A stretch of DNA of 64,000 nt from the NCBI RefSeq assembly GCF_041296385.1, contig NW_027184062.1, forward strand, positions 873,001 through 937,000, written 5' to 3'. Every line of letters begins with the position of its first letter. The stretch's first letter is position 1. Under the pieces are notes generated by a model. The model was not told the DNA's origin and searched no databases. It worked only from the letters and a program-made list of their open reading frames with translations. The DNA comes from Aphelocoma coerulescens (lineage: Eukaryota > Chordata > Aves > Passeriformes > Corvidae). Of the stretch, positions 1 through 64,000 are shown piece by piece. A program made the translations under genes and the position numbers.

Positions 1-479
1 AGCTCTTGGCTGGCGCGGCCCCAGTCGTGTGGAAGCAGTTGGTGGAAGAGCTCCGCTGTGCATCCTGCCTCTTGGAGACATAAAAGGATGTAACCCTGCG
101 CGTAGCGGGGAAGCAAGACGAATCTTTTCATTGTTGGCTGAGCAGTTTCTACGCGGCAAAAGTAAAGGCACTTTCAGCACGGCCTCTTTGTTTCAGAACC
201 TTTTCTGTGCCATCATGAACATGCTCAACATGCCACTCGCACCCGCTGAACTGCATCAAAGGCTCTGGAGATAGGCACTTTCCTTCAAGCTCTCTGTAGC
301 ATCGTACCCTCCACCTCTGGCGGATCCCAAAGCCCTTCCAAACATCCAGCAGCTGCACGCAGAGAACAAGTGCTAGAACAAGGCGTTGGCCTTCCTAGTC
401 CTTTTAAAGTCTGTGAACTAGGCGAAACATTCCAGTGAGCAGCACTTTCCTTCGCAACTATATCTAGAGCATCATCACA

Positions 480-1770
480 TTCTCTCCAAGTGGGTAAGTC
501 CACCCTTGCAGCGCAGCGTTTGCAGCCACAGTTCGGACTGAGAGATAGGCCAGGTGAGAAAGCATTTCTTGACTATCCCTCTTCTCTGGAAGACTTGATA
601 CTCGCAGCGCGACCACGTCCACACACCTTCAGTGTGGCCAGGTTCAAGCAGCTAGAGCTCCCAGAGATGGGAGAGTCAGGAGAGAAGACGTTCCAAAAGT
701 ACCGTGTACTTACAGCAGCATTAAAACTGTGCACAGCAGTCTGCAGCACTGTAGACTGCGGCTTCTCCGACAGACGAGCCATCCCATTGTTGCCTCTCGC
801 AGCCTGCTTGCTAGCTGCTCTCCTGAAGAAAAGAACTAGAAGAAAAAGCCAATGCTGGGCTGCACCTTCCCCTTGCCTTACGTAAAGCCACCTAAACTCC
901 CCGCTGCACTCTCTATTTCCCCTCTCCTTGGAAGCGACCACTGTGTTTGCTGCATCTCGAAGCCTAAAGTTAAGCGCCAGTGGTTTTGGGGATGGTTGGA
1001 AGAGGGATAAGTAGTAGCACAAGTAAGTAGTTGTCGTTGAACTTCCTCCTTCTCAGTGCTAACGTGAATTGGGCAGGCAGGCGAGTGCCAGCAACGCTCC
1101 TTTCTCAGTTTGTACGCTGCGGACACCAGCCCGGTGCTATGCGCCTTCGTTCGGCCTCTTTAGTACCCATGTCGCTCTTTCATTCAGCCGGAGTCGAAGC
1201 GTGGTCTGCTTCTCGCCCAGAGAGCACGGTGCCGGCAGCGAAATGCCCCAGCCGACTGCTTCTGCCCACACACGCCTGGTCTATGCACTTTCCCTCGCAG
1301 CGACATACAGCAGCACTTTCGGTCTTTTCTTGTCGTCCAAATGCAAAGGGAAAGAGTCTCAGCTCCGTCTGGCACAGTTTTAGGTCAACAAGCTTACCCG
1401 GAGCTTACCCGCGACGCGTGGAAACTTGTGTTTGCACCACATTCAAGTGGTTGCCGTCTTTCCTTTACAGCCTGCAGAGCACCGTCAGACCGCGGTGCTC
1501 TCTGCACCTGCCTTCTCAGTTCTAAGTACCACCGCGCCCCTTAAAGCCTTGCAGGAAGCAAAGACACGGATAGTCATCTCGCAGAGAAGAACGTGGAAGG
1601 ACGAAAGGATGATCTTCCTTTCTCCTGCTTCTTGCCTGAATTGTGGTGCTGTATTGAAAGTCTTGGCTAGCGAAAAGCTCATCCAGCAAGTGCCTCATTC
1701 CTGCCGCATCTCGCTGACGAGAGTTTCACGAAGAGTTTAGACTCTGGAAACAGCAAGAAAATGATTGTAC
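480..1770 (+). repeat. tandem unit L1 (most diverged, left arm)
   Basis: This is the outermost complete unit of the left arm. It shares blocks in the same order as the next two units: a marker at 1191, a block near 1497-1530 containing ctgcacctgccttctc, and a block near 1600-1700. It differs from them by many substitutions and short indels, whereas units L2 and L3 are nearly identical over long stretches. Its mirror partner is at about 7370-8640. Boundaries are approximate. Confidence 0.75.
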
Positions 1771-3180
1771 GTCGAGCTGAGGAAAATCCGTGCACAGCAC
1801 ACTGTGGATGCGTGCAGTGTTCGCGCTGAAGAGCGCCAAAACGCAAAGCCATCGCTGGGCTTCAGTTTCGTCCAGACGGCAGAAGGCAAAGAACGAAGCA
1901 ACTGGGCACCGCGTTAACGTACTCAGTGGACCGAATTTCAAATGTCCAGCCAAAAGCTGCTTCATAAGCAGATTCAGCTGAGAATGCTCTGGCTGCTTCA
2001 CAAAGTAAGGCGCAGCCGTTTCCATTCATCACACTACCTGGCCAGAAGCAGTATCCTACACCTTCAATGCTGCAGCGTCCATGCAGCTGGAGCACACGCA
2101 GTAGGACGCGTCGAGATAGAAGGCGGTCTTCAAGTACCCCCTTCTCCAAGCAGCCTTGAAACTGAGCACAACACACTGCGGCTCGGGAGCTTCCTTCTCA
2201 GATAGACGTGCCGTCACGTTATTCACTCTCGCAGCTCCGTTGCCCACTTGCAGCAGCTGCTACCAAAGCAAAATGCTCCAGAAGTAAAAAGCACTGCCGG
2301 GCTGTACTTTCGCCTTGCCGCACGTGAAGCACCATAAACTGTCCGCTGTACTCTTTATTTCCCTTCTCCGCCGCATCTACCACTGTCATCTCTGCATCTC
2401 GAAGCATAAAAGCTCGGCACAATTCTTCCCAGGGAAAGCTGGAAGAGAAATAGGTAGCAGCACAAGTAGCTGCAAGTGGAACTTTTGTTTTCAACTGCTA
2501 ACGTGAATCCGCAAAGAAGCGAGCGGCAGCCACGCTTCTTCTTGCAGCCTGTGCGATGCGCACACCAGCTCGGTGCTCTGCGCCCTCATTCGTATGCTCT
2601 TCGTACCATGTCGCGCTTTTCATTCTGCCGGAGTCGAAGCGTCGTCTACTTCTCGCCCGGAGAGCACGGTGCCGGAAGAGAAATGCCCCAGCCGACCGCC
2701 CTTCCGAAACACACCAGGGCTATGCACTTTTCTCGCAGCGACATACAGCAGCACTTTCGGTCTTTTCTTGTCGTCCAAATGTAAGGGGAAAGATTCTCAG
2801 CAATGTCGGGCACAGAGAACAGTTTTAGGTCAACAAGCACGCCCAGAGCTTGCCCGCGACTCGTGGAAACTTGTGTTTGCACACATTCCAGTGGCAGCCC
2901 TCTTTCCTTTACAGCCTGCAGAGCGCCGTCAGATCGCGGTGCTCTCTGCACCTGCCTTCTCCCTTCCAAGTACCACTGCGCACAATATAGCCTTGCAGGA
3001 AGCAAAGGCGCGGATAGTCGTCTCGCAGAGAAGAACGTGCAAAGACGAAAAGATGTTCTTCCTTTCTCCTCCTTGTCGCCCAGATTGTGGGGCTGTAGTG
3101 AAAGCCATGGCCAGCAAAAGGCTAATCCAGCAAGTGTTTCTCACCTGATGCATTTCGCTGAGGGAGAGCTGAGGAAAATC
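1771..3180 (+). repeat. tandem unit L2 (left arm)
   Basis: This unit spans from one copy of the block 'gctgaggaaaatccgtgcacagcac' (1776 region) to the next copy at about 3170. The internal stretch 1930-2480 repeats almost base for base at 3320-3870, an offset of about 1392 bp. Its mirror partner in the right arm is at about 5995-7370. Confidence 0.8.
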
Positions 3181-4650
3181 CTTGCACAGCACACTGCGGA
3201 TGCGTGCAGTACACATGCTGAAGAGCGGCAAAACTCAAAGCCATCGCTGGGCTTCAGTTCTGTCCAGACCGCAGAAGGCGAAGAACGAAGCAGCTGGGCA
3301 CCGCGTTAACGTACTCAGTGGACCGAATTTCAAATGTCCAGCCAAAAGCTGCTTCATAAGCAGATTCAGCTGAGAATGCTCTGGCTGCTTCACAAAGTAA
3401 GGCGCAGCCGTTTCCATTCATCACACTACCTGGCCAGAAGCAGTATCCTACACCTTCAATGCTGCAGCGTCCATGCAGCTGGAGCACACGCAGTAGGACG
3501 CGTCGAGATAGAAGGCGGTCTTCAAGTTACCCCCCTTCTCCAAGCAGCCTTGAAACTGAGCACAACACACTGCGGCTCGGGAGCTTCCTTCTCAGACGTA
3601 CCGTCACGTTATTCACTCTCGCAGCTCCGTTGCCCACTTGCAGCAGCTGCTACCAAAGCAAAATGCTCCAGAAGTAAAAAGCACTGCCGGGCTGTACTTT
3701 CGCCTTGCCGCACGTGAAGCACCATAAACTGTCCGCTGTACTCTTTATTTCCCTTCTCCGCCGCATCTACCACTGTCATCTCTGCATCTCGAAGCATAAA
3801 GCTCGGCACAATTCCTCCCAGGGAAAGCTGGAAGAGAAATAGGTAGCAGCACAAGTAGCTGCAAGTGGAACTTTCTGTTTTAAAACGCTAACGTGAATCC
3901 GGAAACAAGCGAGTAACAGCCGGGCTTCCTCTTGCAGCCTGTGCGATGCACACACCAGCTCGGTGCTCTGCCCTCATTCTTTAATGCTCTTCGTACCATG
4001 TCGCGCTTTCATTCTGCCGGAGTCGAAGCGTCGTCTACTTCTCGCCCAGAGAGCACGGTGCCAGCGGAGAAAGGCTCCAGAAAAACGCTCCAGGCTGCTG
4101 ATCCTTCCCAAACACACCAGGGCTATGCACTTTCCTTCGCAGCGCTAAGTAGCATCGCATTCTGTTTGCATTGGAGCCGGAATGTAAAGGGAAAGATTCT
4201 CGGCTACGTCTCACTCAGCGCCCAGTTTTAGGTCACCAAGCTTACCCGGAGCTTACCCGCGACGCGTGGAAATTGGTATTTGAACCACATTCAAGTGGTA
4301 GCTTTCTTTTCTTTAAGCCTGCAGAGCGCCGTCAGATCGCGGTGCTCTCTGCACCTGCCTTCTCCCTTCCAAGTACCACCGCGCACCTTACAGCCTTGCA
4401 GGGAGCAAAGACGTGGAGAGATGTCTCGCAGAGAAGATCGTGCAAAGACGAAAAGATGTTCTTCTTTGCTCTTCCTCGTCGCCCAGATTGTGGTGCTCTA
4501 CTGAAAGCGTGGGCTAACGAATGGCTAATCTAGCATGTGCTTCCCTTCTAATGCATTTCGCTGAGCGAGAGCTGAGGAAAATCCTTGCACTGTACACTAT
4601 GGATGCGTGCAGTAGACACGCAGAAGAGCGGCACAGCTCATAACCATCGC
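3181..4650 (+). repeat. tandem unit L3 (left arm, inner)
   Basis: The first part (3181-3870) is nearly identical to unit L2. The second part, from about 3880, is more diverged and holds extra sequence around 4060-4110. It ends at the palindrome junction. Its partner in the right arm (about 4675-5995) is shorter by about 150 bp. Confidence 0.75.
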
Positions 4651-4659
4651 ACACTCCAG

Positions 4660-4673
4660 CCCAGAGCTCTGGG
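4660..4673. repeat. 14-bp perfect palindrome near arm junction
   Basis: The bases cccagagctctggg read the same on both strands. They lie within about 20 bp of the point where the left-arm orientation changes to the right-arm orientation. There is no unique spacer longer than a few tens of bases between the arms. Confidence 0.7.
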
Positions 4674-7600
4674 GCTGCGTTCTTCTCAATTTCCGGCGCT
4701 GGACAGAACTGAGACATTGAGCTTTGGCTCTCTTTAGTGTGTGTACTGCACGCATCCAGAGCGCGCTGTGCACAGATTCTCCTCAGCGCTACGTGCAAGC
4801 ACAGACTTTCTGCTTCGCAGAGCCCAACTGTCCGCCGAAGCTCTCGCTCAGAGAAATGTGTCAGGAGAGAAGCACTTGCTGGATTAGCCTTTCACTGGCC
4901 AACAGTTCCAAAGAAGCACCATAGTCTTCTTGCGAGAAAGGATAATAAAACACATGTATTGTCCCAGCAAAGTTCTCTGTGCGAGCCGAAGCCGAGAATC
5001 TTTCCCTTAAGATTAAGACCATAACGCAGACAGCATTTTGTGCTACTTAACGCTGAGAGGGATAGCCCAGGTGTGTTTCGGCAGAGGCAGAAGCCCGGAG
5101 CGTTTCTCTGCCGGCACCGTGCTCTCAGGCGAGAAGTAGACGACGCTTCGACTCCGGCAGAATGAAAAGCGCGACATGGTACGAAGAGCATACGAATGAG
5201 GGCGCAGAGCACCGAGCTGGTGTGCGCATCGCACAGGCTGCAAGAAGAAGCGTGGCTGCCGCTCGCTTCTTTTCGGATTCACGTTAGCAGTTGAAAACAA
5301 AAGTTCCACTTGCAGCTACTTGTGCTGCTACCTATTTCTCTTCCAGCTTTCCCTGGGAGGAATTGTGCCGAGCTTTATGCTTCGAGATGCAGAGATGACA
5401 GTGGTAGATGCGGCGGAGAAGGGAAATAAAGAGTACAGCGGACAGTTTATGGTGCTTCACGTGCGGCAAGGCGAAAGTACAGCCCGGCAGTGCTTTTTAC
5501 TTCTGGAGCATTTTGCTTTGGTAGCACCTGCTGCTAGTGGGCAACGGAGCTGCGAGAGTGAATAACGTGACGGTACGTCTATCTGAGAAGGAAGCTCCCG
5601 AGCCGCAGTGTGTTGTGCTCAGTTTCAAGGCTGCTTGGAGAAGGGGGTACTTGAAGACCGCCTTCTATCTCGACGCGTCCTACTGCGTGTGCTCCAGCTG
5701 CATGGACGCTGCAGCATTGAAGGTGTAGGATACTGCTTCTGGCCAGGTAGTGTGATGAATGGAAACGGCCGCGCCTTACTTTGTGAAGCAGCCAGAGCAT
5801 TCTCAGCTGAATCTGCTTATGAAGCAGCTTTTGGCTGGACATTTGAAATTCGGTCCACTGAGTACGTTAACGCGGTGCCCAGCTGCTTCGTTCTTCGCCT
5901 TCTGCGGTCTGGACAGAACTGAAGCCCAGCGATGGCTTTGAGTTTTGCCGCTCTTCAGCATGTGTACTGCACGCATCCACAGTGTGCTGTGCAAGGATTT
6001 TCCTCAGCTCTCCCTCAGCGAAATGCATCAGGTGAGAAACACTTGCTGGATCAGCCTTTCGCTGGCCATGGCTTTCACTACAGCCCCACAATCTGGGCGA
6101 CAAGGAGGAGAAAGGAAGAACATCTTTTCGTCTTTGCACGTTCTTCTCTGCGAGACGACTATCTGCGCCTTTGCTTCCTGCAAGGCTATATTGTGCGCAG
6201 TGGTACCTGGAAGGGAGAAGGCAGGTGCAGAGAGCACCGCGATCTGACGGCGCTCTGCAGGCTGTAAAGGAAAGAGGGCTGCCACTGGAATGTGTGCAAA
6301 CACAAGTTTCCACGAGTCGCGGGCAAGCTCTGGGCGTGCTTGTTGACCTAAAACTGTTCTCTGTGCCCGACATTGCTGAGAATCTTTCCCCTTACATTTG
6401 GACGACAAGAAAAGACCGAAAGTGCTGCTGTATGTCGCTGCGAGAAAAGTGCATAGCCCTGGTGTGTTTCGGAAGGGCGGTCGGCTGGGGCATTTCTCTT
6501 CCGGCACCGTGCTCTCCGGGCGAGAAGTAGACGACGCTTCGACTCCGGCAGAATGAAAAGCGCGACATGGTACGAAGAGCATACGAATGAGGGCGCAGAG
6601 CACCGAGCTGGTGTGCGCATCGCACAGGCTGCAAGAAGAAGCGTGGCTGCCGCTCACTTCTTTTCGGATTCACGTTAGCAGTTGAAAACAAAAGTTCCAC
6701 TTGCAGCTACTTGTGCTGCTACCTATTTCTCTTCCAGCTTTCCCTGGGAAGAATTGTGCCGAGCTTTTATGCTTCGAGATGCAGAGATGACAGTGGTAGA
6801 TGCGGCGGAGAAGGGAAATAAAGAGTACAGCGGACAGTTTATGGTGCTTCACGTGCGGCAAGGCGAAAGTACAGCCCGGCAGTGCTTTTTACTTCTGGAG
6901 CATTTTGCTTTGGTAGCAGCTGCTGCAAGTGGGCAACGGAGCTGCGAGAGTGAATAACGTGACGGCACGTCTATCTGAGAAGGAAGCTCCCGAGCCGCAG
7001 TGTGTTGTGCCCAGTTTCAAGGCTGCTTGGAGGAGGGGGGTACTTGAAGAACGCCTTCTATCTCGATGCGTCCTACTGCGTGTGCTCCAGCTGCATGGAC
7101 GCTGCAGCATTGAAGGTGTAGGATACTGCTTCTGGCCAGGTAGTGTGATGAATGGAAACGGCTGCGCCTTACTTTGTGAAGCAGCCAGAGCATTCTCAGC
7201 TGAATCTGCTTATGAAGCAGCTTTTGGCTGGACATTTGAAATTCGGTCCACTGAGTACGTTAACGCGGTGCCCAGCTGCTTCGTTCTTCGCCTTCTGCGG
7301 TCTGGACAGAACTGACGCCCAGCGATGACTTTTAGCTGTGGCTCTCTTCAGCATGTGTACTGCACGCATCCGCAGTGTGCTGTGCAAGGATTTTCCTCAG
7401 CTCTCCCTCAGCGAAATGCATCAGGTGAGAAACACTTGCTGAATTAGCCTTTCGCTGGCCAAGGCTTTTAATACAGCACCACAATATGGGCGACGAGGAG
7501 AAAGGAAGAACATCTTTTCGTCCTGGCACGTTCTTCTGAGCGACATGACTATCCGCATGTTTGCTTCCTGCAAGGCTGTATTGTGCGCGGCGGTATTGGA

Positions 7601-9126
7601 ACTGAGAAGGCAGGTGCAGAGAGCACCGGGATCTGACGGCGTTCTGCAGCCTGTCAAGGAAAGACGGCTACCACTTGAATGTGGTGCAAACACAAGTTTC
7701 CACGCGTCGAGGGCAAGCTCTGGGCGTGCTGGTTGACCTAAAACTGTTCTCTGGGCGGGACATAGCAGAGAATCTTTCCCTTTCCATTTGGACGACAAGA
7801 AAGACCGAAAGTGCTGCTGTATGTCGCAGCGAGGGAAAGTGCATAGACCAGGCGTGTGTCGGCAGAAGCAGTCGGCTGGGGCATTTCTCTTCCGGCACCG
7901 TGCTCTCTGGGCGAGAAGTAGACGACGCTTCGACTCCGGCTGAATGAAAGAGCGACATGGGTACTAAAGAGGCCGAACGAAGGCGCAGAGCACCGGACTC
8001 GTGTCCGCAGCGTACAAACTGAGAAAGGAGCGTGGCTAGCACTCGCCTGCCTGCCCAATTCACGTTAGCACTGAGAAGGAGGAAGTTCAACGACAACTAC
8101 TTCCTTGTGCTACTACTTATCCCTCTTCCAACCATCCCCAAAACCACTGGCGCTTAACTTTAGGCTTCGAGATGCAGCAAACACAGTGGTCGCTTCCAAG
8201 GAGAGGGGAAGTAGAGAGTGCAGCGGGGAGTTTAGGTGGCTTTACGTAAGGCAAGGGGAAGGTGCAGCCCAGCATTGGCTTTTTCTTCTAGTTCTTTTCT
8301 TCAGGAGAGCAGCTAGCAAGCAGGCTGCGAGAGGCAACAATGGGATGGCTCGTCTGTCGGAGAAGCCGCAGTCTACAGTGCTGCAGACTGCTGTGCACAG
8401 TTTTAATGCTGCTGTAAGTACACGGTACTTTTGGAACGTCTTCTCTCCTGACTCTCCCATCTCTGGGAGCTCTAGCTGCTTGAACCTGGCCACACTGAAG
8501 GTGTGTGGACGTGGTCGCGCTGCGAGTATCAAGTCTTCCAGAGAAGAGGGATAGTCAAGAAATGCTTTCTCACCTGGCCTATCTCTCAGTCCGAACTGTG
8601 GCTGCAAACGCTGCGCTGCAAGGGTGGACTTACCCACTTGGAGAGAATGTGATGATGCTCTAGATATAGTTGCGAAGGAAAGTGCTGCTCACTGGAATGT
8701 TTCGCCTAGTTCACAGACTTTAAAAGGACTAGGAAGGCCAACGCCTTGTTCTAGCACTTGTTCTCTGCGTGCAGCTGCTGGATGTTTGGAAGGGCTTTGG
8801 GATCCGCCAGAGGTGGAGGGTACGATGCTACAGAGAGCTTGAAGGAAAGTGCCTATCTCCAGAGCCTTTGATGCAGTTCAGCGGGTGCGAGTGGCATGTT
8901 GAGCATGTTCATGATGGCACAGAAAAGGTTCTGAAACAAAGAGGCCGTGCTGAAAGTGCCTTTACTTTTGCCGCGTAGAAACTGCTCAGCCAACAATGAA
9001 AAGATTCGTCTTGCTTCCCCGCTACGCGCAGGGTTACATCCTTTTATGTCTCCAAGAGGCAGGATGCACAGCAGAGCTCTTCCACCAACTGCTTCCACAC
9101 GACTGGGGCCGCGCCAGCCAAGCGCT
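4674..9126 (-). repeat. right arm of palindrome, three inverted units
   Basis: The arm contains three copies of the ~1.39 kb unit in reverse orientation, with markers at 5145, 6536 and 7927. The outer ~800 bp (8100-9126) is close to a perfect reverse complement of 1-1020. The arm stops matching at 9120-9126, which may be the true outer boundary or simply where the left arm leaves the window. Confidence 0.9.
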
Positions 9127-9940
9127 TTTTGCCGGGCACTGTCAGCGCTCATGGAAACAACCACACGATGGCGCTGCAGACTTGCAAAAGAAGGCCAAGC
9201 ACCTGGCCCAGCTCGAAACCACCCCAAGGGCAGACAGAGGCAACTTGCAAACGGCCCTGCACTCAAATCAACGGTGTCAGGACAAAAAGATTGCCCTCAT
9301 CTTCCCCTTCCAAGAGCACACTCTTCTTTACACCACACCTCTTTGGCCCAAACAAATCTTTTCCCTCTCGCAGATTCCGCCCACCAACTTGAAACCATCT
9401 GGCAAAAACAGGGCTCAAAACAGTGCCAGCTGAGGAAGATCTTGCTGCCTACAACTTCACCTGCACCCCTCAAACTAGCAGCACACACGCTGTTCTCAGC
9501 ACTCTCCTTCTCAGCTCTAGGTACCATCCTAAGCCTTCCCTCTCCCAGAGTCAGGATCCAAAGGCAACGGCACCAGGGACTGCTCACACACTGAAGGCAC
9601 CAGGACAAATAGCTTAAGAGCTTGGCCTTTGCATTCCCACTGACAGCTCAACAGCTCGAACCCAGAGAGAGCTCTGCCTGTTGGGAAAAGCCTTTAAAAT
9701 CCCTAGGAGTACCTGATGTGCACATCCAAACCTGCCTTCCTTGCCAAAGAGAGCAACTACAAGCCCATCTCCAAAGAAACGGCATCCCCTCCTCCAAAAT
9801 ACAACACATCCAGCGACTGATCCACCTCCAGTATTGAATATGTCCAACAATTGCCCCTACACGCACAGGGGCCAGAAGAGAAATGTCTTGCTGGACTATT
9901 CCCCCCCACGGTACCTTAACATCTGCTCCAGCAACACTGG
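9127..9940 (+). repeat. decayed copy of the palindrome repeat family
   Basis: The block near 9490-9530 (ctccttctcagctctaggtaccatcc) resembles 1505-1535 (ctgccttctcagttctaagtaccaccg) and equivalent blocks in every unit. A preceding gctgaggaagatcttgc matches the unit's gctgaggaaaatccttgc. The rest is heavily diverged. No gene is recognised; the short open frames here on both strands are not supported as coding. Confidence 0.5.
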
Positions 9941-11060
9941 CACTATGTCCTTGCCTTCCCAAGGAAAGGCTCTCCGAGTCTCTTGGCCTTGCCTTGTCTA
10001 GTTCTTCTTAAGGTACCCTTGCTCTGCTTCCTTTGCCTGCGTCTGCCTTGCCTCGCACTGCCTACAACTTGCTGGCTTTGCTTTGCCCGGCCTTCCACTC
10101 TTTCCCTTGCCTTCCATGCAGGCAAGGCGCTGCAAACCGAGTGCAGGCAATTGTGGGCAAGTCAAGGGAGAGGTAGGCAAGGCCAGAGCAGTGAGGGGAA
10201 AGCAAATGGAGTGGTAGGCAAGAGAAGGCCCAGAAGTTAGAGGCAAGGCTGGCTGTAGGAAGGAAGGGCCACTGATGGGAAGGCCAGGCAGAAACAGGAA
10301 GGGCTCAGCAAGCCAAGGCCTGGAGGAAAACAGTAGGCAGGTCATGTGCGGGGCAGGGCCCTGCAAAGGAATGCAAGGCTCCAGAGGGCTAGCAGGGCAA
10401 GGCAAGGCAACTGTTGTGTTGCCAAGGCAAGGCCAGGCAAGGCAGGTGAGAAGTACATTCAAGGACTGCTGGTGCACAAAAGTGGCCAGGACCAAGTGCT
10501 CTGTGTGGCCTTGATCCCGCGTGGGTCATCTCTCCTCTGTACCTAAAAGACTTGAGCTACCTGCTTTCCCTTGTATGCAAAAGAACTCTCTTTCTGGTCC
10601 CCGAGCTCAAGGGCAAAATGTGAATTGCCCCTCCAAGGTTCAAGACATGCAAGGATTGCTCCCAGACAAAGGCTGCCCACAGAGATGAGTGTGGCAACAT
10701 GCGTCCTCCCCTGGTCTTCCTCTCATGGGATCCTGAAACACCGGAGATGCTTGAGAGCTTTGAGATTCCTCGGAGGAGCAGAAAGGGCAGGGCAAGGCCC
10801 AGAAATGTCACTGCAAAGGGGTGTTGAATTCCAGGTGGGGGAGGGGTGAGCAAGGTCATGCACGGCAAGGGAGGGGTTCAAGGGCAAGGCAAGGCAAGTG
10901 GTGGCTTTGCGAGGCGAGGCAAGGCAATGAGGGTCCTAGAAGGAAAAGGAAAGATGAGGCCAGACCTAGACAAATGTGAAAGGAAGTCAGGTGGGGGATG
11001 GGTGAGCAAGTCAGTGCAAGGCAGGGGAGAAAAGGCAGGTTGAGGGAAGGCTACAGAGGG
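9941..11060. repeat. degenerate CCTTG/CAAGG repeat with strand switch
   Basis: From about 9945 to 10120 the plus strand is rich in ccttgcc, tttgcc and similar words. From about 10120 to 10460, and again at 10840-11090, it is rich in the complementary words ggcaagg and caaggca. The two halves are therefore loosely inverted relative to each other around 10120. There is no regular period; it reads as a decayed simple repeat. No gene is seen. Confidence 0.7.
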
Positions 11061-11185
11061 GGCAGCAAGGAAATGCAAGGCATGGGGAAGCATGCGAGGA
11101 GTGGGTGCTGCCAGCTGGTGGGGATGGCAGGGGCGGGGCCACTGCAAGTAGCATGGTGGGGGTGTGGAGGGGGTGTTAGTGTGCC

Positions 11186-11250
11186 GGAGGGGCGTGTGTG
11201 TGTGTGTGTGCAGTGGAGTGCAGGGTAAGTGCAGGTGTGTGTGTGCATAT
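11186..11250. repeat. TG-rich microsatellite
   Basis: A gtgtgtgtgtgtgtg run near 11199-11211 is followed by more interrupted tg/gtgtgtg at 11235-11246. It is short and imperfect. Confidence 0.7.
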
Positions 11251-11315
11251 ACGGGGGTTTTGTGCCAGGTGCTGTGCCGGGGAGAGCCGTTCCACCGCAA
11301 GGAAGGTGTGGGAGT

Positions 11316-11756
11316 GAAAGGAGTAAGATAGATGTGTCTTTACAAAGAGACCGTGTGAATCTCTCCTTAGACAAGGCTAGGAATTTACAGGGGGGGAAGT
11401 AACAGAAGAAAGTATTCGTTCTAGAAACTGTTACTAATCAACAGAGACTGTTGCTCAGCCAAGGCCCTGCTAAATTCCTGAACCTAGAGCAAGGCAGCAA
11501 AGACTTCCTAGCATTAGGAATAGTTTGGTTTTCTTCCTTTTCCATTCCAAAAGGGGAGTGCATATTAGAGGGGGGCATAGAGTAGGCAGTTCCGGAAGTC
11601 TGTAATTCCCGAGTACCTCAGAGGGTGCTGTTGCCAGGAACTTAGCATCAGAAGGGGGCTGCATCCTGCAATCATTTGAGAGACTCCATGGCAAAAGCCC
11701 CATGGCCTCTCCCTGGAGTTGAAGAATGTTACAGGACTCCTCTGTCTCCTTTTTGG
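11316..11756 (+). repeat. 5' LTR of class I ERV, truncated
   Basis: It aligns over its length to 14952-15400, sharing for example gtctttacaaagagaccgtg, gcagttccggaagtctgta and ctcctctgtctcctttt. Alignment ends at 11755, just before the place where the other copy has a TATA-like ggatataaac. What follows (11757-11990) is not recognised, so the boundary is probably a deletion joining U3 to internal sequence. Confidence 0.75.
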
Positions 11757-12069
11757 TGGATGAAGAAACTCAGAAAGCCACACTTCTGCCAGAACTCTCC
11801 AAGATGCCCCCTTTGCTCCCCGTGACTCCATCACTGCCCAGGAAGCTGTCTTTTCTACCACAGCAGTTTGACATACAGTTAAAAGTCGTGTGGCAGAGAA
11901 AAAAGGCAAGAATTGGTTTCCAAGGGATGGCAAACAAGAGATACCAGAACCTTTGGCCCTACCAATATTAAAGCAACTCCATTAAGAGAGTTCTTGCACT
12001 TCCTGAGGATTGGCAGAAGCCTATCTCATGATGTATGTTGCTGGGGGTCTTTTTAGACTGGCAAAAGGA

Positions 12070-12900
12070 GCTGTTGAAGGTTGCTTGATCTGTGCTAAAG
12101 CCAACAGCCAAGTTACAAAGTAACTTGCTAGGGGAGGGAGGCCTTGGGCTGCATGGCCCTTCCAAAGATGCCAGGTGGATTTTCCGGAGATGCCCCAAGT
12201 GGCAAGGCTTAATATCTTCTGGTAATCGTATGTCAGCTAGCAAGGTGGCCAGAAGTATTTCCAACTACTTCAGTAATGACAGGATCAGTTCTTAAGGCAT
12301 TTTTGGAACAAATCATTCCAAGATACAGCATTGTAGAAGCAATAGATTCAGATAGGGGAACTCATTTTGCAGGAAAGATCCTTCAAGGGGTTTTGGCTTC
12401 TTTAGGAACACAATGGAACCTCCATAGGCCCTGGCACCCCCAGAGCTCGGCTCGGGTAGAAAACAATGAAGAGAGAAATAAACACCTTTTGAAGCTGGTA
12501 ATAGAAACCAAGATGCCATGGGTAGGGCTTTGGACATTGGCTTTGGTGAGAATGAGGGCCCAAGCCAGAAGAGAGATTCAGTTATCTCCCTTTCAATCGT
12601 TGTTTGCAATTGCCCTGGTAAGTCTCCACCTAGTGGGGGGGTAGAGGCAAGTGATGCATTTTTAAAACCATCTGTGGCCAGGATCCTGCTTCTTGTGAAA
12701 CCCCTTCAACAGGAAGCTCAGCTGGCGCAAGCCCGGCCTTTGGACTTTGCTGCTTTTAACATCCAACCAGGAGATTGAGTCCTAGTTAAGGAGTAGAAAG
12801 AAGCGCCAGTGCTGGTGAAATGGTGTGGCCCATTCCAAGTGTCACTGACAACAGAAACAGCCATCAAGTAAGCTGAACACAGGTGAACCCGTCCCTCTCG
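12070..12900 (+). pseudogene. ERV integrase remnant
   Basis: A C-x2-C zinc-binding remnant lies near 12090. The catalytic-core remnant is in the open frame 12276-12644, with an aspartate-containing DSDRGTHF motif near residue 24 and a WHPQSSARVEN block around residue 52, typical of the gammaretroviral integrase core. A C-terminal remnant with a GPFQV motif is near 12830. The core is preceded by frame changes and a deletion, and the C-terminal part has in-frame stops. It cannot encode an active enzyme. Confidence 0.75.
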
Positions 12901-13400
12901 GGTCAAGGTCTCTGAAGCCTCAGAGATTTGCACATCTCAGCTGGAGGAGAAGGCCGGGAGGCCGTGACTGACACTCTGCAGGAGTGGGCCGGAGCAGTAG
13001 GCAGTGCTTCGACATCGGAAGAAGCCCCGCAGTCCTACCTTCAGACCGTCTGCTGAAATAGACTGTATAGGCATCCCTCCTCTAGAATCTCCACTCACTT
13101 GGGGGCTAATACTTGTGGCCATTTTGTTACGTTAAGTGGTTTCTGTGTCTTCAATTGCCACAGGTGCTGCAGAAGACAACGGGAAAATTAGACTAGCTAA
13201 TTAGATGACACTATTAAAACATTTTCCTTACTAATTCTACTTTGATATGGTCAGCTGAGTTTAGGCCAGGAGTGGGAGAATCAATTTGCAGCCTTAGGAG
13301 AAGAAGTAGCAAAAGTTTTTAACCTTAGCAATTGCTGGCTCTGTGGAGGGCCAGGAGGATCTGAAGAGTGGCCATAGTTGGCTAGCCCAGCTGAACCTAA

Positions 13401-14453
13401 ATGGTGGGTCAATGTGAGGGCCACAGTGGGATGGGATTTGGGGCCAAAGAAGGAAGTTCATGGCCACTTCATTCTTCTCCAACAGGCACTTATTGCCTAA
13501 ATAGGATAGGGCGTGTCTATGTAGGAAAAGGCAATTGTCAATTGACTTTCCCTCTGGGCTTGAACAACTGGGTTTGGACCCCCAATTGCCCTCCTTCCAA
13601 TTGTTCCAAATATCAAGGCAAATGCAATCAAATACCTGTTCGGCTCACTAACAGTAGCTGCGTAAGGCGTTCTTATCACACTTACCAAAAATATTTGGAA
13701 GCCTGTAAAGCAATGGGGAGGGACAAGGGGTTTTTTTGACCACCTGTTTTTGAGCAGTCCCCACAAAAATTCCACAAGTAGAAGACATGTTGTTTGTGAT
13801 TATCAGTGGGAATGGCCACACCGGGTTGGAACTCAAAGCCTTTTAGTGAGTTCTGCTCCAAATCCAACCAAGCAGCTTGCAGATGTAAATGTAGGTGGGA
13901 ACCCTGTGCGGGAGCTTGGAAATGCAAATGCTGGGACCCTTATGGTGGGGCAACTCTTGTTGGAGGACCGTTAGGCCCGGGAATCCTGCTGTATTTTGAG
14001 CCACCAATTGATGACCATGGGTAGGTTCCTTTGCTAATGGAACACGGGCTTTGAAAGGACAGTATTGGATTTGTGGCCAACATGCTTAGCTCAGGTTACC
14101 TCCAAACTGGTCAGGGATATGGTATATTTAGTAGACTGTTGTTCTTTTTGCTACTACAAGTTCTGGGAAATCGCTTAGGAATCAAAATCTGTGATGATTT
14201 AATTAGAGAAAAGCAGTCAGCTGATGCAGCCCTGGCTGGAGGGAGCACCCCAAAACGGGGAAATGATGAACAGCCAACAGAACAAGTTACCCAACACGAT
14301 GGACCAGCCCCTTGGAAACCTAAGGAATTAATCCCAGATGCCTGGGAACCCATTTATCATTTGAAGGAGATAATTAGGTTACAAGCTGTCTCGGAAATAA
14401 TTACCAACCAGCCAGCCACAGCGCTTGACCTTTTTGCTGACCAACCCACTTAA
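13401..14453 (+). pseudogene. ERV envelope surface-subunit remnant
   Basis: Open frames at 13401-13739, 13750-13974/13806-14024 and 14073-14453 lie between the integrase remnant and a transmembrane-subunit remnant. The first has several cysteines and Asn-x-Ser/Thr sites. The assignment to the surface subunit comes mainly from position; sequence similarity is weak by eye. The frame is broken at about 13740 and again near 14030. Confidence 0.5.
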
Positions 14454-14663
14454 ATGAGGAAAGCGGTATTTCAACATTGGATGGTATTAGATTATCTGTT
14501 GGCAGAAGAAGGAGGAGTTTGTGGGAAATTAAATGACTCGAGCTGCTGTTTGCAAGCAGATGACAGCAGAAAAGTGGTCAAACAAATAACAAAGGAAATA
14601 ACGTCAGCTCGTGGACCTGTCCAAATGTTGAAAGGATGGGATGGGACATGTTTTCATGGTTAA
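14454..14663 (+). pseudogene. ERV envelope transmembrane-subunit remnant
   Basis: The 69-codon open frame has a leucine-rich stretch followed by a cysteine motif near residue 23 (C, seven residues, then CC), the arrangement found in the ectodomain of gamma-type retroviral transmembrane subunits. The fusion peptide, membrane anchor and cytoplasmic tail are not visible in frame. Downstream sequence to the polypurine tract at 14937 contains stops. Confidence 0.65.
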
Positions 14664-14951
14664 CTGGCCAGCTCTGGGCTAAATGAATACGATTCCTCCT
14701 CTTATATGCTATAGCAACTCTCATCTTTTTACCATGTGTGACACCATGCTGGCTGCAGCTCTTTCAGCAGGTGCTCAAGGGGATGCCGCTAGCAGCCATG
14801 CCTACCTGATCCAGAAATGACTACAAAAGGACAGAAAAGGATGTCACTGCAAATAATAGCAAAACCCAAGAAGACTCCAGAAGAAAAAATTAAATCCATG
14901 GTAATTAAGGTTTGTAAAGACAAATACAGAGCAAATAAAAAGAGGAGGGAT

Positions 14952-15440
14952 TAAAAGGAATGAGATGGATGAGTCTTTACAAAGAGACCGTGTGAATCGG
15001 CCTGTAGACAAGGCTAGGAAGTTATGGCTAGTGAAGTAACAGAAGAAACTAGGAGTTCTCTAGAACTGTTACTAATCATCAGAGACTGTTGATTAATCAA
15101 GGCCGTGTTAAATTCCTGAACCTAGAGCAAGGCAACAAAGACTTAAGAGCATTAGGAATGGGGTTCTTATCTTTCTTCTCGATGCCAAGAGGGGGGTGCA
15201 TATTAGAGGAGGGCGCATAGAGTAGGCAGTTCCGGAAGTCTGTATCTCCCGAATACCTCAGCCAGTGGGGAAAAGGAAGAGGGTGCTGTGGCCGGGAACT
15301 TGGCATCAAAAGGGGGCTGCATCCCGCAACCGTTTGACAGACGCCATGGGAAAAGCCCCATGGACTCTCCGTGTAGTCGAAGAATGTTGCAGGACTCCTC
15401 TGTCTCCTTTTCGGATATAAACCTCAGGCATCGTGGATTA
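14952..15440 (+). repeat. 3' LTR of class I ERV, truncated
   Basis: It follows a polypurine tract and aligns with 11316-11756. Beyond the shared part it continues with cggatataaacctcaggcatcg (15412-15433), a plausible TATA box. No polyadenylation signal follows. GC-rich sequence begins within about 30 bp, so the LTR either ends here by deletion or abuts unrelated DNA. Confidence 0.75.
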
Positions 15441-15454
15441 ATTTTCCCTAACGG

Positions 15455-16370
15455 CAGCGACCTGCCGCGTGGTCTCCGTGCTCCTCTCCAGCCCCCCGGG
15501 ACGTGTAAAATAGTTCCCAGCGGCTCCCACCGCGCGTTGCAGACGGCTGCGCGGCCCCGGGGCTGCCCGCAGTGCTCCCCTGCCCCGCCAGGGCTGCCCG
15601 CGGGCTGCGGAGCCGCCTCGCCACCGGCGCGGCCAGGGCCGGGGCCCTTCTCGACAGCAGCCGAGGGGCTGCGGAGCGGGCGGCTGCCGGACGATCAGCT
15701 ATTTTATGCCGCGCGGTGCTGCCGCCTCCATCTAGCTCTCCATCGCGCCGCCACCCGCCCCCCGCCTGGCGCGCTCACGCTCGGCCGCGCTCGCCGCCCG
15801 CCCAGCCTCGCCGGAAGCTCTCCCGCCCGGGCCGTGGCCCGGCTCCGCTGGCAGCTCGGCAGGGCCCGGCCGCACGCGTGCTGCGTGGCTCGGAGCAGCC
15901 GCGTTGCGCCGCAGGCGACGGGGAAGGCGGGGTGGGCCGGCGCCATCGTGGTAGCGCGAGGAGAGGAGCGCCCGGGCGGGGCGGCGAGCGGCGCGGCGGT
16001 GAGCGCTTCTGCTTCCTGTCGCTCGGCGGCCGCCCACGGCAGGTGCCGTGTGACCCCGCGGAGCGGCGGGGCCGGCCGGGCGGTGCGTGGCGAGGCTTTT
16101 GGCCAGCGGCGGCCACAGCGAGAGGCTGCTGGCACTGCCTGTGCCGGTGGAGAGGGCCGGCCTTCCCAGGGCGACGCGGGGTGGCCGCCTTTGCCGGGCT
16201 GCACTCCGTGCAGCACGTGGCCGATTCCGGCGAACCCGGGGTCTCCGCAGCGGCGCGGGCGGGAGGGAGTGGGGAGCGTGCTCGGTGCCGTGCTGGCCGC
16301 TCCCGGCCAGCGCTGTGCTCCGCCGAGGCGTTTTCCCGCCCGTCCTAGGAAGGACATAAGGGACACTGGA
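15455..16370. promoter_or_regulatory. CpG island, possible promoter
   Basis: This stretch is strongly GC-rich and dense in CG dinucleotides, unlike its AT-richer flanks. It directly follows the TATA-like sequence of the 3' LTR. A donor-like sequence (cttgcg/gtaggt) occurs at about 16447-16453, so a noncoding first exon ending there is possible on the plus strand. Long open frames on both strands are an expected by-product of the composition. Whether it serves the HYDIN locus downstream cannot be told from the sequence. Confidence 0.6.
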
Positions 16371-16453
16371 CTTGGAGCTTAGCTGTGAGAGGGAGCAACT
16401 CCCCTCCATTGTCGATGTCTTTTTCCTGCCCTCCGATTCAGCTACCTTGCGGT

Positions 16454-17130
16454 AGGTGCGATGGTGCTGAAGAAGGGTGGCGGCTTGGCACAGTTGCTGT
16501 CATAGGTGGTGCGAGAGCTCCACGCAAGGAGCTTTGAGTGGCATGTGTGAGGGTAGGAGGGTACGGCACCCATAGCTGAAGGCAAAAAAGGTCAGGGCAT
16601 GTCATCAGCCGCAGTCGTGCTAAGTTGTTCATCTTTGCAAACTGCTTGCCGAGTTGTTCCTTTCATAGGTAATGGGGTTTTGTATCAACCAGAACTGCAA
16701 ATGGTCAGTATTTGCAGACAAGGTTACTTGGACTGTTGTTGAAGTGAGTGTAGCAGTTTCTATGGCATTCTGCAAAAAAAGTGACAGGTCTCTCTGTGTT
16801 CCCCAATTCTTAACAAAAATGAAGTTAACAAACCCCTGAAAAGAGGTTTTGCAAAACTTCAGGGATTTTTTCCCACTAGTACTGTAGAGACAACCATAGT
16901 CACCTTGTCTTTCCAAAAGTGAAGGTTCCCTATTTTTGTCCAAGAGCATCAAGTGCTTTTGATCAGCGTTTGTGTGCATGCATTAGCCTCGTTCTTGCTC
17001 TTCCTTGGAGAACTTTTGCAGTACTCAGATGATCTGTGTAGGCTGCAGACTGCAGTGGTGAACTTCAAGGCTTCCAGCAGAAGGGAGATGCTGTCCACAT
17101 TTTGGATTCTCCTTAGTCTGAACCTTCAAT
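16454..17130. other. non-coding interval, nothing recognised
   Basis: The sequence is ordinary, moderately AT-rich, without a convincing open frame, repeat family or splice-bounded exon. Confidence 0.5.
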
Positions 17131-17136
17131 GTCCAA

Positions 17137-17747
17137 TAACGTAGCGTTTGATGCTCGAGGCACTGACTCTGGCTTGCCCCTGGTCAGAGACAGTCCAGCT
17201 GCGTTACCTCCACGCGTCGCTGAAGCGACTTCGGGATCAGGAAAAGAGCTGCTTGCTGGGCTAACTAGCTGGCTTCTTTGCAGCGGGAAACACAGCAGGA
17301 GCCGATGATGTCGGCTCACGTTAGCTCAGAGACAAAGGAAGAGAGAGGCTGTTCAGGTCTGGCTTCTAACAGGTTTAATGCGATAGGATGAGGATGAGGT
17401 CGGATTGATGGGAATCCGCTCCTCGAAGGCTTGTCCTCAGTTTTATAGGGAATTTGAAAACCGCGGTGAAAGGGGAAAACAACCATGAGTTACAAGCCAG
17501 GGGGAGGATACAATGAAACAAGAACCACTGTGGTAAACCGAGAGGCGGGAGGTATAACAGAACCAATGAACGACCGAGTAACCGAAATTTTTCCCCAACT
17601 GGGGGAGGTGGCTTGTACCCGGGTGTGGCTTAGGCTTCTGAGCCGCCCGCTGAGTCTGAGTCTTGGGGGAACTCGATCCAGGGGAGGGGCTGGGATTGAT
17701 TGGCATTACCCAGCTTCAGCCCTGCAGTGGGCTGGGTCACCCCAACA
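17137..17747 (-). mobile_element. solo LTR, minus strand, 6-bp target duplication
   Basis: The 611-bp segment is flanked by perfect 6-bp direct repeats, gtccaa, at 17131-17136 and 17748-17753. Read on the minus strand it begins TGTTGGGGTG, carries a TATA-like cctataaaac (complement of 17441-17450) and then an attaaa signal (complement of about 17373-17378), the order expected for U3-R-U5. Its minus-strand 3' end reads CGTTA rather than the usual CA. No internal retroviral sequence adjoins it, so it is a solo LTR. Confidence 0.8.
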
Positions 17748-17753
17748 GTCCAA

Positions 17754-19655
17754 GGCTTCACTTTTCAAGCAGTTGGAAGAGCTCCAAATTAAGATATGAA
17801 GAGGTCTTAATTGACCTTGTCACCGCCTCAGTCAAGTAATGCTGCGCATTGGATTTAATTGACTAGTGCAACATGTGCTTAAAATATGTAGAGTATCTCC
17901 TCGATTACCCTCTCAGAAGGGTTGGAATGGAGAACAAGGAGTTCCGAAGACAAATATTTGGTGTACGAGAAGTAGAATTTAGGAGTTGATTGCAGGGCAC
18001 TGCATGCACAAATGTCTAAGGAGGATCCATCTTTTGATGTCCCATCTATGCTTGTTCTCATTTGAAATCCTGAACATTCTGCAGGTTGGTTTTGTTAGGG
18101 TTGTAGCTGGGGAAGGGGCAGTGGTGGGGGAGGGGTGGATGTTGTTTCTGATTTTTTAAATTTCCAGAATAGTGTACACAGAACTTGTGCCCAAAACCAG
18201 CAGTATGAAACAACGCAGGTATAAAAGAAGGTCACAGAAATGTAGGATAATATGAATCTGAAAGCGCTTCAGTATTTTACCCAGGAGTTTCACTCCAACA
18301 AGGTGATTTTCCTTCACAGAAATGTAGTGGCAGGCTTACGCCATGCTAGAAGTGATGACCTTTCTCTGCCCCAAATTGAGCAGCAAACGATTTTGGCTCT
18401 TGATTTGAACCCCTGAGCCAGCTGTGTTTCAGGCTGCAGAAGCTGCAGCTGTTGTGGCAGACGCGGGGTGCAGCCCTGCCTGCCAGTTCCGAGCTGGCCT
18501 GCGCTGGTGGCAGCCGTCAGCGCCCGGGGTCCCCTGTGCCACCCATGCCAGGGCTCTGCCTGCCTGCCTCGCAGCCCTGGTAGCCTCAGGGAAACATCGC
18601 ACTACTCCATCTGCTTTAAAAACAAACAAGCAAACAAAAAGCTTCCTGTAAATATTTGTAGAAGTCTTGAAACTAATTCTCAGCGCTTGCTCGGAGTTTG
18701 TTGATGGAGCAAATGGATTTTGGATAAACTGGTACTGCTAGTGCTACTTTTAAATTAGGTTCCTAAACTTCAGAAAGGAGGCCATGGTGGTCACGTACCC
18801 CTGAGGAATGTTTGAAAAAGTAAGACAGCTCAGTCATTTCAAGGTGGCCAGAAAATGGGTGTGGCAGTGGAGTGGACACTCGGTGAGTAGGTAGCCTTAA
18901 GTCATGTAACGACATGCACTTCAGTGGGAATTTTGCATCAACACCAAGAGATCGTGTCATGATGTGTTGCATAACAGCAAATTGGGCCAAAATTCTACTG
19001 ACTTTGATCAAGGTGGACGGGCCACCTTCACTTAGCCCAGCATAGAGACATAAGTCAATGATGTTTGAAAAACAGCCATGAAACATAGCCCCTTTAGTTT
19101 GTTGCTCTGTTGCAAGTCTGCAAAGCTCTGTTGACAGGTCATTGGAAGTAGCTGTTGGAATCTAAGTGCAGTTGGACGCTTTGTCAGTCAGCATCAGCAG
19201 GAGGCTTAACGGTTTAGGTTGAGAGGTGGTGCATGTTTTTTTCAGAGGAATGGCCCAGTGAAGAGCAGTGTTCACTGCCTTGACTGCTGTTGTAGCCTTC
19301 AAGAGAAATGGGGTAGGCTTAGAACTGTGTGGGAATTCTTGGTCCATTCAGAGAGAACGTCCTTGGTTCTGTTGGTTTGGTTTCACAGCTGGAGCAAAGG
19401 TACAGCACTGGAAGCAATTCCTAGGGCAGAAGCGGAAGATATCCAAAGCTCTGTACTTCATTGTCCTCAGCACAGTGTAAGTGAGCGTAGTCTAATTGGA
19501 GGAGTGGTGAGCATCAGTGATATCAGATTTTTTACAAGTTCCTAATTCTGTCAAAACAAGAAAGAAGGAAAGTGATGAAGATGAAATTCTTTCCTCTTAA
19601 ATCTGCCTACGCAACAGCTTCAGGAGTAGTTGTAATATGTATTAACCTATTCTGA
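17754..19655. other. non-coding interval, nothing recognised
   Basis: No exon, RNA gene or repeat family could be supported. Short open frames at 18424-18704 on both strands lie in a locally GC-rich, CTG/CAG-rich patch and look incidental. Confidence 0.45.
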
Positions 19656-20180
19656 ATGGCCCAAAACCAGGCCTAGAGAAGCTTCAGAGACAGAGTCAGA
19701 GAAGCGGGTATTTGCTTTATTTGGCGCTGGATGCGTGGGGGATCACTCCTCCTAACACTCACACACACAGAGCACTCCATACAGTCCAGCATTATGTGTA
19801 AAATTTATGAACATTCATCACAATTCTTGGGATAGGAGTGGTTCTAGAAATTACTTCTCGGAAGTCATTAATATCATTAGCATACGTGCCATGCATGTGC
19901 TGTGTACGCTGATGGGCGCACTGAGGAAGGCTCCTCTTCTTCCTCGAGGGTCTTTCTGATGAAGATCAGTAGTCTTTGTCACAATGCCCTTTTTACCTTT
20001 CTTTCTGGAGCATGCGCAGTTCTTCGGTGGCTGATGCAGCGATCTCTGTGCCAGTTTTCAAAAGATCCTGTTCCTCTTATCTTGACAAGATTAAGGTGAA
20101 TCCTGCTGCTTAGGTTTTGTGATTAACATTTGCTGTCTCTTTATAGTTTATTCGTGCTTACATGAGTTAACTATGGATCA
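19656..20180 (-). repeat. putative 3' LTR, minus strand
   Basis: Its right edge at 20180 (minus-strand start TGATCC) directly abuts a purine-rich tract on the minus strand. An aataaagc polyadenylation signal is seen as gctttatt at about 19714-19721. The left boundary is approximate. Confidence 0.6.
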
Positions 20181-20471
20181 TCCCCCTTCTCAATCCTCCC
20201 TTTTCCTTGATCGTTTGTAATTCTTTACAAACCTTGCATGTCTTGAATGTAAGTACTGTTCTCTATCTTGTTTCTATGTTTGTGCTTTTGCCATTGTGTA
20301 TACGCATTGAGTTACTAAGCACCTAATATCATATAACAATAACTACTAATACAATCAGTAAATAAGAACGTCACGAGACATATAGCTATTACAAACAATT
20401 GTTTAAGCCAGGATAAGTTGGGTAACCATGCTGTGAGTTTATCTTCTATCTCTTTAAACTTGCAAGAAGCG

Positions 20472-21061
20472 TTATCTAATGTAATCTGATGCAGCGTTCG
20501 CGTTTTGTCCCAAATTGTAAGGTCCTTCCCGTTTTTCCTGGAGTGGATTTCCGGAAAGAGACTTAATATAAACCCAGTCTTTTGGATTCATATTATGGAA
20601 GGGTTTATCAGGTGGTGGTGGTTGACAATGAACAACTGTAGCGCATATTGATTGTAATTCTGGACGTAAATTCTTAGCAAAGCCATGGGCAGAGCCTGAT
20701 ACCAATAGAAATTAGTTTTTTGACAAATTTTGGCTCATTGTTGCTTTATTAAGAGACTCATCCTTTTTGCTTGTCTACTTGCTTGTGGCCTATATGGTGT
20801 ATGTAGTTGCCACTGAATACTTAGTAGATGACTCACTCCTTGCACTACCTAGGCTACAAAGTGTGATCTCCTATCAGAATTCATTTCCCTCGGTACCCCA
20901 AATTGTGGAAGAATTTCTTGTACTAAAGCTTTAATAATTTCTCTAGCCTTATTTGTTCTACAAGGGAAAGCTTCTGGCCAACCTGAAAAAGTATTTGTGA
21001 GGACTAAGAAGTACTTGTATGTCCCTTTTCTAGGGAATTCAGAGAAGTCAATTTGCCACAC
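20472..21061 (-). pseudogene. ERV integrase core and C-terminal remnants
   Basis: The open frame at 20849-21061 starts with a WQIDF motif and includes a GWPEAF block and a second-aspartate SDRRSHF block, the first two catalytic positions of a gammaretroviral integrase core. The frame at 20472-20705 carries a WVYIKSLSG block of the C-terminal domain. The segment between them, including the expected catalytic glutamate region, is out of frame or lost. Confidence 0.75.
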
Positions 21062-21385
21062 ATCTCTTGGTAAAATTCTTTTAGGGATAGTCTCTGCGCT
21101 TAGCCTAACAGTGGTATATTAGGGTTGTTTTTCCTCCTTTGTCTCCTTTAATTTCAGTGCTATTACTTTTTCTTCTCAGTGGTTATGTAAGGCGTCAACT
21201 CCCTAATGTGTTTTAGAATGTTTGCTTTGGATAAATAATTTTAACAGTTTTCTGGGTATGACTATGAGATCTTTTATTTTAGCCCACCTGTCTGTTCTTA
21301 CTTGTCACATTTCTTCCTGTATCCAATTTAAATCATCAGTGTTGTATGGTGGGGGTTTTTTATTCCTAAGGATGCTAGAAGGGAT

Positions 21386-21586
21386 TCAAGCTAGGGCTTG
21401 AACTTGAACCTTACTAGCCACTGCCTTTGCTGTTTTGTCTGCCATAGCATTTGTCAGTTCAGGGATGGTGTTACCTTGGGAGTGTCTTTTACAATGCATT
21501 ATAGTCACTTTTGAAGGTTTTGACAGTGCTTCCAGCAAGTGTAAAATTTCAATAGCATGCTTGATTTGTTTCTTCTGTGGGGTCAA
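21386..21586 (-). pseudogene. ERV RNase H C-terminal remnant
   Basis: This 66-codon open frame contains an H-x-K-x-H block near residue 31 and an MADKTAK block near residue 48, which match the end of a retroviral RNase H domain. It continues the domain begun in the next frame to the right after a frame break. Confidence 0.65.
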
Positions 21587-21723
21587 TAAACTTATTTTTT
21601 TTCAAATAGCCCTGGGAGCATGTACTACTCCAAAAGCATACTTTGAACCAGTCCAAGTGTTGATAGGTTTTCCTTCAGCTGATACTAAGGCTCCATTTAG
21701 GGCTGTTATTTCAGCCTTATGAG

Positions 21724-23061
21724 CTATGTCCGCACAGGTAACAGATCTGCTTCAATGACAGCATCTGTGCTTGTAATTGCATAGCCAGCAAACTGCTTAC
21801 CATTCTTGACATAGCTGCTTTCATCAGTGAACCACTTGTCTGCATTTTCTAGTGGAGAGTCCTTCAAGTCTGGGTGGCTAGAGTAAACTGCCTCCATGGT
21901 TTCAGTGCAGTCATGCTGTACAGGCTCCTCAGCGGCCTTGCCCTGGAGGTAAGCTGCTGGATTGAAGATGTTAGTTACTTGGATACTCACGTCCTCCGAT
22001 TCTGTTAGGACCGCTTGGTGTTTGAGAAAGCGAGATGGGGTTAACCAGTGATTTCCTTTCTGTATGAGCACTGCTGACACTGTATGTGAGACAAAAATGG
22101 TTAGCTGCTGGCCCATTGTGAACTTGAGGGCTTCCTCTATGTTCAGTACCGCGTCTCCCGCGGGTGGCACGGGCCCAGCGCACCCCACACAGCGGGGTGC
22201 CTCTGGCATCTGCAGCAGGTGCTTTTGCAAGCTGAGCAGTTCCAATAGCTGTCGTGATATATGCGGCAGTTCCGTCAACAAAGGCAAATGACATAATAGA
22301 AGGTCGACTGCTTGGGTCTGCGACTGCGCAGAACAGTCTGGCACTACGGAGGGTGATGGGCCGCACCCGGGCATTCTCGGTGCAGCAGACGCATGCGCAA
22401 CATTGCCCAGGGCTACGCGGGGCAAGAAGGTACATCCAGGCATTCTCAGCGCAGTAGACGCATGCGCAGACTGGCTAGAAGCTGCCATGGGGGTCCAAGA
22501 GGCTAGACCGCTGACCCGCAGCCCTGGATAAGCCGTGGCCACCGCTGAGCCAAACGGCAAGGTGGGCTGCACGCCCTCTTGCTGCCCCAATACCCCCACC
22601 AGTTCATCTGTTGGCGTGGAGTCCTTGGGGGGCGTGGAGCCCTGTGACTGTGCAGGGTGACCCGGTGCAGGCTCCAGGGCAGGCTCCGCCCGTGGACCCG
22701 GAGAGGATTTTTCATATCCACCACCACGCGCCCCTGGAGCCCGGTCAGTGGGGTCCACGTCAGATATCTCTCCTTCACTCTCCACCAAGACAGGCAAGCC
22801 AGCTCTGCTGCCACAGTTAAGGTCTGTCAGCAGAATAAACATTGAACGCCAAGTCTGGAATAATTCCAACACTGCCAGGTCCCCAAACGAGAGCTCGTGC
22901 CATATAGCACAGCCGAGTTCCTGCCACAGCCCAAAGTCCAGGGCAGTGTCTCTGTCCATGGGAATGCCATGCAGGGCAGCCCAGTCTAATAACTCACAAA
23001 GTGAGTTTTCAGGAATGGAGGTGTGCATTATACTGAAAACACCTTTCCAGACCGTTACCAC
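21724..23061 (-). pseudogene. gag-like N-terminus fused to pol connection/RNase H
   Basis: This is a 445-codon open frame. The first ~80 residues are helical-looking, with a basic start and a tryptophan-rich stretch, in the position of a retroviral matrix domain. Residues ~100-215 are rich in proline, alanine and glycine. From about residue 315 the sequence resembles the pol connection, and around residue 405-430 the RNase H start with a WFTDES motif (first catalytic aspartate). The whole capsid, nucleocapsid, protease and polymerase region is therefore absent between two halves that remain in one frame. I recognise the RNase H part well and the gag assignment only by position. Confidence 0.6.
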
Positions 23062-23212
23062 AGCATCGGTTTATGAGCCGCTCTTCACCATTTTCTCAGT
23101 CCTGTCGGACCTCCCGGTCCCGGGGGGGGGGAAAAGTGTAGCTCTAGAGAAATTCGGCTTGGCTTGCAGCAGCAGGACACTTCGCAACGTGCAGATCACG
23201 TCGGCGTACACC

Positions 23213-23566
23213 AAATATTAGTGCAGTAAATATTACCGTACCCTGTCACGACGGAGGGAAGGCCTGGACACTCAAATATGAGGGATCAGCAGGATTCCGT
23301 TTATTAATCATACTAAAGTTTCTTATATACTATCGATAATAGGTTTATGAATATTCGTAAAGGCGCATTCTATGTGGTTCACGTAGTCTTAGCTGACTTC
23401 TTAACCCCTCCTAGCTCCTCTTCTGTGGTCAGCAATTCTCTTTCTTCTTTGTCTTTTCTAACCAACAGTATTTTATTGTTTTACTGCCAAAGACTAACCT
23501 TGTTAACTCTGCAATAAAACACTTAGCTCAGCAATAAGAACTCAATGGAAGCCCAGTTGTTAAGCA
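23213..23566 (-). repeat. LTR, minus strand (class II-like family)
   Basis: On the minus strand it has a TATA-like agtatataag (complement near 23325), an attaataaac polyadenylation signal (near 23300) and a 3' end gtaatatttactgcactaata that resembles the 3' ends of the LTRs at 58392 and 59839. It probably starts TGCTTAACAAC at 23566. It is followed on the minus strand by the leader of the gag-like frame. Confidence 0.6.
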
Positions 23567-23611
23567 GGAAAACTGTAGCTTTTTGCAACTTCATTTGTTA
23601 CACAAGATGCG

Positions 23612-24048
23612 TGCGATCAAACCGCAGGGGTTTTATGTGCCCTTTTTTACGTAGCCAATCTTCCACAATATTCCCTTTCCCACAATCTTCCTCAATATTT
23701 CCCCCGATAGTACCCCGCAGCTGCAGGGAGGAGGAGAGAAGATCCAGCAGGCAGGAATTATGCAGCAGGATTGATTTCTTTAATTATTTTACAAACTCTT
23801 TTATAGACTTTTTTCTTCATAGTCTAATTGGACAAAGGGTCAGCCACCCCTTGGGGGTGATTGGCTAGAATCCTAAAACATCCATTGTCAAAATATTTTT
23901 CTACTGTACTATAAACAAAGCTTTTTCAAGGTCGCAGATGTTCATGGTTTACAAACTCTGTGAATATCTTCTCTGAGAGAGAAAAGTATCCCACGACTTA
24001 GAAAATAGCAAGAGAAATTCTTGTTAGCAGCAATATCGTATGCATACA
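23612..24048 (-). mobile_element. solo LTR inserted at a HYDIN splice acceptor
   Basis: The 437-bp segment is bracketed by perfect 6-bp repeats gatgcg at 23606-23611 and 24049-24054. On the minus strand it starts TGTATGCATACG and ends TTTGATCGCA. It contains the same core as the LTRs at 58023 and 59475: TATA box tctataaaag-type at about 23800, then ttaattattttac, and the segment agccaatca..cccaaggggtgg. The right target duplicate forms the junction with HYDIN exon 1 of this window, so the insertion site was the intron/exon border or a few bases inside the exon. Confidence 0.85.
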
Positions 24049-24049
24049 G

Positions 24050-24120
24050 ATGCGTACCATAGAGTGCCGGCAGGCGCGCATCACATTGTGCGTATCCACT
24101 TCACCCCTGACGAGAACAAG
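24050..24120 (+). pseudogene. HYDIN: HYDIN exon 1 of window (5' edge hit by LTR)
   Basis: The frame reads DAYHRVPAGAHHIV then VRIHFTPDENK, ending at a good donor (aacaag/gtgaga). It joins in phase 0 to the next exon, giving the characteristic PDENK-DYSHEL junction of an ASH-like domain. The original acceptor was probably ttgttacacaag at 23606. After LTR insertion the exon is preceded by gcatacag, which still supplies an AG but with a poor pyrimidine tract. Confidence 0.8.
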
Positions 24121-25542
24121 GTGAGACTGGAGGAGCGTTACCTCCAAAGCCATGGTTTCCATTGCACTCTGGGTACAGCCCGTTCCATTCGCTTCAGGCC
24201 CTGGGCAGGCAGCCTGCAGCCAGTCACACCTTGGCATGTGCTGTCAGGCACTGCATGCAGGCCTGGCAGGCTCTGCTTCCCCTCCCTGCACATGGCTGAG
24301 CATTCCCAAGGGCAGATGCACAGGGAACAGTATGAAAATGACAGAGGAGTGTTGATATGTGTTCAGCCATCTCTAGGCACAGTGGAAGGGGTTTAATTAT
24401 TGTGGAGAATACCAGAGGAACAAAAAGGTCAGAGAGCTTTCCTCCTTCCCAACTGGCAACAGCTTCCCTGCCTCACCCTGGACTGGAGCACAGACAGTGC
24501 TTTTTCACACCCTCTGTTCTCCAGCCTTGCAGCTGTGCTGTCCCAGATGCATGATACTGACCATGATACTACTGCAGGGCCAGGGCAGAGGATGTGCCAT
24601 GCCTGTGGCAGGGAGCCAGCCTGGCACAGGCACACTGATCTCTAGGTGCCCTTAGTCAGCAGAAGGTTGGTGAGCTGCAGGTGACTTAGACACCTGCCTG
24701 AAAGAGCTCGTGTAGGGCAGGTACAACCTGCAGGCAGACAGACCTGTGACCCCAGAGCCTGTGGCAGTGACACTGCTGTGGCTCTGTCTTCATGCCTGTC
24801 ACTGTGGTTGCTCTGTCAACTAGCACCCATTCTGTGCCAGACGTGCTTTTCCTTGGAGGTTTGAACAGCAGTGCTGAGGCCCTGGCAAGTCTGATCTCAG
24901 TGCTGTGATTTGAAGGGTTGATGCTGTGATCTGGGACTCGTTCATACAGAAGGGTTTAGGACATGGCGTGGAAGGGAGGATGCCTTGCAGGGAAACAAAG
25001 AGAGGCTCTTTCCAACAGCATCCTGCTACCTCTTAGCACTGTTCTTCTCCTGATTTGGTTGGACAGGCAAAGTTAGAGGAAAGCTCTGAGACAACTGATG
25101 TTTCTACGCCAGGCCAGAGGTGCCGGATCTCTTTGGGTGCAGCTGTTTTCTCATCTTCCTTTTGCTGCTTAGAGTCAGTTTAACACTTTGTCCTATTCTC
25201 AAACAGCAGGAATATAGAAACCTAAAGAGGAATGTCCTGTGTTCCCTAGCTCCATGTACCTTTGAAGAGACTTAGGAATTATTTAACATCATTAAAATTT
25301 AGAGTAAAAATTATGGTGGCGTAGGGCAGTTCTCTGTATGACACAAGAGCTTAATGCCACCGAGACAGGTTTTGCAAAGTGCACTGGTGCCTTTAAAATG
25401 CGACATATTAGTAGGACTTAATGTTGATTTTGGGGGTGGAAGTGGTAAATTGATGCCCTTGAAGGGTTATAGGAAATGGTTTTTCTTCTGCCATGGAGAT
25501 GGCACTAAATGCCCTGTGCTGAGCCAGTTTCTTTTCCTGCAG
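24121..25542 (+). other. HYDIN intron, no further feature recognised
   Basis: The interval lies between the donor at 24121 and the acceptor ttttcctgcag ending at 25542. No repeat family or extra exon could be supported. Confidence 0.6.
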
Positions 25543-25739
25543 GATTATTCCCATGAGCTCTCCTGCACCAGTGGAAAGGAAAGGATAGTTGTGCCAATTC
25601 AGGCCATTGGTGGCCGACCTATCCTGGACTTCCCTGACCAGCTGGACTTCCCAGTCTGTATAGTCAAATGCAGCAGTGAGAAGACTCTGCTGGAAAACAC
25701 TGGAAACCTGGAAGCTCATTAGGAGATGAGCACCAAGAG
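25543..25739 (+). pseudogene. HYDIN: HYDIN exon 2 with in-frame TAG
   Basis: The acceptor is cttttcctgcag. The frame runs DYSHELSCTSGKE then IVVPIQAIGGRPILDFPD, a typical HYDIN strand pattern, and then meets TAG at 25720-25722. The same frame continues for six more codons to a good donor (aagag/gtgagg at 25740), and those codons resemble the expected family continuation. The TAG therefore looks like a nonsense change (probably from a tyrosine codon) inside a once-functional exon. The stretch just before it also looks one codon short relative to the family. Confidence 0.8.
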
Positions 25740-28700
25740 GTGAGGCAGCTCATCCATTCTTATGCAACACACCTTTGGGTGAAAACAGAGTTGGGAAAGA
25801 GTAACAAAAGGAAGCAGAGCATCGGAGCTGCTGCCCTGAAGCCCTGGCTGGAAGTGAGCAGGATGGGTGGCATCTGCTCTTGTTTCCAGTGTTCTTAGCA
25901 GGATGCAACCTTTGAGCTTTCTCTGTCCCAGGTTTCCTGGAGGGTGCTGGAACATGTTAGTAGCTGGCTTGCACCCTCCTGAGCACAAGCAGCTTCTGAA
26001 ATGGTTACTCAGCACTGTCAGCCAAATAGACAGGAGTAGGTAACCAAATTCTCTGGGAAGACACAGGCATGTGGCATTCCAGCAGTCCCCACATTTGATG
26101 CCCAACATGAGCTATGTTGTGGGCAGCCTGTGCAGTTCCTGTTACTTAAAGCTGATCTGATTTCCCTTGTCAGCTGAGGGCATCAGTCACCTCTTCTGTT
26201 CCATGATGAACCTTTGAAAGCCAGTTTAAAATTTCAAACAGATGATTTAAATCTCTGAATAAGGTCGGGCCCCCTTTCATTGAGATTTCTTTGTAAATAC
26301 TCTGAAGTTCCTGTGTTTCTGCTCTGTTTTTCAATTTTGTTTTGTGTTAAATGTTTGCCATAATTTCATGAATTCTTCATTGGGAACTTTCATAAAGGTC
26401 GAGCTCCTCTAATGCCTGTCAGTATAGCACGTGCCCATAGGTATATGCACAGGTGTGTAGGAAATATGACACATTTAGAGAATATGTGAAAAGCAATTGG
26501 GCTGATTTAGAAGAAAAAAATATAGAATAACTTTTGCTGGAAGGGACCTCTGGAAATCATTTGAGCAAACACACTGCTCAAAGCAAGACCAGTGTCTGGG
26601 GCTTGCAAGGTGCCCGTGGGAGATCTGGATGTGTCTTTGGATGCCATACAAGAAAACAAACATCCAAATGGATCTAGTTAAAAAGCCGAAGAAAGCAAGC
26701 CATTAGAACCCCCTTCATACCTTACCTTTTCTGCCTGTCAGGTGCAGTAGTGATTCATGGAAAGGGTAGATCTAACAGGATGAGAACTATCTCAAGGAAC
26801 AGCTCACAATGAACAGATAAAAGGCCGAAATGTAGCCTGCCAGCCCCATCTCTTGGCAGTGGTTTTCATTTGGTTATTACAGTGACAGGGATGTCTCCTT
26901 CACAGCTCTTCGTATGTGTGGGCTCAGGGAAGAGCTTAGTGATGTTGGCTGAAATTCAGAGGAGTTAAGTTTAACTGCAGAGCTTGTGTCCTTGGGTCTT
27001 GGGGAGCCAAGTCTATATGTGAGAGACAACTGCTACAGCAGTAACAGAGGAGTCTGGTGGGTACAGCCTAGGTTGGGATGTAGGAGATGCAGGGGTTGAT
27101 TTGCACTCAGTTTTTCAGTCCTGACAGCTGAGTTCTGAGCTTGGCTGGATCCTCTTCTGAAAATTTGGAAATAAGAAGATACCTTCTTTCCCAGGCAACC
27201 CCTGAAGTCACCCCCAGGAGTGTTATTTCCCATCCTGCTAACTGAGGGCAGGAGTATGTAGACATGGGACAGGAGTGGGAAAGGGATGGGATGGAAGGCA
27301 GCGCTGAAGTGTGGCCAGAGATTCCCTTAACTTGCAGCTTCTCTGTTCTGGTGCAATCTCTGGAAAAAGAATAAGAAAAAAATCCTGTGCCTTGCCCACA
27401 CCAGGCACTGATCCCCCCTAGCCTCAGCAGAGACCTGCAGCAGTCCTGGCACCACCCCTGGGGCAGATGCAGAAACACGTACAGTAATCCAGCTCTGGGG
27501 CTGGTGGGGCCTTGTCTTTCCTCCCCTCTCTCCAAAGTCTCAGGTCCAGCACATAAACATTTCTGGCCCAAGGCTTCTCCATCAGCCAGTAGTGATGCTC
27601 TCACTACTGGTAATGGGAACAGGCCAGGCCCATAATTGCAGCAATACGTCCTTAATGAGCAGAACCTGAAGCACCTTCATCAGCTGTCACTACTGACATG
27701 AATAAAGTTCAGCTTGCCAGATGTTCTCCTTATTTTTGTGTGTGATGCATTCATCACCAAACTCCCCAGAACACACTTTTAAGGTGACAGATTGACCACT
27801 AGCAAAGCACCAAGGCCAGGAACTTTTATTTCCTCAGTGACGCTCTGCAGGAGCACAAAGCCCAGCAGCTGCTGGGCAGAAGCACATTTCACCTGACCTG
27901 TCCCTGTGCATCAAAGCACGGAGTCTTGTGTCTATCAGGCAAGAGCTGTTTACCTGGTGACCAATCTTAATTGCTCCTGTTAAATCAAAGTGCACCAACA
28001 CATTTGCATAATTATTTCCAACATATTGCACAGAGTTTGTCTGGGGGGCCAAGCAAACAGTTAACCAGCCTGGATGACAACCCAGAGTCCCAGACTGCAT
28101 TGCTGGTAAATACACAGAAACCTTCTGTTCTGTTTCCTTGATGTGCTCCTGGTAATGGTGCTTCATTTAACTGGGACTGGATCCTTCAGATTGTAAATGG
28201 CATCCTCCTTTTGGGTCTTGTTTCCATGCCACTGTAGTCCTCTAATGTGCATTTGTACTCTTTCAGAGTGTTGATTGCTCCTTTTCTTAAAACAGCTTTC
28301 ATTGAAATGCTGATAAAATGTGCCCTTTTTAGGCTAAATCAGGTAGAAGAAACCTTTCTTCAAGGTAGAAGAAATCAAAGAACCACACTGCAAATTCAAC
28401 AGTAATTATTCCTTGGTCTTCAAGGAGGAGCTCCTTTTCCCTGTCTGATTCCTAGGCTGTAATCTCACAGGGCAGGTAGTGCCCTAACATTTGCATCTCT
28501 TGAGATGAGGTTTATAGGCAGCAGGAAAAAAGAAATTCCTGAGGCAGTCAGTGTCAAATTGTGCATGCAGATAGTTCTTAACCCTCTCTGTGCTTTTCAC
28601 AAACCATTCTCTGATGGGATTGCTGACGGTCAGACCCTTGATTCTCCACTACTGTGTGGCTATATCTGGGTGAAGTTTTATTTTATTCCTGGGCAGTGCC

Positions 28701-29695
28701 GTGTGTGAGGTGTCCATCAGACTCACTCCAATGCAACGTATTTCTTGCACGCTTCTGTCCTGTATGCTGCTTCTCCATTGTCTTGTCACGGATGCTTTTT
28801 CTATGTTGCCCTCTACACGTGTGTAATTTCTGTCTCATAACATTTTCAGGCCCTCGAGTTCCTATTTGATAACAAATCAAGACAAATTTTTCCTCATCCC
28901 CATTCCCCAGGCCACTCATGCTGTTGCAAACCTCTCCCATCTATCTCCCATTTGATTTCCAGACTGAGGAATCCCATTCAGTCTTCATATAGAAGCTGCT
29001 CTCTACTTATTAATCTTTCCTTTGTCCCTTTTTTATTTAATTTGAAATGCTCCAGCTTGGTTTTTGAGATGAGAACAATATCAAATATTTCAAGACTGAT
29101 GTGGCTGTGCATTTGGACAGAGAGATGATGATTTTCATGGTGTTCATTTTGTAGTTGTTTGTCATATTGCAGAGCACTGGCTTGTGTTTCCTTGCTCGTG
29201 TCCCCTCCTGCTGTGGGCTGTCACTTCACTTGTTCCTCTGGGCCTTCCTTTTCTGCCCACATGCCCCCAAGCATATTTTCTTGTCAGCAACAAGGGATCA
29301 GGAGAGACAGGAGTCTCGCAGGACGCCCAGGGAAGACCCTGGGCAAGCCAGGACTGAACAGGGCTCCTCAGCGTCACCTGAAGGACTTTGATGCAGAATT
29401 CCCAGTGATCAGCATGGGTCACCTGAGCACATCTGACAAATCCCACTGTAAATACTGTCACCTTGGGGCCAAATCTCTACAAACACACTCGGAAATAAAG
29501 CGTTTAAAGAGGTGCCCAGGACATCCTCACTCTGTACACACAGAGCTGTCAGGATGTGATAAATGTACTGATCCATAGAACTGCTTATTCAGCTAAAAGC
29601 TGTGACACTTTCTTCTGTCACCTGTGGCTTGCTCTGTTCCTTGTGCTTCCATCAGTGCCTGAGCTGAGCAAAGACTCCTCTTTGCTTTGTTCCAG
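25740..29695 (+). other. HYDIN intron with an apparently missing exon
   Basis: Exon 2 ends in phase 2 while the next recognised exon begins with two bases of a codon, so they cannot join in frame. HYDIN normally has about 40-50 residues between these segments, and I could not find an exon for them here. A CR1 tail lies at about 26515-26610. Nothing else is recognised. Confidence 0.5.
26515..26610 (-). mobile_element. CR1 LINE 3' tail fragment
   Basis: The sequence tagaataacttttgctggaagggacctctggaaatcatttgagcaaacacactgctcaaagca is the familiar avian CR1 3'-UTR, with its 3' end to the left, so the element is on the minus strand. It is short and 5'-truncated, the usual state of CR1 copies. Confidence 0.75.
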
Positions 29696-29897
29696 ATGAA
29701 ACTATCCAGACAGAACTTCATGGAGAAGCTATAGATCTCAATGTTGGGTTGAGCACATACTCCGTGGAGCTTGAGAAGTCTTACATCACCATGTTGTGCC
29801 ACACAACCATGGTCATCGAAAACAGGAGTGACACCACAGCCCATTTCCAGTGGAGGACTTATCCTAATGAGGAAGAAGAGAATCAAAAGAAGATGAG
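29696..29897 (+). CDS. HYDIN: HYDIN exon 3
   Basis: The acceptor is gctttgttccag and the donor is gatgag/gtgggt. The open frame contains ELHGEAIDLNVGL, SYITM and RSDTTAHFQW, then an acidic EEEEN run. These are consecutive strands of a HYDIN ASH-like domain followed by the start of its acidic/coiled linker. It ends in phase 2 and joins the next exon to make an arginine codon. Length is 202 bp with no stop. Confidence 0.88.
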
Positions 29898-29949
29898 GTG
29901 GGTTTGAAAGATGCATTTCAGTGAAATACGTGGCCCAAGACTAAAACTA

Positions 29950-32600
29950 ATGTATGGCCTTAGGGGTTTGTTGGTGCTTTTGAATGGTTTAGGTCAAGTA
30001 AACCATCTCTGAAATTAGGGTGTGTGTCCCTGGGCTTCAGGAGCTCAGCACTTTGCATTCCAGTTCCATTTATACTCCAGCCAAGGATGGCGTTTTGGGG
30101 AGGAAAGGTTGATCTCAATGACTGGATTTCCTCAAGTTCTAATTGGGCTTTTGCCTCTCTAATTTTCTTCCTACGTGACCTGGCAACATCCTTAAACATT
30201 TCCTGAGTTGCCTGCCCCTCTTTCCAAAGGTCATACACCCTCTTTTTTTCCCTTAGATCCTTCAAAAGCTCCTTGCCTATCTGGGCTGGTTGTCTTCCCC
30301 ATCAGCTCGTCTTTCAGCACATTGGGACAGTCTGTTCCTGTGCCTTCAAGACTTCTTTCTTGAAGAATGTCTATCCTTCCTGGACCCCTTTGTTTTTAAA
30401 GGCTGTTTCCCAAGGTACTCTCCAAATCAGCCTCTTGAACAGGCCGAAGTCTGCCCTCCAGAAGTCCAGAGGAGAAGTTTAGTTGATGCCTCTCCTTGTT
30501 TCACTGAATATTGAGAACTCTATTATTTCACAGTCACTGTACCCCAGATGGCCTCCGACCACATCTCCCACCAGCCCTTCTCTGTTTAGGAACAGCAGGT
30601 CCAGCAGAGCTCCACCCCTTGTAGGATCACTCACCGGCTGTGATAAGAATCTCTCCTCCATATACTCTAAGAACCTCCTAGATTGCCTCTTCTCTGCTGT
30701 GTTGAGTTCCCAGCAGACATCTGTCAGGTTAAAGTCACCTACAAGAACAAGTGCTGGCAATCTTGAAACATCCTTCAGCTGCTTGTAGAATAACACATCC
30801 ACCTCTTGGTCCTGGTTGGGTGTTCTATAACAGACTCCCCCCCTGGGATGTCAGCCTTGTTGTCCTTCCTCTGATTCTCACGCACAGGCACTCAACTTTA
30901 TCATCATTAATCTCAAGTTCCATGGCGTCAAGAGCCTCCCTAATATACAGAGCCACCCCTCCACCTCTTCTCCCTCTCCCATCTCTTCTGAAGAGCTTGT
31001 AGCCATCCACTGCAGCACTCCAGTCATGCAAGTCGTCCCACCATGTTTCCACGATGGCGACTACATCATAGCTTTTCTGCTCTACCATGACTTCCAGCTT
31101 CTCCTGTTTGTTACGTGTGTCACTAATGCGTGCATTAGTGTACGTGCACTTCAGCTGGGCTGCTGACTTCACCCCTAACTCTGGCATACCGCCCTTAGGC
31201 TCCTCTCTGGAGAGTGTGGTTTCATCCCCTTTCCCTTCAAATCTAGTTCAAAGCCCTCTCAATCAGACCTGCCAGCTCAGGGGCTCTAGCAGGCCAGGTG
31301 CCGTAAAAGTTGCCCCCGATCAAAAAACCCAAAATTTCACCGATGGTACCAGTCCTTAAACCACCTATTGATGATGTTTTCTTGTTCCTTTCATCATTCA
31401 TCCCTGCTCCTGAAAGAACTGAGAACACCACCTGTGCTCCTGCCCCATCAACCAGTTGACTCAGAACCTTGAAGTTCTTTTTAATTACCCTGGTGCCTTT
31501 CCTGTCAGCCTCATCACTGCCAGCCTGGACAACCAACAGAGTAATAATCAGAGAGCTGATTTAGTTCATTTAGTTATTAGGGAATCTTCTGGTGATATCT
31601 ACTACCTGTATCCCAGGGAGGCAGCAGACTTCCCTGTGGAATGTATCCGGTCAACATACAGGGCCCTCAGCTCCTCTTAGAAGGGAGTCACATACTGCAG
31701 CTACTCTTCTTAACACTTGAGATTGTGATTTGTCTGACAGACAAAGTGTAACTGAAAGACTCTCCAGACAGAATTTTTTCTTTAGTGTCATCTGCCTGAC
31801 CCTCTGGATCCAGGGCCTCGTACCTCTTCTGTCAGGGCATCTGGGTAGGTGATGGGGGTCAGGATGGAATTTTATTACCTCCCCAGAAGGGACCCATTTC
31901 CATTCCCCACCATCTCCTAGGTCTTCTCCTTCTGCCTGGTGGCAGGAAGGGCAGGGCTCCTCTGACTGCTGCTGAGCTTCTCTCAGGGTTGGAAGGGTAT
32001 AACTCCACCAGCCTTTTTCCCTTTCCCTCTCCCTAATACTCCCTCAGCCTTTCCACTTCTTCCTTAAGCTCTGCCACCGGACAGAACAGATCATCCACCT
32101 GCTCACACCACACACAGGTGTCTTGTGCGCTGTCCTCTGGCACTAATGCCAGGCTCAGACCCTCCCTGCAGCCAGGGGCCTGCACAGCTGCATCCTTCCT
32201 GGGGGTTCTGTTTGGGTTAGTACACTCTTGCTGGCAGCAGCAGCAATGGCTTTTGATAATTTGTAAGCCATTCCTGGGGAGAGGGGGAAATGCAAGCTCC
32301 TCAGAACCAGCAAAAAGACACGAGCCACTACCAGGAGGGTAGGTGGCTGCACCCTTTCTGTTCAGCCTGCTTGCGTGAATGGCCACGCAAAAACCGACAA
32401 ACTGCGTGCCAAAACTGCCGTGCCAAAACTGCCATAGCAAGCCCCTGTTTGCTGCGGTCTGGGTCACTCCCACTCCCCAGCGCCATTTTAAATTGCCTGC
32501 CAAGGACCAGGCGATCGACCCTTGCCAAGCTTGAATGGATGGCAAGAGGGTCCTTTAGTGCCCTGGGCTTCTTGGTTTTCTACTGTTCTCTATCTACTTA
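29950..32600 (-). mobile_element. CR1 LINE, 5' half, minus strand
   Basis: Reading right to left: an ORF1-like segment with a WCEQVDD block and a heptad-like VAELKEEVERLREY end (32545-32033), a second ORF1 part ending in LAGLIERALN (31536-31243), and the ORF2 endonuclease (31187-30479). Then comes a linker with the RVYDLWKEGQATQE block (30265-29960). Reverse transcriptase and the 3' tail are absent. Frames are broken at several points. It lies in the intron between HYDIN exons 3 and 4. Confidence 0.8.
30479..31187 (-). pseudogene. CR1 ORF2 endonuclease remnant
   Basis: Two open frames (31187-30825 and 30802-30479) cover an apurinic-type endonuclease. The first includes a nucleotide-nicking domain start with an NARI block, a VAIVETWWDD motif and a GGGVALYI block. 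The second has a GDFNLTD motif and a YSDCEIIEF block. They are in different frames around 30810-30825, so at least one frameshift separates them. This enzyme makes the nick that primes CR1 insertion; here it is inactive. Confidence 0.8.
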
Positions 32601-33671
32601 CACAGTATCTGACTTCCATGCAAGCTCTGTGTGTTAAAAGAAAACCCCCTGACATTCTCTGGCTACTTCCCTGGACTGTTTATTTCCATTTTTTCCCACT
32701 TGCCTGCCTCAGCCTGGACCCCAAGTGATCCACTTTCCCCTCAGAAGCAACTAGGTTTCCCCACAGTTAACTTCAGCCTGGTTTTGGTTTTGTGGGTTTT
32801 TTTCCAATTACATTTGTTTTCATGCCATTTTGTGTCCTAGACTTTGACCATGACGTTTTGTTCTTCCTTACTTCCAGTCTTAGGGATGGTTTTAGCTCCA
32901 AGGCTACTGTCCTGCTGTGAGATCTCAGAGCAGAGAGGACATTTTTATGAGAGGAGACAGTGCACGATCCTTTCCCTCTCAGCACATTCTATGAACATGC
33001 ACTGGGATGGGACCCAAAAAGCCCTGGATCATGAAAAAGTCTCTCCAGGAGTTTGCTGTCTCCCTCCTGCACAACAAAAGTCCCTTCCCTTCTCAGGGCC
33101 TCTGTTTTCATGCATATAAAACCTTGAATGTCACTGAAGGGATGCAATGTCTGAATTCATCAATTGCCTTTGGAAGTGCTCTGGGATGCTCTCATGGAAG
33201 GCAGAATAGGGAACAGGGCAGGTTGAAAATGAAAGAAACAAAGAGTGATGCTGGTGACCTGTAGCTGCAACCCAGCTTAGTTTCCTCTTCCCAGAGAAGT
33301 CCTGCAATGGATACTCCTTGATCTTGATCTGCCTCCCCTGAGTAGCTTAGCTTATGGAAAAGCCATTTGGGGTGGCTGGTGGATTCCCCTCAGCTGTGGC
33401 AGAGGTTTTGAGCCAGAAGGTTCTCTTGAGGGCTGCTGGCTTTCAAAACCTCTCCTGAGCTTGTAAGTGTGGAGTAAAACTGCATGCCATGCCAGTGAAC
33501 AACAAGTGATCCTCTGATCCATTTGGGACCCCGTGGGTCGGGGTCAGCCCCTTGCTGAGGAGCTGCTGCTGCTACTCTCCAGGTGCTTTGCTCTCCTGCA
33601 CTTACACTGATCTCTGCAAATATGTGGCTTATTAAATGATCTGCTGGGTTCGTCTCTCCCTGCGGCTGCAG
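32601..33671 (+). other. HYDIN intron, nothing else recognised
   Basis: The sequence between the CR1 element and exon 4 has no supported exon or repeat. Confidence 0.5.
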
Positions 33672-33864
33672 GCTCTATCATTTGCTTAGTCTGGAGAAAG
33701 GGGTCTGGCTGGAAAATTTACTGGAGGAGAAAAAAGTAATGGAGGAGCTGGGCACTCGTGAAGATCGCACTGCCATCCTGAGCGACATGGTCGATGAGGA
33801 GATGGCAAAGGTGCAACAAGACTCCATACTGTTCTCCGATGAAATTTTTTTCATTGAGCCACTG
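33672..33864 (+). pseudogene. HYDIN: HYDIN exon 4, donor GT replaced by CT
   Basis: The acceptor is gcggctgcag. The frame encodes an acidic/helical linker (LYHLLSLEKGVWLENLLEE, then MEELGTRED and DMVDEEMAKVQQ) and ends SDEIFFIEPL. The next exon begins EGEIGPNC in phase 0, so this exon should end in phase 0 after the CTG at 33862-33864. The following bases are ctgagt, one base from the ideal donor gtgagt. The nearest usable GT (33869) would leave phase 1 and put the next exon out of frame with an early stop. Confidence 0.75.
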
Positions 33865-34593
33865 CTGAGTAATAGCTGAGAACCTCATCTCCTCTTCCTC
33901 CTCCCTCCCCCCTTCCCGTCACCTCCCCCCCCATGTGGTCACTCAGCAGATCCTCAGCTGGCTTGATGTGCTGACAGGGAAGACATCCATTTTCTGATGA
34001 GGCTAGAGAGCTCACTACTAAAAGCATTTCTGCCCTGCGGGCTCAAGGCAGGGGTGGGAGCCTGAAAAAGCCAAGGCCTGTCCTTGCCGTGTCCACAGGG
34101 ACCAGTTATTGTAGGTAGGGGCTACCCCATGGTGTGTGGGGTTTAGCAGGGGTGCTGGAGCACTGCCAGTTCACATATTGACCTGAAGCATGCAATGGTT
34201 CACTGGGAAAAGGAGGCCAAATTCAGCCCAAGGTTAATCATAGAAATGCCAATCCCTTCGTATAACCACGACTTGCACTAAGTTTCTGAGTCTCCCTTCC
34301 AGTGTCATCTGCGAGCCTGGACACAAGGCTGGCAGGTTCAAATGGGCTTTTTGGGTTCTGCTGCACACAGGGACAGAAAACCTTTTCCTTTTCTGTTTAT
34401 GCAAACAAAGCCCCACCTCCTGCCATCAGCCAGAGCCCTGATTCTGAGTACTGGCACAGTGAGAGATGATGAATGCCTAATGTCTGCACAGTGCAAAATC
34501 CCTTCTCATCTTGGAGTAAACCCTAGAATAACCCCAACCACCTCTGCTTTCTTTCAAAACAGGTTAAACTAATATTTTTATTTCCAAGGAAGG
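33865..34593 (+). other. HYDIN intron, nothing recognised
   Basis: It lies between exon 4 and a solo LTR. No exon, RNA gene or repeat family is evident. Confidence 0.5.
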
Positions 34594-35289
34594 TGTTAGG
34601 ATCAGAGTTAGGAAAAGTTGGCTTTCACAAAGTTGTTGGTTAATTGTTGAAATAAAAATTGGTAATTAGGGGATAAAGAAAGTTGTTAATGAGTTGGTTG
34701 AGGGTTTCCACAGTTGAGCAATTGTGCATTGATCAGGTTTTAATTGTTGTAATTTATTCAAGGTTAAAAGTCATTAGTTACTGTGTTAATTATATTTATT
34801 GTTAATAAAAATCATTATAGGGATTGTGGTACAAAATGGGGAACAGGAGAATGTTCCAGAACCTCTATGAGGTAACCAAAGAGGGAGGTCCCCCGAACCT
34901 ATGAGGTAATCAAAAGGGAGGGCTTCAGCCGTTATCTACATAAGGGTGGAAAAGAAGGACTTTTACTGGATGTACCCCGGAGCAGTCAGAAGACCCCAGA
35001 CAACAGCCAAAGGACAAGGAGCCAACCAAAGGACTCTAGACATGGGATAGGCAAGCAGGATGCTCTGGCTGGGCGGGGAAAGGGGCAGCCGGGAGGCGGG
35101 CACTAGGGGGATAAAATGTGTCACCTGAGGCTGGGAGAGGAGCCTTTTATTTGCCCCGGCCTGCGTCAAGCTTTCAGTGCTGCTCCCTTTGTCTTGTGTG
35201 AGGCAACTAGCCACAAGTGGTCTCTTACTGTCTTTTATTTCTTGTTAATAAGTTTATTTTAAAGCTCAATCCTGAGCCCATTTTTAACA
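34594..35289 (+). mobile_element. solo LTR, plus strand
   Basis: The segment starts TGTTAGGATCAG and ends CCATTTTTAACA. It has a TATA-like ggataaaatg at about 35109 and an aataag/tttattttaaa region near 35244 in the right order. aagg precedes and follows it (34590-34593 and 35290-35293), a possible 4-bp target duplication. No internal retroviral sequence is present. Confidence 0.7.
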
Positions 35290-35630
35290 AAGGAGATCGT
35301 GTTCTCTTCTTGGTTACTCCTGTGGCCCATCTAAGGCCAAGAGCTGCCAGTGCACAATGGCAGTTACACACCACTGTAGCTGACAGCAGCGTGAAATCAC
35401 CAAGAGCTTGTGTAAGAGCAGTAGGAATATTGTGGAGAGTGGGAGCTCATCGGCTGAGCATTAAGAGCTCCCAGCGGTGTGTTGAGCTTGGTTTGGTTTC
35501 CGCGGGCTCCTTGTGTTGTTCACTCCTGCCTCAACATTGATGCTCTAAATAAAGGTTTACAGGACTGTGGGTAAAAACAAGAAATGTGATATTATAATAT
35601 AAGTGGTTTGCTGTCTCTTTCTTGTTTTAG

Positions 35631-35730
35631 GAGGGAGAGATCGGGCCAAATTGTTCGGCCAAAGTCAAGGTGACCTTTAAACCCCAAGAAGTGCTAGAGT
35701 ATCAAAGTGTGGCTTACTGCAACATATCAG
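35631..35730 (+). CDS. HYDIN: HYDIN exon 5
   Basis: The acceptor is ctttcttgttttag and the donor is atatcag/gtacag. The 100-bp open frame reads EGEIGPNCSAKVKVTF then EYQSVAYCNISG, the end of an ASH-like domain. It ends in phase 1 and joins exon 6 to form a glycine codon. Confidence 0.88.
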
Positions 35731-36449
35731 GTACAGCTCCTTTCCCCTGCTCCTCTCGCCCACAGTGAAGCCATGGTGCAAGCCCGAGCCTGTTGGGCTC
35801 CCACGTAACTGCTGGGAAGAGTCCGTGGTCAGCGGGGCAGTGCTGGCACATCCCCACTGTCCCTGCAGCTTCCAGGGAGTCTCCTGTGCAAGGCCAGGGC
35901 TCAGAGCACCTGTGTCTGGATTACTGATCCCAGAACAACCCAGGCAGTGCAGGGAGAAGCTTTCATGCCATGGCTTTGCCAGCATTTCCTCAAAGGCCAA
36001 AGAGCTACAGAGCAGAAGAGCTTTAGTGAATGAGCACTAAGTCCTTCTAGACCACTGACCTCCAGGATGGGTCCATTTTACATGGATCCATCATCAGGCA
36101 GTGGGAGCTGAGTTAGAAATGTGCTCCCTGACCCTGGATCACCTCCCACTGCCCAGACATCACCAGACCAGAGGTGGCTGAGGCCCGCAGAGCCTCGGGT
36201 GTTTGTGGAAGGACCACCCTTGGCCAGCACCTGCTTCTCTCCTGTGTGGGAATTGTCACCTTACAGCTCTCAATCTGTGGAAATAGAACACAGTGCTGAG
36301 TGTCAGAAGTTGAGGGCTTTGGCAACAGAGTCCTGTGCTGCTGGGCCACCTACAAAACCCAATGTGCCAGGTAGCAATTGCCAAACTCTTTATGAGCTTT
36401 GTGCCTTCACTGGATGGATTTCAAAGCTCCTCTAAGTGCATGGGAAGGA
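35731..36449 (+). other. HYDIN intron, nothing recognised
   Basis: No supported feature before the CR1 tail at about 36450. Confidence 0.5.
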
Positions 36450-36735
36450 ACCCATAGAATCACGTTAAGTATGTTAAGGATGGAATGGACTTTAAAGATC
36501 CCCTAGTCCCAAGCCTCCTGCCATGGGCAGGGCTATCTGCCACTAGACCAGGTAGCTCCAAGCCCCATCCAGCCTGGCTTTGAACACTTTTGGGGCTGGA
36601 ACCTCCACAAAGTCCCTGGGCAGCCTGTTCTAGTGTCTCACCACCCTCACAGTAAAAATTTCTTCCTAGTATCTAACCTAAATTTCCTTTTTTTCAGTCT
36701 GTACCCATTACTCCTTGTCCTGTCACTACAGGACA
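36450..36735 (-). mobile_element. CR1 LINE 3' tail, minus strand
   Basis: Typical CR1 3' sequence, with the 3' end to the left: catagaatcacg, then ggatggaatggactttaaagatccccta, the ccaagcctcctgccatgggcaggg block and the cctgggcagcctgttctagtg block. It is 5'-truncated near 36735. Confidence 0.85.
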
Positions 36736-36977
36736 TCAGAGATGTTTTAAACTCAGCAAACTGGTGGCTAAATTAGAAACCAGCCCAAGGAATGGGTTAG
36801 AAATTGGAAGTCAGCCCTAAGGGATATCTCCTGAGGGAAGAAAAGGGTCCATATCTTCTCTTGGAGCATCAGGAGCTGGTTGCATCCAGCTCAGAGTCAG
36901 GGACTACCATTGAGGCAGCCTGGAAAATACAGGATAACAGAGAGAATTATTGTACTGAAATGGACATCCTTCCACAG

Positions 36978-37097
36978 GCTGTGAGACCAGGCTGCCCTTG
37001 AAGCTCAGATGGGAAGGCAAAGGACCCTGGGTTGAAGTCAGCTATCATACACTGAACCTTGGGAACATATATGTCAACACACCCCACGCTCATAGAG
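36978..37097 (+). pseudogene. HYDIN: HYDIN exon 6 with apparent +1 base
   Basis: The acceptor is ccttccacag and the donor is catagag/gtgagt. The open frame reads GCETRLPLKLRWEGKGP then LNLGNIYVNTPHAH, matching the HYDIN domain that follows exon 5. With the phase 1 start set by exon 5 the 120-bp exon ends in phase 1, but exon 7 must begin in phase 0 to read VDLINKG. A single extra base near 37094 (catagag in place of catgag) would explain the mismatch. As it stands, splicing to exon 7 shifts the frame. Confidence 0.75.
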
Positions 37098-38223
37098 GTG
37101 AGTAGCAGGGTTGGGGTGGATCCTGATGCCTCCTGAGGCAGCAGCGAGCCTGGTGGACCTGTGGAATTCCTGGCAACTTGGGCAGTTGTGAGCAGGGAAT
37201 ATGTGATGTACTGCTCAAATCTGGAGGGGTCAGGAAGGCATGTCTGCTGTTCATGAAGCCCCAAACCCTGCTTTTTGGCAGCCTTCCTTGGCCATCAGCT
37301 GGGGAAAGCCTTGCCCCATGAAAGCAACACTGGGTCAAAAAGCTGCATGTGCAGAGGCTTTTGTTCCAGTCCCAGACACAAATCAGCTTTGTGCTCAGGC
37401 TGTCCAAAAGCAGCTGGAACAAACTGGCTGCATTTGAGTTCGAGTCCATTGAAAACAGTCCAGTGCCTCCTGCCTATTCCTGGCAGTCGGAGGAAAGCCA
37501 TCCACTCTCCTGGCTCAGCACTGGTCAAGGGGGCTTGGGAGTGCTTTCTCTTGCTGAACAGTCCCTCACCACACTTCAGCCTTGGTGCATCTCTGGCTTT
37601 AGAAAAAGTGTTCCTGGAAATAAAGTAAAGGAATTTTCTACCTATTTGCCTCCACCCCAATATTGTCAAGTTTGCAAAACAAAAAAACAAAAAAACCAAA
37701 GAGAGCAACTGAAATAGGTAGGAAATGAGGTACTACATCATGCCAGACACTTTCAAAAGCTTGGCTGTGGAAGGAAAAGGTGGTGATGGTCTATACAGTT
37801 TCATGCTGGTGCCTCATTGTTTATCAACGAATTGTTTCCGTGATCTGAGAAAAGGCGAATGAGTAGATGGTACTGTTGGAGCTGTGCTAACCGGGGCAGC
37901 AGCAGCAGCTCTGTGGTGATTCACTACGCAGCTGCAATCACCTCATGTTGCTCCCAGGGCCAGGTCTGAATGAGCTTGGTGATGCTGACCAGAGGCGGAC
38001 TGCTCTGGGATAACCCCAGGGTGACTCTGGTTATGTGAAGTTACCATTGCTTTGCATGAAAACCCAAAGGCAGAACTTGTCCTGTTGTATTTTTTTGTCT
38101 TCTGTCGTTCAGCAGCAGAAAGCATCTTCTGCCCTTTCCAGGTGTCAGTTGCTTCATTAGAAAATAACTCCCAAGAAGGGAAGATTCCACATGTAGTTCC
38201 ATTTTGCTTTCTTGCTGCTGCAG
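37098..38223 (+). other. HYDIN intron, nothing recognised
   Basis: No supported feature. Open frames on both strands around 37240-37720 do not correspond to a protein I recognise and lack conserved motifs. Confidence 0.5.
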
Positions 38224-38447
38224 GTGGATCTGATTAACAAGGGCCCTACTGATGCTCACTTCACCTTCATGCCTCCAACTGCACACGTGGCCTACTGCTT
38301 CGAGCTTGCGCCCAGGAAGGACATCATTGCACCAGACGAGAGACAGACTATTCAGATCTCCTTAAAAGCCACCCTGTTGGGGATGTTTGATGAAGAATTC
38401 GAGTTCAGTGTGGCTGGATCTCCTATGCCTGCAGCACTGAGAATCAA
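38224..38447 (+). CDS. HYDIN: HYDIN exon 7
   Basis: The acceptor is cttgctgctgcag and the donor is aatcaa/gtaagg. The 224-bp frame reads VDLINKGPTDAHFTFMPP, then IIAPDERQTIQISLKA and FEFSVAGSPMPAALRI, a nearly complete ASH-like beta domain. It is intact and ends in phase 2, compatible with exon 8. Confidence 0.92.
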
Positions 38448-40345
38448 GTAAGGAGTCTGGGAGCTTGGTGGGCACATCTGTAGCTGACTCTGGGACATCC
38501 CCCACTTACCTCATTTTGGGGTGGAGCAGAGAAAAAAGGTGTTTCCTGAGGTCATAATCTCTGCTCTGATCCTGACATTGCCTTAGTGTGAGGATGCCTG
38601 CTGCCCTGTGTGGGTACCCAGGAGCTGGAGTGACTCCTCCCTGCAGGGATCTCCCTCTGCCTTGAACCATGGCAGGCAGTGGGATGGATCAGCTTTGGGC
38701 AGTAGCTGCTCCGGCATGTCCCACCTGAATAACAGCCAGCAAGGCCTCCAGGGCTTTGGAGATGGGCCAGCCTGGGTGATTGTGCGCCAGAAGCAGCATT
38801 TTAAAATCCTCTGATAATAATTGGTCCTAATGGGGCAGCAGCAGCCTCACCTCAGCTCTCATGCTCATGCATGGAGACAGGCTGAGCTCCCAACTCGTGT
38901 GCAGAGAGTGCTCTGGTACCTCCTTTCCACAGCCAGGAAAGGGCTGGTGTGGGACAGGGAACTCTGCAGCAGGGACTGTCACAAGAACTTGGCCTTCATT
39001 CCATGGGCTGGTGCCATTGCAAGAGATAATCCTTGCCTAGCAAAAGGGAGAAGGGGTGATAATAGGGGAGGCAGAGCTCACGTCTCAGAACCACAGCAGT
39101 GTGAGGGCTTGTCCCTGCTAGCCTGAGCCATGTGCGGGTGGGATAATGTAGTGTAAGCAGGAAAGCTGATGCTGGCTGCTCTGGAGCTTTGGAGCTAGGC
39201 TGCTGCTGTTGGGGGGCACTGGGTTAAGGCAGTAAAGAAATGAAAGCAATCTGCAGTTGATTGTACCTTGTATCGATAAGGGAAAATGGATGAAAGAGAA
39301 CAAGAAGGTTATTACTAAGCGAGAGACAAGTGGTAAGTAGGTCTGCCCATAGTAGAGAAACAATTCTGCTGGCTTTGTTTTTGGAGGAAAAGTGCTGGGT
39401 TTTTATTTTGGAAATCAAGAGGGAACCTTTTAACATCAAATAATTGATTCTCCTCTGTCCCTCCCCCAAACAGGTCATGGGCTGTTATTGCATAAGCAGC
39501 TTTCTCCTTGAGCAAGGCGTCTCTTGTTGACATGTGTAGAGCAGAGCCAATGGCAGTCCTGTGAATACAATAGAAGGCACAGTTCACTGGTGCTTGATTT
39601 TTAACCAGAAGCTAGAGTGGGCATTGATTGGCATCAACCATGAAATAAACTTGTGAGTGTTGCTTCAAGTGCTGATTTCAATGGGTGTTGGTGACTTTTG
39701 GAGCCTGTGTCTGCTGAGTTCAAGGGCAGGTGAGGTGGTGTGGTAGATTGAGGACACCCATGTTTGGTTGTTTAAACCATTGCTCTTGGCTGTGTCAGCT
39801 GATGCACTGGGGACAAGCTGGTCCTTTCCTCTTAAGATTCATCTGTTCACTGTGTAGGATTGCTGCTGCTCTTTTCAGAAGATGTTTGGGGCTCCCCTGG
39901 CTTCATGTCTCAAAACTCTGTCTGTAATTACTGTGTGGGTCCTGAGAAAGCTCCATGGAAACACCAGTTACAGCTAAGAAGTGGCAAATCAGGGAAGCTG
40001 TGGCTGGAAAGGCTGGTTACAGAAGTCCATCACATTTCAGATGGGGAAACTGGCACAGAGCCATGTCTGGGTGTGTGTTCAGGGTCCTTCGTGGGACCAG
40101 CAGCAACTCCAGGGCACTTCCTGCCTGCCCTGTGCCCAAAGCCCCATCAGGGGCTGTTGGCTGCTGACCACTTGGCTTTGGCTGCCTCCTGTCCACATGG
40201 ACACTGTGCTGAGCAAATGGTGGTGTGTTGGTTTGAAACCCATGGTGCCCCTGACACCAGGTTTTCTGCCCCTGAGCCACGACAGGCGGATGCTTTGCAA
40301 TTCCCTTTAACCAAGCCATTGCCTCCTCTGTCCTTGTTATCGCAG
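38448..40345 (+). other. HYDIN intron, nothing recognised
   Basis: Open frames are present, but none has a recognisable domain or flanking splice signals that fit the HYDIN frame. Confidence 0.5.
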
Positions 40346-40413
40346 GGGGTGCATTGATGGACCGAATTTACACTTGGACGTCAAAGAGATCGACTTTGGT
40401 GACATTGCCTTTG
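40346..40413 (+). CDS. HYDIN: HYDIN exon 8
   Basis: The acceptor is ccttgttatcgcag and the donor is cctttg/gtgagt. The short 68-bp frame reads GCIDGPNLHLDVKEIDFGD and ends IAFG. It joins exon 9 in phase 1 across an 18.7-kb intron, completing FG-LPYTKNF, a typical HYDIN motif. Confidence 0.88.
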
Positions 40414-40613
40414 GTGAGTGTTCCCTGGGCTTGGATGCAGTGTGAGGGGTCTGTGCATTCCAAAATTGAGCACGTAAGAGCATCCATCACTCACGTTCTG
40501 CCTCTTCAGGGTGTGAACTGCAGGGCTGCTGGTGCCTCAGGTAGCATTTTGCCATCGTCAGATCAAATAGAACCAAGGAATAGAATGTCGGTATGTTCTG
40601 GTGTGTCTCTGTC

Positions 40614-41290
40614 CTGGTTTAAAAGACAGATGTCTGCCAAGAAAGGCAGGAATCTTCATGGAATGGAAAGATGACCCCCTCCCTCCAAATTATTGTACCT
40701 TTGAAATTACAGGGCTTCCAGGCAAACATCTGGGAAAAGGAATAACAGGTCTTTACTAGAATAGATCAGGACAGCACAAACAACAACACAATAACAGAAG
40801 ATTCCAACCCACCGAGTACTGTGTTTTCCTTTGGGTGTGATTATGATCCCAGGCAGGAGGAGCTGTTGATTCTGGTAGGGCAGTGATCCTCTCCCAGCTG
40901 GCATCGGCAGGGAAGGAAGCGGGGAAATCACTCCTTTTGCAAACTCAGGGGCAGCAGGCGATCTCGGCACTGCTGAACAGCAGCAGGCAGGAGGGGGGAA
41001 GGCAGGCAGGTTCGATCGTAGTGCCGAGTTGCAGTGTAGCGGAGTCCCGGGGCCGAGCACACAAGCTCCTGCAGCACCACGTGGCCGACCTTCCCGATCC
41101 CTGAGAGGAAGGAACGAAAGGTCCGCTCCCTGCGAAATCTCAGGTCCGAGTTCACAACCGCTCGTGGCATCACACCACAATTCCTGAAAAACCCCGAACG
41201 CAAAAGCCCACCCCCACAGCCAAAATCCTCCAAAACCTCTATCCCCCTTCCCAGACCAAGGGAAAAATTTGCTACGAAGCCTGAACTCAT
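40614..41290 (-). mobile_element. solo LTR related to the inner ERV-L LTR
   Basis: It starts tgtctctgtcctggtttaaaagacag and continues with gtctgccaagaaaggcagg, ggaaaaggaataacaggtctttacta and acaacaacacaataacag. These match in order the beginning of the ERV-L LTRs at 48327 and 54756 (tgtctcggtttgaaagacagg, gtctgctaaggaaggcag, gaataacagttctttacta). The right boundary and target duplication are not clear. Confidence 0.75.
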
Positions 41291-42466
41291 AACAATGAAG
41301 TTCATGAACTTTTTAAAGAAAATTCATTGCCTTCCTGAGCTGCTTCTTCCCCTCCCTGCATCAGCACTGAGGCACTTGTTAAGCTGCCTTTTGAATAAAT
41401 GAAACAAGAAAGGCAGCAGGTAGAAACATGTTTCTGTAATAGGAGATTCATCCTGCTTGATCCAATTTCATTCCTAAGGTCCCTTCAGCTGAAGGCAGCT
41501 GTTGTGTCTTTGCTTCTTTTCAACTGTTGTCTGCATGTGGTGACCTCAGCCTCGTTTGAGGTTGTGACATCTGTGTTTGTCCTTTTTGTGCCCCTCTGCC
41601 TGTGTGCTGGAGTCACTGCTGGAGCCGGCAATGGTCACTGTTGATGGGCACGGAGGAGCTCTGGGCTGTGCCTGCTGTTGGTTTTTCCCCCCCACCTGTG
41701 TTCAAATGACTCTTGGTGAGAAGCCCGGGGAGAAGTCTCCTCTCCACAGAGCTGGCCAGCCAAGCCAGATGTCCACTGCAGAGCAGGTTGTGGCTGGTGT
41801 TTGCGCTCTGGGGGGCCACCCCCACCATGCATGGCTGTATCTCTGGCTTTCCAGTATGGAAAGCAAATCTCAGAGCTGAAGTGGGGTAAACCCTTGCAGG
41901 CAGCAATCACAGTGAGCAGCATGGGTGTGATGTCCCCATTTGTTGGGTAAGGTGCGATATGGTTCCTAACTGCGAATCTTGAAGAAAGGCTCAGGTTTGT
42001 CTCCAGTGGAGTGGGCCTGAGCTGTCACGTGCTCAGGCCCAAACCAAGAGATGCCTTAAGGATCCTGCAGAGAGAAACTGCATTAGGGTGCTTTGCAACA
42101 CGTTCTGTTTCCTGATTCCATCCTCACTTTCTTTTGCTGTAGCTTCTTCTCAATGACAGCTCATTGCTGATACATCTTGATAACAGTGGCAGTGTTGGCA
42201 GACTTAGCAGGGAATTTTACAGCTTGAATTTTCAGAGGTAAGTGCTCAGTCTGGGTGCACACTCATCAGTGAGAAATAACTGGTGCTGGTTTGGAGCAGG
42301 TGAGGGAGCTTCTCCCCATGTGAAAGAGAGAAACTTGTGGTGTTCAGCAGGGCTAAGAGTGGGCATTTTCAAGGCAGCAGTCTGGGATCAGTGTCAAAGG
42401 GAACTGAGTGACGATTAATTCCTCATGCAGCTGCTCGGTGAGCTGTAGTTCAGATAACAAAAAGCT
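41291..42466 (+). other. HYDIN intron segment, nothing recognised
   Basis: No supported feature. A splice-bounded stretch at 42143-42237 was considered as an exon and rejected. Confidence 0.5.
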
Positions 42467-42472
42467 GAACTC

Positions 42473-42841
42473 AATAGCCAGAGATCTGCCAGGATGAACC
42501 ACGCTTCTCATAGAGATATGATGGAACTCCTTTTATTCTATTGTCAGTCCCATAGTTATACTCTAATTCCCCAAGCACGCATAAGCAAGCTCCATACTAT
42601 TGGATTACAGCTACTGTTCACATGGCCTTTAATAGCAAGCGATTGGTTAGAGATTAATATGCACGCGACTAACTAACATAAGTCTTCCTCTCTCTGTGGT
42701 CAGCATCGCCCTCCCCAACATCCTGTTGGCTTGCCACATCAGCATTGCTCCTCTCTTTTTTCCTTAGTCAAGGACAGTTCACTAATATAGCTTGGATTGT
42801 GCACGTATACATGTCCCTGTTCACTCAGCCATTTCTCTACA
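42473..42841 (-). repeat. 3' LTR of class II provirus
   Basis: It is nearly identical to 58683-59051 over all 369 bp, with about a dozen substitutions by eye. On the minus strand it starts TGTAGAGAAATGG and ends GGCTATT. It is preceded on the minus strand by a polypurine tract (complement of 42842-42860, attccccctttttcttctt). Confidence 0.9.
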
Positions 42842-43749
42842 ATTCCCCCTTTTTCTTCTTGCACAAGCCAAGCTCGATGAACAACTTTCTCTAAAGCTTT
42901 CCATATGCACCCCAAAACACAGCAAATTATTATTGCCACAATTACTAGTGTAGCTAGCAGACGTAATCCTTCTTGAACCAGATTTCCTAACCATCCTGTC
43001 AGACTGAGTGAGGACAGCCACTCAGAGAAGCTGTCTGTATGGATCTGTATCTTCTGAAAAGCATCTTGCAGTTCTGAGAGCTGTCGATGGATACTCTGGG
43101 AATGGTCTGATAGGTTCATACAACACATACCTTCAAACTCTTTGCAACCATGGCCGCGAGCTAGCAATAAAAAATCAATCACAGCTTGATTTTGTAGTAC
43201 AGCATGCCTAATGCTATCTACATCAGTTGAAAGCTCATTTAATATATGGGAAGTCCTATTAAATTCCTTTTCTGACCAACAGGCCAACTTTTTCAGATTG
43301 TTATAGCCATGAGCTACAGCACCCCCTGGGTTAAAAATAGCCAATGGTATAAACGCACTCAAACTCATAATGTTTACCTTATCATTACAATCTTTATCAA
43401 ATGTGGAAACACTACGCTGGTATCTATTCCACATCCTACTTTTCCAACTTTTCGATGCCGTAATGTTTTTCCGTGCTCGTATAGAAGGGGCAAACATAGT
43501 TAGCTTTCCCAGGTAGGAAGGACCCCCAATCAGACTATGTGGAATCCCATTCCATGCTCTATCTCCGCATATCAAAAACACTCCAGGAGGTAAAATCTTT
43601 CCTCCAGTTGTGTCAATAGACTCAGCTCCTCCCAATGTGGCCGGCACGTTCCAGCCTGGATGGAGTGTCCTGATACATTCTGTTTCCATGGAAAGGAGCC
43701 TATGCCCTGTCGTGCCTGGTAGTCCTCTGTCCGTTTCTCGCGCTTTCAC
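42739..43749 (-). pseudogene. env: env, transmembrane part (class II provirus)
   Basis: This 336-codon open frame covers the end of the surface subunit and the transmembrane subunit. It shows a run of small/hydrophobic residues near residue 150, heptad-like helices, a C-x6-CC motif near residue 208, a hydrophobic membrane anchor at about residues 265-290 and a cytoplasmic tail whose stop lies inside the 3' LTR, as is usual. The C-x6-CC motif is the gamma-type arrangement found also in type D betaretroviruses. The frame itself is open here, but the surface-subunit coding is separated from it by an LTR-like insertion and breaks. Confidence 0.8.
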
Positions 43750-43750
43750 T

Positions 43751-44122
43751 TGTCGGAGGAAAATAACTTTAAGGGATGGGACTATGCAACTGCACGAATT
43801 TATTGTTTAAAATAACAAACGCATCAGTCGAGGCGTGAGATTTTACAACACCTCCGAGTAATGGCGACTAGTCACAAGATTTAGGGTTACATCGTAATTT
43901 ATAACTTTCTAATCCAATAGATACTTAAAACGACATTTTGTTTTAGATTAATGACCTATCACCTGTGGCACTCCTCACTGCATTGCAGCTATGTCTTGAC
44001 CAATAACTTCTCATGTCACGTACACACAGTTGTCTCTCTTGTACCATCTACATTCTTAACTTAAGCTATATAAAATCACACTATTATATTTTAAAACCCT
44101 TCCCCAAAACACCCAGTGTACA
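43751..44122 (-). mobile_element. probable solo LTR inside env
   Basis: On the minus strand it would start TGTACACTGGGTG and end CCTCCGACA. It carries a TATA-like ttatatagc and, later, an aataaattc signal in the correct order. It lies between two env-like blocks. I did not find a matching target duplication, so the edges are uncertain. Confidence 0.55.
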
Positions 44123-44236
44123 ATTTTACTTATAATGAGAGGAACACAAGTTTGTAATCCTTTTGCTTAAAGTCCACAAATCTCTGTCAATTAAGCCAGA
44201 CCTAGTCTCTTCCAGGGTTGTAAATCAAAGCCTCCT

Positions 44237-44810
44237 TTAATTGCAGGAGTTTCTACTCGTCTGTCTCCCACAGTCCTCCCAAGGATCTCCATAGGAGAAA
44301 ACCCCAGACCCATTGGCATATTGCATTGGAGGCACCACATTGGAACAGTTGGTCCATGGTGTTACGTTAACAAGAGTACTGGGAAGAAGGGACCCATAAA
44401 GCTGTAGCTCTTGAAGAGGCAAGGTTGCATTTTTTGTTAAATTGGCAATAATACGGGTTTGCTGCAAGGAGTGCCAATAACTAGACCAACAGCCTAAGCA
44501 CTCACCCCAGTTTCTTTTGTTTTGCATTTGTTGCTCCACTTCTTCATTGATTTTCCCTATATCTGTCACCCATTTTTGAAATGTGTCCTCGAGTGAGATC
44601 CATGGCATGCCAATTAGACGTGCGAAATGGATCTGCTGCCGATGCCACGGCCAGACAGAAGTCTGTCTGGTTCGCCTGGTGAGCCCATGTTACCCACACA
44701 TTTTCTCTTTCTGACACTGAAGTTATCACAGCTTTACTCAGGGTGAAAGTACTTGAGAGGAGGAGCCATGTAGGGCACCATGCCTGGGTTACAGTGGTCT
44801 TTTTACTCAC
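44237..44810 (-). pseudogene. env: env surface-subunit remnant (class II provirus)
   Basis: Overlapping open frames (44810-44544 and 44608-44237) contain several Asn-x-Ser/Thr sites and spaced cysteines and tryptophans. They lie upstream of the transmembrane part in transcription order. A hydrophobic stretch near the start of the first frame resembles a signal peptide. They are in different frames, so at least one frameshift is present. Confidence 0.6.
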
Positions 44811-44855
44811 TTACAGACGTCTGATGGCTTCCTTCCCTGCCCACACTTCCAAGCT

Positions 44856-45287
44856 TCATACAAACTCATGTGGATCCCTGAATGAGCTAACTCTTATCTG
44901 TTGTGGTGGAATTCCAAACACAATAGATGCACACTGCCTAAAACTTCTTGTCTCAGGCACTTGATAACATTCTCCGCATAAACTACCTCGCTCATCTACA
45001 TTCCAAGTTCCCCTAGTAAGCTCTTCCCCACAGCCCCCACAGCACAAGCGCAAGCACAAGCTATTATAACAGCATAAACAATTTTTGCAGCGATTAGCAT
45101 GCACACTTGCTGACTGTTCCCAGACTCCGAGTGGTCGTACAAATGTGAGGTCGTCGGCCACCAAGCAAAGGTTCACTTCCCAAAGGTTGGGAACATCTGC
45201 TGTACATGCCACGTCCTGGCTCAGTTGCTCATGCACTCGCTGGAGCCGCTTTTGTCGACAGCGGGACTGGGAGCAGGCTTGGTCCAT
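44856..45287 (-). pseudogene. env leader region, cysteine-rich frame
   Basis: The 143-codon open frame follows the integrase C-terminus. Its first ~35 residues are basic and polar and the middle has a dense cysteine cluster (CKNCLCC then CCGGCGEE). By position it is the env leader or an overlapping accessory frame. I do not recognise a specific domain. Confidence 0.4.
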
Positions 45288-46088
45288 CTGCTAGGAACCC
45301 ATATTGGTCCGGTATCTGTAGAAACACAGCTATAACCTCGATCGTTAAATAACAATGGAGCTGCCCCCCCCCATTGTCCCATCCATGGGTCTTTATAACA
45401 AATTTGTACCCCTGGGGTGGCTTGTAACCTAATACGTGCGACTACGGGGGGGCTGTTCGGCATCTCCTGCCAAACTCAAAAAATTTAGAGTGAACAGTAC
45501 CTGTTGCAGCCTAATTACAGGATCCGTTTGCTCGGTACCCTTCTGTTTAGCTAAATACTCCTTGATTGTCCGATGGGCCCGTTCTTCAATAGCCTGTCCT
45601 GTAGACACATGAGGAATGCCGGTACTATGCTTTAACACCCCATAGCTGTAAAAACTTTCGCACTCGATCCCCCACGTAAGCAGGCCCATGATCAGTTTTT
45701 AAGGAGTCTGGTATACCCATGATGGCAAAACATGCAGTTAGGTGGCGAATCACATGGATTGCCTTCTCTCCTGCCTGTGCAGTAGCCCATTATCATTTTA
45801 GAAAAGGGATCTACAGTGACATGCATGTATTTTAAACGCCCGAATTCAGGCACGTTTGACATCCATCTGCCACAGTTCGCACGCCTGCAGCCCTCTTGGG
45901 TTCACTCCGAGGCCTAAACTTGAGCCGTGCTGGCTGCACTGTGGGCAGGCCCTCACAATCCTGTGTGCATCAGTGTTGGTAACGCGGAACTGTCTTTGCA
46001 AGGCCTTTGTGGATTGGTGGAACATAGCATGACTGTTATGGGCTGCTGCAAAAGAGTCCTGAGGTGCCTTCAATAGTGGGCTAACCAA
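45221..46088 (-). pseudogene. pol: integrase remnant (class II provirus)
   Basis: The frame at 46088-45846 contains a zinc-binding H-x4-H (HNSHAMFH region) and C-x2-C (CPQC) pattern and the start of the catalytic core (WQMDV). The frame at 45689-45429 continues the core with an EERAHRTIKEYL helix holding the expected glutamate. The frame at 45463-45221 has the DNA-binding C-terminal domain (a YKDPWMGQW block). Frame changes at about 45840 and 45460 and stops between them make it inactive. Confidence 0.8.
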
Positions 46089-46173
46089 GGCATTGGCTCA
46101 GGTATTGCCTTCGCCTAATCCTCAGTCAGAGAGGTGACTTCTGATGTGCAGTATACTGCATGGCTCAGTCCGA

Positions 46174-47394
46174 TCATACTTGCCACACTTCAAAGAACAA
46201 CTGTCCAAGTTGTGGGTTGCTGGGTGGTTTAATCAAAGCATCCTTGATTCTCATCACTACATCCACCACGTATAATGAATTGGATACCACATTCAATGGT
46301 TCTGTTCTCCACTGTATTAGTGCCCACGCTACTGCAGCTAATTCAAGTGTCTGTAAAGAGTCCTGATCAGTTCCATACACCAGGTGATGCTTCCATGTGG
46401 TCCCCTCTAGCCACATGCAGGCAGCTTTTCTACTTTGTTTGCCTGCATCAGTAAATACCGTACGTCCCTCTACAGGACGCTTGGACACCTTTGCAGTCTC
46501 AAGCCATAGTTGTTTTCCTAACATTTGGAGTCGTGCATCCTTTGGGTACCGATCAATAACATCTCCGGGGTAGGCCAGTAACGCCACTTGTAGCGGTTCA
46601 GAGTGTTGTAACATCCATTCTTTCGACTCTGCTTTCAGAGGTAAAGCTATGAATGCAGGTTCCATAGCACCAATTTTAAGAGTCCTAGTCCTGGCTTTGC
46701 AAATCAAGTGGGCAATTGCCGCTGTTCTGGCCCAAATGCTCATTGGAGGTGTGTGCGACGTAAACACCCATTCCAATAGGGCAAATTTGTCATCTGGAGT
46801 TTTCAGTCGCTTTGTTGTTGCTTTGTCGGGTGCTTGTGTTTGTTGCTGTTGTCGCTGCAGCCTGGCACTACAGATTGTGTTATCAACAGGGTCATTTCCC
46901 CCCTTTTCCTTTTGCCAGGCCGGCCACTGACAGAGCATTGCAAAAGGGGAAGCCTCTTGGTTAAATACAAGCACCCCTATGGGTTCATCTGGGAAGCAGT
47001 GATCAGCAAAGGCACCTGTTATCTTGTTCCCAAGATGCTGCAAACAGCAGCGCTGGTCGTCGCTAAGCTGGACAGGGCATTGAGGAGAGGTACCGTGTAA
47101 TAGGGGCATTAGTGGAGCTATTTCATCATTCCGGAGCCCTGTTATGTTGCAGACCCATTGTAAGTCACCAGTTACGGTCTGAGCATCGTGTAGGCTGGTG
47201 ACATCAGTGGCAAGAGTAACTTTTTGAGGGTGTACAGAGCTAGAGGTAAGCACCCATCCAAAATACTTCCAGGGGCTTGATTGTTTCACTTTTTCTGGTG
47301 CCACTATAAGATCTCTGTTCTGTAGCAACTGAGTGATGTAAGAAACATCTTCATCAGTAAAGGGTTGTTGCCGACAAAACAGAATATCGTCCAT
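46174..47394 (-). pseudogene. pol: reverse transcriptase thumb/connection and RNase H (class II provirus)
   Basis: This 406-codon frame opens with the MDDIL of the polymerase active site. Thumb and connection follow to about residue 270, then an RNase H domain with a VFTDAGKQS motif near residue 313 and an LELAAVAWAL helix containing the second catalytic residue. It is separated from the preceding polymerase frame by one in-frame TGA at about 47428. Confidence 0.85.
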
Positions 47395-47427
47395 ATAATG
47401 GTAGATGATGGTGGCAGAAAAGTGCTC

Positions 47428-48042
47428 TCAAACTGGTTCCAATGCCCAATGCACGTATAACTGACACATAGTGGGAGAGTTTTTCATGCCTTGAGGCAGG
47501 ACAATCCATTCATATCTTTCCGTTGGGGCGCTTTTATTGACAGAGGGCACTGTGAAAGCAAAGTGCACAGTATCTTCGGATCGTAAGGAAATAGTGAAAA
47601 ACCAGTCCTTAAGATCAAAAACCAAAATTTCCCAGTCTCGAGGCAACATAGTAGGAGATGGCATGCCAGGCTGGAGGGCGCCCATAGGCCACATTTGCTC
47701 ATTTACTGCTCGTAGATCATGCAAAAGGCGCCACCTTCCGGATTTTTTGGGAATTACAAAGATGGGTGTATTCCATGGACTGATGGAGGGCTTTATGTGG
47801 CCTGCTTGCAATTGTTCATGTATCAGGTGCTTAGCAATCTGGAGCCACTCTTCATTTAACGGCCACTGCTCTACCCATACAAATTTATCAGTTTTCCATG
47901 GAATTCTTGGGGTAGATGGCTGTTCTGCAGTGGCTGCACCTAAAAAGGTGTTGGCACATTTAATGTGGCCCCTATCTGGCTGAGGATGTCTCGTCCAATG
48001 AGACCTCCCAAGCCCCCTGGAAGGGTCATGACATATGGGCAA
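47428..48042 (-). pseudogene. pol: reverse transcriptase fingers/palm (class II provirus)
   Basis: This 204-codon frame contains the N-terminal polymerase blocks: a WPLNEEWLQ block, FVIPKKSGRWRLLHDLRAVN, a DLKDWFFTI palm motif with the first catalytic aspartate, and LPQGMKNSPT. It ends at a TGA; the same frame then continues to the MDD motif in the next piece. It is one nonsense codon away from continuity at this point. Confidence 0.85.
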
Positions 48043-48070
48043 AGAGTAATTTCTTGCCCTTCTGGCAACT

Positions 48071-48277
48071 TTATTTTATTGCTTGCAAACTGCGCATGGG
48101 GGTGGTTTCTCCCCCTACACCTTGTACTGCATCAATTGCAGGGCACAGAGACCACCATCGAGACCACTTGTCTCTGCTGATGTTTGTAACATCAGTGCCT
48201 GTATCCATCATTGCAGTAATTTGATGTGCCTTGGTGTCATTTAACATGGTAATAGTGACCATGGTCCAAAGTTTCAT
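48071..48277 (-). pseudogene. pro: protease remnant (class II provirus)
   Basis: The open frame carries the retroviral aspartic protease signature MMDTGTDVTNIS around residue 23. The next structural element, a GVGGE-type flap/end block, is visible near residue 52. The upstream part of the pro gene, with the dUTPase domain, lies at 55760-56170, separated by the ERV-L insertion. Confidence 0.8.
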
Positions 48278-48326
48278 TTGCTGTACAAAATTGATGACTG
48301 TTTCCCCGGTGGACCCAAAGCCACGG

Positions 48327-48474
48327 TGTCTCGGTTTGAAAGACAGGTGTCTGCTAAGGAAGGCAGAAGCCTCCCTTGGAGTGGCAGATGTAACCCCTTT
48401 CCCTCTGAGTTATTATAATTTTGAAATCAAGGGTCTTCAGGCAAAGATGTGGGAAAATAGGAATAACAGTTCTT

Positions 48475-48526
<52 letters not shown>

Positions 48527-49259
48527 CTAGTCAAACAAAACAACAACAACTATGACAGTAACAGCAAACACAAACCCAGTCCCAGCCTTCTCGGCTGTCA
48601 GGCTATTTCCCCTCGGGTGCAGTTCCGCTCGCAGCCGGCAGGGATCGCTGGCGGCTCCCGGTGAGCAGGGCAGGTGCGACGGTTCCCCCGCGGCTGCAGG
48701 GGGCGCTCCGGAGCGAGCTCGGGAAGCACGCGGCTGCTCTGATGCCCTGGGATCCCGGGGAAGGATGGAACAAAGGAGCTTCACAAACCGGTGGGCAGCT
48801 GGTCCCGGAGTCTCGGAAACAGCAGGCTGGACTGGTAGGCTGGAGCGGCAGGCACAAACACAAATCCCGGGTGGCAGACGAGATGTATCCAAAAGGGGAA
48901 CCCCCCGGGGCTCCAGGCAGGCAGGGTAAGCACGGCTACAGCGTAGCGAAGGCTCGAAACAGCAGCGGGGCGGGCAGCCACAGCCCAGCCTCCAGCAGGG
49001 CAGGGAAAAGCAGCTTTGGGATCCCCGGTGTTGTTCCCAGCAGAAGGAAAAGACGCCGAAAACGGGAACCAGCAGCTCCTTTCTCTGCACCTTCTCCCTC
49101 CAGACGCTGAGAGCGAACTGAACTGCCCGCCAGGTGAGAACAAAAGCCTGGCCGGGCCCTTTTGTCTTTCTTAAGTATGGCTATTTATCTCCTAGCAACA
49201 TGCTATGGGAAAAAATTCCTTTAACAGAAAAAAACTAGGACTAAACTGAAACCCCAACA
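48327..49259 (-). repeat. 3' LTR of ERV-L provirus
   Basis: It starts tgtctcgg and ends ccccaaca on plus, so TGTTGGGG...CCGAGACA on minus. It includes a (TA)n run at about 48477-48524 that is some 6 bp longer than in the other LTR, and a GC-rich 48600-49120 section. A purine-rich tract (complement of about 49260-49285) precedes it on the minus strand. Confidence 0.93.
48478..48524. repeat. TA dinucleotide repeat in LTR
   Basis: An uninterrupted run of alternating t and a within the ERV-L 3' LTR. The matching run in the 5' LTR is at about 54906-54948 and slightly shorter. Confidence 0.9.
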
Positions 49260-49395
49260 TTATCCACCCCGAATTTTTTTCCATACTAACATGTTACATG
49301 AAACTTAACTTTTTAACCATATAAATACAAGCATCACCTAAATTATATACATATGTACATGCTGATACTGATACAAGTACAGAGCCATGGGTAGT

Positions 49396-52300
49396 TCACC
49401 CTAAAACAAGGTCCCCTTGCGGTATGCATCGGGTCTCTCCATCCCTTTGCATCACCCACCAGGTACAACCTGGTCCCTGAGCAAAAACAACCCCACGGAT
49501 GGGTTTGTCTTTGCTCAAGGCAGACTTTACCCAAACAGTTTTTCCAAGCATACCTCTCATGTGCACCACTGGAACCTTATCCCCATCTGTTGTTTGTAGG
49601 GGTTCGGATTGGGCAGGGCCGGCTCGGCTGGTGGAGCCTCGGGTGTTAACTAACCAGGTGGCTTTTGCTAAATGCACCTCCCAGTTTTTGAAACTCCCCC
49701 CACCCAGTGCCTTCAAGGTGGTTTTAAGCAGTCCATTACACCGCTCAACCTTCCCAGCTGCTGGTGCATGGTAAGGGATGTGGTACACCCACTCAATGCC
49801 ATGTTCTCTAGCCCAGGTGTTTATAAGGCTGTTCTTGAAGTGAGTCCCATTGTCAGATTCAATCCTCTCAGGGGTACCATGCCTCCAAAGGACTTGCTTT
49901 TCAAGGCCCAAGATGGTGTTCCGGGCAGTAGCGTGAGGCACAGGGTAGGTCTCCAGCCATCCTGTGGTGGCTTCTACCATTGTGAGCACATGGCGCTTGC
50001 CTTGGCGGGTTTGAGGCAGTGTGATGTAATCAACCTGCCAGGCCTCCCCATACTTGTATTTGGACCACCGCCCACCATACCACAGGGGCTTCACCCGCTT
50101 GGCCTGCTTGATCGCAGCGCATGTCTCACAGTCATGGATGACCTGGGAGATACTGTCCATGGTCAGATCCACCCCTCGGTCTCGTGCCCACTTATAGGTG
50201 GCATCTCTGCCCTGATGGCCTGAGGCATCATGGGCCCATCGAGCTAGGAACAACTCTCCTTTATGTTGCCAATCCAGGTCTATCTGGGACACCTCTATTT
50301 TCGCAGCCTGATCTACCTGCTTGTTATTACGATGTTCTTCATTAGCCCGGCTCTTGGGAATGTGAGCATCTACATGACGGACCTTCACAGATAGCTTCTC
50401 TACTCGAGCGGCAATGTCTTTCCACTCCTCAGCAGCCCAGATTGGTTTTCCTCTGCGCTGCCATTTTGCCTTATTCCACCTTTCCAGCCAACCCCACAGA
50501 GCATTGGCTACCATCCATGAATCAGTGTAAAGGTAGAGCTTTGGCCACTTCTCTCTTTCAGCAATGTCCAGAGCTAATTGAACGGCTTTGAGTTCAGCAA
50601 ATTGGCTCGATCCACCTTCTCCTTCCGTAGCCTGTGCAACTTGTCGTGTGGGGCTCCATACAGCGGCTTTCCATTTCCGGCTAGCGCCTACAATTCGGCA
50701 GGAACCATCAGTGAAGAGGGCATATTGTTTTTCACTCTCTGGTAGCTCGTTATACGGTGGGGCTTCTTCGGCACGCGTCACCTGCTCCTCTTCTTCTTCA
50801 GAAGATAACCCAAAAGTCTCACCTTCTGGCCAGTTCGTAATTATTTCCAAGATCCCAGGGCGACTTGGGTTTCCAATTCGGGCGCGCTGCGTGATGAGGG
50901 CGATCCATTTGCTCCAAGTAGCATCGGTGGCGTGATGCGTGGAGGGAACCTTTCCTTTGAACATCCACCCCAGCACCGGTAGTCGGGGTGCCAGGAGGAG
51001 TTGTGCCTCAGTTCCAATTACCTCTGAGGCAGCTTGGACTCCTTCATAAGCTGCCAAGATTTCTTTCTCTGTGGGAGTGTAGTTGGCTTCGGACCCTCTG
51101 TAGCTTCGGCTCCAGAATCCCAGCGGTCGGCCCCGAGTCTCACCAGGCACCTTCTGCCAGAGGCTCCAGGACAGACCATTGTTCCCGGCTGCAGAGTAGA
51201 GCACGTTCTTCACCTCTGGTCCTGTCCTGACTGGGCCAAGGGCTACGGCGTGAGCGATTTCCTGCTTGATCTGGGCAAAGGCTTGCTGCTGTTCAGGGCC
51301 CCAGTGGAAATCGTTCTTCTTTCGGGTAACCAGGTAGAGAGGGCTCACAATCTGGCTGTACTCAGGAATGTGCATCCTCCAGAAACCTATGGCGCCTAGG
51401 AAAGCTTGTGTTTCCTTCTTGTTGGTTGGTGGAGACATCGCAGTGATCTTATTGATGACCTCAGTGGGAATCTGACGCCGTCCATCTTGCCACTTCACTC
51501 CCAGGAACTGGATCTCTCGGGCAGGCCCCTTGACTTTGCTCTTCTTGATGGCGAAACCAGCTTTTAGGAGAATTTGGATTATTCTCTCTCCTTTCTCAAA
51601 CACTTCTGTTGCGGTGTTCCCCCACACAATGATGTCATCAATGTACTGCAGATGTTCTGGGGCCTCACCCTTTTCCAGTGCAGCCTGGATCAGTCCATGG
51701 CAGATGGTGGGACTGTGCTTCCACCCCTGGGGCAGTCGGTTCCAGGTGTACTGCACACCCCTCCAGGTGAAAGCAAACTGGGGCCTGCACTCTGCTGCCA
51801 GAGGAATGGAGAAAAATGCATTGGCAATGTCAATGGTGGCATACCACTTTGCTGCTTTGGACTCCAGCTCATACTGGAGCTCCAACATGTCGGGCACAGC
51901 AGCGCTCAGTGGTGGAGTCACTTCATTCAAGCCACGATAGTCCACAGTCAATCTCCATTCCCCATCAGACTTGCGCACAGGCCAAATGGGGCTGTTGAAG
52001 GGTGAGTGGGTCTTGCTGACCACCCCTTGGCTCTCCAGCTCACGAATCATCTTGTGGATGGGAATCACAGCATCTCGATTTGTCCGATACTGCCGGCGGT
52101 GCACTGTCGAGGTGGCAATTGGCACTCGTTGCTCTTCCACTTTCAGGAGCCCAACTGCAGAAGGATTCTCAGACAGTCCGGACAGGGTGTTCAACTGCCT
52201 AATGCCCTCTGCCTCCACAGCAGCAATCCCAAACGCCCACCTGAGTCCCTTTGGGTCTTTGTAATAGCCATTCCGGAGGAAGTCTATGCCCAGAATACAC

Positions 52301-52524
52301 GGGGCCTCTGGGCCGGTCACAATCGGATGCTTTTGCCACTCCTTCCCAGTCAGGCTCACCTCAGCTTCCAAAAGGGTCAACTGCTGTGATCCCCCAGTCA
52401 CCCCAGCAATGGATACAGGTTCTGCCCCCACATGTCCCGATGGCATTAAAGTACACTGTGCCCCAGTATCAACCAATGCATCATATTTTTGTGGCTCTGA
52501 TGTGCCAGGCCATCGGATCCACAC
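49396..52524 (-). CDS. pol: ERV-L pol polyprotein (protease, RT, RNase H, integrase), intact frame
   Basis: The 1042-codon frame has no interruption. Protease: VDTGAQ with the catalytic Asp at residue 19. Reverse transcriptase: a DYRGLNE block near 190, the palm aspartate block DIANAFF near 228, LPQGWKHSP and the YIDD active site at about 294-297. RNase H: FTDGSC near residue 603 and a TDSW motif further on. Integrase: an HHCC zinc finger (H..H..CETC) near 770-810, core aspartates at WQVDYI and SDNGTHF (near 888), and a GKVERCNGLLK helix with the glutamate; a C-terminal domain follows. The pol and integrase signatures match ERV-L. The start codon chosen gives the protease near the N-terminus; in the virus it may be made by readthrough or a separate start after gag, whose frame ends 55 bp upstream. 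No dUTPase domain is seen within it. Confidence 0.9.
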   Translation of the reverse strand: MWIRWPGTSEPQKYDALVDTGAQCTLMPSGHVGAEPVSIAGVTGGSQQLTLLEAEVSLTGKEWQKHPIVTGPEAPCILGIDFLRNGYYKDPKGLRWAFGIAAVEAEGIRQLNTLSGLSENPSAVGLLKVEEQRVPIATSTVHRRQYRTNRDAVIPIHKMIRELESQGVVSKTHSPFNSPIWPVRKSDGEWRLTVDYRGLNEVTPPLSAAVPDMLELQYELESKAAKWYATIDIANAFFSIPLAAECRPQFAFTWRGVQYTWNRLPQGWKHSPTICHGLIQAALEKGEAPEHLQYIDDIIVWGNTATEVFEKGERIIQILLKAGFAIKKSKVKGPAREIQFLGVKWQDGRRQIPTEVINKITAMSPPTNKKETQAFLGAIGFWRMHIPEYSQIVSPLYLVTRKKNDFHWGPEQQQAFAQIKQEIAHAVALGPVRTGPEVKNVLYSAAGNNGLSWSLWQKVPGETRGRPLGFWSRSYRGSEANYTPTEKEILAAYEGVQAASEVIGTEAQLLLAPRLPVLGWMFKGKVPSTHHATDATWSKWIALITQRARIGNPSRPGILEIITNWPEGETFGLSSEEEEEQVTRAEEAPPYNELPESEKQYALFTDGSCRIVGASRKWKAAVWSPTRQVAQATEGEGGSSQFAELKAVQLALDIAEREKWPKLYLYTDSWMVANALWGWLERWNKAKWQRRGKPIWAAEEWKDIAARVEKLSVKVRHVDAHIPKSRANEEHRNNKQVDQAAKIEVSQIDLDWQHKGELFLARWAHDASGHQGRDATYKWARDRGVDLTMDSISQVIHDCETCAAIKQAKRVKPLWYGGRWSKYKYGEAWQVDYITLPQTRQGKRHVLTMVEATTGWLETYPVPHATARNTILGLEKQVLWRHGTPERIESDNGTHFKNSLINTWAREHGIEWVYHIPYHAPAAGKVERCNGLLKTTLKALGGGSFKNWEVHLAKATWLVNTRGSTSRAGPAQSEPLQTTDGDKVPVVHMRGMLGKTVWVKSALSKDKPIRGVVFAQGPGCTWWVMQRDGETRCIPQGDLVLG

Positions 52525-52578
52525 TGTCCAGAAAACCCGGTTCTCCCGTGCCTCTTCCTGGCTAGAGGCAGGGCCCCT

Positions 52579-54669
52579 CTAGCCCTGGTTATCATTCTTT
52601 CCCTGGGCATACATACTAGAGGTACCTTCGAGGGGATCTGACATATCATCCTCCTGTCTGTAATACCTGGCAGCTCGGTCACGGGAGGCTGAGGCTACTT
52701 TCACCTTAGCGGAACCCCCTCGGTTAGTGCCTCCCTCCTTGAGTTCACGCACCCGCGCTGCCAGGACAGAAGTGGGTTTCCCATCCCACCTTCTCATGTC
52801 TTCCCCATGCTCACACAGGAAAAACCAGAGCTCAGCTCGTGGGGTGTACCCTCTCTCTCTCGCAGGGGGACGACGGGCTCTGACCTGGGGGCCTGTGACT
52901 CGCACTGGTGCCACACTGACCTTCCTCATCTCCTCCATCTCCTCCCTCATTTCCTTCCTCATCTCCTTCATCTCCTCTTTGAGGTCCTGGACCACAGCAG
53001 AGACATGAGCTTTCAGCGGACCATTGACCATGCTGTCATAATTCCTGAGCTTGTTGGCAACAGAGCCCACTGTTTCTCGGTTATTGTCAGCATCAATGGT
53101 TGCAATGAAGGTGGTGTATTGCGATGGCCCTAGTCTTGCCAGGTTCCACATCATCTGTCCTGTGCACCTGACCTTATCGGGGTCATTACCGTGCTGTCCA
53201 TCCCTCCCAAAGAGTACCTCTAATACTGCCACCTCTCTTAGCTGTTGGATCCCTTCCTCAAGTGTCTTCCACTGCATTCTATGATGGTACTCCTGCATTC
53301 TCTCTTTGTGAATGAACCTTTCTCTCACACTCATTAAGAGCCGGTCCCAGAGAGAAAGGGGTCCTGGCTCCCTCACAAATATCTGGTTCACACCTGGGTC
53401 CTGGGTCAACGATCCCAGATACCTTGCCTCACCACTATCCAGTTGCACACTTGTGCCCATGAGGTCCCAAACCCGAAGCAGCCAGGTGGTATAAGGCTCA
53501 CGCCCCCTTCGCACAATGTCGTCTCGCATACCACGGAGACTGTCGTACGACAGGGACTCAATGATGATTTCTGGCTCTGGCTCCCCTGCTGGTTGTGAGG
53601 GCCCTGGTTCCCCATCATCATTAACTGGTCGTACTGATTTGGTTTTACACTTCCTCCTTTGCACAGGGGCGACTGCTGCTGGCTGTACTTGTCCTTGGGG
53701 TTCAGCTGAAACCTGGGCGGTTGTAACATCCGTGGGTTCCGCTGCTGCACCGTCGGACTCACCCTCTTTGGGGCAGGGAGAGGTTTTTTCACTAGCTGAG
53801 GAGGTGTATTCCCTTAGCAATTGGCATATCTCCTGGCGCACCTGACCCATCTCCTGGCACATCTCCTTGCGCACCTGGCCCATCTCCTGGCACATCTCCT
53901 TGCGCACCTGGCCCATCTCCTGGCACATCTCCTGCATCCCTTTCGCCAGTACCCCCACCCATTTCGGGTAGTCCATTTCTGAGGTGGGCTGTTGGGTGGT
54001 ATCAGGCTGTGGGGCAGGGTCTCTAGTGTCTGGGGCCGTGTCAGGCTCTGGGGCTGAATCAGGCTCTGGGGTAGGATCTCTAGTGTCTGGGGCCGTGTCA
54101 GGTTCCGGGGCAGGATCAGGCTCTGGGGTAGGAACTCTACTCTCTGGGGCCATGTCAGGTTCTGGGGCAGGGTCAGGCTCTGGGGCAGGATCTCTAGTCT
54201 CTGGGGCTGGTGTCTGGGTAGTTATCCAAGCCAGTCTCAACTTATCCTTGAATGCTAAATAGAGTAGGCCTACCAGCAGCAGGTGGTTAGTATTCAGAAG
54301 GAATCTAAACCCTTCAAAAATTGATGGGGTGGGTCCAAAGAACTGGTTGAGGGGTTGGGGGAAAACTTCCCCTGGTGTCATTTCCTCACAGAAGGTACCA
54401 TTGTTAACATAACCCCAAAAACATGCGCTCAGTGTGTGATAGCCATTTATCCACGTGCCCACATTCCGGAGGAAGTTAAAAACCCATGAATTCCTCACCT
54501 TCTCGACCCACAGCACGAGCTGGATAACAGCAATGGTAGCCTTAGTGAGAGGACCCATATTCAAGTAGGGAGCTGCAAAGGGGAAGAATATAGCCACGGC
54601 CACATGCCACCCGAACCAGGGCAAAGTAGACCACATAGTGCTGCCTACCAAGGTTCCTATATCCAACAC
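52579..54669 (-). CDS. gag: ERV-L gag-like protein, 696 aa, intact frame
   Basis: The frame lies between the primer site and pol, in the position of gag. Residues ~1-160 are strongly hydrophobic, with segments around 10-35, 40-55 and 145-160 that look membrane-spanning. Residues ~170-235 are repeats of PEPD-PAPEPD type. Residues ~250-290 carry three copies of a QEMGQVRKEMC-like 11-residue unit, probably a coiled coil. A capsid-like region follows at about 360-560 and a basic C-terminal tail. No C-x2-C-x4-H-x4-C zinc knuckle is visible. I assign gag from position; the N-terminal membrane part is unusual for gag. Confidence 0.75.
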   Translation of the reverse strand: MLDIGTLVGSTMWSTLPWFGWHVAVAIFFPFAAPYLNMGPLTKATIAVIQLVLWVEKVRNSWVFNFLRNVGTWINGYHTLSACFWGYVNNGTFCEEMTPGEVFPQPLNQFFGPTPSIFEGFRFLLNTNHLLLVGLLYLAFKDKLRLAWITTQTPAPETRDPAPEPDPAPEPDMAPESRVPTPEPDPAPEPDTAPDTRDPTPEPDSAPEPDTAPDTRDPAPQPDTTQQPTSEMDYPKWVGVLAKGMQEMCQEMGQVRKEMCQEMGQVRKEMCQEMGQVRQEICQLLREYTSSASEKTSPCPKEGESDGAAAEPTDVTTAQVSAEPQGQVQPAAVAPVQRRKCKTKSVRPVNDDGEPGPSQPAGEPEPEIIIESLSYDSLRGMRDDIVRRGREPYTTWLLRVWDLMGTSVQLDSGEARYLGSLTQDPGVNQIFVREPGPLSLWDRLLMSVRERFIHKERMQEYHHRMQWKTLEEGIQQLREVAVLEVLFGRDGQHGNDPDKVRCTGQMMWNLARLGPSQYTTFIATIDADNNRETVGSVANKLRNYDSMVNGPLKAHVSAVVQDLKEEMKEMRKEMREEMEEMRKVSVAPVRVTGPQVRARRPPARERGYTPRAELWFFLCEHGEDMRRWDGKPTSVLAARVRELKEGGTNRGGSAKVKVASASRDRAARYYRQEDDMSDPLEGTSSMYAQGKNDNQG
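53840..53945 (-). repeat. in-frame 45-bp-scale tandem repeats in gag
   Basis: The plus strand reads cacctggcccatctcctggcacatctccttgcg repeatedly with small changes, encoding the QEMGQVRKEMC units. The number of units may vary between copies of this element. Confidence 0.75.
54005..54215 (-). repeat. in-frame PEPD-type repeats in gag
   Basis: The plus strand reads ctctggggc(a/c)ggatcaggctctggggtagga and related units, encoding proline/glutamate/aspartate repeats of the gag-like protein. Confidence 0.7.
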
Positions 54670-54730
54670 ACCAAATTAAGTTATCCAGGAACTGTTATTC
54701 CTTTTTCACCTCTCTCTCTTAATGCCCTCA

Positions 54731-54750
54731 GGCCCCACGGTTGGGCGCCA
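54731..54750 (-). other. primer binding site of ERV-L
   Basis: The complement reads tggcgcccaaccgtggggc. This resembles the site complementary to lysine tRNA (one base longer than the usual form). It lies within 6 bp of the 5' LTR end at 54756. Confidence 0.75.
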
Positions 54751-54755
54751 AGATC

Positions 54756-54903
54756 TGTCTCGGTTTGAAAGACAGGTGTCTGCTAAGGAAGGCAGAAGCC
54801 TCCCTTGGAGTGGCAGATGTAACCCCTTTCCCTCTGAGTTATTATAATTTTGAAATCAAGGGTCTTCAGGCAAAGATGTGGGAAAATAGGAATAACAGTT
54901 CTT

Positions 54904-54949
<46 letters not shown>

Positions 54950-55682
54950 CTAGTCAAACAAAACAACAACAACTATGACAGTAACAGCAAACACAAACCC
55001 AGTCCCAGCCTTCTCGGCTGTCAGGCTATTTCCCCTCGGGTGCAGTTCCGCTCGCAGCCGGCAGGGATCGCTGGCGGCTCCCGGTGAGCAGGGCAGGTGC
55101 GACGGTTCCCCCGCGGCTGCAGGGGGCGCTCCGGAGCGAGCTCGGGAAGCACGCGGCTGCTCTGATGCCCTGGGATCCCGGGGAAGGATGGAACAAAGGA
55201 GCTTCACAAACCGGTGGGCAGCTGGTCCCGGAGTCTCGGAAACAGCAGGCTGGACTGGTAGGCTGGAGCGGCAGGCACAAACACAAATCCCGGGTGGCAG
55301 ACGAGATGTATCCAAAAGGGGAACCCCCCGGGGCTCCAGGCAGGCAGGGTAAGCACGGCTACAGCGTAGCGAAGGCTCGAAACAGCAGCGGGGTGGGCAG
55401 CCACAGCCCAGCCTCCAGCAGGGCAGGGAAAAGCAGCTTTGGGATCCCCGGTGTTGTTCCCAGCAGAAGGAAAAGACGCCGAAAACGGGAACCAGCAGCT
55501 CCTTTCTCTGCACCTTCTCCCTCCAGACGCTGAGAGCGAACTGAACTGCCCGCCAGGTGAGAACAAAAGCCTGGCCGGGCCCTTTTGTCTTTCTTAAGTA
55601 TGGCTATTTATCTCCTAGCAACATGCTATGGGAAAAAATTCCTTTAACAGAAAAAAACTAGGACTAAACTGAAACCCCAACA
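54756..55682 (-). repeat. 5' LTR of ERV-L provirus
   Basis: It matches 48327-49259 almost throughout. Visible differences are the TA run length and ggggtggg at about 55391 versus ggggcggg at 48968. Confidence 0.93.
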
Positions 55683-55759
55683 CACGGTCTTTGCGATAAG
55701 GACGAGTATGAATTTCTTCTCCTGCGGGCTTGTCTATAAACATGAGCTTGTTGTCCGCT

Positions 55760-56170
55760 TTAACGGACAACAATCCGTTGTCCCGCTTTAACGGTAAGAG
55801 GGGGAAACAAGGTATAAGCGCAAATCATAATTTCTCCAGTGTAATCAGCATCAATGACTCCTGGTAAGACTATTAGTACAGCAAGTCCTGTTGATGATCT
55901 CCCTGATAGCAATGCTCCAAATGAACTGTCCACTTCTACCACAGGGCCAAAAACACCTGTGGGAATTTTGTGGACAGTGCTGTCCTTTAAGGTGATATTC
56001 ACTGCTGCTGCCAAATCGACTCCCAGGCTTCCCCTGGTGGTGGGGGGGGGAAGGTCTTGAACACTGATGCCTGACCGACTACTTGTGTCGGAGTGTGGTA
56101 AGGCCTCACACTGGATTTCCTGTTTTTTGACCTCTTGCATACGGTTGTAGAATGGGTATCCTTTTGGCAT
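55760..56170 (-). pseudogene. pro: dUTPase domain of pro (class II provirus)
   Basis: The 136-codon frame contains dUTPase motifs in order: GSLGVDLAAA near residue 50, IPTGVFGP near 72, GRSSTG near 92 and GVIDADYTGEI near 104. A dUTPase removes dUTP to limit uracil in viral DNA and is encoded in the pro frame of betaretroviruses. The frame overlaps the end of the gag frame by about 170 bp, consistent with a frameshift arrangement. The C-terminal motif and the join to protease are cut off by sequence changes and the ERV-L insertion. Confidence 0.85.
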
Positions 56171-56496
56171 TGGTCACACCATACAGCCACCTTGCAAATG
56201 CGATGAAAATGTCCTTTTTGGCCACAGTGAAAGCAAATTCCTGACTCTTCTCCTTGTGATTTAATGCCCATCTTTGTAACTGCAGTGGCCAGGAGCTTCG
56301 TAGCAGGTTTTATGGCCTCTGCTACCATACTGGCCATAACTTGTCCTTGTTGTTGTTGCACTGCTCGACTGGCTAGCTTGAGCATATCACTTACTTCCGC
56401 ACCCCTTGGAAGGGTGGTGAGGACACGTTTCGTATTTGGATTTGCTCCTTCAAAGACCAACAACTTAAACATACTCTGCTTTGCGTCCTCTGTCAT
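55999..56496 (-). pseudogene. gag: gag capsid C-terminus and nucleocapsid (class II provirus)
   Basis: The 165-codon frame begins in the capsid C-terminal domain (an FEGANPNTKRVL block). It continues to two zinc knuckles: CFHCGQKGHFHRIC near residue 86 and CDQCQKDTHSTTVC near 105, both C-x2-C-x4-H-x4-C. This is the RNA-binding nucleocapsid of a class II virus. Confidence 0.85.
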
Positions 56497-56895
56497 GTCT
56501 GATTGGCTGGCCAGAGCTTGCCAAAGCCTATCGATGAAATGCGAGTATCCTTCAGAATGGCCTTGTTGGATGGTGGCGAAGCTGGGTTGAGGCCGGGAAT
56601 CAGGTACTGCGTTGAAGGCTTGGCGGGCAAGCTATGCTGACAGATGATGTACGAGCAACGGGTATTGAAGCGGCACTTGTAAATGTCCATATACTCCAGA
56701 CCCGGTCAACATGTCTGGGTTAATACCGTATAGAGGTTCATTCTGCTGTTGCGGACGATTGGCCTCCATCTGTGCTAGTCTTTTCCACTCTCGCTCCCAG
56801 TGAAGGAACTGGGAAGGTGTCAACAGAAACCTTGCCAGGTTAGTGCTGTCTATAGGAGAGTTGGTATCTGCTGTAAAAATCCAATCCAAGGCCAT
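56493..56895 (-). pseudogene. gag: gag capsid N-terminal part (class II provirus)
   Basis: Open frames 56895-56632 and 56690-56493 carry capsid-like sequence (a FLLTPSQFLHWEREWKRLAQ helix region). They lie in different frames, so a frame change occurs at about 56640-56690. Confidence 0.65.
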
Positions 56896-56979
56896 GCGGG
56901 TGGCCTCAGATTTTATTCCATGATCTGTTACAGACTTCTTGGCTTGTTGTAAAATTTTCCAGCAATGCTGCTCATATCG

Positions 56980-57915
56980 TCATTCACCATTCTGGAATAT
57001 GATGGGGCAGGCAATTTGCTCTGCCGCTTCCCAGTCTCCCTCCAGGATAGCACCTTTTATAATTCCAGACCACCTCTGTCCCAATTGAGAAGTAGTGGAA
57101 GCGCCTGTGACACAGGGTGGAGGTGGTGTGTTATCAAAGTCGGGAGGTGGAGTGGAGGGCTCTACTTGAGCCCATTCCTGTAGTTGCAGGGCTGTCTGGG
57201 CCACACCCTTTCGGGACACAGTGGGACCCTGTTGTGGCTCGTGCTTCCGATGGAGCTTTTCTTCCATAGAAGACAGAGCACAATCAAAGTGTGGTTTCAT
57301 TTGATGCATTGCCTCTTCTACTTGATGAGCCCATCTTTCCAATGCTTGTGGGTTCTCACAAGATCCTGGGGGATGAGCAGGTAGCTCATTTGTCGCCTCT
57401 GTCATTGGTATGTCATCATCTGGCAGAGGAACAGTCTGTGGCTCTGGCCGAAAAACAGTCTGTGGCAGAGAAGCAGTCTGTGGTCCGGGATGAATCTCTG
57501 CTGGCAGCGGAGGTGGAGGGGGTGGGCAAGCAGGGTAGAGGCGCGCTTGACAAGAAGGACCGCCCGTTGCTCTGCCCATTGACTGGTTGACTGTAACTTC
57601 CGCGTTTGCCTTCAGTTTGCTCTGAGGCGCGGTGGCGGTAACTTCCTCTTTTGGCTCTGATTGCAAGAGCTCTTTCTCCTGCTCCCGCAGGAGCTCACTG
57701 ACAGTCTCAAAGTGCTTCTCTGCTTTCTGCCCTTTTATCGCGCTTGGGCTTTTAAACAGTCCACTCAGCCCCCTGCGCTGCATAGCTCGGGCAGGAGTGA
57801 CAACCCCAGCCGGTGTTGCAATTGCCTCCACCGCAGCTGCAGCTACTTTTGACTCGGCTTGCATATTTTTCAAGGCATTTATAACAGTTCTCCAGGTGGG
57901 CCCTAAGTTTGTCAT
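56980..57915 (-). pseudogene. gag: gag matrix end and proline-rich domain (class II provirus)
   Basis: This 311-codon frame starts with the end of the matrix domain (TWRTVINALKNMQ) and has a charged helical stretch near residue 80-105. It then has a proline-rich segment near 130-170 (PPPPPP), followed by a region leading to capsid. It is separated from the capsid frame by a break at about 56900-56980 and from the matrix start by an LTR insertion plus a frame change and a stop. Confidence 0.75.
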
Positions 57916-58022
57916 TTCTTTCCCTTTTCCCTGGATTGTACAGTCTCACAGGTGATCCCCTACTTCCCTCCACTTGGCTGCATCGAAGAGGAGGGGGGGA
58001 CTCGCAAATGTCCATGCTCCCG

Positions 58023-58392
58023 TGTAGGTACAAAAATGCTGTTAGCGAGGATTTTCTTTCTATTTTCTAAGTCCATGAGAGACTTTTCTCTCTCACAGAA
58101 GAGGTAGCAGGGAATGTAAACAACCAAGCCACCTGCAACCTTGAAAAGTCTTGTTTATGGTACAGTAGAAAAATATTTTGACAATGGATGTTTTAGGATT
58201 TTAGCCAATCACCCCCAAGGGGTGGCTGGTCTCTTGTCCAATTAGACTATGAAGAAAAAAGTCTATAAAAGAGTTTGTAAAATAATTAAAGAAATCAATC
58301 CTGCTGCACAATTCCTGCCTGCTGGATCTTCTCCTCCTCCCTATGGCTGCAGGACACGGTGATATACCGTAGGAACCAGGCCGGCGGTAATA
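58023..58392 (+). mobile_element. solo LTR inserted in gag matrix region
   Basis: The 370-bp segment is flanked by perfect 6-bp repeats ctcccg (58017-58022 and 58393-58398). It starts TGTAGGTACAAAAATGCTG, has tctataaaag at 58261-58270 and ttaaagaaatc after it, and ends GGTAATA. It is the same family as the LTRs at 23612-24048 and 59475-59839. It interrupts the matrix coding frame of the class II provirus and so is younger than that provirus. Confidence 0.88.
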
Positions 58393-58503
58393 CTCCCGCG
58401 CCCATAAAACGAGCTTATTTAGATCCTTTTCCTTGACCTCCTCCCCTCGCTTAGTGAGGATACTGAGGAGTAATTCCTGTGCTGCTGCAAACTCTAAATC
58501 CAT
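58393..58503 (-). pseudogene. gag: gag start, matrix N-terminus (class II provirus)
   Basis: The frame begins MDLEFAAAQELLLSILTKRG and runs through a lysine/glutamate-rich helix to the LTR insertion at 58392. The start codon at 58503 is the first after the leader from the primer site. Confidence 0.7.
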
Positions 58504-58660
58504 GCTAGCAGGGTATCATGGAGGGAAGGTAGCGACCCTTCTTACTGGCCTGACCGACGTCCTTTGATTCGCGGTTGACACTCTCTGCCTGCAGCGTCTC
58601 TGTCGCTCGTCATCGTCACCCTTCTTTCAGTGATCAGCGAGCATATCTTCCTCTGAGGAA

Positions 58661-58679
58661 CGGTCCCTGGTCGGACGCC
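58661..58679 (-). other. primer binding site of class II provirus
   Basis: The complement reads tggcgtccgaccagggacc, two changes from the site used with the lysine tRNA of many class II viruses. It lies about 3 bp from the 5' LTR edge at 58683. Confidence 0.75.
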
Positions 58680-58682
58680 AGA

Positions 58683-59051
58683 AATAGCCAGAGATCTGCC
58701 AGGATGAACCACGCTTCTCATAGAGATATGATGGAACTCCGTTTATTCTATTGTCAGTCCCATAGTTATACCCTAATTCTCCAAGCATGCATAAGCAAGC
58801 TCCATACTATTGGATTACAGCTACTGTTCACGCGGCCTTTAATAGCAAGCGATTGGTTAGAGATTAATATGCACGCGACTAACTAACGTAAGTCTTTCTC
58901 TTTCTATGGTCAGCATCGCCCTCCCCAACATCCTGTTGGCTTGCCACATCAGCATTGCCCCTCTCTTTTTTCCCTAGTCAAGAACAGTTCACTAATATAG
59001 CTTGGATTGTGCACGTATACATGTCCCTGTTCACTCAGCCATTTCTCTACA
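58683..59051 (-). repeat. 5' LTR of class II provirus
   Basis: 369 bp, pairing with 42473-42841. The host target repeat aaactc follows at 59052. Confidence 0.9.
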
Positions 59052-59144
59052 AAACTCCAAGCACACTTTCATCCTACCAAGATATTCACACCAGGAGTCA
59101 CGATGTAATTGGTGCCTGAATGGATATTTGTGTCCTTTTCGTAG

Positions 59145-59377
59145 GCCTTCCCTACACCAAAAACTTTTGCCTCACTAACACCTCTTCGGCGTCCCTGACA
59201 TTCAAGCTCTGCATTCCGGACGATGGTTCAGGGCCTGTTGTTACCTGCTATGACCAAATGCACAACAATACTGACCCATCCTGGAGGAAGGGAATTCATT
59301 TTTATGTGGAGCCAAAGGAGTTTACAATGACTCCCAGCCAAGGGACCATCCTCCCCCAGGGACACCAGGATACTGAG
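59145..59377 (+). CDS. HYDIN: HYDIN exon 9
   Basis: The acceptor is tgtccttttcgtag and the donor is actgag/gtatgg. The 233-bp frame reads LPYTKNFCLTNTSSASLTFK, later FYVEPKEFTMTPSQGTILPQ, matching a HYDIN domain that directly follows exon 8. It is open throughout and ends in phase 0. Its acceptor lies only 93 bp from the class II provirus. Confidence 0.92.
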
Positions 59378-59474
59378 GTATGGGAAGAGTCCAGCTGGTG
59401 GGGCTGAAACTTCACTGGAGTGTGGGAGTGCTTTAGCTCTGCCAGCTTTGAGCATCGTGTGCGTGAGAGACCTG

Positions 59475-59839
59475 TGTGGATACAAAAATGCTGCTAGCAA
59501 GAATTTTCTTGCTATTTTCTAAGTCTGTGAGAGACTTTTCTCTCTCACAGAAGATAGTAGCAGAGTTCTATAAACAATGAAACACCTGCAACTTTGAGAA
59601 GCCTTGTTTATACTATAGTAGAAAAATATTTTGACAATGGATGTTTTAGGATTCTAGCCAATCATCCTCCACCAAGGGGTGGCTGATCTCTTGTCCAATT
59701 AGACTATGAAGAAAAAAGTCTATAAAAGGGTTTGTAAAATAATTAAAGAAATCAATCTTGCTGCACAATTCCTGCCTGCTGGATTTTCTCTCCTCCTCCC
59801 TACGGCTGCAGGACACAGTAATATTTTACGGCATTAATA
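59475..59839 (+). mobile_element. solo LTR with 6-bp target duplication
   Basis: The 365-bp segment is flanked by gacctg at 59469-59474 and 59840-59845. It starts TGTGGATACAAAAATGCTG, contains tctataaaag and aattaaagaaatc, and ends GCATTAATA. It is the same family as 58023-58392 and lies in the HYDIN intron after exon 9. Confidence 0.88.
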
Positions 59840-59845
59840 GACCTG

Positions 59846-60551
59846 CACCGATGTGAGGCCTCTGTTAGCTGGGTTACTGGGGATGCTCCTGAAGGAGCTG
59901 TTTTGTCTCCAAAATCACAAGCTGAAACCGTGTACCAGATGATCAGTACAGAAGCCGTTCTTGTACTTTTGAGAGAGATTTCTTTGATTGAAAGTGGGTA
60001 GAGGAAGGATGAGGACAGGAGGTGGCTATTAGAGAGATGTTACTGTATAAAGCAGTTTGCTTTTCTTCCTGGTCTCATTTCTCCTCTCCTGGAGCAGATG
60101 AGCAGATGAGTTGTGTTCACTGCAAGGATCTCCAGGGGAGACAGAAAAAACTGCAGCCATGAACTGCCCAGCACCTGCTGGGCCACACTTTGCCTTCAAT
60201 TTCTTGCTGTAAAGCTGGACTAGTTCTGTTCAAGTCAGCAGACTTCCTCTGCGTTTATGTCATTGCAGTCAGATGAAAAATTGGCCCCTTAATTTGAATA
60301 CAGTGGTGCACAGAGCTTTACTCTAATGTTTCAATTTAGCTGACCTATGCCCTGATAGAAGGGTGTGTTTAACAAATCCGGTATTGCCAGAAGGCTTGTG
60401 TTACTCCCAGAGACTGTGCTCTACACATGGACCAGCAGAAGAATTAAGGCAAAATCCTCCCCTTCCATGCCATGAAACAAGAACTGGAGGACACCACACA
60501 TGGGCAGTGAGCTTTTGCAAGGAGGAATTTACTGCTCTTCTCTTCCACCAG
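59846..60551 (+). other. HYDIN intron, nothing recognised
   Basis: No supported feature other than the acceptor tcttccaccag at its end. Confidence 0.5.
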
Positions 60552-60652
60552 GTGACCCTGTGTTCCAACACTGTGATGGAATACTACCAGTGTATCCTGG
60601 TGGTCATGGAGGGTGTTGGTGAGGGAGTGTTGGCACTGAACGTCATGGGCAG
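60552..60652 (+). CDS. HYDIN: HYDIN exon 10
   Basis: The acceptor is ctcttccaccag and the donor is gggcag/gtatca. The 101-bp frame reads VTLCSNTVMEYYQCILVV then GVGEGVLALNVMG, a highly typical HYDIN strand pair. It starts in phase 0, matching exon 9, and ends in phase 2. Confidence 0.92.
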
Positions 60653-62533
60653 GTATCAGCATTTCCCTGGTCTCCCCCAGTGCCTTGGGGTGACCTTATG
60701 ATGTGTATCCCATATCGCTGCCTATGCCCCGAAATAAATTCCTGTGCCTTTCTATGCCTCTAAACTGAGCCTGAGAGAGGGAAGGAAAAAAACTGAGCAA
60801 AACTTTTTCAAAGCAGTTTGCAGCTTGTTCAAGGTCACACACAGATAGCAATTTGTTTCCCAGCTGCAGCAGGGAAGGGAGGAAGCACCCGGCTTGCTGC
60901 GCCCAAGGCAGTTTTTTTTTGGCGAGTTGTTCAGCTGCTTTGTTCTCCGGAGAGAGACCGAAGTTGAATTTTTCCTTCCCTGGAATTTCGGATTTTCTCC
61001 CTTTTCTACTGGACTGCTTGATTGCTTTAACATCAGAGCACATCGGGAGGACTTTCCACCGGGCACAGAGGGCCTGGCCCTGGGCCAAGCCGCAGCTCCG
61101 AGGAGACCAAAGGCAGGACTCTAACACTTTCCCAGGTTTTTCCTCCACAGCAAAAGATTTTATTATTTAGCATTATTTTCCTTTCCCGTGTGTTTGTTAA
61201 ATAAATAGTTTTATCTCCTTCACTTTCCTTCGAGGAAAATTTATTTTTTCCCGACCCTGGTGGGGGAGGGGTGATTGTGCCTTCTCTCAGAGGATATATT
61301 TCTAAATTTGGCCAAACCGGAACACCCAGCACACTGCCATGCACAGGCTTCGCTGGCTGCAGCTCCCAAGGAGAAGTGTTGCTTAATGACCTTGTGTTCT
61401 GCCCAGCTGGACATGAGAACAGCAGTACTTGGAAAGCAGCCTGTGGTGAAAAGCACCCCTGCTTCCACCCCAGCATGACCCTGGGCCTTTTTCTAAAAGG
61501 AACAGGAATGGTATAATTTATTGGCCTGGTTTTTGGTGCTTGAGGTGGAACAAATTTCCCGAGGGCCTCTTCTCCTTTTTCCTGCAAGAGGTGGAGTTGT
61601 GCTGGGTTGTGAGCACCCTGCAGCATTGGTTTGGGGAGCAGCTTGCCGAGAGTCAGGGTCTGGTTCTGTTAATGAGGGCACTTGCCAGTGGGGAAGTGGC
61701 TCACAGCGAGGGTGGTTGAGGGCAAGATCTTATGAAGGGAAAACAGCCCTTAATGTGGCAGGTCAGCTCTAGTTTTTCTCCTTCCCTCTGCTTCCCATTT
61801 TGAGCTTTACTGTTCTCAGGCTTAACCCAGAAGTTGTTCTTGCTGCAGCCAAATTCCATCCTGCTATGCTGCTGTGGACATCAGTTTAATGACAAGAGGG
61901 ATGCAGCTCCCTCTCCCAGGCAGAGCCGTCTGGTCAGTGCCTGGGCAGCAGTTTTGTCAAGCAAGTGCAAATGGGGACAGTCAGTGTAGAGAGCCGTGGG
62001 GTGAAGGACCAAGGGAGCTGTAGGAGGTGGGAGAGGGTGATCACCCACTCTGTAGGGCAGGTGGTGGCTTGTGCCCTCCAAGGCTGGGGCAAGCCAGCTG
62101 ACTTCTCAGGCCAGGGCAACAGCGCCATGGGAGAGAAGGGAGTTCTTTTTACTGAGACACTGTAGTCTTGTGTTCTTTGAGCCTTGGTGAGCACTGGTCC
62201 TTGTTGGCAAGGCTCCCCCAGAGCTCATGGATCACTGGGACTGTTACAGGAGTCCTTTCAAGCCTTCTTGGGTAAAGGAGGGGCTGAGGCAGCTGTGGGA
62301 CAAGTGCTCTGCCTGGGGCACTTGGCAGCCTCTGGGTGCTGCCTTTCAGGGTTTGCCCTTCCTTGACAAGACATGTTTGAGTGGGAAGACTTTGAAGGCA
62401 ATTTATCACTGTAGGGCTGTTAAATGTTGATTTGACAGAGACAAATGTGTTACGCTCCATTTCACAACCTTCAGGGGTAAACGTTCTCCATTCTCAGTAT
62501 CTCTGATTCCCTTGGGGTCATCTCTTTCCCCAG
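60653..62533 (+). other. HYDIN intron, nothing recognised
   Basis: Open frames on both strands (for example 60696-61148 and 61033-61626 on minus) show no domain I recognise and are not supported as genes. Confidence 0.5.
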
Positions 62534-62669
62534 ATGCATCGTTCCTAAGCTGACAGCGTGCCCCTACATCCTGTGCTACGATGAGTGCCATCTGAAGGAG
62601 CCATACGAGAGGAAGTTCCTCATTGTGAATAACAGCCACATTCCTGGCTGCTACGGGCTTATTGCCCAG
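62534..62669 (+). CDS. HYDIN: HYDIN exon 11
   Basis: The acceptor is tcatctctttccccag and the donor is gcccag/gtttgg. The frame reads CIVPKLTACPYILCYDECHL then KFLIVNNSHIPGCYGLIAQ, the start of another HYDIN ASH-like domain. It joins exon 10 in phase 2, forming an arginine codon, and ends in phase 0. 136 bp, open. Confidence 0.9.
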
Positions 62670-63102
62670 GTTTGGCATCGCATCCACCTCCTCCTCTCCA
62701 ATATTATTGAGGAGATTATTGGGGGAAAAAAAGGGTTTGGTTTGCTGGTTTCTATTCAGTCTTAAAGATCTGCTGAGAACAAGATCCTACCTGAATGTAA
62801 ACTTTAGGGTGCAGTTTAACCTCCTGAGGAAGCAGTTCATGTTCTAGTCTTCGGGATGTGGGAGATCTTAGAGGGTTGTGAAAAGCTGCTGCATTCACAG
62901 ACACCAACGCCTGTGCTGGCAGCCTCCTTGCAGGACCCCCTGAGAATGCTAAACCTACAATTCTTGCATCTTGTTTGTGCCTTTCACCTTTTTCCTGGGG
63001 ATTTTTAGAAGTGTGTGTGAGTTGCCATTGTGGTGGATGTTAAGGACTTTAAAGTTTCTTCAGAGGTCCCTCTGAAGTTGCATTTGATTCTGTCCCTTCT
63101 AG
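62670..63102 (+). other. HYDIN intron, nothing recognised
   Basis: A short intron ending at the acceptor ctgtcccttctag; no other feature. Confidence 0.6.
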
Positions 63103-63267
63103 AAACGCAAGGAAGATACTCCTGTGTTCTACTCCAGCTCCGAGCCCTGTGGGATTGTCCAGCCTTTCAGCATAGCAGAGATTCCAGTTACAATCGAAGC
63201 CCAAAAATTGGGCAAGTATGACACCAGTGTCCTTATTGGCGTGTTCGGGGATGAAGGAAACTTGCTG
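63103..63267 (+). CDS. HYDIN: HYDIN exon 12 of window
   Basis: The acceptor is ctgtcccttctag and the donor is ttgctg/gtgagt. The 165-bp frame reads KRKEDTPVFYSSSEPCGIVQ, then PVTIEAQKLGKYDTSVLIGV, and FGDEGNLL. It continues the domain begun in exon 11 in phase 0. It is intact; the following exon lies beyond the window. Confidence 0.9.
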
Positions 63268-63709
63268 GTGAGTGCAAGGGGAGACGTGTGCCTTTGTGCA
63301 ACTCATCCTGGCAGGGTGCAAAGCGTACAGGGATTCTTCCAGAGAAAACAGGCACAGGCTGGTATGGAGAAGGACAGAAGGGATTGGTGGCATACACAGC
63401 TCATGCCTTATAGGTGGTAATCTCAGTGTCTGACACAGCATATAGTTCATCTAAGCTGGAATCAAGGATAATTTTAGTTAATTAATCTTTAAAATGCCAT
63501 TAACTTTGGAAACATCTGTTTAAAAATGTCATGTCATCTCTCTGAGCACAAAAGAGAATGTCAGAAGATTTCTGGAAACCTTGAGCTTTCTGTAAAAGAA
63601 AGGAAAGCTGGCATTTGGAAAGTAGTTGCAAGGATCCAAACATATTAAGACATACGGAAATGATGATGCCAAATCCCCTGGATGGCACCATCACACTGGG
63701 CCAGTATTA
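63268..63709 (+). other. HYDIN intron, nothing recognised
   Basis: No supported feature. Confidence 0.5.
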
Positions 63710-64000
63710 CAGCTGGTGGTGGGGTCCGTGGCTCTGACCCAGGAAGAGGTGACTGGTCCGGAGAGATGGTCCCGAAAGGGATCGCCGTCCCGAGGCCCAG
63801 TGTCTTCCCTCAGCTGCTGGCAGGAGGGCCCTTGCAGGGGCTGTCAGCTCTTTAGTGATTGTCAGCTCGTGACTTCAGCTCAGCTCTGCAGGGCAGCCTC
63901 CAGGCCAAACCAAACCAGAGAGAGACGAGAAGGCCCGTGTGGCTGGTTCCGCACAGAGGTAGCTTTATTGTTGGTTCCCTCTGGCGAAGGGGAAAGCCAG
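63710..64000 (-). mobile_element. possible LTR running off the right end
   Basis: From about 63710 the base composition changes to GC-richer sequence. The minus strand carries aacaataaagctacc (complement of about 63960-63974), a polyadenylation signal as in an R region. The element would be on the minus strand and truncated by the window. No partner is seen. Confidence 0.4.

Follow-up and report, generated by a model that had tools for sequence, protein, structure and literature searches.

At the start of a 64,000-nucleotide stretch of DNA from Aphelocoma coerulescens (the window; C642:873001-937000, C642 being the contig that holds it), repeats of about 1.4 kb stand in two arms that face each other, which raises the question of how such a palindrome arose and what keeps its arms alike. 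Self-comparison of the window displayed the palindrome over bases 1-9126 with arms 95-97% alike, and the E-values of the mirror alignments print as 0.0, so that chance does not account for it. Mirror identity was 95.2% for 1-1723 against 9126-7401 and 97.2% for 1774-4078 against 7403-5097. A first-pass annotation had placed the whole palindrome within these 9126 bases; its structure proved real but its extent did not, since base 1 of the window truncates it. The window very probably holds the edge copy of a macrosatellite of about 40 kb with a palindromic unit, whose arms were homogenised after a provirus had inserted and whose block was amplified.

Layout of the palindrome and its hinge

In the left arm (+ strand), L0 (1-1773) consists of an old partial unit and outer-arm sequence of an arm that extends beyond the window, and is followed by two full units, L1 of ~1.39 kb (1774-3165) and L2 of ~1.40 kb (3166-4568), and by a truncated unit of ~90 bp at the hinge, the left stub (4569-4659; unit positions 1-97). 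The second half of L1 is of right-arm type, 99.3% identical to R1, whereas L2 is of left-arm type, its second half 97.8-98.0% identical to the left units of the neighbouring copies P1-P4 described below. Opposite these (- strand) are a second truncated unit, the right stub (4662-4787; unit positions 138-3), the hinge-side unit R2 with a diverged and shortened tail (4791-6010), the full right-arm unit R1 (6011-7403), and R0 (7404-9126), the mirror of L0. Three inverted ~1.4-kb repeats and a stub thus oppose three and a stub, and they meet with almost no spacer, as had been proposed, at a hinge near 4660 where the truncated units abut at 4659/4662; the non-duplicated central spacer by which palindromes of the Y or W type are recognised is absent. 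A junction piece of ~50 bp at the end of L0 (1724-1773) is retained between L0 and L1 and absent from the L1/L2, L2/stub, R2/R1 and R1/R0 junctions, while 51 bp at 4788-4838 were found by eye to be homologous to it. Both flanks are degenerate unit copies: 1-609 matched L2 with a z of 5.8 (60 shuffles), and 9127-10100 matched L2, L0 and L1 with z of 6.6, 4.0 and 3.7 (60 shuffles each), compared with 0.7 and 0.7 for minus-strand controls and -1.7 and 0.1 for two control stretches.

The hinge (4640-4690) includes a near-perfect 21-bp palindrome, CAGCCCAGAGCTCTGGGGCTG, at 4657-4677. Beside it the arms are only 78.7% identical (4050-4666 against 5125-4697, 375 aligned positions), against 98-100% over much of their length, and by this divergence of ~21% the inverted junction is judged to be old. 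An exact 41-bp hinge pattern occurs in 462 genomic copies (224 + 238; none for the reversed-pattern control), on at least seven contigs including C642, where all five hinges have it.

The first-pass annotation had also claimed that mirror partners are more alike than tandem neighbours. Within the window this was upheld for two of the three pairs, L1/R1 (97.9%) and, for its unit part, L0/R0 (92.6%), and failed for L2/R2, which at 86.0% is less alike than the tandem pair L1/L2 (90.5%); the other tandem pairs gave 85.9% (R1/R2), 78.6% (L0/L1) and 80.5% (R0/R1). Likeness is instead a mosaic by segment: columns 100-700 of the unit alignment are 96-100% alike in every pairing of L1, L2, R1 and R2, the first 100 columns are more variable among the same units (84-99%), and the second half is specific to an arm or to a pair. 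As one of two explanations, the annotation had offered that an older tandem array at this locus was recently duplicated as a whole arm in inverted orientation. This would suit the L1/R1 value and the outermost bases, 1-1050, which are 98.7-100% identical to their mirror in each 150-bp bin. The L2/R2 value, the diverged zone beside the hinge and an identical hinge in 462 copies speak against such a duplication; it was rejected, and is the most improbable of the readings considered here.

A tandem array of palindromic blocks

In 200 kb fetched around the window, five copies of the palindrome (P1-P5) were found in one orientation with hinges 39-55 kb apart; P1 is cut by the edge of the fetched sequence, P2-P5 are complete, and P5, the copy in the window, is the last of the array. 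Among 100 of the 462 hinge matches that were listed, 94 neighbouring pairs have a median spacing of 40,095 bp, and successive hinges switch strand in 18 of the 94, so that the arrays are not head to tail throughout. These 100 matches lie on C13 (17), C44 (16), C45 (16), C48 (20), C50 (17) and C51 (14). Copies on C642 are near-identical (33.4 kb at 99.4%, 19.7 kb at 99.9%), and with a repeated unit on the kilobase scale the array is a macrosatellite. If the 40.1-kb spacing holds for all 462 copies, they would occupy ~18.5 Mb, and ~1.4% of the 1.33-Gb assembly would be a single palindromic block.

The arrays appear to be partly subtelomeric. On C13 a terminal TTAGGG run lies ~20 kb beyond the end of the array (last spacer at 27,465,121), while the end of C45 itself consists of TTAGGG repeats; the telomere link is seen on these two contigs, and the window's own array is at most a candidate for it. 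Ten contig ends were read, of which two (C13, C45) have TTAGGG, four read as N and four, the right end of C642 among them, have no TTAGGG run. On C642 the array stops near window position 17-20 kb, at a partial copy of the inter-palindrome spacer that is 93-95% identical (17743-20194, + strand).

Location bears as well on whether this is an ampliconic palindrome of a sex chromosome, of the Y or W type. Matches on C39 and C34 are presumably CHD1-like and should mark Z and W, and a fourth, on C12, is probably CHD2; the 100 hinge matches listed are all elsewhere, and the listing seems to follow contig order, in which case C34 and C39 would lack an exact hinge. Part of the array may be W-linked, among the 362 copies outside those listed or on C642. 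Inverted arms with homogenisation and provirus-rich surroundings would be expected of a sex-linked palindrome, and W palindromes are described in birds (PMC7787181, PMC3403216), but with the CHD1-like matches and the listed hinges on different contigs this origin is judged very unlikely.

Comparison of the five C642 copies revealed that unit numbers vary independently on the two sides. Left arms have one full unit in P1-P4 and two in P5. Full units beyond the hinge-side unit number 2, 2, 6, 1 and 1 in the right arms of P1-P5, respectively; the arms of P1-P4 are unequal, and the three-against-three symmetry of the window is the exception among the five. On the right side, 25 hinge-to-spacer distances (23 standard palindromes and two incomplete ones) follow 13,445 + n x 1,392 bp, with n of 0-3 and residuals between -0.04 and +0.14 unit, and a further distance of 16,408 agrees with this as well. 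Whether compared within a copy or between copies, the full right-arm units of P1-P4 are 99.3-100% alike, whereas left and right units are ~91-92% alike in their first half and ~84% in their second. In P1-P3 the claim that mirror partners exceed tandem neighbours is therefore reversed, full right-arm units being 99.3-100% alike and mirror units 84-92%; P4, with one full right unit, is uninformative for this comparison. Identity of mirror against tandem pairs at a single locus can thus mislead if that locus is one of hundreds. The edge copy P5 is the most different of the five. The left unit of the interior copy examined, P2, is chimeric, with a start like L1 of P5 (100 against 87%) and an end like L2 of P5, as expected after a single unequal exchange. 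The hinge-side right unit departs from the homogeneity of right arms and has a diverged tail; its first half is 95.5-96.2% identical to full right units in P1, P2 and P4 and 99.4-99.9% in P3.

Palindromes that exceed most HiFi reads can be mis-oriented, and four of the ten contig ends read as N, so that a fold-back or chimeric join in the assembly had to be considered. Against this, L1 and R1 differ by substitutions, with one gap column in 1392. The exact hinge recurs 462 times across at least seven contigs, of which C642 is one, copies differ by whole units, and sister copies retain different variants. On these substitutions, hinges, whole-unit changes and copy-specific variants, the structure on the scale of the window is hardly artefactual, and an assembly origin for it is highly improbable.

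The provirus, arm homogenisation and possible crossover

The complete P5 palindrome spans C642:854599-890462. Of these ~36 kb, 10 kb belong to a provirus in the left arm; the right arm reaches window position ~17,462 (C642:890462). The mirror pair extends as C642:865705-874723 and 889400-880401 at 97.8% identity and resumes past the provirus. The outer right arm (9127-17462, - strand), which mirrors sequence left of the window, opens with a degenerate unit copy in + orientation (9127-~10100), contains an old retroviral remnant with an LTR-like pair (11310-11753 and 14947-15411, 81.8%) and an integrase core (12213-12641), and has a CpG-island-like end (15400-16430) that is mirrored in the left arm. 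The provirus (~10 kb, C642:855632-865698) is absent from the right arm, where its empty site occupies the mirror position (16395-16412, - strand); in P2-P4, too, the left arm carries the provirus and the right arm its empty site.

Judged from the sequence, the arms already existed when the provirus inserted into the left one. Between its LTRs, 22-24 of 653 positions differ (3.4-3.7%) in all four copies, and in the 4 kb on the inner side of the site the arms differ at 28/3990 (P2), 10/3990 (P3), 15/3993 (P4) and 61/3972 (P5) positions, or 0.25-1.5%. Arms older than the provirus would be expected to show no less divergence than its LTRs; in fact they show less, which argues that they were homogenised after the insertion. 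The other explanation offered by the first-pass annotation, exchange between opposite arms, is supported in this way by the right-arm empty site and the LTR comparison. A provirus in one arm, an empty site in the other and LTRs more diverged than the arms are also at odds with a recent whole-arm duplication. BLAST identities between left and right arms of P1-P4 (99.2-99.4% inside and 96.2-96.3% outside the site) had brought up the idea that the provirus is a barrier to conversion. This was dropped for P2-P4, where the drop outside is a 20-bp indel and base-level mismatches number 3-4 of 533; with no step in divergence at the site in these copies, the dating is that of the LTR comparison. The arms of P5 diverge more over their outer 1.5 kb, at 34/1033 positions outside and 24/483 inside the provirus site.

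For the five right and four left arms fetched, left and right are 98.2-99.2% identical over ~9 kb, and the outer 7.8 kb is 98.7-99.7% identical between any left and any right arm. All 37 fixed left-right differences fall within the first 273 columns, beside the inner units. The two P5 arms have 12 private variants in common (17 if the deletion-bearing arm L3p is left out), compared with 0-3 in each of the 19 other left-right pairs. These variants may instead be changes on the stem of P1-P4, as P5 is the deepest split and the comparison is without an outgroup; under either polarity, both P5 arms are seen from their sequences to have changed together. Array-wide sharing matters as much as exchange between arms.

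Crossover between arms was approached through 49 listed hinges on C13, C44 and C45, compared with the 40 spacers scored among 585 candidates. Fifteen of the 49 have no listed spacer on one or both sides, and the 34 that could be scored comprise 25 standard palindromes, four with a flipped hinge between equally oriented spacers (C44:1017444; C45:372007, 412851 and 453694) and five orientation switches, three with two left flanks (L/L) and two with two right flanks (R/R), all with respect to those 40 spacers. As read from flank distances, the breakpoints of switches and flips are in the outer arms. The three consecutive flipped units on C45 have an identical lower-side distance of 12,475 and look to have been inherited by tandem duplication. 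Both classes are what crossover between arms predicts, and mis-assembly would give similar flips; inversion is a typical assembly error at long inverted repeats, and the flips and switches could be assembly artefacts. A further reading makes the array a self-inverting, partly subtelomeric macrosatellite, in which frequent crossover between arms flips hinges and blocks, and which is perhaps little methylated and makes a germline hairpin RNA. As a whole this reading appears rather unlikely. Were it true, the arrays would gain a role in the chromatin of chromosome ends or in exchange between chromosomes.

The preferred reading, an amplified block with homogenised arms, would have a history of three steps. 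The palindromic structure, the shared hinge and its number, the empty site, the right arms that differ in length by whole units and the hinges flipped in the assembly are taken directly from sequence; to these the proposed history adds that an ancestral array of CpG-rich ~1.4-kb repeats would have become joined in inverted orientation at a short palindromic hinge, that a provirus would later have landed in one arm, and that a ~40-kb block of palindrome, provirus and spacer would then have been amplified to the present 462 hinges. Recombination of the inverted arms, as gene conversion with an occasional crossover that produces inversions, would maintain their likeness, as would unequal exchange and block amplification between copies. 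The array, in part subtelomeric, would be selfish or passive, and its block would not spread for a host gene product.

Coding potential, CpG content and related repeats

The ~1.4-kb repeats are apparently non-coding: two unit ORFs have no Pfam match, and units differ from one another by frame-breaking indels (1, 4 and 13 bp), so that a coding unit was discarded. Pfam searches of ten ORFs found integrase pieces in two, nothing in seven, a sub-cut-off match to CD45 (E 0.032) in one, and no host gene family at the cut-off in any. Ribosomal DNA was likewise set aside, no Rfam family reaching its gathering score in the window or the 40-kb unit, and ARAGORN found no tRNA in the window. The CpG observed/expected ratio is 0.76-0.87 in the 1-kb bins 1001-7001, which hold the units, and 0.95 and 0.75 (G+C 0.65 and 0.57) in bins 15001 and 16001, the only two of the 57 bins outside 1001-7001 to exceed 0.65, the remainder ranging over 0.05-0.65. 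Between close copies, and counted on few sites, the excess of CpG over non-CpG transitions is 14x in the CpG-poor outer arm but only 2.3-3.5x in the units; for the mirrored CpG island it is 3-6x. Indirectly, this is compatible with units that are little methylated in the germline.

It could be argued from this CpG content that the amplicon is kept for a product, with units and mirrored islands as putative promoters of a gonad transcript or of a hairpin double-stranded RNA that feeds silencing. The low transition excess in units and island is as expected under low germline methylation, and PO41, a subtelomeric bird repeat, is reported to be transcribed from both strands (PMC4301066). Against it stand the frame-breaking indels, the ten ORFs with no host family at the cut-off, and the zone beside the hinge, the would-be inner stem of a hairpin, which is only 78.7% alike; selection for a product is considered unlikely. 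On the preferred reading of an amplified block, no role is assigned to the macrosatellite beyond spreading and rearranging.

The D4Z4 unit is 3.3 kb long and CpG-rich. D4Z4-type macrosatellites are reported as tandem, near a chromosome end and polymorphic in copy number (PMC4364343, PMC8350899); the present array is also tandem and, on C13 and C45, near a chromosome end, but unlike D4Z4 with its DUX4 ORF it has a palindromic unit of ~40 kb in which no ORF family was recognised. Titles and abstract openings among the matches listed in the open-licence PMC literature named no palindromic macrosatellite of ~40 kb in birds. Primate Y palindromes such as human P6 are described as having inverted arms kept alike by conversion, with rare inversions by arm crossover (PMC3723533). 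The maintained likeness of inverted arms is common to both systems, whereas here there are hundreds of small tandem palindromes with almost no spacer and no gene found, the arms carry a 1.4-kb satellite of their own in variable number, and one array lies next to the telomere of a 27.5-Mb contig that has no CHD1-like match. The duck W palindromes are described as 38 dispersed structures of 15-346 kb, largely repeats and without robustly expressed genes (PMC7787181); they too are bird palindromes built largely of repeats, but the present one is a single type in tandem, with 462 hinges. A converting bird palindrome is also reported in sparrows and blackbirds, and unlike that in the window it is described as W-linked and as including part of a CHD1W intron (Davis et al. 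2010). PO41 of Galliformes, a subtelomeric bird tandem repeat as the present one is on C13 and C45, differs in its 41-bp unit, and its RNA is described as having short double-stranded regions from inverted repeats (PMC4301066). The testis-gene arrays of the chicken Z and the HINTW array of the chicken W are likewise large avian arrays, described as carrying host genes (PMC7787181, PMC3403216), unlike the present one, in which no host gene was recognised.

The array amounts to a natural replicate experiment in the competition of inverted arms, tandem satellites and block amplification, since unit number, the orientation of hinge and array, and conversion tracts can be read from every copy, and the provirus common to the copies examined serves as a clock. 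The surroundings of the palindrome are themselves provirus-rich, with reading frames that are probably CR1-like and avian retroviral.

Provirus-like insertions

A provirus-like element lies on the minus strand at window positions 48327-55682, with LTR-like direct repeats (48327-49259 and 54756-55682; 99.25% identity by self-comparison) bordering two long open frames at 49399-52578 and 52582-54675. TA runs occupy the matching place in both repeats, (TA)24 at 48478-48525 and (TA)21 at 54907-54948, and a 57-bp minisatellite is found inside the element at 54001-54207. The element is probably a young insertion. Self-comparison also revealed a pair of 370-bp direct repeats, 96.5% alike, at window positions 42473-42842 and 58683-59052, which may perhaps belong to an older element that later became host to the 48-56 kb insertion. 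Retroviral-looking frames are enclosed by the same pair. Elsewhere in the window, frames at 29963-31247 resemble those of an avian CR1-type LINE.

In P4, one of the five palindromic macrosatellite copies on contig C642, the left-arm provirus (C642:807473-826487) spans 19 kb from LTR to LTR, as against 10 kb, and a second element has thus probably inserted into it.

Other inverted and paired sequences

An inverted repeat distinct from the window palindrome starts 3.7 kb to the right of the window (C642:940701-945372 and 952329-957000), with 99.7% identity across 4.67 kb; it is cut off at the edge of the stretch compared, its arms being at least 4.67 kb long. On contig C34, two CHD1-like C-terminal matches, at 20333922 (minus strand) and 20476538 (plus strand), lie 143 kb apart on opposite strands, recalling the W-linked CHD1W palindrome reported from sparrows and blackbirds.

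The wider satellite family

Diverged copies (83-90%) of the CpG-rich 1.4-kb satellite unit occur at about C13:27,476,000-27,477,900 and at the start of contig C50, in both cases separate from the copies of the palindrome hinge, and their sequences indicate an older, wider family of this unit.
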